From: Costus lasius | Taxonomy: Eukaryota; Streptophyta; Magnoliopsida; Zingiberales; Costaceae | NCBI GenBank assembly: GCA_027563935.2 | Contig: CM050451.1 | Span: 33,743,565 to 33,807,564, forward strand | Direction of reading: 5' to 3' | DNA: 64,000 nucleotides | Shown here: positions 1 through 64,000 of the stretch, piece after piece | How the letters are laid out: each line of letters opens with the position of its first letter | How positions within the stretch are numbered: the stretch's first letter is position 1 | Position numbers and translations under genes: made by a program | The notes under the pieces: model-generated | What the model was told of the DNA's origin: nothing | Seen by the model: the letters and a program-made list of their open reading frames with translations, nothing else | Databases searched by the model: none

Positions 1-1054
1 ATGATGCTCTTGATCTCACCGATCTAGCATCAATCCTCTCGATCGAAGCTTACCGATCGCAAGCCCTAATCAATCAAACATGATTAGACTGGATCTCACT
101 TACAATCAGAGTTTAAACTCCTTTAAACTGAATCAAAACAATCCAGTCCACACGATCTGACTTAAGTAAGCCATATCATCAAATTGTGCGACCCTAAGGG
201 TTTCCTTTAAATGTCGGTAACAATAACTTACATTATCACGATCAGTGAGGGTTATCTAGCAACACATCACTATCTCCCGATATAAAGGAAAGAGTCTTCC
301 AAGACTACACCCAAACCATAGCACAAGTGTGAATCCACTTCACAAGGCATACATATTTCCTTTGCCACTGGATGTTCTTATTGGACAAGCGTGTCAAGCT
401 TGTGACTCCAATACGATGAGCATGATTAAATCAGATGAACATAGTCATCTGGGTATGGCCATACACTTTCTCAATCATCTCATATAGGGGGGGCCTTAGA
501 ACATCACACTCCTTAAACAAGGAGACGGCAATCCTTTATCTATCACTAGTGTCCTAACCTGACTCATGATCATTATCCAAGATAGTCTATAACCATTATG
601 TTTCAAATGATATTGAACTACCTCAAAACAATGACAATCATCATTTAGAAACACAAGTGATCTCAAGTCAAAGGACATGTGCCACTTGTTGCAATCAAGG
701 ATCATTCACATTGTGACAAGCAATTGAATGTCCTAGAAGGGTCTGTCCAGTACATCCAATGTACCCATGAGTCTACATCTTATTCCATGCTCGAAGCATC
801 CTATAAGATTAGAATACATATTAGTCTCAATCATATCAAGGCTGTCTCATGTTCACCAAGATATATCGACTAAGGACATTTAGCATGTCAGCCTAGCTGA
901 ACAGCTTTGAGACATTATTCAGTAGTACACTTATTACAGCAGACAAGGTAACAACCTGAATAATAACCATGCCTTTATAAACACAAGAGTTTATTACATG
1001 ATACTGATACAATCCCAAGGCCTCAAACATTAGCCTTAAGGGCATACCCCAACA
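1..1054 (-). mobile_element. Cop-1 LTR, partial, reversed, cut off by the window edge
   Basis: This is the reverse complement of the LTRs of element B (10039-11739). It ends at 1054 with the complement of the LTR start (TGTTGGGGTATGCCC). Past this end the sequence switches at once to the integrase region of Cop-2 copy A1, so this LTR, or the element it belongs to, was inserted in A1. The other end lies outside the window, so I cannot tell a solo LTR from the edge of a full element, nor see both target duplicates. GTATGGCCATAC, the palindrome shared by these LTRs, is present near 453-464. Confidence 0.88.
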
Positions 1055-3582
1055 GTTTATTAGGGAAAATGACAAAGGCGCCCTTCACCAAGATTGGTGA
1101 GAGGGAAGATGGTTTATTAAATCTCATACATACTGATGTGTGTGGGCCCTTCAATAAACAAGCCAGAGGAGGGTACAACTACTTCATTACCTTCACTAAT
1201 GACTTCAGTAGGTATGGCTATGTCTACTTAATGAGACATAAATCTGAATCCTTTGAGAAATTCAAGGAGTTCAAGAATGAAGTAGAGAACCAGCTTGGAA
1301 GATCCATTAAAGCTCTTCGATCAGATCAAGGTGGAGAATACCTGAGCGGTGAGTTCTTCGACTATCTGAGAGAGTGTGGGATCATATCCCAACTCACTCC
1401 TCCTGGAACACCTCAATGGAATGGTGTGTTTGAAAGGAGAAATCGAACCCTATTGGATATGGTTCGATCTATGATGAGTCATGCAACTCTACCTTCATCA
1501 TTCTGGGGGCATGCATTAGAAACAGCTTCTCTGATACTGAATAATGTTCCATCTAAGAGTGTCTCCAAAATACCATACGAGATGTGGAGTGGGAGATGCC
1601 CTAATCTCGCATTTATCAGGATCTGGGGATGTGAGGCTTATGTCAAACGTCAGGATTCTAGCAAGCTAGAACCTAGATCTGATAAGTGTGTGTTTGTGGG
1701 GTATCCTAAGGAAACTAAAGGATACTACTTCTATGTCCCAACCGAGAACAAAGTTTTTGTTGCTCGGGGTGCTGTCTTTCTAGAGAAATAATTTCTTATG
1801 AAAGAAGTTAGTGGGAGGAAGTTTGACTTGGATGAGGTCCAAGTGCAAGCACAAGACAAAGAGATGGAATCTGAGTCACCTGCACCAGTTGCTAGGCAAC
1901 CTGAGGCTCAGACACAGGTCCCGCGTAGGTCTGGGAGAATTCGTCGTGCACCTGAAAGGTATGGGTCGCTACCGACCCAACACGATGGGATCTTCATCAT
2001 TGAGGATGAACCCAGAACCTATGATGAGGCGGTCAGTGGACCGGACTCCGAGAAATGGCTTGACGCCATGCGATCCGAGATGGATTCCATGTCGGCTAAC
2101 CAAGTCTGGGATTTGGTTGAGCTGCCTGATGGGGCAAAATCCATAGGGTGTAAATGGGTCTTCAAGAGGAAGACAGACATGGATGGCAAAATAGTTACCT
2201 ATAAGGGTAGACTAGTGGCTAAAGAATTTAAACAAGTCCACGGGGTGGACTATGATGAAACCTTCTCGCCAGTTGCCATGATTAAATCCATTCGGATTCT
2301 GCTTGCTATAGCTGCATATCATGACTATGAGATATGGCAGATGGATGTGAAGACAGCGTTCCTTAACGGGAAGCTGACTGAGGATGTGTATATGTCACAA
2401 CCTGATGGCTTCATCCATCCTGCAGAGGCTAATAAGGTCTGCAGGCTAAAGAGGTCTATTTACGGATTGAAGCAAGCATCTCGAAGTTGGAATCTTCGAT
2501 TTGATGAAGCTGTGAGAGATTATGGCTTTATCAAAAGCGAAGATGACGCCTGTGTATACAGAAAATTCAGTGGGAGCTTGGTGATTTTTCTGGTCTTGTA
2601 TGTTGATGACATACTGCTCATCGGAAACGACATCCCTAGTCTTCAAGCTGTGAAGACATGGTTGGGGAAGTGTTTCGAGATGAAAGACTTAGGGGAGGCC
2701 GCCTATATTCTAGGCATGAGGATCTACCGGGATAGATCCAAGAGGCTTCTGGCCCTTAGTCAGAGTACTTACATTGATAAGGTACTGGAGAGGTTCTATA
2801 TGGAGCAATCCAAGAAAGGATACCTTCCAGTAAGACATGGCCTTACTCTCTCAAAGAGCCAGTGTCCTACAACACAGGCTGAGAGGGATGACATGAGTCG
2901 AATTCCTTATGCTTCGGCAGTCGGATCGATCATGTATGCAATGTTGTGTACTAGACCAGATGTGGCATATGCTGTGAGTATAACCAGCTGATACCAATCC
3001 AATCCAGGTCTGCAGCACTGGGTGGCTGTAAAGAACATCCTAAAGTATCTGAGAAGAACTAAGGATCTGTTCTTGGTCTATGGGGGACAGGAAGAGCTCA
3101 GTATGCAGGGCTATACTGACGCATCGTTCCAATCTGACCCTGACGACTTTAGATCGCAGGCCGGCTATGTGATCAAGATAAATGGAGGCGCTGTATGTTG
3201 GAAGAGCTTCAAGCAATCCACCATAGCAGATTCGACAACCGAAGCTGAGTATGTGGCTGCTTCTGAAGCAGCCAAGGAAGCTGTTTGGATAAGGAAGTTC
3301 TTATGTGATCTTCAAGTGGTACCTAGTGCAATGGATCCCATTGAACTCTACTGTGACAACAATGGAGCAAATGCACAAGCCAAGGAACCACAGTCTCATC
3401 AAAGATCCAAACACATACTCAGAAGATTTCACCTAATCGGAGAAATCATTGACAGAGGTGATGTCAAGATTAGCAGAGTAGACACAGAGAACAATCTGGC
3501 AGACCCATTGACCAAGGCTTTGGCACAGCAGAAGCATGATGGTCACGCTAGAGATATGGGGTTGAGATTCCTCAACTTCTAG
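1055..3582 (+). pseudogene. Cop-2 copy A1: copia pol (integrase, RT, RNase H) with two stop codons
   Basis: This is the 3' two-thirds of a Ty1/copia polyprotein in one frame. Integrase is visible from LIHTDVCGPF through LRSDQGGEYL to WNGVFERRN, which hold the D, D and E positions. An LTR-like linker rich in P and Q follows, then reverse transcriptase with YVDDILLIGND, then RNase H with YTDASF and DSTTEAEY. The frame is broken only by TAA at 1789-1791, at the end of integrase where element B has a Glu codon, and TGA at 2989-2991, where B has an Arg codon. There are no frameshifts. The gag and protease part is absent because the Cop-1 LTR at 1-1054 interrupts the copy. The ORF ends at 3582, followed by the polypurine tract and the LTR. 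It is inactive but not very old. Confidence 0.9.
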
Positions 3583-3592
3583 GTCTTAGTGC

Positions 3593-3603
3593 AAGTGGGA
3601 GAT
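3593..3603 (+). other. polypurine tract of Cop-2 copy A1
   Basis: The purine-rich stretch AAGTGGGAGAT lies directly before the LTR start TGTTGGTGTATATGC. It matches the tract before the 3' LTR of element B (AAGTGGGAGAT). It is the expected plus-strand primer site for reverse transcription. Confidence 0.8.
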
Positions 3604-5573
3604 TGTTGGTGTATATGCCCTAGGACCTAGTTTTGGTCAACTTATGTACTACTTGACATTGATATTTATATATCATTCTGGCAATGTCGTTATCATTGTT
3701 TGTCTACACCTGCGATTGTGTACTTACATGATAATGTCCCTGGAGACAGATTGGATCTGTGCTCAAATAATCGTCCCCAGTCGATGTACCTGAGTGGATA
3801 TGGGACAGCTCTGGTACTTGTGAGACTGGTATGTGGGCTGGTTAGGCACGTGGTGCTAACGCAGACACATGGGTATATCATTGGAGGATATACTGGATAG
3901 ACCCGCTATGAGGCTATGACTTGGTGTCATGAGTTATCCTCATAAGTGACAGGAGATGCATTGATCCCTTGCCTTGAGGTCATTGATCATTCTATATGGT
4001 TAGGGACTTGCTTTGATACAACCTAACACCTTGCCGTAGCTGGGAGGTCATAACGGTTGTCATTGAGCATGTCACGACCCATATGAGAAGATCAATGGAT
4101 AGACATAGGATTTGCCCCTTCCCTAGGGAAGTATGATATCCATAGAGCTCCTTTATTATTCTATGACTGAGAGTGTATGGCCATACCCAGGTGAGAACCT
4201 GTTTTAGTCATAACCATGTGATTGGATGAAAACAAGTGGTGACACACTTGTCCAATCGGATATCAGTTCGGCAAAGAGACTGTAATGCATCTGTACCTAG
4301 TTGCGATGATGGGGATGTCGATGTCGATATCCATTCCAATGACCTGGGCAGCAGCGATGCACTGCTAGGTGCCACTCACTGCTTGTGATGACCTCTAGTC
4401 AGCACTACCAGCGTCAGAGGAACCTACAGGGTCGCACACCTTGATACTTGAGTTCTCGTATTGATCGGGAAGCCTTATGATCGAGTTATTGGATAACTCG
4501 GATCTAATTGGGAGATTTCATCAGCGCCAATGGGCCTGATGAGATGAAAGAATATTATTGGAGCCAAACTTTATTTTTGGCAGGTTGACCCGTATTTGAC
4601 CATGGTTGGTCACATTTGGATTAGGGTTGCATTGGATTGGATCCAAGTGCTTAATCAACCCATGTAATGAAGTTTGGGCTAGCTCATTATCCAATGAGGC
4701 CCAATAACAAGTTCTCATGGAGAGATGAGAGGCTAAAAGGGTATAATGGGGAGAAACATGAACCATTAAGCGCCTAGGGGCATAATGGGGTCATGTTGGC
4801 GCCTTTGCTTCATTATGGAAGTAAAGGGCACCTCCCCTCTCTTCCTTGGATGGAATGCATGCCTCTATGGCATTGCTTGGGGCGGAAGGCAAGGCCTTGG
4901 CGCACAAGGAAAGGCGTGGGGCACAAAAGGAATGGTTGAATGAGAATTATGGAAATGTCTTGGAGACTTTCCTTGTCTCAAACCTCCTCATCCTAGCCCT
5001 ACACTTGTCATGATCCTAGCCCTTACCCTAACCGCCTCTTGCTCTATAAATGTGACCCTAGTCGCCCCCTCTTGAGGATGATCAATCCTTGAAGGCGTGA
5101 ACACATCAAGAGGGCAAGAATAAGGGGCATTGGCGCAACCATCTTCTTCCATCAAATCCTAGCTGCAAGCTTCTTCCCTTCTTCCTCCTTTGGCGCAAGA
5201 GAAGTAAAGGCTTGGCGGCATTCTCCCTTTTCCTCTCTTCTTCATCAATTGGCGCTTCAACCTTGGAGGTGGCGCAAGCATTCAAGAAGAGAACTAAGGC
5301 TTGGATCTTCTTCCCGAGGCTAGCACCGAGCGTGGAAGAAGAGAACTCAAGAGATCCGTGTGTGTGAGACTGCAGAGGGCGCACACTTGGGCGCCTGCAT
5401 CGGCATCGCTCTACATTGCTCTTAAGGTATTTCCTAACTCATCGTGTCGACTACCTTGCTTGCGATCTTCACTGGGTTTTTGGGACCGGCCTGTTTCGGG
5501 GACATTCTTCCGCTGCGAAAAATGTATGTATATAACTCTGAAAATTGCAAAATGTCCCTGGGGTTTCCCAACA
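3604..5573 (+). mobile_element. 3' LTR of Cop-2 copy A1
   Basis: The LTR starts TGTTGGTGTATATGCCC after the polypurine tract and ends GGGTTTCCCAACA, about 1.97 kb, with TG/CA ends. The end is confirmed by the reversed A3 copy, where the same end abuts a primer-binding site at 60289-60300. A TATA-like box (CTCTATAAAT) at about 5042 fits the promoter. AAG/GTATTTCC at 5424-5434 is the splice-donor-like position seen in the other Cop-2 LTRs. GTATGGCCATAC at 4175-4186 is shared with Cop-1 LTRs. Small ORFs in this region are not genes. Confidence 0.85.
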
Positions 5574-5819
5574 TCTTCTGCAAATCTTAGTTTCCTACGC
5601 AATCTAAGAGTTCTATTAATTTCAGGATCAAAAGGAACTAATGGTCCTGACCTAAGACTTCTGTGCATAAACAAGTAGAGAGTCAGAAAAGTTCAGAAAT
5701 TGCAGAATTTAAAAGAAAATTAGAATCTATTTCAGGAAAAATAAAAGCTTAGTCTAGCAATACTACAAATTAAACCAATATTAACAAAACCGAAGTCCCC
5801 GGCAATGGCGCCAAAAACT
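5574..5819 (-). mobile_element. Gyp-1 leader fragment with tRNA-Asp-like primer-binding site
   Basis: On the minus strand the Gyp-1 LTR (5820-7754) is followed by a short spacer and then TGGCGCCATTGCCGGGGAC (5794-5812). This is complementary to the 3' end of plant tRNA-Asp apart from one base, a primer choice typical of Athila/Tat-type gypsy elements. About 220 bp of untranslated leader follow and then stop at the end of the A1 LTR (5573), so the rest of this gypsy element is missing here. Confidence 0.75.
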
Positions 5820-7754
5820 TGTTGTGCTCCGCAAGTGCACGGATACTCGAAGTAATATTTAAGATATCGAACCACAGAGACTTCATTATTAAGTACTGGT
5901 TAATTTAGTTCTCACTAGCTAAGCAGACCGAAGATTGTGAAAATAGCAATCGAACTATATAGGAGAAAATCAGAATTGGAAAAGCGGGACTAGGGGTTCG
6001 TTCATCTTGATATTCGTGACTAGATATTATTAAGGATTCACCAATCTATATTTTTTTTCGGGTTAAGGTGTAGTTCACTTAATTAAGAAACCAACGCGCT
6101 CTCGCGCAATTGGTTACAAAGAACGATCCTCACTCTCATGCAAGATCGATTCAATGGTAAAGATAGGTGAACTTTTTGTTAAAGAGATTAAGAATCAGTC
6201 TCGTGCATTCCATCTCAATACCAAGATCCCAAGCAAAACTAAGCACTCTTGTACCTTAGTTTCACAAGTTTTACTCAAGGTTTTCTAATAATCCAACATC
6301 TATCTCTAGCATGCTCTCATATCTAAAACTATGGTAATCCTTAGATCATAACATCAACAAGAATTAAACTATTAAAATCTAAGAACAAGAACTCTACCAA
6401 TCTCTTGCGAAGAGTTCTTTTCATAAATCCTAGGGTTCCAAGTTCTATGATATTATCTTCTCAGTCTATAGCATAAAACTCTAAAACATGTTAATGCATG
6501 ATGCTAAGAACAATCAAAGGCATGAATCACTTGAGTAAAATAACCATAACCAAAATATATTGATGTAAGAAAAGTTATCTAGTCATTGAAGTAACAAAGA
6601 GAACTACACCCCCATGTCCCTAGGGAAAATTAAGCTAGCATGGAAGAAGATTCATAATGACACATGATTTTAGTATGATCAAAGAGAATAAAGAGGGAGT
6701 AAGAGTTACATAACAGGGCTGCAACTGAATCACAGCCCAAAATTTCCTTAGTAGTCGCGATGAATAGTGCTGCAACCACGTTTTTGGTGATTTCTCCCTC
6801 GATTGATCTCCTCTTGATCTGAAACTTCTATGGCGTCTTCTTCTTCCTCAGGCGAAGCTTCCCTTCAAAACTCATGGCTGGAGGTGATCTGTGCAGTGAA
6901 CGACGGTGAAATCTAGCGTGGCGGCGATTCTCCCAAATTCTCTCCAAATCATGAATAAAAATTGTGTTTTTTTTTCTTCGCGTGTTTTCTCCTCTAAAAG
7001 ACCAGTCCACATCTTCTTTCGGATCTAAATTTAGCCTCCTAAATCTCCGAAAATCATGTTTCCAATGAATCCGCGGAAAACTCGGGAATCTGGGTTCAAA
7101 AATACGGTACCGTATGCTGAATATGGCAGTGCCGTATTTCTTTCTGTGAAATCCGAGCAGAAAACACGGCACTGTGTATTTTCCCACCGCAGTGTCATAT
7201 TTGTGCCAAAACCTCTCTGGTCTAAATCGATGGAAAATACGGTACCGTGATAAAATCGGAGTGAAATACGGTAGTGCCGTATTTCTGCTGAAACTTTCTA
7301 TTCTGGATCGCCAAAAATTATGGTACCGTGTACTTCTACACGGCAGTGCCGTATTCTCGCTTAGGTCTTCTGGATGAAATCAGCACAAAATACGGTACCG
7401 TGAAAGTTCTGGGGCAAAATATGGCAGCGCCGTATTTTCGTCTGGTTGAAAGCGGTGAAATACGGTACCGTGTAAATTTACACGGCAGTGCCGTATTTTT
7501 GTCAAGAGCATCCTTTTGACTTGAAATTTGATGGGGAGACTCCTCTTCATGGTTAGAACTCATTCATGCATTTGCATTGCTTGAAAACCGGTAAAAAATA
7601 TACCTTTTTGCCTAAAATTGATTAAAAACCAAAGCTGGTGAAGATTCCGAAGCATTTGGAAAGAAAGGTATAAAAATAAAGCAAGAGAATAAGATTACGG
7701 CTTAAAAAGACTACTAAATAAGTATGAAAAACACTATAAAATTTGGAGTCATCA
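5820..7754 (-). mobile_element. Gyp-1 LTR (gypsy, Athila/Tat-like), 5' LTR, reversed
   Basis: A segment of 1935 bp bounded by TG and CA next to the primer site. It is homologous to the LTR at 20674-21992. The two share the terminal block GCAAGTGCACGGATACT and the following GATATCGAACCA. The outer end at 7754 cuts straight into a Cop-2 LTR (A2), which is missing its first part, so Gyp-1 was inserted in A2 or later rearranged with it. The interior holds the hairpin array at 7101-7500. Confidence 0.75.
7101..7500. repeat. array of about six palindromic hairpin units in the Gyp-1 LTR
   Basis: Blocks of the form AAATACGGTACCGTG - short spacer - GGCAGTGCCGTATTT recur at about 7101-7138, 7234-7285, 7319-7355, 7389-7437 and 7458-7498, with a degenerate unit at 7161-7200. 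Each block is a long imperfect inverted repeat. The last contains the perfect 18-bp palindrome CCGTGTAAATTTACACGG (7468-7485). The unit at 7326-7343 has the same stem with a CTTC loop. The diverged Gyp-1 LTR at 20674-21992 keeps weaker versions of the pattern. Confidence 0.8.
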
Positions 7755-8390
7755 GTTGACCTGAATTTGACCATGGTTAGGTCACATTTGGATTTGGGTT
7801 GCATTGGATTGGATCCAATGGCTTAATCAACCCATTCAATGAAGTATGGGCTTGCTCATTGACCAATGAGGCCCAATAACAACCCCATTGGCGCCTAAGG
7901 GGTATAATGGGGTGAAGTAGGCAAATTTGCTTCATTATGGAAGCAAATTGCGCCTAGCCCTAACCCTGGCCGCCCCTTGCTCTATATAAGTGGCCCTAGG
8001 CGCCCCCTCTTAGGTATTCTATTCCTTGGAGGCGTGAACACTAAAAGAAGCGAGAGCAAAGGGTGAAGGGCGAGAGCAAGGGTTCAATTAGCGCAACCCT
8101 TCTTCTTCCATCAAGCCGCAAGTGATCTTCTTCCTCTCCTTGGCGCAAGAGGGACTTCACCTTGGCGGCTTCTCCTTCTCCTCATCTTCTTCTTTGGTGC
8201 TTCATCCTTGGAGGTGGCGCAAGTCTTGAAGAAGGTGACAACGGCTTGGATCTTCTTCCCGAGGCTAGCACCGGGCGTGGAAGAAGAGGACTCGAGGCAT
8301 CCGTGTGTGTAAAACTGCAGAGGGCGCACGCTTGTGCGCCTATCACGACATCAGCCTCATCTTGCTTTAAGGTATATTATATCTCATAAA
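7755..8390 (+). mobile_element. 5' LTR remnant of Cop-2 copy A2
   Basis: Homologous to 4582-5430 of the A1 LTR, including the TATA-like box (CTCTATATAAG, near 7979) and the donor-like AAG/GTATATTA at 8369-8377. The first part of the LTR is missing, replaced by Gyp-1. The last ~150 bp of the LTR, the primer site and most of the leader are deleted: the sequence passes from just after the donor position into the distal leader. A2 could therefore not prime reverse transcription. Confidence 0.72.
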
Positions 8391-8975
8391 TAAATATCAA
8401 GTCTAGTAGCCTTCTAACGCGTAGCCCTCACTAAGCTATCGATCAATGGTGTTGTGAACTGTTTCCCACCCTCGTGGGACACACCCACTTATCTTTAGAA
8501 AGTGCGTGGTGGCAATGGTTTCCCCAGTCCATTTTAATCGGGGGCGCCTTCGCAAGGAAACTCGTTGGCCCTGGGCATAACGGTTAGGAATGGACTTGAC
8601 TAGAATTCCATATGTGCTGGGCACATGATGAAACTCTAGAGGCGTCGTTGAGAGGTTAGGGTTTCATGCTGTATCTAGCCCTCGCTGGACATGAAATGCC
8701 TAGACTGTCTCAATAAGGGGAATTGCTTGGAGCAATCAGCCAGCGTGCCTACCTTAGGAAGCATGGGTTACTTTGTGCATCTCATCCCACCCTCGTGGGA
8801 CGTGAAGCCTCATGTGGAATAAGGATCCCATCTCACTAGGAAGTCTTAAACTTCCCGATTACTTTGAGGGTTGTCAATTCAATTAAAATAGTGGGAGCCA
8901 TAATAATTTAAAACAAGTCCAGTTTAAATGATATGAAGTAGTACTAATCTGTTGTTTCTTGGTTATTGTAGAACA
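8391..8975 (+). other. Cop-2 copy A2 leader (distal part) with three hairpins and a splice-acceptor-like end
   Basis: Untranslated leader homologous to the reversed A3 leader. It has three short stem-loops with a CCTC loop: 8465-8478 (CCCAC/GTGGG), 8675-8688 (CTAGC/GCTGG) and 8786-8799 (CCCAC/GTGGG). It ends in a pyrimidine-rich stretch and TATTGTAG, immediately followed by AACAATGGCAACG, which holds the gag start. In Cop-1 the matching hairpins have different stem bases but keep pairing. Confidence 0.6.
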
Positions 8976-10033
8976 ATGGCAACGAACAATAGCGGTTGGT
9001 CACTGCGGTCTATCCTTGAGAAGGACAAGTTAGTTGGATCTAACTTGATGGATTGGTTTATGAACTTGAGAATTGTGCTCAAGCTCGAGAGAAAGCTCTA
9101 TGTCCTTGAGCAGCCCATTCCGAACCACTTCCATGCTCGGCCTCAGCGGCTGAGAAGGATGCTTATGATAAGCATCAGGCTGATACTTTGGAGGTTGCAC
9201 AATTGATGCTAACCAACATGTCGCCCGAGCTTCAAGGGCAATATGAATTGAAGAGTGCCTATGAGATTATTACTAATCTAAGACAGCTCTTTAATGAATT
9301 GGTTAGGCTCAATCCTCCTAAAGTTGACATTCAGTGTGTTGAGCCGAAAGGCTTGACCAAGGAACTGAAATTAAAGATGGAATGGATCAGGAACAATAAG
9401 TGCTATTCATGTGGAGGGCCACCTCATATGTTGAAGGACATGGTGCGACTTCAGAGTGAGATGCAGAGAGGCAAGGCTTCGTCTTCAAGATCAGGTATTT
9501 GTGTTACAGAAGTCAACCTTTCTACTTTTATGTCATGGGTATTGGATGCCGCATGTGGAGCTCATATTTGTACAAAAATGCAAGGGCTCAAGAAAAGTAG
9601 ATCGGTCCGGCCTGGAGAGATTGAACTACGGGTTGGAAACGGGGCACAGGTTGCTGTTGTTGCTGTAGGAGTTTTGACTCTCTCCCTACCTTCTAGACTT
9701 CTACTAGAGTTTGATAATTGCTATTATGTACCTTCGCTTACTAAGAACATTGTATCCATTCCTTGCTTGGCAAAGAAGGGATTTAAGTTTGAAATAAATA
9801 AGAACTCTTGTTCTTTTTCATTTGCAAATATGTTCTATGGGAAGGGTACTTTGTGCAATGGTGTATATGTGTTAGACATTGATAACTCTATTTGTAACAT
9901 AAATAACAAAAGGACCAAACTGAGTGGTTCAGTGGTGCTTTCCTATGGCATTGTCGCTTAGCCTATATAAACAAGAATCGCATTCAATAACTCCATGCAA
10001 ATGGGTTGTTAGATTCAAGTTCCTTGGAGGAAT
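8976..10033 (+). pseudogene. Cop-2 copy A2: gag and protease-like region, frameshifted
   Basis: The gag start is ATG at 8976 (MATNNSGWSLRSILEKDK), homologous to the Cop-1 gag N-terminus. A one-base loss near 9125 shifts the frame, and reading resumes from about 9188. The middle of Gag, present in B as roughly 100 codons, is absent here and also in A3. The zinc knuckle reads CYSCGGPPHMLKDM, with the last Cys replaced by Met. The protease site reads VLDAACGAHIC, where B has VLDTACGVHIC. A further frameshift near 9945 and a stop at about 9988 precede the insertion point of element B in the pre-integrase region. It continues at 19160. Confidence 0.85.
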
Positions 10034-10038
10034 TTGAT

Positions 10039-11739
10039 GTTGGGGTATGCCCTTAAGGCTAATGTTTGAGGCCTGTGGGAATGTAACAAGTATCATGTAA
10101 TAAACTATTATGTTTATAAAGGCATGGTTGTTATTCAGTTAGTTACATTGTCTGCTGCAATATATGTTCTTCTGAATAATGTCTCAAAGCTGTTCAGCTG
10201 GGCTGACATGCTGTTATGTCCTTAGTCGATGTATCTTGGTGAACATGAGACAACCTTGATATGGTTAAGACTAATATGTGTTCTGATCTTATAGGATGCT
10301 TCGAGCATGGAATAAGATGTAGACTCATGGGTACATGGGATGTACTGGACAGACCCTACTAGGATGTTCAGTTGTTTGTCACAACGTGAATATTCCTTGT
10401 ATAAGACAAGTGGCACATTTCCTCTGACTTGAGATCACTTGTGTTTTCTAAATGATGATTGTCATTATTTTGAGTTAGTTCAATATCATTTGAAACATAA
10501 TGATTATAGACTATCTTGGATGGTGAGCTTGAGTCAGGTTAGGGCACTAGTGATAGACATAGGATTGCCGTCTCCTTGTTTAAGGAGTGTGATGTTCTAA
10601 AGGGGCCCCCTGGATGAGATGATTGAGAGAGTGTATGGCCATACCCAGGTGACAGTGTTCATCTGATCTAATCATGCTCATCATATTGGAGTTACAAGTT
10701 TGACAGACTTGTCCAATAAGAACATCCAGTGGCAAAGGAAATATGTATGCTTTGTGAAATGATTCACACTTGTGCTATGGTTTGGGTGTAGTCTTGGAAG
10801 ACTCTTTCCTTTATATCGGGAGACAGTGATGTGTTGCTAGATACCCCTCACTGATCGTGATAATGTGAATTATCGTTACCGACATTTAAAGGAAACCCTT
10901 AGGGTCGCACAATTTGATGATATGGCTTACTTAAGTCAGATCGTGTGGACTGAATTGTTTGGGTTCAGTTTTAAGGGATTTAATCTCTGATTGTAAGTGA
11001 GATCTGGTCTGATCATGTTTGATTGATTAGGGCTTGAGATCGGTAAGCTTCGATTGAGAGAATGGATGCCAGATCGGTCAGATCAGGGGCATTAAAGAGA
11101 TCGACGGTTAGATCTAAAGCCTTAGGGTTTATTTGATCTAGGCCTTGTCGCTTGGCTTGGTTGGTTCTTAAACCGAACCAATTGAACCAGCTCACTAAAA
11201 GAGCGCTTGGTTCATAGGGAGAGGAGTGGGCGACGAGTTCACATAGCGTGAACGTTGGGATGAGGAGAGGTTACTATTTTTAGTAACCATGATCTCCATG
11301 TCGAGTGGGCACTCATCCGAAATAGAGTATTCTCTATTTTCGCCAATTCACTAATTCCTCTCGCAAGTTTTTCCTCTCGACTTGGTGTGCGGCGACGCTT
11401 GAAGGTTGAGGAGGATTCGGCCAAGGAGAAAGACATCTCTTTTCCCTTCATTCGACAAGGACCTCTTGGAACCTTGCTAGCACAAGGAGCACCAAGAGAG
11501 ATAGCAACATCATCTTGTGTGTGACGACAAGGAGAAGATCTACTTTGATCTTTGCTTCCAAGGAAACATCTTTCCATGGCGATGGTATGAATGTTTTCTT
11601 ATTGTTATCAAGTTGATCTTTTGCATGCGTATCGATCTTATAACCCTAATTCCGCAAGAGAATAATTTTTATGCGCCATATGCTCTAAGGGTTATGCTCC
11701 CCCATGAAGGGGACCCCCCTTATTTAAGGGGTTCTTTCA
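10039..11739 (+). mobile_element. 5' LTR of element B
   Basis: 1701 bp from TGTTGGGGTATGCCC to GGGGTTCTTTCA, followed after two bases by the primer site. It holds the palindrome GTATGGCCATAC (10633-10644) and, near its end, ATGGCGATG directly before GTATGA (11576-11590), the proposed first coding exon and donor. I do not see a clear TATA box, so the transcription start is not placed. Short ORFs here (for example 112 codons on the minus strand) are duplicated in the 3' LTR and are not genes. Confidence 0.93.
11576..11584 (+). CDS. proposed first coding exon of element B gag-pol (three codons, inside the LTR)
   Basis: ATG GCG ATG is followed at once by the donor-like GTATGA. Joined to the acceptor at 13533-13534, it gives Met-Ala-Met-Ile-Pro-Ala-Ala-Thr-Asn-Thr and then the gag frame with no shift. 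The same arrangement is seen in element C (41792-41800), the solo LTR (51394-51402, minus strand) and element D (61821-61829, minus strand). Cop-2 gag begins Met-Ala-Thr without an interruption. The exon is an inference; B also has an ATG at 13556 that could be used without splicing. Confidence 0.55.
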
Positions 11740-13534
11740 ACTGGTATCAGAGCAGGTTGAATGCATGTTATCTTGATTGCTTGATGATTTGCGTGATCCA
11801 TATATGCGAATGTATGCTTAGATCTTCAACATGCGAAAGTTACATGATGAAAATCTTGTCTATATGTTTATCTTGCGCATGTTAGTTGGCGCTTCTAAGT
11901 TGTAGTTTTCTTTTCAAAACTTATACACTTGCGCGACTAATGCTAGATCTAAAGACCTTACTGTAAACCCTTAGACGGGTTACTGGGGTTGATGTCACCC
12001 CCTAGGTTAGATCCAATCATGTCTGATCAGATCATCTGACAGCCTGAAAGGGTCGACCAGATAGCACCTTGGCGCAAGCCTATGGTGGCTATAGGTCGAC
12101 TGCAGACAGGTGTGTAGCGATGTCTGATTGAGACGATTAATGAACGCACCTGAGTTAGGCCCGGGGTCACTCCCGTTTGCCAGACCTCAGTGTGGTCGTT
12201 CAGCCCTAGCGCATGCATAGTTGACTTTTTGGTCGACTCGAGTCAGTTAGGACTTGGTGCATGCAAGGGCAGTGGATCTGACTAGGTTGGATGAGTGGAT
12301 CCCTAGTAATGGACCGTTGTAAGGTTGTAGGGCAAATAAGGAAAAATTAAAATTGATCCCATGGGGTTTTCGAAAATTTTAATTTTTATCATGGATCACA
12401 TGTTTGCTGATTTGATACATATGTTTGTCTATTTAGTCATATGTGGGCTGCCCATATTAATTGTGTGCTGTGCTGGGGCCTGCGTGCCTGTATTAAATTG
12501 TAAATTAATTATTGTGATCTGCGAATCACTGGGTTTTAATTTATAAATGTAAGTGACCTGCGTGTCACTCTTGTCTAGATAGTTAAATTTGTAATTTAAT
12601 TAGACAAGAGCACTGAGCACACTTGGCAGAGGCGCACGCAGCATGGCTGGACCAGGAGGGAGGTCTAGGGTTCGACCCTAGGACCTGGCGCATTTCCTGG
12701 TGGGCGCACCAGAGCTGCAGATGGCGCTTGGGTCCAGGTTTGGGCCAAATGAGCAGCAAAAGACCCATGAAAAGCAAGTGCAGTCTTAAGTTAGGTTAAG
12801 GTCTCACTAGGGCTATGGGCTTTTACCACATATGACACATGCTTTCTTTTATTGCATAAATATTAGAAATGCATGATAGATTTATCTTTTGCTATCACCA
12901 TAGGGATTGAATGATAGTAATAAAGATAAAAGACCGTTAAAATCCAACGCTAAAATATCAAGCTCGTAAGCCTTCTGACGCGAAACCTCACTGTTCTGAT
13001 TATCGTTGGAGCCGTGTTGTACCCACTCAGTGGGCACGTCCATCTATCTTCAGACGGTGCGGGATTACACCTGTGTGTTACAGAGCAGGGATTTATCCCT
13101 TCTCGTTGCTCAGCATAGCACATGGTGGTCCAGGGAGTAGGTCGGGTCAGCTTGACCGTGTAGTCTACATATGTGGCGCATATGGTAGCACATGGAGGCA
13201 GCCGTCTGTTGGGGTCAGAGATTGTGTTGTACCAACTCAGTTGGCACAGTCTGCTGGACTGCCCAGATGAAGGGGAATCGCACGGGTTGGCGATCGGCAG
13301 GGACTGCCTACCAGAAACTAGTGCTTGTACTCTCTGTGCATCTTATCTCGCCTGAGCGGGACGCGGAGACCAAGTATGAAATCTGGATCCCATCTCACTA
13401 AAAGAGTTCTACTCTTTCGGGCTGTTTTGCTGGATTTTTCACGCCTGATAAAATAGTGAGAAAAAGAATCTTTCTTAAGTCCTGATTGATTCTTATACAT
13501 TGATACTGACCTTGCTGTTCTTGCATTGTTGTAG
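11585..13534 (+). other. proposed leader intron of element B, holding the LTR end, primer site and hairpins
   Basis: The 1950-nt segment runs from GTATGA to a branch-like ACTGAC, a pyrimidine-rich stretch and TTGTTGTAG. It contains the last 155 bp of the LTR, the tRNA primer site and about 1.8 kb of leader without a convincing gene. Three hairpins lie in its distal part: 13022-13034 (CCCAC/GTGGG, loop TCA), 13232-13244 (CCAAC/GTTGG, loop TCA) and 13347-13360 (CTCGC/GCGGG, loop CTGA). Full-length genomic RNA would have to escape splicing. Confidence 0.55.
11742..11753 (+). other. primer-binding site of element B (initiator tRNA-Met)
   Basis: TGGTATCAGAGC lies two bases after the 5' LTR end. 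It is the standard plant copia primer site, complementary to the 3' end of initiator tRNA-Met. The same site occurs in C (41941-41952) and A3 (60289-60300, minus strand). Confidence 0.93.
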
Positions 13535-13555
13535 ATACCTGCAGCAACGAACACC

Positions 13556-16500
13556 ATGAACTTCAATGTGCGATCCCTACTGGAAAGGGAGAAGTTTGCT
13601 GGGCCAAACTTCTCTGACTGGTTTGGACACCTTAAGATCGTTCTTAAGGCAGAGAGGAAACTGTATGTCCTCGAGACGGCGATTCCGCCGCAGCCCGCTC
13701 CGAACGCCGCAAGGGCGGTTCGGGAAGCCTATGAAAAGCACGTCAATGATAGCATTGATGTCGCTTGCCTGATGCTAGCGTCTATGACGCCACCGCTGCA
13801 GCGTCAGCATGAGGATATGTCTGCTATAGACATGATAGCGAACCTCAAGATGCTGTATGCTGCACAGGCGAGGACTGAGCGCTATAATTTGACAAAGCTC
13901 TTCTTTCAGAGCAAACTGGCTGAAGGGAGCCCAGTGGGAGCTCACGTGCTCAAGATGATTGGGCACAAGGAGGCTCTAGAGAAACTGGGGCATACCATCA
14001 ACCAGGAGCTTGCTGTGGACATTATTCTACAGTCTCTCCCGCCTTCATTCGACGCGTTCATTATTAATTTTAATATGAACAAAATCGATTGTACTCCTGC
14101 AGAGCTGCTGAATATGCTCTTGACCACTGAGGAGACTCTGAAGGGTAAGCCTTCAACCTCTGTCTTGATGGTTCCTTCAAGGAACAAGAAGAAGGGGAAG
14201 AAGGGCAAGGCCCCGGTCAAGAATTACAGCAAGGCTCTGAAGCAGAAGGTGAAGCGGTCCAAGGAATACAGGTGTTTCCACTGTGGCCAGCTGGGTCACT
14301 GGAAAAAGGACTGTAAAGCGCTCCAAGGAGATAAGAGGGGAAGCTTTGCTTCTGGCTCAGGTATATTCGTGACTGAGGTCATGTTTTCTTCTTCTGTATC
14401 ATGGGTGTTGGACACTGCATGTGGAGTTCACATTTGTTCAAATGTACAGGAACTCAAGAGAAGAAGGCAGGTGGGACAGCATGAGGTGGACCTACGCGTT
14501 GGAAACGGGGCACGGGTTGCTGCTGTTGCTGTAGGAGACTACTTTATTTCTTTACCATCTGGACTTGTATTGGAACTGAACAGTTGTTACTTTGTTCCCA
14601 GTATAACTAAAAATATTATCTCCATTCCTGCTCTTGTCAGGAAGGGATTTTCCTTTGAATGCAATATTTCAAAGTGTGTTTTATCATTTGATAATATTGT
14701 TTATGCAACTGGTTCAATTAATAATGGGTTATTCATGTTGGACATGGAAAGTTCCATACATAATGTTGATATTAAGAAAGCCAAGTATGCTGATGACAGC
14801 ACCTTGCTATGGCATAGTCGTTTAGGCCATATAAACGAGAAACGCATTAAGCGGTTGCATGATCATGGACTGCTGGGATCATTCTCCTATAAGGAGATTG
14901 ATACATGCAAAGCTTGTTTGATGGGTAAAATGACGAAGTTTCCTTTTCCTCACAAAGGTCAAAGGGCTTCAGGTTTACTTGACCTTATACACAGCGATGT
15001 GTGTGGGCCTTTTAGTAAACATGCCAGAGGTGGCTATCAGTACTTCATTACCTTTACTGATGATTTCAGTAGATATGGGTATGTCTATCTGATGAGACAT
15101 AAAAGTGAATCTTTTGACAAGTTCAAAGAGTTTAAGAATGAAGTACAAAATCAGCTAGGCCGTAATATCAAGGCACTTCGCTCAGATCGAGGTGGTGAAT
15201 ACCTAAGTCATGCATTTACTGACTATCTAAAAGAGTGTGGGATTATCTCACAGCTCACTCCGCCTGGAACACCGCAATGGAATGGTGTGTCCGAAAGGAG
15301 AAATAGAACATTACTAGATATGGTTCGTTCTATGATGAGTCAGGCTACTCTTCCATACTCCTTTTGGGGTTTTGCACTGGAAACAGCTGCAAAGGTACTA
15401 AACCGAGTGCCATCCAAGGCAGTTTCAAAGACGCCATATGAGTTATGGTATGGGAAACAGCCAAGCTTGACATTTATCAGGATCTGGGGCTGCGAGGCTT
15501 ATGTCAAAAAGCTCGCCTCTGGGAAACTAGAGAGCAGATCTGACAAATGTATCTTTGTCGGTTACCCTAAGGAAACTAAGGGTTATTATTTCTACGACCC
15601 CAAAGAGAACAAGGTTTTTGTTGCTCGGACGGCCATATTTCTTGAGAAGGAATTTCTTCTGCAAGAGGCAAGTGGGAGAGAAATAAAGCTGGATGAGAAT
15701 CCAGAAGAAGGACAAAGTGACCAAGCACAGTTGGATGAGCCTGAGCCGGTAGAACAGGTTATTGAACAACCTGAGGCTCAGATATCACGGGAACCGCGAA
15801 GATCGGGTAGGATCCGTCGACAGCCTGAGCGCTATGACGGAGTCTACATCATTGATAATGATGAACCCCTTACTTATGCGGATGCGGTCAGTGGACCGGA
15901 GTCAGCGAGATGGCTTGAAGCTATGCGCGCCGAGATGGACTCCATGTCAGATAACCAAGTTTGGGATTTGGTTGATCCGCCTCCGGGAGTTATCCCTATA
16001 GGCTGTAAATGGATCTTCAAGAAGAAGATTGACATGGATGGTAACGTGGTTACCTATAAAGGCAGGCTAGTTGCGAAAGGTTTCAAACAAATCTACGGGA
16101 TAGATTATGATGAAACTTTCTCACCTGTAGCCATGTTTAAGTCTATTCGGATTCTTTTCGCGATAGCTGCATATTATGATTATGAGATTTGGCAGATGGA
16201 TGTGAAAACAGCTTTCCTTAATGGAAATCTGGATGAGGATGTGTATATGACACAACCAGAAGGTTTCACTAATCCAGCAGATCGTCATAAGATATGCAAG
16301 TTAAAGAAGTCTATTTATGGACTTAAACAAGCATCGAGAAGCTGGAACATTCGTTTTGATGAATCAGTCACTGAATTTGGTTTCATCAAGAACGAGGATG
16401 ACCCGTGCGTATATAAGAGGTTTAGTGGGAGCGTGATTATTTTCCTAGTCCTCTACGTCGATGACATCTTGATCATTGGAAATGACATTCCTGAAATGCA

Positions 16501-17437
16501 TGCTGTTAAAGCATGGCTGAGGAAATGTTTCCAGATGAAAGATCTAGGAGAAGCAGCCTATGTGTTAGGTGTGAAGATCTACAGGGATAGATCTAAGAGG
16601 CTTCTCGGGCTGTGCCAGAGTACTTACATCGATAAGGTCCTGGAGAGATTTCGCTTAGAGAATTCTAAGAAAGGATATCTTCCAGTCAGACATGGTCTGA
16701 ATCTTTCGAAGAGTCAGTGTCCACAAACACAGACTGAGAAAGATGAAATGAACAATACGCCTTATGCTTCGGCTATTGGTTCTATAATGTATGCGATGTT
16801 GTGTACTCGCCCAGACGTCGCTTACGGGTTAAGCGTGACCAGTCGTTACCAGAGTAATCCAGGTTTGGCGCACTGGATTGCAGTCAAGAACATCCTAAAA
16901 TATCTGCGGAGGACCAAAGATATGTTCTTGATATATGGTGGTCAGGAAGAACTCAGTATTGAAGGATATACTGACGCTTCGTTCCAGTCTGACCAGGATG
17001 ATTTCCGATCGCAATCAGGCTATGTTTTTAGCTTGAATGGAGGTGCAGTGGTGTGGAAAAGTTTCAAACAGTCAACTGTTGCTGATTCCACAACAGAAGC
17101 CGAGTATGTCGCAGCCTCGGAAGCATCCAAGGAGGCAGTGTGGATTCGTAAGTTCGTGAGAGAACTTGGTGTTGTTCCTTCGTGTGCAGATCCTTTGGTT
17201 ATCTTTTGTGATAACACTGGAGCAATCGCACAAGCAAAGGAACCACGGTCGCACCAGAAGTCCAAGCACATACAGAGACGGTTTCATTTGATCAGGGAGA
17301 TCATTGATCGTGGCGAGATCAAAGTATGCAAGGTTCATACAGACGACAATCTGGCAGACCCGCTTACCAAGCCTCTGGCGCAGCAGAAGCATGAGAAGCA
17401 CTGTAATAATATGGGTTTGAAGTTTTTCAACCATTAG
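13556..17437 (+). CDS. gag-pol polyprotein of element B
   Basis: An uninterrupted 1293-codon Ty1/copia polyprotein for copying the element through RNA. The Gag part (about residues 1-235) has a copia-type N-terminal domain. The zinc knuckle CFHCGQLGHWKKDC lies at 240-253. The protease site is D286-T-A, less usual than the D-S/T-G of the family. The pre-integrase zinc motif starts near WH 419-420. Integrase has D481, D544 and E580, the last two spaced by 35 residues as in the D,D(35)E family. Reverse transcriptase has YVDD at 967-970. RNase H has D1140 in YTDASF and E1181 in DSTTEAEY. The frame is open upstream to 13535, so a spliced start in the LTR would add ten residues. The stop at 17435-17437 is followed by the polypurine tract. 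Confidence 0.96.
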   Translation: MNFNVRSLLEREKFAGPNFSDWFGHLKIVLKAERKLYVLETAIPPQPAPNAARAVREAYEKHVNDSIDVACLMLASMTPPLQRQHEDMSAIDMIANLKMLYAAQARTERYNLTKLFFQSKLAEGSPVGAHVLKMIGHKEALEKLGHTINQELAVDIILQSLPPSFDAFIINFNMNKIDCTPAELLNMLLTTEETLKGKPSTSVLMVPSRNKKKGKKGKAPVKNYSKALKQKVKRSKEYRCFHCGQLGHWKKDCKALQGDKRGSFASGSGIFVTEVMFSSSVSWVLDTACGVHICSNVQELKRRRQVGQHEVDLRVGNGARVAAVAVGDYFISLPSGLVLELNSCYFVPSITKNIISIPALVRKGFSFECNISKCVLSFDNIVYATGSINNGLFMLDMESSIHNVDIKKAKYADDSTLLWHSRLGHINEKRIKRLHDHGLLGSFSYKEIDTCKACLMGKMTKFPFPHKGQRASGLLDLIHSDVCGPFSKHARGGYQYFITFTDDFSRYGYVYLMRHKSESFDKFKEFKNEVQNQLGRNIKALRSDRGGEYLSHAFTDYLKECGIISQLTPPGTPQWNGVSERRNRTLLDMVRSMMSQATLPYSFWGFALETAAKVLNRVPSKAVSKTPYELWYGKQPSLTFIRIWGCEAYVKKLASGKLESRSDKCIFVGYPKETKGYYFYDPKENKVFVARTAIFLEKEFLLQEASGREIKLDENPEEGQSDQAQLDEPEPVEQVIEQPEAQISREPRRSGRIRRQPERYDGVYIIDNDEPLTYADAVSGPESARWLEAMRAEMDSMSDNQVWDLVDPPPGVIPIGCKWIFKKKIDMDGNVVTYKGRLVAKGFKQIYGIDYDETFSPVAMFKSIRILFAIAAYYDYEIWQMDVKTAFLNGNLDEDVYMTQPEGFTNPADRHKICKLKKSIYGLKQASRSWNIRFDESVTEFGFIKNEDDPCVYKRFSGSVIIFLVLYVDDILIIGNDIPEMHAVKAWLRKCFQMKDLGEAAYVLGVKIYRDRSKRLLGLCQSTYIDKVLERFRLENSKKGYLPVRHGLNLSKSQCPQTQTEKDEMNNTPYASAIGSIMYAMLCTRPDVAYGLSVTSRYQSNPGLAHWIAVKNILKYLRRTKDMFLIYGGQEELSIEGYTDASFQSDQDDFRSQSGYVFSLNGGAVVWKSFKQSTVADSTTEAEYVAASEASKEAVWIRKFVRELGVVPSCADPLVIFCDNTGAIAQAKEPRSHQKSKHIQRRFHLIREIIDRGEIKVCKVHTDDNLADPLTKPLAQQKHEKHCNNMGLKFFNH

Positions 17438-17440
17438 ATT

Positions 17441-17457
17441 AAGTGCAAGTGGGAGAT
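17441..17457 (+). other. polypurine tract of element B
   Basis: AAGTGCAAGTGGGAGAT ends directly at the start of the 3' LTR. It is the plus-strand primer site expected there. Confidence 0.85.
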
Positions 17458-19159
17458 TGTTGGGGTATGCCCTTAAGGCTAATGTTTGAGGCCTGTGGGA
17501 ATGTAACAAGTATCATGTAATAAACTATTATGTTTATAAAGGCATGGTTGTTATTCAGTTAGTTACATTGTCTGCTGCAATATATGTTCTTCTGAATAAT
17601 GTCTCAAAGCTGTTCAGCTGGGCTGACATGCTGTTATGTCCTTAGTCGATGTATCTTGGTGAACATGAGACAACCTTGATATGGTTAAGACTAATATGTG
17701 TTCTGATCTTATAGGATGCTTCGAGCATGGAATAAGATGTAGACTCATGGGTACATGGGATGTACTGGACAGACCCTACTAGGATGTTCAGTTGTTTGTC
17801 ACAACGTGAATATTCCTTGTATAAGACAAGTGGCACATTTCCTCTGACTTGAGATCACTTGTGTTTTCTAAATGATGATTGTCATTATTTTGAGTTAGTT
17901 CAATATCATTTGAAACATAATGATTATAGACTATCTTGGATGGTGAGCTTGAGTCAGGTTAGGGCACTAGTGATAGACATAGGATTGCCGTCTCCTTGTT
18001 TAAGGAGTGTGATGTTCTAAAGGGGCCCCCTGGATGAGATGATTGAGAGAGTGTATGGCCATACCCAGGTGACAGTGTTCATCTGATCTAATCATGCTCA
18101 TCATATTGGAGTTACAAGTTTGACAGACTTGTCCAATAAGAACATCCAGTGGCAAAGGAAATATGTATGCTTTGTGAAATGATTCACACTTGTGCTATGG
18201 TTTGGGTGTAGTCTTGGAAGACTCTTTCCTTTATATCGGGAGACAGTGATGTGTTGCTAGATACCCCTCACTGATCGTGATAATGTGAATTATCGTTACC
18301 GACATTTAAAGGAAACCCTTAGGGTCGCACAATTTGATGATATGGCTTACTTAAGTCAGATCGTGTGGACTGAATTGTTTGGGTTCAGTTTTAAGGGATT
18401 TAATCTCTGATTGTAAGTGAGATCTGGTCTGATCATGTTTGATTGATTAGGGCTTGAGATCGGTAAGCTTCGATTGAGAGAATGGATGCCAGATCGGTCA
18501 GATCAGGGGCATTAAAGAGATCGACGGTTAGATCTAAAGCCTTAGGGTTTATTTGATCTAGGCCTTGTCGCTTGGCTTGGTTGGTTCTTAAACCGAACCA
18601 ATTGAACCAGCTCACTAAAAGAGCGCTTGGTTCATAGGGAGAGGAGTGGGCGACGAGTTCACATAGCGTGAACGTTGGGATGAGGAGAGGTTACTATTTT
18701 TAGTAACCATGATCTCCATGTCGAGTGGGCACTCATCCGAAATAGAGTATTCTCTATTTTCGCCAATTCACTAATTCCTCTCGCAAGTTTTTCCTCTCGA
18801 CTTGGTGTGCGGCGACGCTTGAAGGTTGAGGAGGATTCGGCCAAGGAGAAAGACATCTCTTTTCCCTTCATTCGACAAGGACCTCTTGGAACCTTGCTAG
18901 CACAAGGAGCACCAAGAGAGATAGCAACATCATCTTGTGTGTGACGACAAGGAGAAGATCTACTTTGATCTTTGCTTCCAAGGAAACATCTTTCCATGGC
19001 GATGGTATGAATGTTTTCTTATTGTTATCAAGTTGATCTTTTGCATGCGTATCGATCTTATAACCCTAATTCCGCAAGAGAATAATTTTTATGCGCCATA
19101 TGCTCTAAGGGTTATGCTCCCCCATGAAGGGGACCCCCCTTATTTAAGGGGTTCTTTCA
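17458..19159 (+). mobile_element. 3' LTR of element B
   Basis: About 1702 bp, read as identical to the 5' LTR except for one extra A near 17500. It is followed by the second copy of the TTTGA target duplication at 19160-19164. The proposed mini-exon and donor are also present at the matching place near 18996-19005. Confidence 0.94.
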
Positions 19160-19890
19160 TTTGATACATGTGAGCCTTGTTTGTTAGGGAAAATGACAAA
19201 GGCGCCCTTCACCAAAATTGGTGAGAGGGCAGGAGGTTTGTTGGATCTCATACATAGCGATGTGTGTAGGCCATTCAATAAGCAAGCCAGAGGAGGCCAC
19301 AACTACTTCATCACATTTACTGATGATTTCAGTAGATATGGTTATGTCTACCTAATGAGACATAAGGCTAAATCGTTTGAAAAATTCAAAGAGTTCAGAC
19401 ATGAAGTAGAGAACCTAGATCTGATAAATGCGTGTTTGTGGGGTACCCTAAGGAAACTAAGGGTTACTACTTCTATATTCCCACCGAGAACAATGTTTTT
19501 GTTGCTTGGGGTGCTGTCTTTCTAGAGATAGAATTTCTCATGAAAGAAGTTAGTGGGAGGAAGTTTGACTTGGACGAGGTCCAAGTGCAACCACAAGACA
19601 CGGAGATGGAACCTGAGCCACCTGCACCGGTTGATGGGCAACCTGAGGCTCAGACACAGGCCCCGCGTAGGTCTAGGAGGATTCTCCATGTACCTGAGAG
19701 GTATGGGTCGCTGCCGACCCAACACGACGGTATCTTCATCATTGAAGATGAACCCAGGACCTATGATGAGGCAGTCAGTGGACCGGACTCCGAGAGATGG
19801 GTTGAGGCCATGCGATCCGAGATGGATTCCATGTCAACTAACCAAGTCTGGGATTTGGTTGAGTTACCTGATGGGGTAAAACCCATCAGG
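19160..19890 (+). pseudogene. Cop-2 copy A2 continued: integrase to start of RT, with internal deletion
   Basis: Directly continues 8976-10033 after element B is removed, starting in the zinc motif of the pre-integrase region. Integrase runs to the first part of the core, then jumps at AGAACC (19410-19415) to the distal integrase. Compared with A1 (1286-1291 and 1668-1673, both AGAACC), 382 bp are missing. This shifts the frame and removes the second Asp and the Glu. The linker and the first RT codons follow, and the copy ends near 19890 in unrelated sequence. The RT core, RNase H and LTR are absent. Confidence 0.85.
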
Positions 19891-20465
19891 TTGATTACCA
19901 GTTAGGTTACCGCCAGTTGTTTTCGGACAATACTACCAGGCTACTTAGGGCAGTCATTCCACTGTGTGAACTGGCAATGGAAACACTCTAAAAAGGAGTG
20001 TGGCTCCATATTGAGATATGTAAGCCAAGCTTGATGATTTACATGACATCTTCTGTGTACAGTTATCTTTGTATTATTTACTTCTGACATGTAGCATTGT
20101 TCCAATCATTGTAATTATCTTGTTAATTGAGCACACATCATTTTGTTAATTCCTACTAATCATTTTGCTAACTCCTATTGCTTCTCTTCCAGGTATAGAG
20201 CTAGCTTCTAGGAGGGATATAATAAATAGCTTTATGCAAGCCCTGAGTTAAGATAGTCTTCTAGTTCTTATTTCAGTTGATTTCTTTACATCTTGTATAG
20301 TATATTTTAAAGATTGTATTATAAATTTTTGGATTATTTAATAAAAGTTTTCAGTTTAAGCTTACCTTATAGTGTATTGTAGTTCTTTAGTTCCTATCAT
20401 ATTGTCTACTCCCTAGGGAACCCTCAGCTAGGGTTAAGCTGGATTTATGTTGGGGCGTGACAATT
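19891..20465. other. unassigned sequence, possibly a gypsy LTR end
   Basis: No coding region is recognised. The segment has an AT-rich middle and ends near 20450 with GGATTTATGTTGGGGCGTGACA, which resembles the 3' ends of some chromovirus-type gypsy LTRs. No matching LTR, primer site or target duplication is visible here, so this remains a suggestion. Confidence 0.3.
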
Positions 20466-20673
20466 TTATCAATCACATAGTCATGACTAAATCAGGCTTT
20501 CACCTAGGTATGACCATACACTTTCAATCATGCATCTATATAGGGCCCATGGATATCAAGCTTCCCTCAGGAAGGGGCAAATCCTATATATGTCAATTGA
20601 TCTTTTTATATGGATCGTGACATATCCAATAACAACCATTGTAACCTTTGAACTAGGGTGAGGTGTTAGGTTA
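20466..20673 (-). mobile_element. fragment of a diverged Cop-2 LTR, reversed
   Basis: Read on the minus strand it follows the A1 LTR segment at about 4015-4250: the block near AACCTAACACCT, the sequence around CACGACCCATATGAG, and a mutated version of the LTR palindrome (GTATGACCATAC at about 20508). It is cut off by Gyp-1 at 20674. Confidence 0.65.
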
Positions 20674-21992
20674 TGTTATGTTCGCAAGTGCACGGATACT
20701 TGACGTAATAAAAAGATATCGAACCATAGAGACCTCATTTGTTAAGTACCGAATAGTTGATTTTTCACTAGCTAAGTCACTTTTCAGTCCATATCACAAA
20801 AACTCCAATACATGTTGATAATATGAAACTAGAAGAGATTAAAGACAATCATCACTTAAGTAGAATTATCATAACAAGAGTATTCTGACGAATTAAAGAT
20901 CATGTAGTCATTATAAAATTAAAGAGATTTCGCTCCATGTCCCAAAAAGTGTTTAAGCAAGCATGATGAAGAAATTACAAATAGTCATAGTTTAGAATGA
21001 TCAGAAATCGAGAAGAAGGAAAATTTTACTAAACACAGGGCTGTAATGGAAATTACAGCCCGTGATTCTCGTGTGAACAGTGCCGACGTCGCCTCTTTCG
21101 TTAATTTCTCCTTTGATCGGTCTCCTTTCGCTCTAAAACTTCTGGTGTATGTTCTCCTCCCTCAGGTGTAGCTTCCCTTCAAATTTTACGGCCGAAGGTG
21201 ATCTGTACACTTCACGACGGTGAATCCTAGGGCGGCGGTGAAAAACTTGATTACTCTCTGAGTCGTTAATCAAAATTAGGGCTTTCGGTGCGCTGATCTC
21301 CCCCTTGTTCTCCCCAGTATTTCCCTCTTTACGGATTTTGAAATGGTGGTCTAAATCGTCTGCAATCATTTGCGCAAGAATTGGGCTATAGTAATTTTTG
21401 GAAAAGTTTGGCGAAACGCGTCTGCTGAGTTAGAATTACGACCGTAATTTCCATTACAGCAGTGCTGTAATGTGTTCTGGTCAAAATTCTAAAATAATTA
21501 CATGTCGTAAAAACAACCACGGCAGTACTGTGATCACACAAAATCTTCTAGAAAGAAATCACTCAAAATTACAGCCCGTAATATTCGTTACGGTAGTGCC
21601 GTAATATCTGCAAATCTTTCTGGACAGAAATTGACTGAAATTATGGCAGATCAAACAGATTATGGCAGTGCCATAGTTTATTTTGTAGGTTCAATAAAAC
21701 CACAGTACCATAATATTGATTACGGTCCTTCAGTAATTTGGTCTGAAGCTCCGATTTGCATGAAATTTGACATGTAATCTTCTCTTGATGATGAGAATTT
21801 GTCTATGCACTTGAATTGCTTGAAAATGCCTTAAAATGATGCCTTTTTACCTAAAAATGATCAAAATCCAGAAGAGGTATAGATTCTACAATATTTGACA
21901 AATAAGGCATCAAAATAAGCAAAAGTGCATGAATATGACACAAAAAGACCTATCAGATGACACAAAATATACTATGAATTTTCGTGTCATCA
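20674..21992 (-). mobile_element. Gyp-1 3' LTR, reversed, diverged
   Basis: About 1.3 kb bounded by TG and CA and homologous to 5820-7754 (GCAAGTGCACGGATACT block, GATATCGAACCA). Sequence on its right begins with the complement of a 3' untranslated region running up to an LTR, so this is the downstream LTR of a minus-strand element. It is shorter than the other copy and its hairpin units are degraded, but TTACGGTAGTGCCGTAA near 21579 and CAGCAGTGCTG near 21459 remain. Confidence 0.7.
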
Positions 21993-23336
21993 AATACATA
22001 AGGCTCAAACTTTGCTTGTCCTCAAGTAAAATCAAAAACCGATTAAAGGAATAAACTTTCCTATGAAGAATAAATTTCTAAGATATAATCACCAATGAAA
22101 AATCTCACCAAATGCTACATAGAAGTTCAAATAAACATATCATCTTTTGAATTCAATCCTCAAGATCTACAACTTAATCGAATAAAATTTCGCAACTTGT
22201 ATAATAAATAGAATTTCAATCTCAAGATTTCACCCAGTTTTAGGATTTCCAAGATCTTTTCCACTTAGAATTTTTTTTTAGTTCCTCCCCTTTTTTGTAT
22301 CGTTTACATTCTCTAATTCGATTACCCCTTTTTTTTCTGATGACAAATTTAGAGTACACATATCACATAACCAATGTAGTAGAACTCATGTCTCTTAGGT
22401 AGGAAGAATCTTACACGAGATAACGGAGTTAATGTGAAACAATTTCTCTCCATGGCATGTACTCACATAGATACATACTTTTTTGCTTGGACTTCAACTC
22501 TTAACTTTGGTACCACCGCAAATCAACACGGTGCTAAGACGAGGAGTCATTCTTTTGATTTTTTTTTTTTCTTTTTCTTCTCATCATTTTTTTTTTGACT
22601 TCAACCCATGTCTTTGGTACCACTGCCAATTTTGCGCAATGCCAAGTAAGGGAGTCACCTCTCTTAATATTGGATCATGGAATCTTTCTTCCTAATAAAT
22701 AGCAAATAGATTGAACATCAACTAAGTTAACCTATCAATATCAACTCAAAAGTCATACTCATGTGCTTGTTTTATTTAAAGAAGTAGCTTCACTTTTATA
22801 TCATATTCATCAAACAATATATCTACCTAAAATCTCATGCATCAATCAATGAAAAATTCCAATAGGTAGATGTATATTAAAGAAATAAATTCATCACAAT
22901 AGGTCTATCCCTAATCATAGGCATTGACAAATTTATCATCATGAAAATCATACTGTCAACAGAAATTTCAGAAATAGACTACACTACAATATTATAGCAT
23001 AAAACCATAACAAGAGAAAATTTGCATATATCTATTCAGAAACAAATTTATACAATCAATCATGCATCAGTACGCACCCACACAAGGTGCTCAATATCAA
23101 CAAAATATCAAATGTCATACAACCAAATCGAACTCAATATCACAATAACAAATTCAGAATCATATTGATACAACCAAATCAAATTTTAAAATTTAGAGAG
23201 TCATGACAAGCAGTATATAGCAGCGGACACAAGAAGTTTGACCAATCCAAGTCATCCTTCCCTATAAAATCATGAAACATCAATAGCAATATAAGATAAA
23301 CAAGGAATAAGTAGGGAAAAAGATACTCACAGAGCT
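21993..23336 (-). mobile_element. Gyp-1 internal region, 3' untranslated part
   Basis: AT-rich and without a coding frame. Two related blocks of about 60 bp (22487-22550 and 22595-22655) share ACTTCAAC, TTTGGTACCAC, a spaced GCAA/GCCAA segment and GGAGTCA, with poly-T between them. Repeated blocks before the 3' LTR are common in Athila/Tat-type elements. Homopolymer T runs occur at 22268-22277 and 22560-22598. Confidence 0.55.
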
Positions 23337-24047
23337 CTAATGATCATCATCAGATCCAATCTCTTTAGTGTCCTCAGGGGCCGCATCCATAGGATCATCG
23401 TGCTGTCCCTCCTGGTCTCCACCATAATCTCCACCTCTCCTGCTGTCCTCGAAACCGAAATGGTCATAGAGGAAATTCCCCATCTCTTCCATGTAGTTGC
23501 CAAGCTCCTCCACATCCTCGTTTATATGCTCCATGGAGTCAGACATTCTCCCCATGGAATCAAGCATTTTTTCCATGAGGCGACCCTGACGGTACACCTC
23601 AGCAGAGAGAGACTGGAAACTAGGGTCAAAGGCACTGACCCATCCTCTCTCAGTAGAACGGCGTGAGGAACTTGAAGCTCAGTGTGAAGGTGACTCCGCA
23701 GCTCCATGAGATGGTGGATCCATACCCATATCGAATGGGTCATCTCTACCACCCCAAGTAGGTGGTGGTGGTGCAGTGTCCAAGGGTGGTGGCATAGCAT
23801 AAGCAACATCAATAGGATACAGTTTCCAATTTGCTTAATTCTTAACAGTAGTCTTCTCTGTGTTGGGCATGGGCAACGTAGGAACCCCTGGTCCAAGAAC
23901 CAAACAAAAGGTATCGCCTTCTCTGACAATCACTTTCATGGTCATACATGACTCAATGTCTAATCTTGCATTTCCCCTAGCCACCTCAACTCCATAAGGC
24001 TCAACATTTATATTAATAAAGGATTCACCATTCTTAGGAGAGAATAT
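23337..24047 (-). pseudogene. ORF near the 3' end of Gyp-1, broken by two stops
   Basis: A minus-strand frame of 237 codons, open except for a TAA at about 23836 and a TGA at about 23682. The N-terminal half has a compact segment (VIVREGDTFCLVLGPGVPT). The middle is proline-rich (PPPLDTAPPPPTWGG). The C-terminal part is rich in Met, Glu and Asp with heptad-like spacing (MEKMLDSMGRMSDSMEHINE) and an acidic tail ending in GSDDDH. I do not recognise a named domain. The place, upstream of the 3' LTR of a gypsy element, fits the extra ORF found in Athila-like elements. It could also be a displaced gag fragment. Confidence 0.5.
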
Positions 24048-24180
24048 CTATACCTATACAGACATTTAAGAAAATCCTTGGAAGGATTATGTTCAAATGG
24101 AAAAATAAATTTTTAGATTGATCTAACTAGTTATTAATTCTAAAACAAGAAACATATATTAATTTAAAAATGAGATACAT

Positions 24181-25260
24181 ATGTCTTGATCTGCTTTTTC
24201 CATTTTGAAGGTTGCATGGGAAGTTATGGTTATTTCTCAAAGGAGAAAAGCAATGGAAGATGAGTTGGATACTCTAAACTTAGGGGTACATGGGAGCTTA
24301 TCCTTCTCGTAATTGGGAAAGACATAAAGCCTGTAGTTGATTTTTTTACTATGAAATATAACCTTAATGGAACATGGAACATGAGAGTCAAACTAATTTC
24401 TACGGGTTTTACTTGGACTTATGAGATTGACTATGTTGAGATATTCTCACTAATTATTAGGTTAAATTTTATAGGAGTGTTATTTGCTTTTACTACTGAA
24501 CAAAATTTTTTAAAAGATAAACATATAGATGTTAAAAATGTCTTCTTATATAATGCACTATGCAAACTCAAGAAGATAATTTATGGGCTACTCGAGTTAG
24601 GTTTGAAAATTTTTCTCATATGGCTGCCAGTGTTCAATCCTATAAGATAAATCATTCTATCTTTATTAGCCCACAAAAATTATGTTGATATTCATGGTTA
24701 TAAATTATGTAGCAGTGATGAACTGAAGATATTAGCCCACATAATATCACAAACGTATAGGGAAACTTGTCCATCTCATTGTTATTTGATCTTATATTGC
24801 TTATGTTATTAGTGTTGTGAGTCAAAAAATCCCAAGCAAATCCATTGGAAAGGGTTCTCAGAATTATTCACTATTATAAGGTTCTCTAGGTAAGTGTACC
24901 TTCAATAAAAGTAAAGACATCCAGAGATTCAATGTTATACTGATACTGATTACACTAGTGAAGATAGGAGATTCACCTTTGGCTATTGTACCTATTTTGG
25001 AGAAAAAGCAAAAAACCAAAAAATAAATAAATGTTTCCCAGATTTAATGCTAATGATGTAAGTTGCTTGTGAGATGACATGACCAAAGTCCTTCATGAAA
25101 ATTGGATTTTACTCATGTGAGGCCTATGACTATGATGTGCAACAATTAGACAATTATCTAAATTGCAAGCAACCCCATGTTTTATGAAGGAACTAAACAT
25201 TTTGAGGTAGAATGTTATCAATTTGATCTTATATCAATGTATGAAATAAGGTCAATACTT
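24181..25260 (+). pseudogene. ancient copia relic (RT to RNase H)
   Basis: Scattered frames keep copia motifs in the right order. The RT start resembles WELILL..., followed by FTMKYNLNGTWNMRVKLIS. IDYVEIFSLIIRLNFIGVLF matches the family's YxETFSPVxxLxSIRxLL region, followed by KLKKIIYGLLELG. RNase H pieces occur around 24790-25010 (YTDTDYTSEDRRFTFGYC) and 25120-25200 (EGTKHFEV). Many stops and frameshifts make it much older than Cop-1 and Cop-2, and it is not closely related to them. Confidence 0.75.
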
Positions 25261-25419
25261 ATATTTTAAACCCTACACGGAAGGAAGATTGTCTCAATGA
25301 TGGGCTACCAGTAGATGATTCGTTGCACAAAGGTTCTAGCACTATGTGGACACAAGCTTCGTTTGGGGCGGCTGCCTGTGCTCGTTAGTGTTTGTGGCAG
25401 CCAAAAACAAGAAGTGGCG

Positions 25420-26520
25420 CCGTTTGGTACGCAGCTTCTCAGTTGCCAAGCTGCACTATTTTGCAAAAGCTTCTACCGGGTAGCTTTTGGTAGATGCACA
25501 GCAGCTTTGAGCGCACAATAATGCCTCGCCCGCTTGTACGCGTCTCGATCATCACCAGCTCTCCATCTTCGGCGCCGATCGTTCGCCCTCATCGCCAGTC
25601 GTCACCGATGTTAATCACCGAAGTTCGATCGCCAGACCTTTCTCCTGCTTTTCTCTATCGTCGCCAGCGTTGGATCGTCGTCCCCTTCTTCCAATTTTGT
25701 CATCGTCCCCATCTCCTTCGCCTGTAGCCCCCATCTCCTTCGCCCATCTGCGATCTGGAGCACCGTCTGTCGCCCCCGTCTAGGATCTGGAGCACGGTCC
25801 GACACCCGTCGTCGCTCGTCCAAGGCCCGTTCGTCACACCATCCGACGCCCATCGTCACACCATTTGACGCCGGTCGTCGCACCGTCCGACGCCTGTTGT
25901 CACGCCATCCCAAATCTGAATCCCTTCGCCGCTTTGCATGGCGACGATGAAGGGATTAGGGATTTTTTTATTTTATTTTTTAAAATTTTTTTAGCAGGTA
26001 TAAGCATAGAGTAAAAATAATAAAAATTAAATATAAGATTAGATACTAATCAATATGAATTTTTAAAATCAAAATAATAAAAAAATATAAAAATAAAAGA
26101 ATAAATAATATAATTATTTTTAGTCAAATTTTAAGATACAATTTCTTGCACATAGGGGATAAATAATATAATATACAAATTTGTATGTAGGGTTCCGTAC
26201 TTAGAGAATTATTGAAAAAAAGTTTTAAGATTTGTCTCCTTTAAGATAAAATTTAGGTATATATAATAATTAAAAAATATATTTATTATTGTATTAAATA
26301 ATTTAAAATTTATATATATATGAATTTTTAAAAAAAATTATTTATATTATAAATTATAAAATTATATATATATTTATAAATTTTTTACTTAATAAAATAT
26401 AATAGCATATCACAACATTTTTAAACTGCTATCTAGACCAACTATTTATCCAAATAGCTTTAGCTTTTCTAATCAGCTCTAATCAAATTAGCCAAAAGCT
26501 CAAGCTGCCCCAAACTGGCC
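25420..26520. mobile_element. possible DNA transposon remnant with imperfect inverted ends
   Basis: The left side reads GTTTGGTACGCAGCTTCTC (about 25426). The right side, reverse complemented, reads CCAGTTTGGGGCAGCTTGAG (about 26490-26513). An alternative left end is GTTTGGGGCGGCTGCC at about 25370. Between them lie a GC-rich stretch (25510-25940, repeats of a CGTCG/CATCGTC type) and a very AT-rich stretch (25960-26430). No transposase is recognised and the target duplication is unclear. The long frame at 25611-25913 is only a by-product of the GC-rich repeats. Confidence 0.35.
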
Positions 26521-27149
26521 CACAAACAGAGGGATTTTGATTTGAATCCTAGGAATACTTTTTATCAAATCTCATTAGATAAGTAGAAATTTGGTGCCAT
26601 TGTGTTTTTTTTTTTCATTAAAAACCTGACGTTCATTGTATAGCCTCGTAACAACTTATAATTTCAATTTTTTTCTTCCCACATAAGCAACCCTCTCATT
26701 AAAAATCTAACGTTCATTTGCATGGATCTTGCCAACAATCTCGCTTTCAACTTTTTACCAGCTCTCTTTATTCTCCAATCACAATGCCTTAGCCCTAGCC
26801 CTTGTAGTCTAGCCCTCAACTACAACAATAAGGGTACAAGGTAAAGAGTTCATAATTGAAAATTGTTGGCCGAGCAATCAGGATTTAAATTGTATGATAC
26901 TACAATCATGGGATGTTATCTCTGTTCATACCAACTGTGCTAAAAGGGCTACGATCTGCTAGGTCATGAATATGAAAATTTTGAGGAAGAATCATGGCCT
27001 GGCACCATAACTATATTACCAAACTCACCAGTGATAAAAATGTGATCAAAGATAACAACAGCTGCTTGGAACAATTTGAAGAAGAATGATGGCTGAATAA
27101 TAATGAGAAGCATATCGTGAAAATTTTGGATGAATTGATCAACTTTGGA
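26521..27149. other. no recognisable gene
   Basis: AT-rich sequence with an imperfect direct repeat (CATTAAAAA-CT-ACGTTCATT at about 26618-26640 and 26697-26720). It may include the degraded front part of the LINE that follows, but I cannot align it to one. Confidence 0.4.
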
Positions 27150-29200
27150 AGAACTTACTGGCAACAAAGAGCTAAGAAAATTTTAATCAGATTAGGAGGT
27201 GCCAAGAATAATGTTTTTTTTCCATTTGAAAGCCACTAAAAGACATAGTTCCAACGCTATTCATAGTCTTCAGAATGATGACATTACTTGTAATCAACTA
27301 GTCATGCTCAAAGCTCTGACTAACATTTCAATGTTCTCTTGGGATAGCCTCATACATAATAATATACATGCCAATGGTCAAGAGCTCTATTCTTACGGCT
27401 TTAGCTGCCTTCACAGTGAGTCTCCTTTCACTGCTGAAGAGTCAAAAATTGATGTTTGGGATATTGGGCGTAACAAAGTACTTAGCCTTGCTGGGTTTAC
27501 AGGTTAGTTCGTTAGGAAATAGTGGGATATTGGGCGTAACAAAGTACTTCTTTGAAACCTTCCATAAAGGTAAATTGAATATGCAAAGTTCAAATTTTGC
27601 ACAAAATGCTTTAATCCACAAGAAAGATGTTTGAATTCTGACTATTAACCCTGCTCCTTGATGAATCTCGCCCAAAAGTCACCTCTAAGGTTTTGGTCAT
27701 TCACTTGAAAAAGCACATGAATCATCTCGTCAGAGACAACCAATATGCTTTCCTTACAAAATAGGGACATTGCAAAGTGCTATATGAGTGGGAAATAACT
27801 CATCAACCAGTGTAAAGAGGAAGTGTCCAACGCTCTGATGTTACAATTGAATTTCATAAAGCATTTGACAATATCTCTCGGAAGGTCGTTGGAGAAATCA
27901 TTAGGCTACAAGGTTTCAACAAAAGTATATTGACTAGATTGAAATCATTCTTTCTTCAGCTAACACTGTTGTGATTGTTGATGGAAGACAAGGCCATTGG
28001 ATTAGCTATGATAAAGAGGTGAGACAAGGAGACCCCATATTTCCTTACCTACAAAGTGTTGTTGTTCATCTGCCAACTAGATTTCTTGACCTGGCTAGAG
28101 AAAACAAAATCATCTAGGGAATTGACATCAATTGTAATGATAATATTCCTCAAGCTCTACTCTGTGTTGATGATTTTGTCATCTTTAACATGGCTAAGGA
28201 AAATCTAAAGCCTAAAGATTCTTCACAATTGCTTTGAGAGATGCACAGGCCTGGAAATTAACACTATCTTGGCTCTAAAACAGAAGGTATGGAGATGGCT
28301 AGTTTCCTATGATTTGAATGTCACCATCTCCCAGCCAAATGCTTGGATTATTATCCTCTATACGGCAAAGTAGCCATCTCACAATGATTTTACTCTCCCA
28401 AGTTATATTTTCATATTTTTTTTCTTGGATAATTAATAAGATCGATTAGACTCCCAAGCACTTTCTTTAGCATCAACAAGGGGAAGGAGGTAATCATAAG
28501 AACCCTGTGGAATGTGATGAAGTGTTTGGATAAGGCACAAGGTAGTTTAGGGGTCATCAACGTCAAGCATCAAGACGGGACAGTGTTCAAGAAATGGTGG
28601 TGGAAGCTTAGTCACAATGAAAGGAGTACTCGATCGAGCATTGTTAACACTCATTAGATAGCCAATTCCAATTGCATCAGGACCAACGCCATCAGCAGTC
28701 GGTCCTACATATGGAAGAAACTTCCTTCATTCGAGGGATATTTTCAACACTAGCAATTATTGGAAAATGGGAAACTGGCGCACTACTAGGGTTTGGAAAG
28801 ATTGATGGACAAAAAAGAAAGCTTTGAATGCGTTATCAACGTACTGTTACCTTTCAGAAGGTCACTGACAAAGATCATCATTGTTGTGGAACTTAAGGAC
28901 AACTGGAATATCTGTTTGTTTGGTATCATTTGATGCCCTCAGATTGAACGAGAACCACATTCTCCTGGACATCAACCAGAGTATCTAACTCCACTGAAAC
29001 CGCTGATCTCATGCAGATCCAACCAAATCTTTTTTAATTTTTCTCAACCCCACCATGGTCTTTATTTCGATTGGAAACAAGATGATTTGGAATTCAATCT
29101 GCCCCATCAATCAAAATGAAGGCTTATCTTTGGCGTGCAGTTCTCTACAAGCTTAATACATACGTCTGATAAAAATCTTAATACAACAGGTATGGATATT
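27150..29200 (+). pseudogene. degenerate L1-type LINE (reverse transcriptase and C-terminal part)
   Basis: Pieces in several frames follow the order of a plant L1 ORF2. FFHLKATKRHSSNAIHSL is at 27210-27265 (the KFFHxxAxxRRxxNxI region). A finger segment is near 27700. IEFHKAFDNISRKVVGEII is at about 27846-27905 (the DFxKAFDxxxW motif). A RGLRQGDP-like GEKRWDKETPY stretch and a YADD-like VDDFVIFNM at 28165-28195 follow. Then come the post-RT segment with CLDKAQGSLGVINVKHQDG and KKWWWKL at 28530-28600. Stops and indels are frequent. It has a small internal duplication (27458-27483 and 27524-27549). It runs close to the TULP gene, perhaps to about 29340. Confidence 0.75.
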
Positions 29201-29482
29201 ACCAGCCTGCAGCTCTCCCTAGTAGTGCCAACGACGAGATCATCATCTTTTGTTCTTGTACTGCTCTGGCTCGAGGATTGAATGGAAGATACTCTTGCGA
29301 GCCTTTCGTCGAAGTTTTATTTGTTATCCACAAATTTTATGGTTTGGCTTGAATTTTCTTGGGGATCTTGAGAAGCAATTTTTTTGTTTCTGGATGCAGT
29401 ATGACTCCATAGAAGGTTCTGATATCTGGGCATCTACTTGGTGCTCATTGGTTCTCTTGCTTCACTATCTGGGTTCGTATAG
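29201..29482 (+). promoter_or_regulatory. sequence upstream of TULP, possible 5' UTR intron end
   Basis: A pyrimidine-rich run ends in GATGCAG (to about 29400), and a second AG (CGTATAG) abuts the start codon at 29483. Either could be a splice acceptor for an upstream non-coding exon, a common layout in plant genes. No TATA box is clear. The LINE remnant reaches into or next to this stretch, so the original promoter may be short, displaced or part of the repeat. Confidence 0.3.
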
Positions 29483-31430
29483 ATGTCATTACGTAGTATA
29501 GTTCGTGATGTCAGAGACAGCTTTGCAAGTTTATCAAGACGGAGTTTTGATGTGAGGCTTTCAGCTTTAATTGGCCATCGAAGGGGAAAGTCTCAAAGCT
29601 GTGTGCAGGAGCTGTATGACCCATGTCCTATAATCCAGCAAAGTCGGTGGGCAAGCCTACCTCCTGAGCTTCTTCGTGATGTGATTAAAAGGCTAGAGGC
29701 AAGTGAGAGCACCTGGCCGTCGCGCAAGGATGTTGTTGCATGCGCAGCTGTCTGCAGATCTTGGAGAGAGATGTGCAAAGAGATTGTTGCAAGTCTAGAA
29801 TTCAGTGGGAAGATCACGTTTCCAATATCTCTAAAACAGGTATTCATTTATTTTAAAACTAGTGTACTTGCAATGTAAATTTTTTTTTGTTACTCTAATA
29901 ATATAATTTCATTGGACTAATGGTTATTTTTCTTTAAAATAATTTCTGTTTTCTTTGCAGCCTGGACATCGGGATGAAACCATTCAATGTTTTATTAAGA
30001 GGGACAAGTCAAAATTAACTTATCGTCTGTATTTATGTCTAAGCCCTTGTAAGTTGTTTCCGTATGTTGAATTTTTATATAAAATTTGTAATTATTTCTC
30101 CAAATTTAAATCTTGTGATGAACATCAATTTTCACGTTTATGTCAGTTGGGACTGTTCTGGGTGGTTTCATTTTCCCCTTAAGATGTTGTGAAATGACAA
30201 TTTTGCTTGGTTTGATACAAGAATTGGGCACATCTTTATGCATCGAGTAGTTTGTTACTTAATTGAAAATTTGTTTTTTGCTTTCATCAATCTAATATTT
30301 TATATGACTGACATGGTTGCATACAATTCTAATGATCCTTGTTCCCCATTCATAATTAGGCAAAGCCTTTTTTTAAAAAAATTTCATAAGCCAAAAATGG
30401 TGCCATCATTCATCCCATTCTCAGACATATAACACTCAAATCTTAATACTATTCACTCATATATGATGTGTGTGAATCTGTAGCTGTTCTTGTTGAGACC
30501 GGGAAATTTCTCCTATCAGCTAAACGTAGCCGTCGGACCACGTACACGGAGTATATTATCTCCATGGATTCTGGAAATATATCCAAGTCATCTAACAACT
30601 ATATTGGAAGGCTAAGGTATTGGATAAGAAAGCATGTTGAATTTTTTTTTTTTTTTTAATATTGAGCCTCAATCTAAGTATTTATTTCCTTGTGAGATTG
30701 TAGGTCAAATTTTCTTGGCACGAAATTCATAATATATGACACCCAACCTCCGTACAATGGAGCAACCCCTTGTCAACAAGGTCGAACAAGCCGCAGGTTC
30801 TCCAAGAAAGTTTCTCCTAAAGTCCCTTCCGGCAATTACAACATTGCTCAGGTTACATACGAGTTGAATGTGCTGGGCACGCGAGGACCACGGCGAATGC
30901 ATTGCATTATCTACTCTATTCCAGCGTCAGCACTATATCCTGGAGGCACAGTCCCAGGCCAACCCCAGAGCCTTGTTTCCCCTTCTCTGGAGGATTCCTT
31001 CCATACCATGTCTTTCTCCAGGTCCTCGATCATGGACCGATCAATGGACTTGAGCAGCTCTCGCTTCTCTGACATCACTGAAGGTACTTCCGAGGGGAAA
31101 GAAGAGATTGGTATTAAGGAGAGACCATTGGTTCTGCGAAACAAAGCGCCGAGGTGGCACGAGCAGCTGCAGTGCTGGTGCCTCAACTTCCGGGGTCGAG
31201 TGACCGTTGCTTCTGTGAAGAACTTCCAGTTGGTTTCAGCAGTGCCGCCAGCTGCAGGTGCTCCCACTCCATCGGAGCCACCAGCAACATCCGAGCATGA
31301 TAAGATTGTACTGCAATTTGGTAAGGTAGCAAAGGATACGTTCACCATGGATTACAGGTACCCACTTTCGGCCTTCCAGGCTTTTGCCATCTGTTTGAGC
31401 AGCTTCGACACCAAGTTGGCTTGTGAATAG
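29483..31430 (+). CDS. TULP: Tubby-like F-box protein, four exons, complete
   Basis: Exons are 29483-29839, 29961-30048, 30484-30616 and 30704-31430, with GT-AG introns and phases that keep one frame; the product is 434 residues, normal for plant TULPs. The N-terminus has the plant signature [14 protein letters not shown]. An F-box spans about residues 52-107 ([20 protein letters not shown]), expected to bind an ASK/SKP1 subunit of an SCF ubiquitin ligase. The tubby domain follows. It has [19 protein letters not shown], the basic segment of the phosphoinositide-binding face, then [16 protein letters not shown] and the C-terminal [16 protein letters not shown], which match both tubby signatures. 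The family is held at the plasma membrane through PIP2 and released in stress signalling. No broken residue is seen. The subfamily number is not assigned. It is the only intact host gene in the window. Confidence 0.95.
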
Positions 31431-33180
31431 AACTGTACTGAGTTCAAAGAACTGAATAGAAAAGGAGAAAATTTTCAGAACTTGGTTTGTGATTTCTTGT
31501 TGATTCTTCATGGTTGCTTGTATACAAGTTGTAACCTGCAACTGAATTGTCTATAATTTGCCTGTTACTGTTACACTAGTATCTGTAATCGCTGCTCTTA
31601 GCTAATTTACTGGTAACCTCAAAAAAGTTCATTTTAGGATAAGATTATTATGTGTAGTTTAAAGATGTGCTCCATGTATCACATTAATATTGCCCATGTT
31701 GCTCTTAATGGACTGAACGCTGGTAAAGGTCTAGTTTGGATGTATGACTGATAATATCTTTTCTTGGCATTACTTGTTCCTTTCAAACCTTTTGTCTCCC
31801 CTTTGTGCTTATGATGTATCATATATTATTTATTGCCTCGTTTGTGTCCCTTTCATGTAAGTTTGTGATATATATATTGTACGAGGATCGTTGTTTCCTC
31901 TTATAGAGAGAGCACGGGTAAATTTTTTTTTTAACTCAAATTTTATACTAAGACCAGTGGGATCTCAAATGAGATCTCATAGCCCTAATTTACAGTCAGA
32001 TAATTTCTTAAGATTACATTTAATGAGGATGTACCAAGGACCACTATTAATTACTGTTATGTGTGTGAAGTTTGATGACTCACTAAACTATTGTATATGC
32101 TCACAATAATTGCTCATACCACATACATGCAAAAGGGAGGAGACTCTACTCTCCTTGCTCTCAAAAAGAGACACTCTCAACCTGCAAATCTTTACTGTTG
32201 TAATTATCTCAAAATAACAGGGTCGATATAAGTGAATAGAGCAAGAACAAGATTGACCATTTGAGGGGATAATATGTATAAATAATAATAATAATATCTT
32301 AAAATGTGCCTTGCTCCTCGTAGATCTACTGTGTGTTGTCGAAAAAAGGACTTGTCATCATCACAACACCAACGTTTGATTGGCGACCAAAGCCTAGTCG
32401 TCACTTTCTACACACATGGATGTTGTGAGAGAAAGGAGGAAAATGGTTGCCACCATTGTGAGCACCTGGGCTCGACACGTCTAGTGCATCACCTGGTCGA
32501 GCCATCAAGCGTCACAGCTAGACGTACTCCCTTCATCAGCACCATCGCCGAGCCTAGACTAGCTGTTGAGCATTGTCACTAAGTGGATTCGTCATTATTG
32601 CATGCACATCGCATGGAATGAAGAGGGAAGGTGATGAATAGAGTTGGCAAGAGAGACAGCGTCACGGGGAAGAGAACACTTCCACACGTGAGCGCTACTA
32701 TTGACTTTCATTAAGAACAAAGGGATGGAGGATGATGCCTTGTGTTTTGCTAATCCGCTAGGACTCTGGCGGTGCCGCCACTGCCTAGGCGTGTGGACAT
32801 TGTCGTCTGGAAGGTTGGGTTAGTCCAGCTGTCAAAACAAAGGAGAAGAGAGAATGTCACTTGCATTTTTTCTACCATCGAAGGAAAGAGAGAAAGAAAA
32901 GAGTCAGAGTCTCTCTTGTCAATGTCATCCTCCATCGGTGAGGAGGAGGGAGTTGTTTAGGTCAAGGATTGACGTGGTTAATTCATTTCTTCCTAGGGTT
33001 CTCGTTACCATCGAGGAACACTCAAAGAGAACCCTAGCCGATAATATTATCGAAGCTCAAGATTATTCCTTGGCCCATAGCTCATGTGATGATTCGATCA
33101 TATGGATCGTTGTCTCAAGGTCTCCATGAACAATCTGTTAGGTCATAATTCGTAATAAGCTAGGCTCAGAGGTTTGGGCC
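31431..33180. other. TULP 3' flank and unassigned sequence
   Basis: The first 250 bp or so should hold the TULP 3' UTR; I see no perfect AATAAA signal. From about 32300 to 33130 the sequence is richer in GC, with short frames of 60-92 codons on both strands (for example 32304-32582 and 32854-33129). None resembles a known protein and their codon use is unremarkable. I treat it as intergenic or decayed repeat. Confidence 0.45.
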
Positions 33181-34389
33181 TTTTAACCCAAGGTTTACAA
33201 ACCCGAATTCCATTTTGGTTCTTTCGGAAATATTTCGTCTACAACGGAATTCGACTTCTGGATATGACCCGTGAGGGTCATGACCCTTTAATTAATTCTG
33301 ATTAGTCATATTAAATCTCATTAGATTTTGCATTTTCCAAATCTCAATTCTGCAACTTAGCAATTTGATGTAAGTCTCGCCTGATTTGGGAATCTTATTT
33401 TAATGCATTTGCATCTCAAATTATTTCTGTGATCCCATACAATATTGCATTTAATTTAATTGTGTAAATCGCAATTTGGTTTTAATTGCATAGTCTGATC
33501 TGTTTTCGTATAATCTCAAATCTCATATTCCGTATATATTGTCAACACGTCCATCTGATTTTGCACTTTCTCAAAATTCTATTTTTCTTACATCTGGATT
33601 TTAATTACTGGTAAATATTCATAATTACATTGGTAAGATGTAATCAGATTTGCATCTTGATTATTAATTTGAGTTTGTGCATCTCTTATTACATTAATCT
33701 GAGTCTATGCATCTCTTTTTATATCTGGATCTAGTTGGTATAATTTTTATTAGATAATTCCTGTTAGATCTGCATATGAGCATCTTAGTTGATCTGTTAA
33801 TCTCCATGCATTAATTAATTTTTATTAATTTAATTAGTTCCGTTAATTAAATTAATCCAGATCTATTTCGCATCTGCAATTATTTTGCTGGATTTGCAAT
33901 AACGATTGATTTGCTTACATCATTCTAATCTAATTATCTGTGCATATATCTAATAATTCAATTAGATGTTCATCTTTAATTAGTGTTAATTACATATCAT
34001 ATTATATCATGCTTTTAATTGTATTAACTATTGCATAAATTGCTTTGCATCATTAATACATGTTTTAGTTTTTGCTCTTAGTCAATTTTATTTATTGTGA
34101 AAATATACATTGACTACTTTTTCAAATCTATTGGTTGCATATTTAAACTATTTATTGTTTGCAATTGTATTTCTTCTAGACATTGTCTAACTTAAATACT
34201 CTTATGACTTTCTTTGTAACTTAGAAATGTTATAAACATAATCTAAAATTCTTTCAAATGTGGAGGGTGTTTAGCTAAGGTCAATACATTAGAATTCAAA
34301 AGAAAGAATTTACACTTATGTCTGTTGATTTAGAATATTCCATCAACTCTAATATATATAGATGTTTAGTAATTAATTTTGATAAATTG
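33181..34389 (+). mobile_element. AT-rich internal sequence of Cop-3
   Basis: Rich in AT and poor in ORFs. Segments such as TATTAAATCTCATTAGATTTTG (33309-33330) recur in the interior of element E (38788-38810), which ties this stretch to the same family. Degraded coding for the front of RNase H may be present near 34200-34390, but I cannot read a frame through it. The left end of the element is not identified. Confidence 0.5.
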
Positions 34390-34543
34390 TAATAAAAAGA
34401 TTGAGTAGTCATGTGAAGATTAGACAAAAATCTATTAAATGATTGGTAATACATAATATGATGATCTTGTTGATTGCCTCACTAAAGGTTTATCTCAAAC
34501 CAAGGTGATGGCCTCATCTAGGGGAATGGGGATTTGTCCATAA
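34390..34543 (+). pseudogene. Cop-3 copia RNase H tail
   Basis: The frame at 34463-34543 reads DDLVDCLTKGLSQTKV and ends ASSRGMGICP with TAA. This is the usual end of a copia polyprotein (xADxLTKxL...SRxMGL). Upstream the frame is disrupted. It shows that Cop-3 is a copia family with a normal pol in some copies. Confidence 0.75.
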
Positions 34544-35155
34544 TGGGCCCTCCTACAGTGACAACCCAACCTCCGTGATAGGTAGATCTTGGAAAGAGGT
34601 TCAATGGATAATAACAAGCTGACTGGTTGGCCAAGGAGTACCAAATAATAAATTATAAAAAACACTTATGTGTTTATTGGAGTTATTTTAAAGGCTCCAA
34701 TACCTCATTCCTAAGGTGATTGTCGTACTCCTATGTAGATGTAAGGTTGAGTTTATAACTCTTAAAGGAACCCAAAAGGTATATCCTGATAAGTGCCTCT
34801 ACACATTTCTTCATAGGGTTTCTCTTATATGTGTCTTTTCTGTATACGGCCGCGGACTAAAGAGTGGACCCCTCTAGCTATGTGAAAGTCACATGAATAA
34901 GAAGATTATGCACACGACCAATAATGTGCAACACTGCGTCGTAGAGATTTTGTATCATGTGTGCACCATTCAACATTAGGTCAAAAGGGTGTAGTTCAAG
35001 ACCTGGTTCACTATATCCCTTCCATTGGAGTTTCGTGTACTAAGTGTGTTAAGCATAGCTTTTCCCTGACCGCGTGATATAGACATTTGAGAGCATTTTC
35101 TTTATTTATAATTAGTCTTTAGATTTTTTGAGTTTTGTGGGGGATTGTTGGTGTT
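34544..35155 (+). mobile_element. Cop-3 post-pol untranslated region with polypurine tract
   Basis: An untranslated region of about 600 bp ending in GTGGGGGATT directly before the LTR. Its last 360 bp (from AAGTGCCTCTACAC at 34791) are nearly the same as 39111-39469 in element E, including TATACGGCCGCGGACTA and the ACTAAGTGTGTTAAGCATA stretch. Confidence 0.7.
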
Positions 35156-35665
35156 TTATATAGAAAACCCAAAAAAATCCTTTTTATTTATTTAATATTT
35201 TTGGGCCTTAAATTACTATTTATTAATTTACCTAATTATTTTATTACCTATTTAATTTATTATTAAGGCTAACAAATAGCCTTAATATCTAGCCGTTATA
35301 TCAATTAATGTTGCCATTAATTGAGGCTAGTCTAAATAGGTATTTGTTTTCTTTTTCCCCTTGTGTGAAGAAGTCGCAACTCTTTGGGAGAGAAGAAGAT
35401 TGAAAAATTCCTCTATTTTCTCCCTCAAAAATTTTCCTTTTTGCTCTCATACGCCGAAAGATCTCTTCGACAACCGCTCCACCGACGCGCCGGCAGAAGT
35501 GAATTCCTGGTTGAATCTTCGGGCGAAAGACTGGATTTTATCCCGCGCGAGGAACTGGATATTTGCCTAAAGACAGATCTTTGGATCGCCTCCAGGTGTT
35601 TCTAACCCTAACTTTTAATTTTGTTTTGTTGATTTTACAGGATTATACGAATTTCGGACAATACA
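35156..35665 (+). mobile_element. Cop-3 LTR (copy 1)
   Basis: About 510 bp starting TGTTGGTGTTTTATATAG after the polypurine tract and ending near GACAATACA. It is homologous over its length to the two LTRs of element E. Shared blocks include TTAAGGCTAACAAATAG, TTCGACAACCGCTCCA and ATTTTACAG. The exact last base is uncertain. The short frame at 35361-35570 lies wholly inside this LTR and recurs in the other copies, so it is not a gene. Confidence 0.75.
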
Positions 35666-36834
35666 ATCGTGTATTAACCATCGTAACACATGCACCCCGA
35701 AGCTTTTGCCATTTCAATACTTATTTAACCATTAAATAATGATGATCAAATAATCCGTGTGTGATAGAACTTATGCGCCAAATTTTGGGAGTATCACAAC
35801 TATTAGAGTGGACTAGTGTAATTTGCGTGCATGATGCGTCTGTATATTTTTCTTTTTTTGGATTTGTACCTTTAAAATTTATATAACAGAAAGCCTTGGA
35901 ATAGCTAAACTACTGCTTGAGGAAGTTTGTGTTTATGCTATATTTAATGTATGATAAAGAATACTCTTTAAAATTTACTCATGTTCTAGTTTTTTATTTT
36001 ATTTTCAAATTTTAAGTCTAAATCTTTCTGTTGAACTCCATCCTATCATATGTGAATGGTTGACTGTTGTTATGATTAAGAGGAAGTAATCTTTCTTATT
36101 GAATGTCATCGAATGTAATACAATTTCCCTATCTATATTTAACAAGCTCATTAATATACTATTATTAGTATATTATATAATAGTATTTTATAATACGGAA
36201 AATGAGACATGAAATTCTACCGTTATCTACAAATGAAAATTAATAGTAAAAATATTCATCATGTGATTCTCGAGGGTATAAAGATCGATCGCGTTCGTCA
36301 CTTATCCTACTTTGACGAAGAAATAGAGTTGGTTGATAACTACAAGTACTCACAACCAACAAATCCATAAGGTAATAAACTAATATTAAGAGTCCTTGAA
36401 CAACTCAAAAGATCAAGAGAGAAATTAAGCTTCCAACTTATCTTGCCAACAAAGTTTTAACTAAAACTAATTTTCTAACTAAGCAATTAAAAGGTTGGTG
36501 ACTCCTTGAAGAATCGTCACCTTTCCTTCAAGAAATTGTAGAAGAAACATCACTGTTTTTTCAACTACATGAAGATGCTAAGAGCTTCAAAGACAAAAAA
36601 AACAAATGCAAGAGTCCTCTTCATATTGTATTCGTCTTCGGGGGGGAACCTTAAGCTTACACAAGAAGGTGCTCAAGTTGGTTGTTGGAAGATTGTTGGA
36701 GTTGCACCATTGCTTCTATGTTCTTCATCATTGTTGTTGCATTTGTTAAGAGGAAAACGAAAGCAAAAATAGGGAGATCGGCAAAAAGTGCAAATGTCCT
36801 GAAGAAGTGAGAGCTAGACGAAAAAAGAATTGGT
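35666..36834. other. unassigned sequence between Cop-3 copies
   Basis: AT-rich, no protein recognised. The stretch at about 36280-36800 has several short frames with poor composition. It is the left part of the host DNA into which elements E and C and the solo LTRs were later inserted. Confidence 0.4.
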
Positions 36835-36839
36835 CTTAG

Positions 36840-37356
36840 TGTTGGTGTTTTATTTAGAAAATTCAAATTTTTTTTTATTTATTTAATATTTTTGGGCTTT
36901 AAATTACTATTTATTAATTTACCTAATTATTTTATTACCTATTTATTTTATTATTAAGGCTAACAAATAGCTTTAATATCTAGCCATTATGTCAATTTAC
37001 CATTAATTGAGGCTAGTCTAAATAGGTATTTGTTTTATTCTTTTTCCTCAGTGATGCGCATCATCTTATGAGAAGAAGTCATAACTATTTGGGAGAGAAG
37101 AAGATAGAAAAATTTCTCTGTTTTCTCCTTAAAAGATTCTCCCTTTTGCTCTCAAACGCAAAAAGATTCTCTTCGACAACCGCTCCATCGTCGCGCCGGT
37201 AGAAGCGGATTCCTAGTTGAATCTTCGGGCGAAAGACCGGATTTTATTCCGCGCGAGGGACTGGATATTTGCTTAATGACAAACTATAAGTCGCCTCCAG
37301 GTTCTTTTAATTTTGTATTTTATTGATTTTACAGAATTACATGAATTCATACAATA
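36840..37356 (+). mobile_element. 5' LTR of element E
   Basis: Begins TGTTGGTGTTTTATTTAG and aligns along its length with the 3' LTR (39470-39982). The end is set by that alignment (CATACAATA, against GTACAACA in the 3' LTR). Visible differences between the LTRs are more numerous than in B or C, so E is older. Confidence 0.75.
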
Positions 37357-38300
37357 ATTTTTAGGCAAATATTCGTATATAATCCGTGTAATCCTAAAAT
37401 TACTTTTTTTAATGTTCTCGACATCATCGTGAAATTTTATCTGCTCGTAATTTATAATTTGTTCACCATCAATTATAATTCTGTCTTCTTATTACTGTAT
37501 AGAGATCATATTTGAAATCGTCTTTAATATTTCAAGTAATTATCGGCAAAAATTTAGATCTTAGAATTTGTGTTATTTTACATGTTATTTCTCTCGTAAT
37601 TTACTCTGTTATCCAAATCTAAAAATTTAATTCTATAGTCCCGCGTATCTTTATTTAGATCTGATATAGCATCATATTAGATTTAATTATTTCTGTAATT
37701 TTCTGTAAAGAGATCTCGCAATATCATCTTTTCTGTTAATTCCAAATTTAATATCGCATTTAAGCCCCGCTACGGTTAAGTATTACTTAATTGAATAATT
37801 TAATCTCGCATATATACTTGTTAACATTTTGATCTGATCGTATAATCTTATTATCTATCTTTGTTGTGTAGAAATCATATGCTCGTAATTTTCAGTTAAG
37901 ATTTAGATCTTATATTCTCGGTTAACATTTAAATCTTCCTACCATTTAATCTCATATATTGCTAACGCATATTATTTCAATTCTCTGTTTTCTATAATTT
38001 TCGAGATCTTGCATATTTATTTCATTTCTCTCATAATATCATAATTATTTTACGCCATCTGCTTTCGTGATCTTCAAATTCTAATTGTTTAATTTCCTAT
38101 TCTAATTGTTCAATTAGAACTGTTAATTTTCTCTTTAAGTCATCTACTCTCTTGTTATATTTGTTATTTTAGTCTGTCGCATAATCTGCTAATCAGTTAA
38201 GTTTTACTCAATTTAATCCTGCCAATTTAAGTCTGTCTCGCGGATCGGGTTTGAGTACATTTTGACCCGGTTCTTCGCTGTTTTAAATTGAGACAAAAAC

Positions 38301-38390
38301 TTGTAAACGCGAGGACTCAAACCCGCGCCTACAACGTTCGAAAGCTTAATAGCTAACGCTGCTACCACCTTACTTACAAAAGCTTTGTTC
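38301..38390 (-). ncRNA. tRNA-like segment (SINE or tRNA pseudogene), uncertain
   Basis: On the minus strand GGTTTGAGTCC (38313-38323) fits the B box of RNA polymerase III promoters (GGTTCGANTCC) with one change. GGTGGTAGCAGCGTTAGC lies upstream where an A-box-like stretch would be. The ends pair partly (TTGTAAG-like and TTTACAAG). The T arm does not fold into a canonical stem, so this is not a working tRNA. It may be a tRNA-derived repeat carried in element E. Confidence 0.3.
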
Positions 38391-38524
38391 CCATATATAT
38401 AGATCTGCACAAGATCTGGTAATCCAATTCTGATCGGTAACTTCTCAAAATCTTGTAATATAAAATTTTATATGCATAAATCTATTTTAATTACTGATTA
38501 TTTTAATTGGGTAATTAGATTTAT

Positions 38525-38786
38525 ATATGTTAATTTACATAAATTTACATGTTCCTATTTTAAATTTTACATAATTTCTATTAAATCAACATTCCTGCTG
38601 ATCTGCATCAGTTGATCACCGTTCTTAATTAATTAGTTTTAATTAATTCTGATTAATATGTTAATTTACATAAATTTACATGTTCCTATTTTAAATTTTA
38701 CATAATTTCTATTAAATCAACATTCCTGCTGATCTGCATCAGTTGATCACCGTTCTTAATTAATTAGTTTTAATTAATTCTGATTA
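38525..38786. repeat. perfect 131-bp tandem duplication inside element E
   Basis: The unit starting ATATGTTAATTTACAT at 38525-38655 is repeated without a visible change at 38656-38786. The lack of differences, compared with the diverged LTRs of E, points to a recent duplication. Confidence 0.9.
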
Positions 38787-39469
38787 ACCCTATTAAATCT
38801 CATTAGATTTTACATTTTTCCAAGTCTCAATTCAGCGGTGATTTCATATAAAATACACACTGAATTGACCCTTGTATACATTGGTATAATTATTTGTCAA
38901 AACTCTTTATTTAATTTTAATTAAGTTTGCATCACTTGTTTAGATTGAATTCTAGACTATTCTTCATATTAGCATCTAATTAAATCTGCACCTCAATCAC
39001 ATCTCATAATTATTAGGATTAATTAATTTATTTTGTCAATTATCTCTCTTATCTGTGAACTTGAATTATATAATTAATTAGAACTGTGTATCTCTTATCC
39101 TGAGAAGTGCCTCTACACACTTCTTCATAGGGTTTCTCCTATATGTGGCTTTTTCGTATACGGCCGCGGACTAGAGAATGGACCCCTCTAGCTATATGAA
39201 AGTCACATGAATAAGAAGATTATGCAGACAGCCAATAATGTGCAACACTGCATCGTAGATATTATGTATCATGTGTGCACCGTTCAACATTGGGTAAAAA
39301 AGGTGTAGTTCAAGACCTGGTTCACTATATCCCTTCCAGTGGAGTTCCGTGTACTAAGTGTGTTAAGCATAACTTTTTTCTAACCACGTGATATAGGCAT
39401 TTGAGAGTATTTTCTTTATTTATGATTATTCTTTAGATTTTTTGAGTTTTGTGGGGGATTGTTGGTTTT

Positions 39470-39982
39470 TTATTTAGAAAACCCAAAAAATCCTTTTTAT
39501 TTATTTAATATTTTTGTGCCATAAATTACTATTTATTAATTTACCCAATTATTTTATTACCTATTTATTTTATTATTAAGGCTAACAAATAGCATTAATA
39601 TCTAGCCGTTATGTCAATTAATGTTACCATAAATTGAGGCTAGTCTAAATAGGTATTCGTTTTCTTTTTTCCCTCGGTGGTGCGTATCTTCTTGTGAGAA
39701 GAAGTTGCAACTCTTTGGGAGAGAAGAAGATAGAAAATTCTTCTATTTCCTCCCTAAAAAATTCTCCCTTTTGCTCTCAAATGCCAAAAGATTCTCTTCG
39801 ACAACCACTCCACCGATGCGCCGGCAGAAGCGGATTCCTAGTTGAATCTTCGGGCGAAAGACCGGATTTCATCCTGTGCGAGAGACCGGATATTTGCCTA
39901 AAGACAGACTATAAGTCGCCTCTATGTTCTTTTAATTTTGTATTTTGTTGATTTTACAGGATTACACGAATTGCGTACAACA
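39470..39982 (+). mobile_element. 3' LTR of element E
   Basis: 513 bp from TGTTGGTTTTTTATTTAG to GCGTACAACA, preceded by the polypurine tract GTGGGGGAT and followed by the second CTTAG. It is closer to the 5' LTR of E than to the Cop-3 LTR at 35156-35665 in the block after CTATAAGTCGCCTC. Confidence 0.8.
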
Positions 39983-39987
39983 CTTAG

Positions 39988-40283
39988 GTTGTGTTTTGTT
40001 GAAGGGAAGAAAAATAAAAGGAACGTAAAAGAAATAAAAGAAGAAATATGAGAGGAAAGAAAGCAAAGTCATATGATTCGCATGTGGCTATGCTGCATTT
40101 GTGAGCACAAGAGGGAATCGGGGAAGGGGAGAAAGGAGATGGAGAGATGGAGAGGGAGTGCAGGGGAGGAGGAGAGGCGGATATAGGGTGAGTGACGGCT
40201 CCACAGTGGGAGCCATTGGCGGGGCGAGCTCGTGGTGGCAGTGATGTTCATGATGGCAACTACAGGGCAGGCTCGCAGTGGCA
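39988..40283. other. host sequence between elements E and C
   Basis: A purine-rich stretch (GAAGGGAAGAAAAATAAAAGG and similar) followed by a GC-rich part with CTCGTGGTGGCAGTG-type repeats. This part continues after element C at 49294 (AGCTCACGGTGGCAGC). No gene is recognised; it may be part of a decayed repeat. Confidence 0.45.
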
Positions 40284-40288
40284 GTGCG

Positions 40289-41938
40289 TGTTGGGGTATG
40301 CCCTTAAGGCTAATGTTTGAGGCCTTGGGTTATTATCAGTATCATGTATAAACTATGTTTATAAAGGCAATGGTTGTTATTCAGGTTGTTGCATTATCTG
40401 CTGCTATATGTATACTTCTGAATAATGTCTCAATGGTGTTCAGCTTCGCTGACATGCAGTATAGTCCTTAGTCGAGATATCTTGGTAAACATGAGACAGC
40501 CTTGATATGATTGAGACTAATATGTGTTCTAATCTTATAGGATGCTTCGAGCATGGAATAAGATGTAGACTCATAGGTGCATTGGATGTACTGGACAGAC
40601 CCTACTTAGGATATTTAATTGCTTGTCACAATGTGAATAATCCTTATATGCAAACAAGTGGCATATTTCCTCTGACTTGAGATCACTTGTGTTTCTAAAT
40701 GATGATTGGCATTATCTTGAGGTAGTTCAATATCATTTTTGAAATATAATGGTTATAGATTATCTTGGATGATGAGCATGAGTCATGTTAGGGCACTAGT
40801 GATAGATATAGGATTGCCTTCTCCTAGTTGGAGTGTGATGTTCTAAAGGGGCCCCCTGTATGAGATGGTTGAGAAAGTGTATGGCCATACCCAGATGACT
40901 ATGTTCATCTGATCTAACCACTCTCATCATGTTGGAGTTACAGGCTTGACACGCTTGTCCAACGAGAACATCCAGTGGCAAAGGAAACACATATGTCAAG
41001 TGAATTGGATTCACACTTGTGCTATGGTTTGGGTGTAGTCTTGGAAGACTCTTTCCTTTATATCGGGAGACAGTGATGTGTTGCTAGATACCCCTCTCTG
41101 ATCGTGATAACGTAAGTTATCATTATCGACATTTAAAGGAAACCCTTAGGGTTGCACAATTTGATGATATGGCTTACTTATGTCAGATCGTGTGGACTGA
41201 ATTGTTTTGGTTCAGTTTAAAGGAGTTTAAACTCTGATTGTAAGTGAGATCTGGTCTGATCATGTTTGATTGATTAGGGCTTGAGATCGGTAAGCTTCGA
41301 TCGGGAGAATTGATGCTTGATCGATGAGATCAAGAGCATCAAGAGATGTGTGGTTAGATCTTGAGCCATCTGGTTCATATGAGATCTAGACCATGTCTTG
41401 GTTTGATTTGGTCTTTGAACCAAAGTCAATTGAACCGGTTCACTTATGTGAACGCATGGTTCAATTAAAGGGGGCGTTTTGATTGGTTCACTAAGCGTGA
41501 ACGTATGAAGTCATGACTTACTATTTTTGGAAGCCATGACACTTCCCCACGAATAGAAACCGCCTCAACGCCTCTCTCGCCTTAAGCTCTCTCGTGTGTC
41601 TCGTCTCCACGAGGGTGAAAGAAGGTATTCGGCCAGCCAAGAAAACATCTGATCTCCTTCACGCAAAAGGGATACCTTGAAAATCTTTGCTAGCACAAAG
41701 AACACAAGGGAGGAAGCCATCGCCATCTTGTGTGCGTCCACTTTGGAGGAGAGCCGCATCGCCCTCTTGCTTCCAAGTCGCCATCCAAACAATGGCAACG
41801 GTAAGATCACAACTTGATCTTTGCAAGTTTTAAGTTGATCATATATTCATGCCACATGCGATCCACATGAAACCTAAAGTTTCCGCCCATGCAAAATTTT
41901 AGAAGTGCATGCGTTTAGGGTTTCACCCCCCTCTTTCA
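40289..41938 (+). mobile_element. 5' LTR of element C
   Basis: 1650 bp from TGTTGGGGTATGCCC to CCCTCTTTCA. Compared with its 3' partner and with B, at least four changes are C to T or G to A in this copy (TTTAAT for TTCAAT near 40610; CATTATCGAC for CGTTACCGAC near 41122; GGTTGC for GGTCGC near 41150). These changes are typical of methylated cytosine decay. It holds the proposed mini-exon ATGGCAACG at 41792-41800. Confidence 0.92.
41792..41800 (+). CDS. proposed first coding exon of element C gag-pol (Met-Ala-Thr)
   Basis: ATG GCA ACG is followed directly by the strong donor GTAAGAT. Joining to the acceptor at 43715-43716 yields Met-Ala-Thr-Ile-Pro-Ala-Ala-Thr-Asn-Thr-Thr-Gly-Phe-Asn-Val and then the gag frame. 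In C the codon matching the ATG of B at 13556 is ACA (43738-43740), and no other ATG lies near the gag start. The LTR ATG is therefore the likely start. Cop-2 gag also begins Met-Ala-Thr. Confidence 0.62.
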
Positions 41939-43716
41939 ATTGGTATCAGAGCTGCGTTATGGCATGATCTTATATGATTGCTTTTTGTGTGATCCATGTA
42001 TGCGTTGAATAGATCTAAACCTAAACATCATGCGAAACTACATGTTAGTCTTTAGATGTATGTTTTTGCTGTTGGCGCATGTTGAAGATTTTTGTCAAAA
42101 CTTAACATCTTGCGCGCCATCCACTTAGATCTATAAGCGCCTACTTGAAATACTTAGACGGGTTACTAGGGTTGAAGTCATCAGTCTAGTCTGGACCCAA
42201 CAGCCTGATCAGACCATCTGACAGCCTAGATGGGTCGACCAGATAGCACCTATGCGCAAGCATGAGGTGGCTATAGGTCGACTGCAGAAAGGCGTGTAGC
42301 GATGTCTGATTGAGGCGACTAGTGAACGATCATGATTAAGGCCCGGGGTCACACCCGTTTGCCAGAAATCATGTTGGACGTTCAGCCCTTAAGGCATGCA
42401 TTGTTGACCATGAGGTCGACGCAAGTCAATTATGACTTGGTGCATGCAAGGGCAGTGGCTCTGACTTGGTCTGATGAGTGGATCCCTATTAATGGACCGT
42501 TGTAAGGTAGTAGGGCACATAAGGAAATAAAATTGATACCATGGGGTTTTTCAAAATTTTATTCTCCTGTTTGGATCACATGTTGCTTGTTTAACCTGAT
42601 TAGGTGTCTATTTCATCTTATGTGGGCTGCCCTATTTATATGCTGTGCTAGGGCCTGCGTGCCTGGATTAATTAATTGTAAATTATTTTTGTGATCTGCG
42701 AATCACATTACAATTTATGTTAATGTGTAATTGACCTGCGAGTCAAATCATGTCTAGATAGATTAAATGTAACTTAATCAGACATGAGCACAGAGCACAC
42801 ATGGCATAGGCGCATGCAGCAAGTGACTTCAGCAAGTGGGAGGTCTAGAGTTTGACTCTAGTACAGGCGCATGCTACCTGGTGGGCGCATCTGAGCTGCA
42901 GAGGGCGCTTGGGCCCGGGCTGGGCCAGATGAAATGCAAAAGACCCATGAAGAGCTCAAGTGAAGACTTGTGTAAAACTAGGGTCTTACTTAGGCTTAAT
43001 GGGCGTTTACCACATAAGATCATTGTGCTTTCTATTTACTGTTTAAGTAATATTAGCACCTGCATGATTTATCATTCTTCTATCACTATAGGATATGCAT
43101 GGTAGTAAGAAGATAAAAGGACCGTTAAAATCCAACGTTAAATATCAAGCACGAAAGCCTTCTGACGCGAAACCTCACTGTTCTGACTATCGTTGGGGCT
43201 GTGTTGTACCCACTCAGTGGGCACGCCCAGCTATCTTCAGACGGTGTGTGATTACACCTACGTGTTACAGAGAAGGGATTTATCGCTTCTCGTTGCTCAG
43301 CATAGCACGTGGTGGTCCAGGGAGTAGGTCGGGTCAGCTTGACCTTGTAGGCTACATATTGAGCATATGTTAGCTATATGGAGGCAGCCATCTGCGGAAT
43401 CAGAAACTGTGTTGTACCAACTCAGTTGGCACAGTCTTCTGGATTGCCTAGATGAAGGGGAATCGCACGGGTTGGCGATTGGCATGGATAGCCTACCAGT
43501 GATTAGTGCTTGAACTCTCTGTGCATCTTATCTCGCTTGTGCGGGACGCGGAGACCAAGTATGAAATCTGGATCCCATCTCACTAAAAGAGTTTTACTCT
43601 TTCGGACTGTTTTATTGGATTTTTCAGTCAGATAAAATAGTGAGAAAAGAATCATTCTTAAGTCCTGGATTGATTCTAACATCGATACTGACCTTGTTGT
43701 TCTTGCTTTGTTGTAG
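41801..43716 (+). other. proposed leader intron of element C
   Basis: 1916 nt from GTAAGAT to TTTGTTGTAG, with branch-like ACTGAC about 28 nt before the AG and a pyrimidine-rich stretch between. It contains the LTR end (to 41938), the primer site and the leader. Hairpins lie at 43209-43221 (CCCAC/GTGGG), 43417-43429 (CCAAC/GTTGG) and 43532-43545 (CTCGC/GCGGG, loop TTGT where B has CTGA). Confidence 0.6.
41941..41952 (+). other. primer-binding site of element C
   Basis: TGGTATCAGAGC, two bases after the 5' LTR end, complementary to initiator tRNA-Met. Confidence 0.93.
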
Positions 43717-46700
43717 ATTCCTGCAGCAACAAACACCACAGGGTTCAATGTGCGATCCTTACTGGAAAGGGAGAAGTTTGCTGGGCCAAACTTCTCAGAC
43801 TGGTACGGACACCTTAAGATTGTTCTTAAGGCTGAGAGGAAGCTGTATGCCCTTGAGACGGCAATACCGCCTCAACCCGCTGCGAACGCCGCAAGGGCGG
43901 TTCGGGATGCTTATGAGAAGCATGTCAATGATAGCATTGATGTTGCTTGCCTTATGCTTGCGTCTATGACGCCAGAGCTACAGTGTCAGCATGAGGATTT
44001 ATCTGCTATTGAAATTATAGCAAATCTCAAGATGCTGTATGCTGCACAGGCAAGGACAGAACGCTATAACTTGACAAAACTTTTCTTTCAGAGCAAACTG
44101 ACTAAAGGAAGTCCAGTAGGAGCTCACGTACTCAAGATGATTGGGTACAAAGAGGCTCTAGAGAAACTGGGACATACCGTCAATCAGGAGCTTGTTGTAG
44201 ACATCATCTTGCAGTCTCTCCCGGCCTCTTTCGATCCGTTCATCATTAATTTTAATATGAACAAGATCGACTGTACACCGGCAGAGTTACTGAACATGCT
44301 CTGTACTACAGAGCAGACTCTTGAGAAGGGAAAGCCTTCATCCTCTGTCTTGATGGTTCCTTCAAGGAACAAGAAGAAGGGGAAGAAGGGCAAAGCCCCT
44401 ATCAAGAGCTACAACAAGGCTCTGAAATAAAAGGTAAAGCGGTCAAAGGAATACAGATGTTTCCATTGTGGCCAGTTGGGTCACTGGAAAAAGGACTGTA
44501 AAGCGCTCCAAGGAGATAAGAAGGGAAGCAAGCCTTTCGCTTCTGGCTCAGGTATTTTCGTGACTGAAGTCATGGTATCTTCTTCTATTTCATGGGTGTT
44601 GGACACTGCATGTGGAGTTCACATTTGTTCAAATGTACAGGAACTCAAGAGAAGAAGACAGGTGGGACAGCATGAGGTGGACCTACGAGTTGGAAACGGG
44701 GCACGGGTTGCTGCTGTTGCTGTAGGAGTATATCACATCTCTTTACCATCTGGTCTTGTATTAGAACTGGACAATTGTTATTTTGTGCCGAGCATAACTA
44801 AGAATATTATCTCTATTCCTGCTCTTGTCAGGAAAGGGTTTTCCTTTGAATGCAAAACTTTAAAGTGTTGTATTTCATTTGATAATATTGTTTATGCTAC
44901 TGGGTCGATTAACAATGGGTTATTCATGTTGGACATGGAATGTTCTGTACAACAAATTGATAATAAGAAAGCCAAGTATGCTGATGACAGCACCTTGCTA
45001 TGGCATAGTCGTTTAGGCCATATTAACAAGAAGCGCATTAAGCGGTTGCATGACCATGGACTGCTGGGATCATTCTCCTATGAGGAGCTTGATACATGCA
45101 AAGCTTGTTTAATGGGCAAAATGACAAAGACTCCTTTTTCCAACAAAGGTCAAAGGGCTTCAGGTTTACTTGACCTCATTCACAGTGATGTGTGTGGGCC
45201 ATTTAGTAAACATGCCAGAGGTGGCTATTCATACTTCATTACCTTTACTGATGATTTCAGTAGATATGGTTATGTCTATCTTATGAGACATAAGAGTGAA
45301 TCTTTTGACAAGTTCAAAGAGTTCAAAAATGAAGTACAGAATCAGTTAGGCCGGAATATCAAGGCACTTCGATCAGATCGAGGTGGAGAATACTTGAGTC
45401 GAGAGTTTACTGACTATCTGAAGGAGTGTGGGATTATCTCACAGCTCACTCCGCCAGGAACACCGCAATGGAATGGTGTGTCCGAGAGGAGAAATAGAAC
45501 CTTATTGGATATGGTTCGTTCAATGATGAGTCAGGCTACTCTACCTTACTCCTTTTGGGGATTTGCACTGGAAACAGCTGCAAAGGTACTAAACCGAGTG
45601 CCATCCAAGGCCGTTTCAAAGACTCCATATGAGTTATGGTATGGGAAACAGCCGAGCTTGACATTTATTAAAATCTGGGGTTGCGAGGCTTATGTTAAAA
45701 AGCTCGCCTCTGGGAAACTAGAGAGCAGATCTTATAAATGTATCTTTGTCGGTTACCCTAAAGAAACTAAGAGTTATTATTTCTACGATCCCAAGGAGAA
45801 CAAAGTATTTGTTGCTCGTATGGCTATTTTTCTTGAGAAGGAATTTCTTCTGCAAGAGGCCAGTGGGAGAGAAATAAAACTGGATGAAAGTCCAGAAGAA
45901 GGACAAAGTAGTCAAGCTCAGTTGGATGAGCCTGAGCAAATAGAACAGGTTGATGTTCAACCTGAGGCTCAGATATCACGGGAACCGCGAAGATCGGGAA
46001 GGATCCGTCGACAGCCTGAGCGCTATGACGGAGTCTACATCATTGATGATGAACCCCTCACTTATGCGGATGCGGTCAGTGGACCGGAATCAGCAAGATG
46101 GCTTGATGCTATGCGAGCCGAGATGGACTCCATGTCAGATAACCAAGTCTGGGATTTGGTTGATCCGCCTCAGGGAGTAATCCCTATAGGCTGTAAGTGG
46201 ATCTTCAAAAAGAAGATTGACATGGATGGTAACGTGGTTACCTATAAGGGCAGGCTAGTTGCGAAAGGTTTCAAACAAATCTACGGAATAGATTATGATG
46301 AAACTTTCTCTCCTGTAGCTATGTTCAAGTCTATTCGGATTATTCTCGCGATAGTAGCATATTATGATTATGAGATCTGGCAAATGGATGTGAAGACCGC
46401 TTTCCTTAATGGAAAACTAGAAGAGGATGTGTATATGACACAACCTGAAGGTTTCATCAATCCATCAGATCATCATAAAATATGCAAATTAAAGAAGTCC
46501 ATTTATGGACTAAAACAAGCATCTAGAAGCTGGAATATTCGTTTTGATGAATCAGTTTGTGAATTTGGTTTCATCAAAAATGAAGATGACCCGTGTGTAT
46601 ATAAGAGGTTTAGTGGGAGCGTGATTACTTTCCTAGTCCTCTACGTCGATGATATCTTGATCATTGGAAACGATATTCCTGAACTGCATGCCGTCAAAGC

Positions 46701-47625
46701 ATGGTTAAGAAAATATTTCCAGATGAAAGATTTAGGAGAAGCAGCCTATGTATTAGGTGTGAAGATCTACAGAGATAGATCTAAGAGGCTTCTCGGGCTG
46801 TGCCAGAGTACTTACATCGATAAAGTCCTGGAGAGATTCCATTTAGAAAATTCTAAAAGAGGATATCTTCCAGTCAGACATGGTCTGAATCTTTCAAAGA
46901 GCCAGTGTCCTCAAACACAGTCTGAGAAAGATGAAATGGACAATACGCCTTATGCTTCGGCTATTGGATCCATCATGTATGCGATGTTGTGTACTCGCCC
47001 AGACGTCGCTTACGGGTTAAGCGTGACCAGTCGATTCCAAAGTAATCCAGGTAAGGCACACTGGATTGCCGTCAAGAACATTTTAAAATATCTTCGGAGG
47101 ACCAAAGATATGTTCTTGATTTATGGAGGTCAGGAAGAACTCAGTATTGAAGGATATACTGACGCTTTGTTCCAATCTGACCAGGATGATTTCCGATCGC
47201 AATCAGGCTATGTTTTTAGCTTGAATGGAGGAGTAGTGGTGTGGAAAAGTTTCAAACAATCAATTGTTGCTGATTCCACAACAGAAGCCGAGTATGTTGC
47301 AGCCTCAGAAGCATCCAAGGAGGCAGTGTGGATTCGTAAGTTCGTTCAAGAACTTGGTGTTATTCCTTCGAGTGCAGATCCATTGGTTATCTTCTGTGAT
47401 AACACTGGAGCAATAGCACAAGCAAAGGAACCACGGTCACACCAGAAGTCCAAGCACATACAGAGAAGGTTTCATTTGATCCGTGAGATCATAGATCGTG
47501 GAGAGATCAAGATCTGCAAGGTTCATACAGATGACAATCTAGCTGACCCGCTTACAAAGCCTCTGGCGCAGCAGAAGCATGAGAAGCACTGTAATAATAT
47601 AGGTTTGAGATTTCTCAACCATTAG
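43717..47625 (+). pseudogene. gag-pol polyprotein of element C, one premature stop
   Basis: Same frame and domain order as B. Gag has the N-terminal domain and, after the stop, the knuckle CFHCGQLGHWKKDC. The protease has VLDTACGVHIC, integrase has LRSDRGGEYL and WNGVSERRN, RT has YVDDILIIGND, and RNase H has YTDALF, where B has YTDASF. The only hard lesion is TAA at 44428-44430, where B has CAG. It lies between the capsid-like domain and the knuckle, so the first product would be a Gag lacking its nucleic-acid-binding part. The pol part is open from 44431 to 47625. The usual ATG is missing (ACA at 43738); see the mini-exon. Confidence 0.92.
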
Positions 47626-47628
47626 ATT

Positions 47629-47645
47629 AAGTGCAAGTGAGAGAT
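47629..47645 (+). other. polypurine tract of element C
   Basis: AAGTGCAAGTGAGAGAT lies directly before the 3' LTR. It has one change from B (GTGAGAG for GTGGGAG). Confidence 0.8.
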
Positions 47646-49293
47646 TGTTGGGGTATGCCCTTAAGGCTAATGTTTGAGGCCTTGGGTTATTATCAGTATC
47701 ATGTATAAACTATGTTTATAAAGGCAATGGTTGTTATTCAGGTTGTTGCATTATCTGCTGCTATATGTATACTTCTGAATAATGTCTCAATGGTGTTCAG
47801 CTTCGCTGACATGCAGTATAGTCCTTAGTCGAGATATCTTGGTAAACATGAGACAGCCTTGATATGATTGAGACTAATATGTGTTCTAATCTTATAGGAT
47901 GCTTCGAGCATGGAATAAGATGTAGACTCATAGGTGCATTGGATGTACTGGACAGACCCTACTTAGGATATTCAATTGCTTGTCACAATGTGAATAATCC
48001 TTATATGCAAACAAGTGGCATATTTCCTCTGACTTGAGATCACTTGTGTTTCTAAATGATGATTGGCATTGTCTTGAGGTAGTTCAATATCATTTGAAAT
48101 ATAATGGTTATAGATTATCTTGGATGATGAGCATGAGTCATGTTAGGGCACTAGTGATAGATATAGGATTGCCTTCTCCTAGTTGGAGTGTGATGTTCTA
48201 AAGGGGCCCCCTGTATGAGATGGTTGAGAAAGTGTATGGCCATACCCAGATGACTATGTTCATCTGATCTAACCACTCTCATCATGTTGGAGTTACAGGC
48301 TTGACACGCTTGTCCAACGAGAACATCCAGTGGCAAAGGAAACACATATGTCAAGTGAATTGGATTCACACTTGTGCTATGGTTTGGGTGTAGTCTTGGA
48401 AGACTCTTTCCTTTATATCGGGAGACAGTGATGTGTTGCTAGATACCCCTCTCTGATCGTGATAACGTAAGTTATCGTTACCGACATTTAAAGGAAACCC
48501 TTAGGGTCGCACAATTTGATGATATGGCTTACTTATGTCAGATCGTGTGGACTGAATTGTTTTGGTTCAGTTTAAAGGAGTTTAAACTCTGATTGTAAGT
48601 GAGATCTGGTCTGATCATGTTTGATTGATTAGGGCTTGAGATCGGTAAGCTTCGATCGGGAGAATTGATGCTTGATCGATGAGATCAAGAGCATCAAGAG
48701 ATGTGTGGTTAGATCTTGAGCCATCTGGTTCATATGAGATCTAGACCATGTCTTGGTTTGATTTGGTCTTTGAACCAAAGTCAATTGAACCGGTTCACTT
48801 ATGTGAACGCATGGTTCAATTAAAGGGGGCGTTTTGATTGGTTCACTAAGCGTGAACGTATGAAGTCATGACTTACTATTTTTGGAAGCCATGACACTTC
48901 CCCACGAATAGAAACCGCCTCAACGCCTCTCTCGCCTTAAGCTCTCTCGTGTGTCTCGTCTCCACGAGGGTGAAAGAAGGTATTCGGCCAGCCAAGAAAA
49001 CATCTGATCTCCTTCACGCAAAAGGGATACCTTGAAAATCTTTGCTAGCACAAAGAACACAAGGGAGGAAGCCATCGCCATCTTGTGTGCGTCCACTTTG
49101 GAGGAGAGCCGCATCGCCCTCTTGCTTCCAAGTCGCCATCCAAACAATGGCAACGGTAAGATCACAACTTGATCTTTGCAAGTTTTAAGTTGATCATATA
49201 TTCATGCCACATGCGATCCACATGAAACTTAAAGTTTCCGCCCATGCAAAATTTTAGAAGTGCATGCGTTTAGGGTTTCACCCCCCTCTTTCA
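47646..49293 (+). mobile_element. 3' LTR of element C
   Basis: 1648 bp and nearly the same as 40289-41938. At the sites listed for the 5' LTR this copy keeps the bases found in element B. One site (GTC for ATC near 48070) looks changed here instead. It is followed by the target duplicate GTGCG. Confidence 0.93.
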
Positions 49294-49340
49294 GTGCGAG
49301 CTCACGGTGGCAGCAAATGGGTCAAGGGCAAGTAGCTAAT

Positions 49341-50729
49341 TGATGAGTTGCATTTACATAGCATTTTTCACTTTACTTTACATATTTATTTGAGCTTAAT
49401 TATAGGAATTTATACCATTTTATGATGTTTTTCTCTTATGTTGTATAGAATCTTCATTTTTCTTAGTTTTCATGTAAATACAGATAATATCGCTCAAAAA
49501 GGAAGGATTTAACGAGTTTTGACGTCACGGGGCAATTTGCAATAAAAAGACAAGGTGGTATATCAAATTTGAAGCAAAACAGAATTTGGTGCAAAATATT
49601 CACAAATGCAGGCGTGAGTCCACTCATGGGCTGTGATAACATTGTTGTGTAGAAAGCAGACTTATGCACCGAGGCATTCACAGGCATAGCCGTGAGTCCA
49701 CTCATAGGTCGTGAATATTATTACCAGTTGTGGTTTTTTACTTGATTTGACCTCGAATCAAGTTAGAATTTAGAGAAAACTTAGGAGAACCTTCCTAGGA
49801 GGTTCCCATAGGGATTGAACTATAAAAAGAAAGATTTTGAACCGAATTAAGGGGGGACTTTCTGGACGAATTCGTAGAGGCAGCTGCTATGGCAAAAAAC
49901 TCAGTTCTAGGCAATTTTTGAAGTACGAATCATGTGAAAAGGGGAAGAATTCGTTCGATCTTCATCTCCTGACCGAGGAAGAGAGTGATTATGGATCTCT
50001 TTGTGCTTCCTTGTGAATTGTTAGAGCTTTTCATGTCAAATTCTAAGAATTACATGTTGTTCATCATAAACATGTTAGCTTAAACTTCTATTTCAAGACT
50101 CGGGCATAGCCTGTTGACGCTTTTATGAATTGATTTATAGATTTATCTTTGTTTAAGAATTTTAGTTTGTCAATTTGATCAGAATTGTACTTTACTTCAT
50201 ATAATTACTTTGGCCGGGTGTTATTATGTTTTAGGCGTCACAAGATAAACCAAGAGATGAATCGCGACGTCGGAGTTATTCTTTTTAAACTTGTGTTTTC
50301 AACCATGAGAGTAGGTTGAACTCACTTAAAGGACTTTTATAATTTATCACAGAGCTTAAAAGGCTTAATTATGACAAAAGTTGCGAGAGTAGGGAATTGT
50401 TGTGATTAAGTACCAGATTATACTCTGAGCAGACGCAATCTGTACATGTGGATGAATCCCTTTCAACACATTGATTTTCTTTGCTTAAATTTATTTCATT
50501 TAAATTCTAGATTGTCAACGTGGTAAAACCATAGTTCTAAATTTCTCCATATAGTTTTCTACTCAAACCCTCGCTTTTGTTTTCAATTCTCTTAGAAGTT
50601 TCCGATCCAAATAGTTTTCACATCGTCTAGCTATAGATTGAACGTATAATCGATAGTTGACTGCCAGATCCTCATGAGAATGATCTTATTTGATTACTTC
50701 GATAAAATCATGCATTTATGACCGCATCA
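49341..50729 (+). mobile_element. solo LTR of a further LTR family
   Basis: 1389 bp starting TGATGAGTTGCATTTAC and ending TTATGACCGCATCA. It is flanked by CTAAT at 49336-49340 and 50730-50734, a 5-bp duplication, with no coding region. A TATA-like CTATAAAAAG at 49820 suggests plus-strand orientation. The end resembles LTR ends of Athila/Tat-type gypsy elements, but no primer site is present to confirm this. A short direct repeat (CGTGAGTCCACTCAT) occurs at about 49613 and 49691. Confidence 0.75.
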
Positions 50730-50734
50730 CTAAT

Positions 50735-50943
50735 GTATTCTTTTTCCCTTTTATCTCCGATTTAGAGAGAAACAAAAATGGGGGAAAACTATCCTACTTT
50801 TCTTTCCCTCTAATCAGTCTACCTAAAAAATAATAGAAAAGTTAGATTTCTTTCCTTTCTCTCCTTTTTCTCTAAAAAATTGCAACCTTAGAGAAGAGGG
50901 GAGAAAGTGTAGATAACACAAGCACCATATTATTACTAGGCAA
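50735..50943. other. host sequence right of the solo LTR
   Basis: Pyrimidine- and purine-rich sequence (CTTTTTCCCTTTTATCTCC and GAGAAGAGGGGAGAAAG). No gene is visible. It joins to 49299-49340 when the solo LTR is removed. Confidence 0.4.
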
Positions 50944-51247
50944 CTATTCAACTATACATAGATGCATGAATGATATATACATGTAGGCAAGCGGCTAAGG
51001 GTGGGTACGTTAGTCATTTGCAGAAGTAGGACATAATTATAGGATTCTAGATTGAAGACTATCTCTAGGTATGTAGCTCAAAAAACAACAAACCCTATTC
51101 AACTATACATAGATGCATGAATGATATATACATGTAGGCAAGCGGCTAAGGGTGGGTACATTAGTCATTTGCTGAAGTAGGACATAATTATAGGGTTCTA
51201 GATTAAAGACTATCTCTAGGTATGTAGCTCAAAAAACAACAAACCCT
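50944..51247. repeat. 152-bp tandem duplication
   Basis: Two copies, 50944-51095 and 51096-51247, starting CTATTCAACTATACATAG, with only a few differences (for example GTACGTTAG and GTACATTAG). The second copy ends at the insertion site of the solo Cop-1 LTR. Confidence 0.88.
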
Positions 51248-51248
51248 A

Positions 51249-52937
51249 TGATGGTTCCCCAAAGGGGGCGAAAACCCTATGGTGGCGCAAACAAGAAAGG
51301 GGGCAGCGGATAAAGGGTTTCATAGGATCAATGAGCATGCATTATATGATCAACTTAACAAAACCGATTGTAAAGAAGTGATTCGATTCATACCATGGCC
51401 ATTTCTAGATGGCGCCTTGGAAGTAAGAGAACAACGAAGATCTCCTCCAAATCGTCACACACAAGATGAAGATGTGCTTCTTCTTGTCGTCCCTTGTGCT
51501 AGCAAGGATCGTCCAAAGCGTCTTGATCGAATGCAAAGGGAAAGGAGAGTTTTTCTTCTTGGCGTTTTTCTCTCTTGTCGCCTTAGACTTCCTCTACACG
51601 AGAATGCCACTCGAACACAACCCAAGGAGGCGTCAAAGGCGTGAAGAGGCAAGAGAGGGGCGACGTGAGATCATGGCCACGTTTGAGAAGTGCTATCCAA
51701 AAATAGCATCCCACTTCTCCACATGCGATCTTGGGTTTACCCCAATCGCAAATGCCACATCACCTTTGAACCATGCGCTCATCCATGAGCTGGTTCAAAC
51801 CGATTTGGTCCACTAACCAAATAAACCAAGAAATAAGTCCAGATCAAAATAAACCCTAAGGCTCTTGATCTGACCGTCAATCTCTCAATGCTCCTGATCT
51901 GACTGATCTAGCATTCATTCTCTCAATCGAAGCTTACCAATCTCAAGCCCTAATCAATCAAACATGATCAGACCAGATCTCACTTACAATCAGAGATTAA
52001 ATCCCTTTAAACTGAACCCGAATAATTCAGTCCACACGATCTGACTTAAGAAAGCCATATCATCAAATTGTGCGACCCTAAGGGTTTCCTTTAAATGTCG
52101 GTAACGATAACTTACGTTATCACGATCAGTGAGGGGTATCTAGCAACACATCACTGTCTCCCGATATAAAGGAAAGAGTCTTCCAAGACTACACCCAAAA
52201 ACAGCACAAGTGTGAATCAATTCACAAAGCATACAAATTTCCTTTACCACTGGATGTTCTTATTGGACAAGCAAGTCAAGCTTGTAACTCCAATATGATG
52301 AGCATGATTAGATCAGATGAACATAGTCATCTGGGTATGGCCATACACTTTCTCAATCATCTCATCCAGGGGGCCCCTTTAGAACATCACACTCCAATTA
52401 AGGAGACGGCAATCCTATGTCTATCACTAGTGCCCTAACCTGACTCAAGCTCACCATCCAAGATAGTCTATAATCATTATATTTCAAGTGATATTGGACT
52501 ATCTCAAAATAATGACAATCATCATTTAGAAAACACAAGTGATCTCAAGTCAGAGGAAATGTGCCACTTGTCGCATTCAAGGATTATTCACATTGTGACA
52601 AGCAATTGAATATCCAAGTAGGGTCTGTCCAGTACATCCAATGTACCCATGAGTCTACATCTTATTCCATGCTCGAAGCATCCTATAAGATTAGAACACA
52701 TATTAGTCTTAACCATATCAAGGCTGTCTCATGTTCACCAAGATATCTCGACTAAGGACATAACTGCATGTCAGCCTAGCTGAACAGCTTTGAGACATTA
52801 TTCAGAAGAACATATATTGCAGCAGACAATGTAGCTTACTGAATAACAACCATGCCTTTATAAACATAACAGTTTATTACATGATACTGTTACAATCCCA
52901 AGACCTCAAACATTAGTCTTAAGGGCATACCCCAACA
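51249..52937 (-). mobile_element. solo Cop-1 LTR, reversed
   Basis: 1689 bp, homologous to the LTRs of B and C from end to end on the minus strand. It is flanked by CCCTA at 51244-51248 and 52938-52942. Both duplicates and the lack of an interior show loss by recombination between two LTRs. The proposed mini-exon survives as ATGGCCATG (51394-51402, minus strand) followed by the donor GTATGA. Confidence 0.92.
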
Positions 52938-52942
52938 CCCTA

Positions 52943-55404
52943 AGTATGAGATTATAGGAAACTAAGCAGGTAAGAAAGTAAACACGAAGAGAAAGGAGAG
53001 AAATCACCTATGACCCGACCCCTATTAGGGTAGGGGCCTAAACCCCTTTCTTTGTTCATGCTCCAGTATCTTGGCGTTAAGGCTAGGATATAGGTATTTA
53101 AACGATCTATAACTTTAGAGAACAAGGGGAGGATGAAATACAGGTGTCCCCAAACTCCCTTTAAACTATAACAAAGAAAGTCCTTAGGGGGGGTCTTGAT
53201 CAATCCTCTTTCTCCAAGCTGATTGCCTTGTTGTTCATGCCTCCCAAGAGCTTCAAGTTCTTCACGTCCAAGAGAAGAGAACTTTAGCAAGAGCCACACA
53301 AGGAGAAAGGATAAGGAGGTGGAAAAAAGGTTTCAGTTGAGAAGAGAAAAGGGAAGAGGGAAGAGGAAGAAGACACCCGGCCACAAGAGTTAGAGAAGGG
53401 GAAGAGGAGGTTCTCAGTTGGATTTCACCACACCATACAAAGCTCACGCTTCCAACATAATTTTTATCAAAGGATGTCAACTAAGTGCAGAGTGAGAATT
53501 ACAAGCTCTTAAATCCTCTCCCTCTCTCAATGTTACATTGTAGATAAGATTCCAAAGATGCCCTTAATCGAAATTCAAATCAATGGTTGGATGGTGGCTG
53601 AATTCAAATGATTGGTTGTGATGAAATTCCTTCTCTTAGGCGCATTTGATGCTTGATGGAGTTGTGGTGACAAATTGGCTGCATGGAAGCCTCCTTTAAT
53701 GCTCTTGGAGAAAGTATGCGCATGCCTCTTCCATTGGTGGAGTGAAGAGGTGTCTAGATTTTGATTGGTGGAGTGTTGAGGTTGATTTCAAATTTTGAAT
53801 TGATGTTTGTGCCTGGTGGTTGTCTTGAGCTGATTTGGCACCCAATCTAAGAAATGTGCTGAGGTGTAACATTTGAGGTGGCAGCCAAGTGTTATGAAGA
53901 TGAGTTGATCCCTTGATGGATGGTGGATCTTGCCTTGATCTTGAAGAGCTTAGATGGATGGCTAATTTCAAGTGGATTGTTGTTTTGTTGGATGGTGGAT
54001 CTTGGTTGCATTATTAAAGAGCTAGATGGAGAGTTGATCTTGAGTCGTGAGAGGGAGGAGGCAACTTGTATGTGAATTACATATGCAAGCAACCTAGGTT
54101 AAAAACAACCTACAACATTATCTAGGAAATTAAAAATATAAATCCCCAAAGATGCTCCTGCATCATTTGCTCTTTGCATTAATTACAATGTTTTGAAATA
54201 AAATTTCATAAATTTGAGGTGTCATCTCCTTCCATTATGGCATTGGATGAATTTCCTTGGTCAAGGTTTGAAGGTGTTTATTTGAATTCTTTCCTCGAGG
54301 GCTTGACAAATTCCCTGAATGCATGAACGGTAAGTGGATTGAGGTGCTTGTTTGATTGCTCCTTGATTTGAGAATCTAAATGAGGATCTTGCTTGATTGA
54401 ATTGCTCCTTGATTGGTGGGATTTGCTTTGAGAACATTCTTTAGAATTGGCGCATGCTTTGATTTGAGCAGAATTTCTTGGCCGATTGCTTCAATTTGTT
54501 TGGGCAGTCGACCTTCTTTCGTAATAGAGTTGGAAGTGTTCAAACTAAAGTCATCTATTTGAACTCACCGCCCAAGGCTAATATGTGACTTTGTTAATGG
54601 CTAGTCCAAGCCTAGTCAAAAGGTGCCAATGCATGCACGTATTTCCACATCCTCTTTGCTTGATAGGCCCAAAGCCCATTTGTGTGATCCATATCCATTA
54701 GATCAAGCGCTTGATATGAATAGTTGGTTCAATCAACCTTGATCCTGCATATCTAGATTTATCTAACTCTCAAATGGACTCAAATTATAACACATTTTGA
54801 TTTAAGACTATTTAATCAACATAAGATCTCAAGTGTCTAGATATGACTCTATAGGTCCCCGTATTTGATGCAAGCTTAAGGCAAGGCTCTTAGAGATCCA
54901 CTCAAAATTAGAGGAAGCCCCCAGATGTTGCTTTACTCCCTAGATTTCTTTACATTTGCATTGGATAGCAGTAGAGGTTAGATTCAACCCCAAGGACACC
55001 ATACATCATGTATTGATAAAAATGGTAGGTTGTGCATTATAATGCATGCATGTATCTTCAAAAGCTTATGTAACTCATGCATTCATAGTCAGCTAGTGCA
55101 TTTTTACATTTACACATTTAAAGGTAGCTCCACAAGAGATAAAAGCTCAACTAGCTCACCCACTTCACTAAGCTAGCTTCAGAAAAGGAAAAGTAAGCTT
55201 CGATTCAAGAGCTTCAACTCAATCAACTCAAGTGCAATAATTAATGCCCTGTTTTGGTATAGCTGGTCAGCTGCTTTTGTTGGTTAAAACAACTGATTTT
55301 GAAAAGCTGAAGTGTTTGGCAAGCTACTTCTAGGTTTGGAAGCTAGAAGCAACATGGGTTTAGAAAAGCTGAGAGAGAGCTCCTTTTAGCTACTTTCTAA
55401 CTAT
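52943..55404. other. unassigned sequence, repeat-like in part
   Basis: No protein is recognised. The frames at 52952-53299 and 53696-53971 have no known domain. From 53700 to 54060 the sequence is built of loose repeats of a TTGATGGATGGTGGATCTTG type. At 55245-55400 the sequence (GCCCTGTTTTGGTATAGCTGG, then many AGCTT and AAGCT words) resembles the end of a DNA transposon or MITE like the one suggested at 25420-26520. Confidence 0.4.
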
Positions 55405-56551
55405 TTTTCTTGGTTCAATGGTCAAACCAAACCAGCCCAAGCAATGGTCTAGATCTCATTGAACCAAAAAGGTTCAAGATCTAACCGTTGATCTCTCAAT
55501 GCTTTTGATCTCACCGATCTAGCATCACTTCTCTTGATCGAAGCTTACCGATCTCAAGCCCTAATCAATCAAACATGATCAGACCAGATCTCACTTACAA
55601 TCAGAGTTTAAATCCCTTTAAACTGAACCGAAACAATTCAGTCCACACGATCTGACTTAAGTAAGCCATATCATCAAATTGTGCGACCCTAAGGGTTTCC
55701 TTTAAATGTCGGTAACGATAACTTACGTTATCACAATCAGTGAGGGGTATCTAGCAACACATCACTGTCTCCCGATATAAAGGAAAGAGTCTTCCAAGAC
55801 TACACCCAAACCACAGCACAAGTGTGAATCCACTTCACGAGGCATACATGTTTCCTTTGCCACTGGATGTTCTTATTGGACAAGCGTGTCAAGCCTGTAG
55901 CTCCAATATGATGAGCATGATTAGATCAGATGAACATAGTCACCTGGGTATGGCCATACACTTTCTCAATCATCTCATCCAGGGGGGCCCCTTTAGAACA
56001 TCACACTCCAATCAAGGAGACGGCAATCCTATATCTATCACTAGTGTCCTAACCTGATTCATGATCATTATCCAAGATAGTCTATAACCATTATATTTCA
56101 AATGATATTGAACTACCTCAAAACAATGACAATCATCATTTTAGAAACACAAGTGATCTCAAGTCAGAGGACATGTGCCACTTGTTGCAAACAAGGATTA
56201 TTTACATTGTGACAAGCAATTGAATATCCTAGTAGGGTCTGTCCAGTACATCCAATGTACCCATGAGTCTACATCTTATTCCATGCTCGAAGCATCCTAT
56301 AAGATTAGAACACATATTAGTCTCAATCATATCAAGGCTGTCTCATGTTCACCAAGATATCTCGACTAAGGACATTACAGCATGTCAGCCAAGCTGAACA
56401 GCATTGAGACATTATTCAGAAGCACACTTATTGCAGCAGACAATGTAACAAACTGAATAACAACCATTGCCTTTATAAACATAAGAGTTTATACATGATA
56501 CTGAAAGAATCCCAAGGCCTCAAACATTAGCCTTAAGGGCATACCCCAACA
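55405..56551 (-). mobile_element. Cop-1 LTR fragment, reversed
   Basis: About 1.15 kb matching the first two-thirds of a Cop-1 LTR on the minus strand. Its true end is at 56551, where it abuts Cop-2 copy A3. The distal third, which would hold the mini-exon and the LTR end, is missing, with unrelated sequence from about 55404 leftwards. Confidence 0.82.
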
Positions 56552-57532
56552 GGAGTCCGGTCCACTGACCGCCTCATCATAAGTCTTGGGTTCATCCTCA
56601 ATGATGAAGATCCCGTCGTGTTGGGTCGGCAGCGACCCATACCTCTCAGGTGCATGACGAAACCTCCCAGACCTACATGGGGCCTGTGTCTGAGCCTCAG
56701 GTTGCCTAGCAACCGGTGCAGGCGGCTCAGATTCCATCTCTTTGTCTTGTGGTTGCACTTGGTTTTCATCCAAGTCAAACTTCCTCCCACTAACTTCTTT
56801 CATGAGAAATTCTTTCTCTAGAAAGACAGCACCCCGAGTAACAAAAATTTTGTTCTCGGTGGGAACATAGAAGTAGTAACCCTTAGTCTCCTTAGGGTAC
56901 CCCACAAACATACACTTATCAGATCTAGGTTCTAGCTTGCTAGAATCCTGACGTTTGACATAAGCCTTACATCCCCAGAACCTGATAAAAGTGAGATTAG
57001 GGCGTCTCCCACTCCATACCTCATATGGAATCTTTGAGACACTCTTAGATGGAACATTATTCAGTATTAGAGAAGCTGTCTCAAGTGCATGTCCCCAGAA
57101 TGAGGGAGGTAGAGTTGCATGACTCATCATAGATCGAACCATGTCCAACAAAGTTCGATTTCTCCTTTCAGACACACCATTCCATTGAGGTGTTCCAGGA
57201 GGAGTGAGTTGGGATATGATCCCACACTCTCTCAGATAGTCAAAGAACTCACCGCTCAGGTACTCTCCACCACGATCTGATCGAAGAGCCTTAATGGATC
57301 TACCAAGCTGGTTCTCTACTTCATGTCTAAACTCCTTAAATTTCTCGAAGGATTCTGACTTATGTCTCATCAGATAGACATAACCATATCTACTGAAGTC
57401 ATCAGTAAACGTGATGAAGTAGCTATACCCTCCTCTGGCTTGTTTATTGAAAGGCCCACACACATCAGTATGTATGAGATCTAATAAACCTCCTGCCCTC
57501 TCACCAGTTTTGGTGAAGGGCGCCTTTGTCAT
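56552..57532 (-). pseudogene. Cop-2 copy A3: integrase and linker region, truncated
   Basis: On the minus strand the frame starts at the zinc-motif end (GKMTKAPFTK). It keeps the integrase core with LIHTDVCGPF, LRSDRGGEYL and WNGVSERRN, then the linker, ending in EAVSGPDS at the junction with the Cop-1 LTR fragment. The core is uninterrupted, but a run of five A instead of four at about 57531 puts it out of frame with the upstream part. RT and RNase H are not found in the window. Confidence 0.87.
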
Positions 57533-58600
57533 TTTTCCCTAATAAACAAGTCTCACATGTATCAAGTTCCTCCAAGGAACTCGAATCTAACAACCCATTT
57601 GGATGGAGTTGTCGAATGCGATTCTTGTTTATATGGGCTAATCGACAATGCTGTAGGAAAGCACCAACTGAACCACTCAGTTTGGTCCTTTTATGTTACA
57701 AATAGAGCTAACCATCTCCAAGACATGCGGACCATTGCACAAAGTACCCTTCCCATAAAACATATTTGCAAAAGAAAAAGAACATAAGTTCTCTTTTGTT
57801 TTAAACCTAAATCCTTTCTTTGCCAAGCAAGGAGTTGATACAATATTTTGGTAAGGGAAGGTACATAATAGCAATTGTCTAGCTTTAACTGAAGTCCAGA
57901 AGGCAGGGAGAGAAACTCCTACAGCAACAGCAGCAACTTGTGCCCTGTTACCTATCCGTAGGTCAATCTCTCTAGGCCTTACCGATCTATCCTTTCTGAG
58001 CCTTTGCATATTTGTACAAATATGAGCTCCACATGAGGTATCCAATACCCATGTCATAGGAGTAGAAAGGTTGACTTTGGTAACATAAATACCTGAGCAT
58101 GAAGACAAGGCCTTGCCTTTCTTCTCCTCATTCTGAAGTTGCAACATGTCCTTCAACATGTGAGGTGGCCCTCCACATGAATAGCACCTATTATTCCTGA
58201 TCATATCCATCTTTAATTTCAGTTCCTTGGTCAAGCCTTTTGGCTCAACACACTGAATATCAACTTTAGGAGGATTGAGCTCAACCAATTCATCAAAGAG
58301 CTGCCTTAGATTAAAAAAATCTCAGAGGCACTATTCAATTCATATCACCCTCTAAATTCAGGTGACATGTTGGTTAGCAACCTCCAAAGTATCAACCTGA
58401 TGCTTATCATAAGCATCCCTCTCAGCCGCTGAGGCCGAGCATGGAAGTGGCTTAGGAAAAGGACGCTCAAGGACACAAAGCTTCCTTTTGAGCTTGAGCA
58501 CGATTCTCAAGTTCATATACCAATCCAGTAAGTTGGATCTAGCCAACTTATCCCTTTCCAGGGGAGATCGCAGTGACCAACTGCTATTGTTCACAGCCAT
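57533..58600 (-). pseudogene. Cop-2 copy A3: gag and protease-like region, broken
   Basis: The gag start is at 58600 (MAVNNSSWSLRSPLERDKLA). The N-terminal part runs to a stop near 58358. The rest (58288-57677) has LNPPKVDIQCVEPKGLTK, the knuckle CYSCGGPPHMLKDM, with the final Cys replaced by Met as in A2, and the protease site VLDTSCGAHICTN. As in A2, the central Gag segment present in B and C is absent. Pre-integrase sequence with RLAHINKNRIRQLHPNGLLD follows in other frames. Confidence 0.83.
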
Positions 58601-60288
58601 TGTTCTACAACAACCAAGAAACAGCAGATTAGTACTACTTCGAGTCATTTAAACTGGACTTATTTTAAATGACCTTGGCTCCCACTATTTTTAATCGAAT
58701 TGACAACCCACAAAGTCAATCGAGAAATCCAAGATTTCCTAGTGAGATGAGATCCTCATTCCACATAGGGCTTCGCGTCCCATGAGGGTGGGATAAGATG
58801 CACAAAGTGACCCATGTTTCCTAAGGTGGGCTCGCCGACCAATTGCTCCAAGCAATTCCCCTTATTGAGACAGTCCAGGCATTTCATGTCCAGCGAGGGC
58901 TAGATACAGCATGAAACCCTAACCTCTCAACGATGCCTTTAGAGTTTCATTATGTGCCTAGCACACATGAAAATCTAGTCAAGTCCATTCCTAACCGTTA
59001 TGCCCAGGGCCAACGAGTTTCCTTGCGAAGGCACGCCCAGGTAAAAACTGGACTGGGGAAACCATTGCCACCACGCACTTTCTAAAGATAAGTGGGTGTG
59101 TCCCACGAGGGTGGGAAACAATTCACAACTCCACTGATCGATAGCTTAGTGAGGGCTACGCATTAGAAGGCTACTAGACTTGATATTTTAATTGAGGGTT
59201 TTTGTTTAAGGTCTCATCATCTCAGTTTTATCTTATGTCTATCATTACAGGCATGCAATCCTATGGTGATAACATAACAATAAAACATCACAGGCATGCT
59301 TTAGCTTTTGTAAAGAAAGCAATAAAAGGATGATGTGATCATAGCCTATTCAAGACATTGAACCAATCCATGCCAAAAGGGGGTCCAACTCTTGACCTAG
59401 GATTCAAGCCCCAAGACGAGACCTAGCCTAGCCGACCTCTAGCTCTATCTTCAAAGTTGGCTCCAAGGTCCTTCTCTCATGGTTTAGCTCTCAAACCCTA
59501 GGGGTACACCCACAAGGTTCGGCCAATGCCATGGTCTTCTTCCAAGGAAGGTGCCCATCTAGCAAGCCACAAGAGGGATAGCACACAAGCACAAGGCTCG
59601 GTCAATCCCTAACTTGCGCCCCCCATGCAAGGATGTGCCACCTTTGAAGCTTGTTGCGCCATCAGGCAAGGATGTGCAACCAAGCAAGCATGCACCTTGC
59701 TCCAAGTAGATGAGCCACCCTAATCTTCTTCTTAGTTAAAAGCAAAAAGAAAAGTGGCACGCAGGCCTCACAAGGATACATCACAGGCATGCTAAGGGGC
59801 TTGACATATGACCATAACATCATGCACAATCAAGTACTTACTCATGCAATTCTACATGCTCATGAAAAACATAAGATCTGAAATTTTACTTTTTCATAAA
59901 ACATGTCTCTCTTTCTTCCCTTCATATCACAAATCTTTGATTCTAAGTTTCTCTCAGGAGTCTACAAGAGGCATACCGGTTGCCCTGCTTGCAATCCCTA
60001 ACTTGTTAGGATAAGGGCAATCACCCAGTCCATGCCCTATCCCAACAAGTCTCTCAAGATAGGTCTATCCTATTATGAGAGGAGAAATTTTCTCTTCCAC
60101 GTATGGGTCTATCCCATCACATGAAGAGAGCAAAGAACCACAAGTTAATTAGAAGTAAGAAACAAGAGACCTACAATTTTTCTACTTAAAGAAAAACCAT
60201 GCGCCAACATCTATGCAATATGCAAAAATGTAGATATGGCATGTGAGCATGAGAAGCATGAAAGAACATCGTTCGAGGCTCGCAAGTA
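58601..60288 (-). other. Cop-2 copy A3 leader with proposed intron
   Basis: Untranslated leader between the primer site and gag on the minus strand. It ends in TTGGTTGTTGTAG just before AACAATGG, and a donor-like AAAG/GTACTTAC lies in the LTR at 60447, so the intron would be about 1.84 kb. It keeps the hairpins of A2, partly mutated (CCCAC/ATGGG near 58785, CTAGC/GCTGG near 58895, CCCAC/GTGGG near 59103). The frames in it show no known protein. Confidence 0.6.
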
Positions 60289-60300
60289 GCTCTGATACCA
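60289..60300 (-). other. primer-binding site of Cop-2 copy A3
   Basis: On the minus strand the LTR end CCCAACA is followed by TGGTATCAGAGC, complementary to initiator tRNA-Met. This fixes the Cop-2 LTR end. Confidence 0.9.
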
Positions 60301-60301
60301 C

Positions 60302-61692
60302 TGTTGGGAAACCCCGGGCACATTTTACAATTTTCAGAGTCATAGACATACATATTACGCAGCGGAATAATGTCCCAGAAACAGGCCAGTCCCAAAAACC
60401 AGTGAAGATCTCTTGCGAGGGGGTCGACACGATGTGATAGTAAGTACCTTTAAGCAATTAGAAGCCGATGTCGATGAAGGCACCCAATTGTTCGCCCTCT
60501 GCAGTCTCGCACACACGGATTCCTCAAGTTTTCTTCTTTCTTGCCCGGTGCTAGCCTCGGGAAGAAGATCCATGCCTTAGGAGAGTCCTCCAAGCAACTT
60601 GCGCCACCACCAAGATGTGATGCGCCAAGGAGATGGAAGGAGAAGGGAACGCCGCAAGCCTTCTTGTTCCTTTGCGCCAAGGAAAGGAAGAGGAGAAAGA
60701 TGAAGCATGCTTGCGCCCTTGATGGAAGAAGAAGAGCTCTAAGCTCTCCAAGCCGTTGCCCTCTAATGCTTCACGCCTCCAAGGAATTAGCATCATCAAG
60801 AGAGGGGGCGGCAAGGGCTTATTTATAGGAGCAAGAGGCGGTTAGGGGAGAAAGGCAAGTGTTGACAATTAGGGCATGATTCTAGGAGATCGTTTAATCA
60901 AATATACTGATTAAATCTCCACTCCCATATCCGCCTAAGACTTGCCAAAGCAAGTATCAGCCATATGCGCCCATATCATGCCATATGAGGCATTAATCCC
61001 ATCTATACGCCTAGACCTAGTCAAGGCAATATAATGGATTGCCTAATGTGGCTTGGGCGCAAGTCCTAATCCAATTAGGACTCTAATTCTGTTAATAATC
61101 AGCCCACAATTGTCAAACACAATCCAATCAATTATCTTGGGTGATTTAATCACCTAGGAGATACCAAACAAGGCATAGGCGCAAATCCTAGTCCAACTAG
61201 GATTCCATATGCGCCTATCCTATTAATTCATCCCCATTATACCCTTCAAGCCTCATAGCCCTTCAATACAACTTATTAGCAAGCCCAACTAAACAATGGG
61301 CCAAGCCCAAAGTCCATTATGCATGTTAACCAAGCTATTGGATCCAATCCAATTTAACCCATGGTCAAATGAGGTTAACCATGGTTAATTTTATCAATAT
61401 TCTAAAAACGAAAGTTGGCTCCAATAAGATTCTTCCATCTCATCAGGCCCATTGGTGCTGATGAAATCTCCCAAATAGATCCGAGTTATCCAATAACTCG
61501 ATCTAAAGGCTACCCGATCAATATGAAAACTCGAGTATCAAGGTGTGCGACCCTGTAGGTTCCTCTAACGCTGGCAGTGCTAACCAAAAGTCATCACAAG
61601 CAGTGAGTGGCACCTAGCAGTGCATCGCTGCAACCCAGGTCATTGGAATGGATATCGACATCGACATCCCCATCATCGCAACTAGGTACAAA
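60302..61692 (-). mobile_element. 5' LTR of Cop-2 copy A3, interrupted by element D
   Basis: Reverse complement of the distal part of the A1 LTR (from about 4290 to 5573), ending at the primer site. It is cut at 61692, inside the block matching GTACCTAGTTGCGATGATGG of A1, by the LTR of element D. The rest of this LTR lies beyond the window if D is complete. Confidence 0.83.
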
Positions 61693-63372
61693 TGAAGGGT
61701 CCCTAATATAAGGGGGTGAAACCCTAATCATGCGCATCTAGCAAGCATGGCGGAAAGAGGGTTTCTAGAAGATCGCATATGATAACCATATGATCAACTT
61801 AAGGCTATGAGAAATCATACCAAAGCCATGAAGAGGATGGCGACTTGGAAGCGAGAGATCAAGATAGGTCTCCTCCAAATTGTCGCACACAAAATGAGTG
61901 ATGACTTGCTCCTTGGATGCTCCTTGTGCTAGCAAGGATCTCCAAGATGTCCTTGATCGAAATGGAAAGGAAGGGAACTTCTAGGTTGTGCTTGGTGAGA
62001 CTTCCTCTCGTAGCTTTCGTCAAGTCCTCTCCACCGAAAATTGGAGAAACCTTCACACGAGAGAATTCGGCAAGAGAGTAACCTCCCACACTAATGTGGA
62101 GGCGTTACACCATTTCCACTTCGAAACCGATTCCAAAAATGGAAAGGTGTTAAAGCTCATGCGTTCACTCTTGAGTGAACCAAACGCTTAACTCATCTCC
62201 CATGAACCATGCGCTCAATCATGAGCCGGTTCTATACGGTTTGGTCCAAGACCAATTAACCCAAGCCATATGGTCTAGATTAAACCCTAAAGGTTCAAAA
62301 TCTAACCGTTCAATTCTTGATGCTCCTGATCTCACCGATCTAGCATCATCTCTCTCGATCGAAGCTTACCGATCTCAAGCCCTAATCAATCAAACATGAT
62401 CAGACCAGATCTCACTTACAATCAGAGATAAAATCCCTTTAAACTGAACCCAAACGATTCAGTCCACACGATCTGACTCAAGTAAGCCATATCATCAAAT
62501 TGTGCGACCCTGAGGGTTTCCTTTAAATGTCGGTAACGACAACTCACGTTATCACGATCAGTGAGGGGTATCTAGCAACACATCACTGTCTCCCGATATA
62601 AAGGAAAGAGTCTTCCAAGACTACACCCAAAACACAGCACAAGTGTGAATGCAACTTCACAAGGCATGCATGTGTCCTTTGCCACTGGATGTTCTCATTG
62701 GACAAGCGTGTCAAGCTTGTAACTCCAATATGATGAGCATGATTAGATCAGATGAACATAGTCACCTGGGTATGGCCATACACTATCTCAACCATCTCAT
62801 ACAGGGGGGCCCTTTAGAACATCACACTCCTTGAACAAGGAGACGGCAATCCTTTATCTATCACTAGTGTTCTAACCTGACTCATGATCATTATCCAAGA
62901 TAGTTTATAATCATTATGTTTCAAATGATATTGAACTACCTCAAAACAATGACAATCATCATTTAGTAACACAAGTGATCTCAAGTCAAAGGACATGTGC
63001 CACTTAGTGCAAACAAGGATCATTCATATTGTGACAAGCAATTGAATATCCTAGTAGGGTCTGTCCAGTACATCCAATGTACCCATGAGTCTACATCTTA
63101 TTCCATGCTCGAAGCATCCTATAAGATTAGCACACATATTAGTCTCAATCATATCAAGGCTGTCTCATGTTCACCAAGATATTTCGACTAAGGACATATG
63201 CATGTCAGCCTAGCTGAACAGCTTTGAGACATTATTCAGAAGTACACTTATTACAGCAGACAAGGTAACAACCTGAACAATAACCATGCCTTTATAAACA
63301 CAAGAGTTTATTACATGATACTATTACAATCCCAAAGGCCTCAAACATTAGCCTTAAGGGCATACCCCAACA
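61693..63372 (-). mobile_element. 3' LTR of Cop-1 element D, reversed
   Basis: 1680 bp on the minus strand from TGTTGGGGTATGCCC (63372) to GGGACCCTTCA (61693). It lies directly after the polypurine tract of D. The likely left duplicate is ACAAA at 61688-61692; its partner is outside the window. The proposed mini-exon is ATGGCTTTG at 61821-61829, followed by the donor GTATGA. Confidence 0.9.
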
Positions 63373-63392
63373 ATCTCCCACTTGCACTTAAT

Positions 63393-64000
63393 CTAATGGT
63401 TGAGAAACCTCAAACCCATATTATTACAGTGCTTCTCATGCTTCTGCTGCGCCAGAGGCTTGGTAAGCGGGTCAGCCAGATTGTCGTCTGTATGAACCTT
63501 GCAAATTTTGATCTCGCCACGATCAATGATCTCCCGGATCAAGTGAAACCGTCTCTGTATGTGCTTGGACTTCTGGTGTGACCGTGGTTCCTTTGCTTGT
63601 GCGATTGCTCCAGTGTTATCACAGAAGATAACCAAAGGATCTGCACTCGAAGGAACAACACCAAGTTCTCTCACGAACTTACGAATCCACACTGCCTCCT
63701 TGGATGCTTCCGAGGCTGCAACATACTCAGCTTCTGTTGTGGAATCAGCAACAGTTGACTGTTTGAAACTCTTCCACACCACTGCTCCACCATTCAAGCT
63801 AAAAACATAGCCTGATTGCGATCGGAAATCATCCTGGTCCGACTGGAACGAAGCGTCAGTATATCCTTCTATACTGAGTTCTTCTTGACCACCATATATC
63901 AAGAACATATCTTTGGTCCTCCGCAGATATTTTAAAATATTCTTGACTGCAATCCAGTGCGCCATACCTGGATTACTTTGGAACCGACTGGTCACGCTTA
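63393..64000 (-). CDS. element D gag-pol, C-terminal part (end of RT region and RNase H), continues past the window
   Basis: Open over all the visible length on the minus strand and nearly the same as the last 200 residues of B. It has KNILKYLRRTKDMFLIYGG, YTDASF, DSTTEAEYVAASEASKEAVW, the RNase H segment FCDNTGAIAQAKEPRSHQ, the tail LADPLTKPLAQQKHEKHC and the end GLRFLNH. No stop is seen, so D could be intact, but most of it is outside the window. The polypurine tract and LTR follow at 63372. Confidence 0.9.
   Translation of the reverse strand, partial: SVTSRFQSNPGMAHWIAVKNILKYLRRTKDMFLIYGGQEELSIEGYTDASFQSDQDDFRSQSGYVFSLNGGAVVWKSFKQSTVADSTTEAEYVAASEASKEAVWIRKFVRELGVVPSSADPLVIFCDNTGAIAQAKEPRSHQKSKHIQRRFHLIREIIDRGEIKICKVHTDDNLADPLTKPLAQQKHEKHCNNMGLRFLNH

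Follow-up and report, generated by a model that had tools for sequence, protein, structure and literature searches.

The window, the whole 64-kb stretch of Costus lasius DNA that was analysed, contains two full-length copies (elements B and C) and four scorable LTRs of a retrotransposon family, Cop-1, together with copies of a related family, Cop-2. Among the best 120 of 2181 matches to a Tub protein, used to place the host, the top named ones come from monocots (Ensete 85%, Elaeis 85%), which makes a monocot host probable. Cop-1 is of the Ty1/copia type, since gag, integrase and RT follow one another in this order in the single polyprotein of element B (gag at 36-204, zinc knuckle at 247-261, integrase core at 484-580 and RVT_2 at 807-1051). 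The LTRs have TG...CA ends, adjoin the primer site and are flanked by target duplications of about 5 bp, namely TTTGA on both sides of element B (5 bp), GTGCG for element C and TAGGG for a solo LTR. Element B is very young, as its LTRs are identical, and its gag-pol frame is open. Its features are:

10038-11739, plus strand: 5' LTR, 1702 bp, 100% identity to 17458-19159
11301-11575, plus strand: candidate exon 1 upstream of the start codon, ATG-free, with an assumed transcription start
11576-11584, plus strand: proposed start codon and the two codons after it (Met-Ala-Met), within the LTR, ATGGCGATG, then GTATGA
11585-13534, plus strand: candidate leader intron of 1950 bases, GTATGA...TTGTTGTAG, with 50 ATGs
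11742-11753, plus strand: primer binding site TGGTATCAGAGC within the candidate intron, an exact match, for the initiator Met tRNA
13504-13534, plus strand: acceptor region with a branch-point-like TACTGAC, a pyrimidine-rich stretch and TTGTTGTAG
13535-17437, plus strand: proposed exon 2, one gag-pol frame (gag, zinc knuckle, integrase, RT)
17458-19159, plus strand: 3' LTR, the same as the 5' LTR at all 1702 bases

Element C has the same organisation:

40289-41938, plus strand: 5' LTR, 99.5% identity to the 3' LTR at 47646-49293
41792-41800, plus strand: proposed start codon and the two codons after it (Met-Ala-Thr), within the LTR, ATGGCAACG, in the context AAACAATGGC, then GTAAGA
41801-43716, plus strand: candidate leader intron of 1916 bases, GTAAGA...TTGTTGTAG, with 51 ATGs
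41941-41952, plus strand: primer site, inside the candidate leader intron
43717-44430, plus strand: proposed exon 2, gag frame, with no Met before codon 80 and an in-frame stop TAA at 44428-44430

The initial annotation held that the gag-pol frame of Cop-1 starts inside the LTR, where an ATG and two further codons run directly into a donor, and is joined to the head of gag by splicing. These coordinates are borne out in both copies, and the donor reads GTATGA in B and GTAAGA in C. The candidate acceptor of B is TACTGACCTTGCTGTTCTTGCATTGTTGTAG, with its last base at 13534. As claimed, both joins are in frame: 11584/13535 gives MAMIPAATNTMNFNVRS and 41800/43717 gives MATIPAATNTTGFNVRS. Element B has an in-frame ATG at 13556-13558, 21 bases past the acceptor. 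This ATG was said to be missing in C, and the corresponding position indeed reads ACA (43738-43740); C has no in-frame Met until codon 80 of exon 2, which lies within the gag domain. The transcription start of B is placed by assumption about 30 bases past CTATTTTT (11274).

The ATG and donor are also found in two LTRs on the opposite strand, where the initial annotation had reported ATG-GCN-NNN|GTATGA:

51387-51402, minus strand: ATGGCCATG|GTATGAA in the solo LTR, reading ATGGCCATGGTATGAA
61814-61829, minus strand: ATGGCTTTG|GTATGAT in LTR D, reading ATGGCTTTGGTATGAT

LTR D is the 3' LTR of another Cop-1 element that extends beyond the window. The unit is thus kept in all four independent LTRs with complete tails (six of six when both LTRs of B and of C are counted). 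Two further LTR pieces, A (2-1054, truncated by the window edge) and X (55410-56551), were omitted from the counts because their tails lie outside the window or are not recognisable.

When the tails of the four LTRs are aligned over their last 485 columns, 131 columns are invariant and pairwise identity is 53-62%. The rows contain 10, 6, 7 and 7 ATGs, and the only one common to all four is that of the unit; likewise, the only invariant GTA is the GTA of the donor, nine bases from the ATG. The unit has the consensus ATG-GCN-NNN|GTA. Its second codon is GCG, GCA, GCC and GCT, and thus encodes alanine every time, while the third is variable (Met, Thr, Met and Leu). Variation within the block falls at the wobble base of codon 2, at codon 3 and at donor position +4. 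The only change in the donor hexamer, from GTATGA to GTAAGA in C, retains the donor and removes the TGA stop. Conservation at this level is not unique to the unit, because 24 of 471 15-column windows equal or exceed it, mostly around TTGCTAGCACAA, TTGTGTG and AAGTTGATC. A search with a loose pattern for the unit by itself did not exceed chance (22 matches against 19 expected), so that such motif counts were dropped as evidence and the aligned comparison was used instead.

Upstream of the unit, the four LTRs are free of ATG for 278, 256, 272 and 284 bases. In a fixed stretch of 250 bases, dinucleotide shuffling predicts 2.34, 1.96, 2.14 and 2.25 ATGs, and none is found. The probability of this is 0.059-0.081 per LTR, and the combined product of 2e-5 is overstated since the LTR rows are related. 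Splice sites were scored with approximate, rounded plant matrices. By these matrices the candidate acceptor ranks first of 148 in B and first of 146 in C. The candidate donor is the best of 19 (B) and of 17 (C) within the LTR, and ranks third of 143 and first of 134 overall; two GT sites in the leader of B, at 12109 and 12548, score above it, and the LTR of C holds a second fair donor at 41624. The T content of the candidate introns is 30-31%, a modest excess over the 21-29% of the exons. In BARE1, the difference between intron and exon is stronger, at 24 points (PMC3735527). No spliced retrocopy was found in the 64-kb window with two patterns on both strands.

The sequence immediately past the acceptor can be compared between the two copies. 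Over the initial 300 bases of exon 2, B and C align without gaps and mismatch at 6, 5 and 26 sites in codon positions 1, 2 and 3, whereas the alignment of their leaders contains gaps. In the seven codons between the acceptor and the ATG of B, both differences are synonymous (ATA/ATT and ACG/ACA). The inner ATG of B is most simply a derived change, because neither Cop-2 copy has an ATG at the site of ATGAAC, B differs from C at five of its six bases, and one Cop-2 copy has Ser-Gly there, resembling the Thr-Gly of C. Among 27 gag relatives, 14 extend to the N-terminal segment as judged by eye, and eight of these 14 start with Met-Ala.

Cop-2 offers a comparison within the same window:

58605-60447, minus strand: homologous candidate leader intron of 1843 bases in the minus copy, donor AAAG|GTACTT in the LTR, acceptor TTGTTGTAG, 56 ATGs
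60300-60289, minus strand: primer site inside this candidate intron
58598-58600, minus strand: gag start codon in exon 2, four bases past the acceptor, AACAATGGC
8370-8373, plus strand: donor AAG|GTATAT of the plus copy, with the exon ending at 8371
8972-8978, plus strand: start of exon 2 in the plus copy, AACA and ATG, immediately past TTATTGTAG
5424-5428, plus strand: donor AAG|GTATTT of a third Cop-2 LTR

The initial annotation described the Cop-2 gag as starting with Met-Ala-Thr and without a break. The residues are as described in one of the two copies, the other having Met-Ala-Val. Cop-2 has an LTR donor and a candidate leader intron of its own, with the start codon in exon 2, a feature which that annotation did not mention. 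In the minus copy, the donor ranks first of 20 in the LTR and second of 124 overall, and the acceptor second of 148 (with the same approximate matrices). The Cop-2 donor is not preceded by the ATG unit, and the gag AUG lies just downstream of the acceptor. The presumed exon 1 holds three, one and no ATGs, and is therefore not AUG-free in two of three copies. With the acceptors aligned, the gag start codon of Cop-2 falls opposite GCA in Cop-1. This suggests that the Cop-1 start codon seems to have been relocated into the LTR from exon 2.

Taken together, these observations make it very likely that the arrangement of an LTR start codon and a leader intron in Cop-1 is real. As first proposed, an LTR that holds a coding exon and its donor, with the acceptor where the gag frame begins, fits the retained alanine, the ATG-free stretch, the ranks of the sites and the comparison with Cop-2. 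Transcription would begin about 270 bases upstream of the LTR ATG, and exon 1 would contain no earlier AUG and terminate in ATG-GCN-NNN. The phase-0 donor that follows would be joined to the acceptor where gag begins, so that splicing would take out about 1.9 kb, with around 50 AUGs and the primer binding site. The spliced RNA would be a message for a gag-pol product beginning Met-Ala-X-Ile-Pro-Ala-Ala-Thr-Asn, and would offer no site for priming reverse transcription; in the unspliced RNA, which would serve as the genome, gag would hardly be reachable by scanning. We infer this division of tasks because the primer site falls within the candidate intron and because the unspliced leader is loaded with AUGs. 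Such a system may have evolved from a Cop-2-like state, in which a leader intron precedes a start codon in exon 2; that ATG would have been lost and another gained in exon 1. The proposal as a whole, comprising the LTR start codon, leader splicing for gag-pol, the separation of message from genome and the Cop-2-like origin, is in our judgement probable.

A stricter form of the proposal is about evenly balanced between true and false. With the start codon one exon upstream, in the LTR, splicing would be obligatory for translation: Gag-Pol could not be made from Cop-1 genomic RNA, and the split between message and genome would be strict and one-way. Every LTR, solo LTRs included, would then be a portable promoter with a phase-0 first coding exon (Met-Ala-X) that could be spliced onto host genes nearby.

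Other readings of the same features have to be weighed against splicing. Read unspliced, the unit is a four-codon ORF in three of the four LTRs (MAMV, MAMV and MALV), a point absent from the initial annotation and one that raises ribosome shunting as an explanation. The LTR ATG would open a short ORF (Met-Ala-X-Val-stop) near the cap, and, as happens in plant pararetroviruses, ribosomes would jump the structured leader and start at the gag head or close to it, perhaps without an AUG. The leader is long and AUG-rich in both copies, C has an ATT immediately past TTGTTGTAG, and the pararetrovirus RTBV has a comparable short ORF (UCA AUG GCU) and initiates at an AUU where the ribosomes land (PMC5902531). 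Long-range stems are also predicted, of 13 pairs in B (11363-11375 with 13587-13599) and 8 in C (41541-41548 with 43769-43777). However, these start well upstream of the short ORF and finish within gag, at the extremities of the folded stretch or close to them, and in the single minimum-energy fold of either copy no stem links the short ORF with the gag head. Furthermore, the short ORF of C has 13 codons, and shunting leaves unexplained both the best-ranked acceptor with its branch-point-like motif and Cop-2, where an LTR donor without an ATG accompanies a gag AUG just past the acceptor. Shunting is therefore not favoured, and we consider it improbable.

It is also unlikely that gag truly starts at the ATG at 13556 in B, read from unspliced RNA or from transcripts of an internal promoter, with C a dead copy and the LTR motif incidental. 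That ATG is in frame, the frame of B is open, and the gag stop of C means that C may be dead or may have moved via the proteins of another copy. Against this, 50 AUGs precede 13556 in the unspliced leader, the ATG is itself best seen as derived, the seven codons upstream of it show synonymous differences only, and the conserved LTR unit and ATG-free stretch would have no explanation. Several further blocks of the LTR tail, one of them a hairpin, are as well conserved as the unit, and the ATG-GC...GTA block could have been kept for another role in RNA or DNA (packaging, dimer formation, priming or promoter activity), with coincidental splice signals. This is very improbable, given that the block varies at the wobble base of codon 2, at codon 3 and at donor position +4, that AUGs are depleted upstream, and that the acceptor is top-ranked and aligns with that of Cop-2.

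Spliced retroelement expression is already known, from BARE1, EVD and Ogre. BARE1 of barley and EVD of Arabidopsis are Ty1/copia elements as well, and in them spliced and unspliced RNA have separate tasks, as proposed for Cop-1; their spliced RNA is translated (PMC3735527, PMC8892269), and nuclear fractions are strongly enriched in unspliced EVD RNA (PMC8892269). Their intron begins near the end of gag or within it and yields a Gag-only RNA, while the candidate intron of Cop-1 ends at the gag head, contains the primer site and has the start codon on its LTR side. Ogre is a partially spliced plant LTR retrotransposon of the Ty3/gypsy type (PMC6317226); its intron lies between the protease and RT frames, unlike the candidate intron of Cop-1. 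In Cop-1, a donor in the LTR or leader and an acceptor ahead of gag are conserved between copies, which at the sequence level places a candidate intron upstream of gag. A similar layout is found in Diaspora, a soybean Ty3/gypsy element with a long leader, predicted LTR donors and acceptors flanking the gag start; these sites are only predicted, and the available text describes neither a conservation test nor an LTR start codon (PMC1142308). According to that 2005 paper, no retrovirus or LTR retrotransposon was known to have an intron ahead of gag (PMC1142308). No later report of one was found among the open-access papers searched, where LTR-specific queries matched few papers, and a 2025 review, in the text available, names only Ogre and EVADE as notable plant elements with introns (PMC12786077). 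Spliced isoforms of sunflower elements were rejected as a precedent, as in the available text they are short gag RNAs and not leader-spliced ones (PMC7730604), and centromeric retrotransposons were dropped since nothing on this point was found in PMC3059260.

Parts of the Cop-1 arrangement have parallels outside plant retrotransposons. Foamy virus has a donor in the R region of the LTR, and the env and src mRNAs of Rous sarcoma virus use the gag AUG and a few codons; in both viruses Gag is made from unspliced RNA, unlike in the Cop-1 proposal. Foamy virus Pol, as proposed for Cop-1, comes from spliced RNA (PMC7828637). In RTBV, a leader short ORF is spliced to the distant frame of ORF IV (PMC5902531), although this is another kind of element, the splice serves P4 rather than a capsid/polymerase frame, and the ORF is not in an LTR. 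Solo LTRs of the ta-TRIM elements of Echinococcus give rise to RNAs that are spliced to neighbouring genes, but these elements are small and non-autonomous, and no start codon is described in the LTR exon in the available text (PMC4558846). No relatives of Cop-1 were found in viral contigs, either by gag or by LTR pattern.

New here, on the evidence of the DNA, are the putative location of the gag start codon within the LTR and the candidate intron ahead of gag. What directs the RNA of a retroelement towards translation or towards replication has been called a major question (PMC3735527). If the proposal is true, in Cop-1 this assignment would be written in the DNA, as splicing would create the message and remove the primer site simultaneously. 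If it is confirmed, the long leaders of other plant elements would merit equal testing, and the solo LTRs of the Cop-1 family would be candidate first exons for host genes.

The window contains nested Ty1/copia elements within plant DNA. The features that matter here are as follows:

10038-11739 and 17458-19159: LTRs of element B (family Cop-1), 1702 bases each, identical
11742: primer site of element B
13535-17437: gag-pol of element B, an open frame
40289-41938 and 47646-49293: LTRs of element C (Cop-1), 99.5% identical
41941: primer site of element C
from 43717: gag of element C
51.3-52.9 kb: solo Cop-1 LTR, with target duplication
61.7-63.4 kb, minus strand: Cop-1 LTR D, the 3' LTR of a third element whose remainder lies outside the window
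60447 (minus strand), 5427 and 8372: first bases of the candidate leader intron in three LTR copies of the related family Cop-2
30696-31430: piece of a Tub-family gene; its top named matches, among the best 120 of 2181, are monocots (Ensete 85%, Elaeis 85%)

Both B and C are flanked by target duplications. In element C, an in-frame stop (44428-44430) interrupts the late part of gag, just ahead of the zinc knuckle, where the frame of B is open; the LTRs of C are nevertheless nearly identical. A tandem pair of ~155 bases per copy (97% identical) occupies 50944-51249, and repeats of ACGGTACCGTG and ACGGCAGTGCCGTATTT-like units lie at 7100-7510. At 5790-5830 stands CCCCGGCAATGGCGCCA, which resembles the complement of a gypsy-type tRNA-Asp primer site (minus-strand element); related pieces occur near 5820-5923 and at 20.5-20.8 kb.

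The initial annotation proposed that Cop-1 gag-pol starts inside the LTR, at a unit of ATG-GCN-NNN followed directly by a GTA donor, and that splicing over a leader intron joins 11584 to 13535 in B and 41800 to 43717 in C. Both joins proved exact, with the frame kept, and the unit was recovered in all four independent LTRs with a complete tail. The first ~1000 bases of these LTRs are strongly conserved (86-93% identity over roughly the first 1180-1270), while pairwise identity in the tails (last 485 aligned columns; 11240-11739 in B) is only 53-62%, which suggests that the R-U5 part was exchanged or changes rapidly. Each tail contains 6-10 ATGs, and the single one common to all four is that of the unit; the single GTA common to all four lies nine bases beyond it. 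Variation within the unit affects the wobble position of codon 2 (GCG, GCA, GCC and GCT, alanine every time), codon 3 and donor position +4, where C has GTAAGA instead of GTATGA, still a donor. Since the motif itself is not rare (22 matches at ≤3 mismatches versus 19 expected), its significance comes from the aligned comparison. Other tail blocks are equally conserved (24 of 471 windows), and thus conservation alone is not the whole argument.

Two further tail features were observed. AAGTTGATC (11610-11618), 3' of the donor, is kept in four of four LTRs. A hairpin, CCTTG-CTAGCA-CAAGG, which has GCTAGC as a palindrome at the loop, lies at 11472-11487 in B and at the same place in C, the solo LTR and D; C carries a paired change (CTTTG/CAAAG), and Cop-2 LTRs have GCTAGC in a different stem. 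As modelled, this LTR-exon hairpin looks like a candidate for dimer initiation through a kissing loop.

The unit is positioned like a first start codon. It is preceded by ATG-free stretches of 278, 256, 272 and 284 bases in the four LTRs, which start shortly 3' of a common C(T/C)ATTTTT, and a fixed 250 bases holds no ATG in any of them versus 1.96-2.34 expected from shuffles. The LTR parts farther upstream have 43-48 ATGs per ~1250 bases. The candidate introns contain 50 (B), 51 (C) and 56 (Cop-2) ATGs, so a scanning ribosome would hardly reach gag on unspliced RNA.

When scored with approximate, rounded plant matrices, the proposed acceptor ranks first among 148 AG sites in B and 146 in C, and keeps the top rank when only sites with a branch-point-like CTRAY are counted (18 in B and 16 in C). 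Within the LTR the donor ranks first (of 19 in B and 17 in C); among all candidates it ranks third of 143 in B and first of 134 in C. Some observations weigh the other way: two sites in the leader of B score above its donor, a second fair donor lies at 41624 in C, and the T content of the introns is only slightly above that of the exons.

Cop-2, of which the initial annotation had used only the gag start, has by its sequence the same candidate leader intron. AAG/GTA occurs close to the LTR end in three copies, and two gag heads read TACTAATCTGYTGTTTCTTGGTTRTTGTAG/AACAATGGC; in the minus-strand copy, the donor is the best of 20 LTR sites and the acceptor the second best of 148. Taken from the TATA box, exon 1 contains three ATGs in one copy, one in another and none in the third, and is therefore not strictly AUG-free. 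In the plus-strand Cop-2 copy (8372-8400), the LTR breaks off ~20 bases after the donor and the sequence continues directly with a 3' portion of the leader, so that the primer site is missing along with much of the leader sequence.

The two families can be aligned across the acceptor (59-61% identity), with GCA GCA ACG AAC of B opposite ATG GCA ACG AAC of Cop-2. The simplest history would be that the start lay in exon 2 of a leader intron, and that an ATG was gained in exon 1 and the old one lost. The ATG of B at 13556 would not be that old start, because neither Cop-2 copy has an ATG there, one Cop-2 copy has Ser-Gly, resembling Thr-Gly of C, and B and C differ at five of six bases. Between the acceptor and this ATG, B and C differ at 2 of 21 bases, both synonymous. 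Among 27 gag relatives, 14 reach the N-terminal segment by our reading, and eight of these start with Met-Ala, matching the predicted spliced product of Cop-1.

Most likely, the transcript has two fates. Spliced, it would encode Met-Ala-X-Ile-Pro-Ala-Ala-Thr-Asn...gag-pol and lack the primer site; left unspliced, it would serve as the genome. For EVD, unspliced RNA is described as strongly enriched in the nuclear fraction (PMC8892269). A ribosome shunt across the leader, the chief alternative mechanism, deserves mention, since in three of four LTRs the unspliced unit reads as a four-codon ORF, and pararetroviruses use such short ORFs (PMC5902531). In the single minimum-energy fold computed for each of B and C, the short ORF and the gag head are not brought together by any stem; the long-range stems, with 13 pairs in B and 8 in C, lie farther out. 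A shunt also leaves both the acceptor and Cop-2 unexplained.

An intron upstream of gag has been considered for Diaspora, in a paper reportedly by Laten and colleagues. That paper predicts donors in the LTR and acceptors where gag begins, and states that such an intron had been reported in no LTR retroelement (PMC1142308). Splicing in plant copia elements is known, but the introns described lie within or after gag (PMC3735527, PMC8892269), whereas the Cop-1 candidate lies upstream of it. According to a 2025 review, the notable plant elements with introns are Ogre and EVADE (PMC12786077). A later report of a gag-upstream intron was not found in searches of an open-access collection that covers few subscription journals, some of the queries being weakly worded. 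In RTBV, a short leader ORF is spliced to ORF IV (PMC5902531); the principle thus already occurs in a reverse-transcribing element of a different kind. The proposed splicing from a start codon in the LTR of Cop-1 is well supported at the sequence level.
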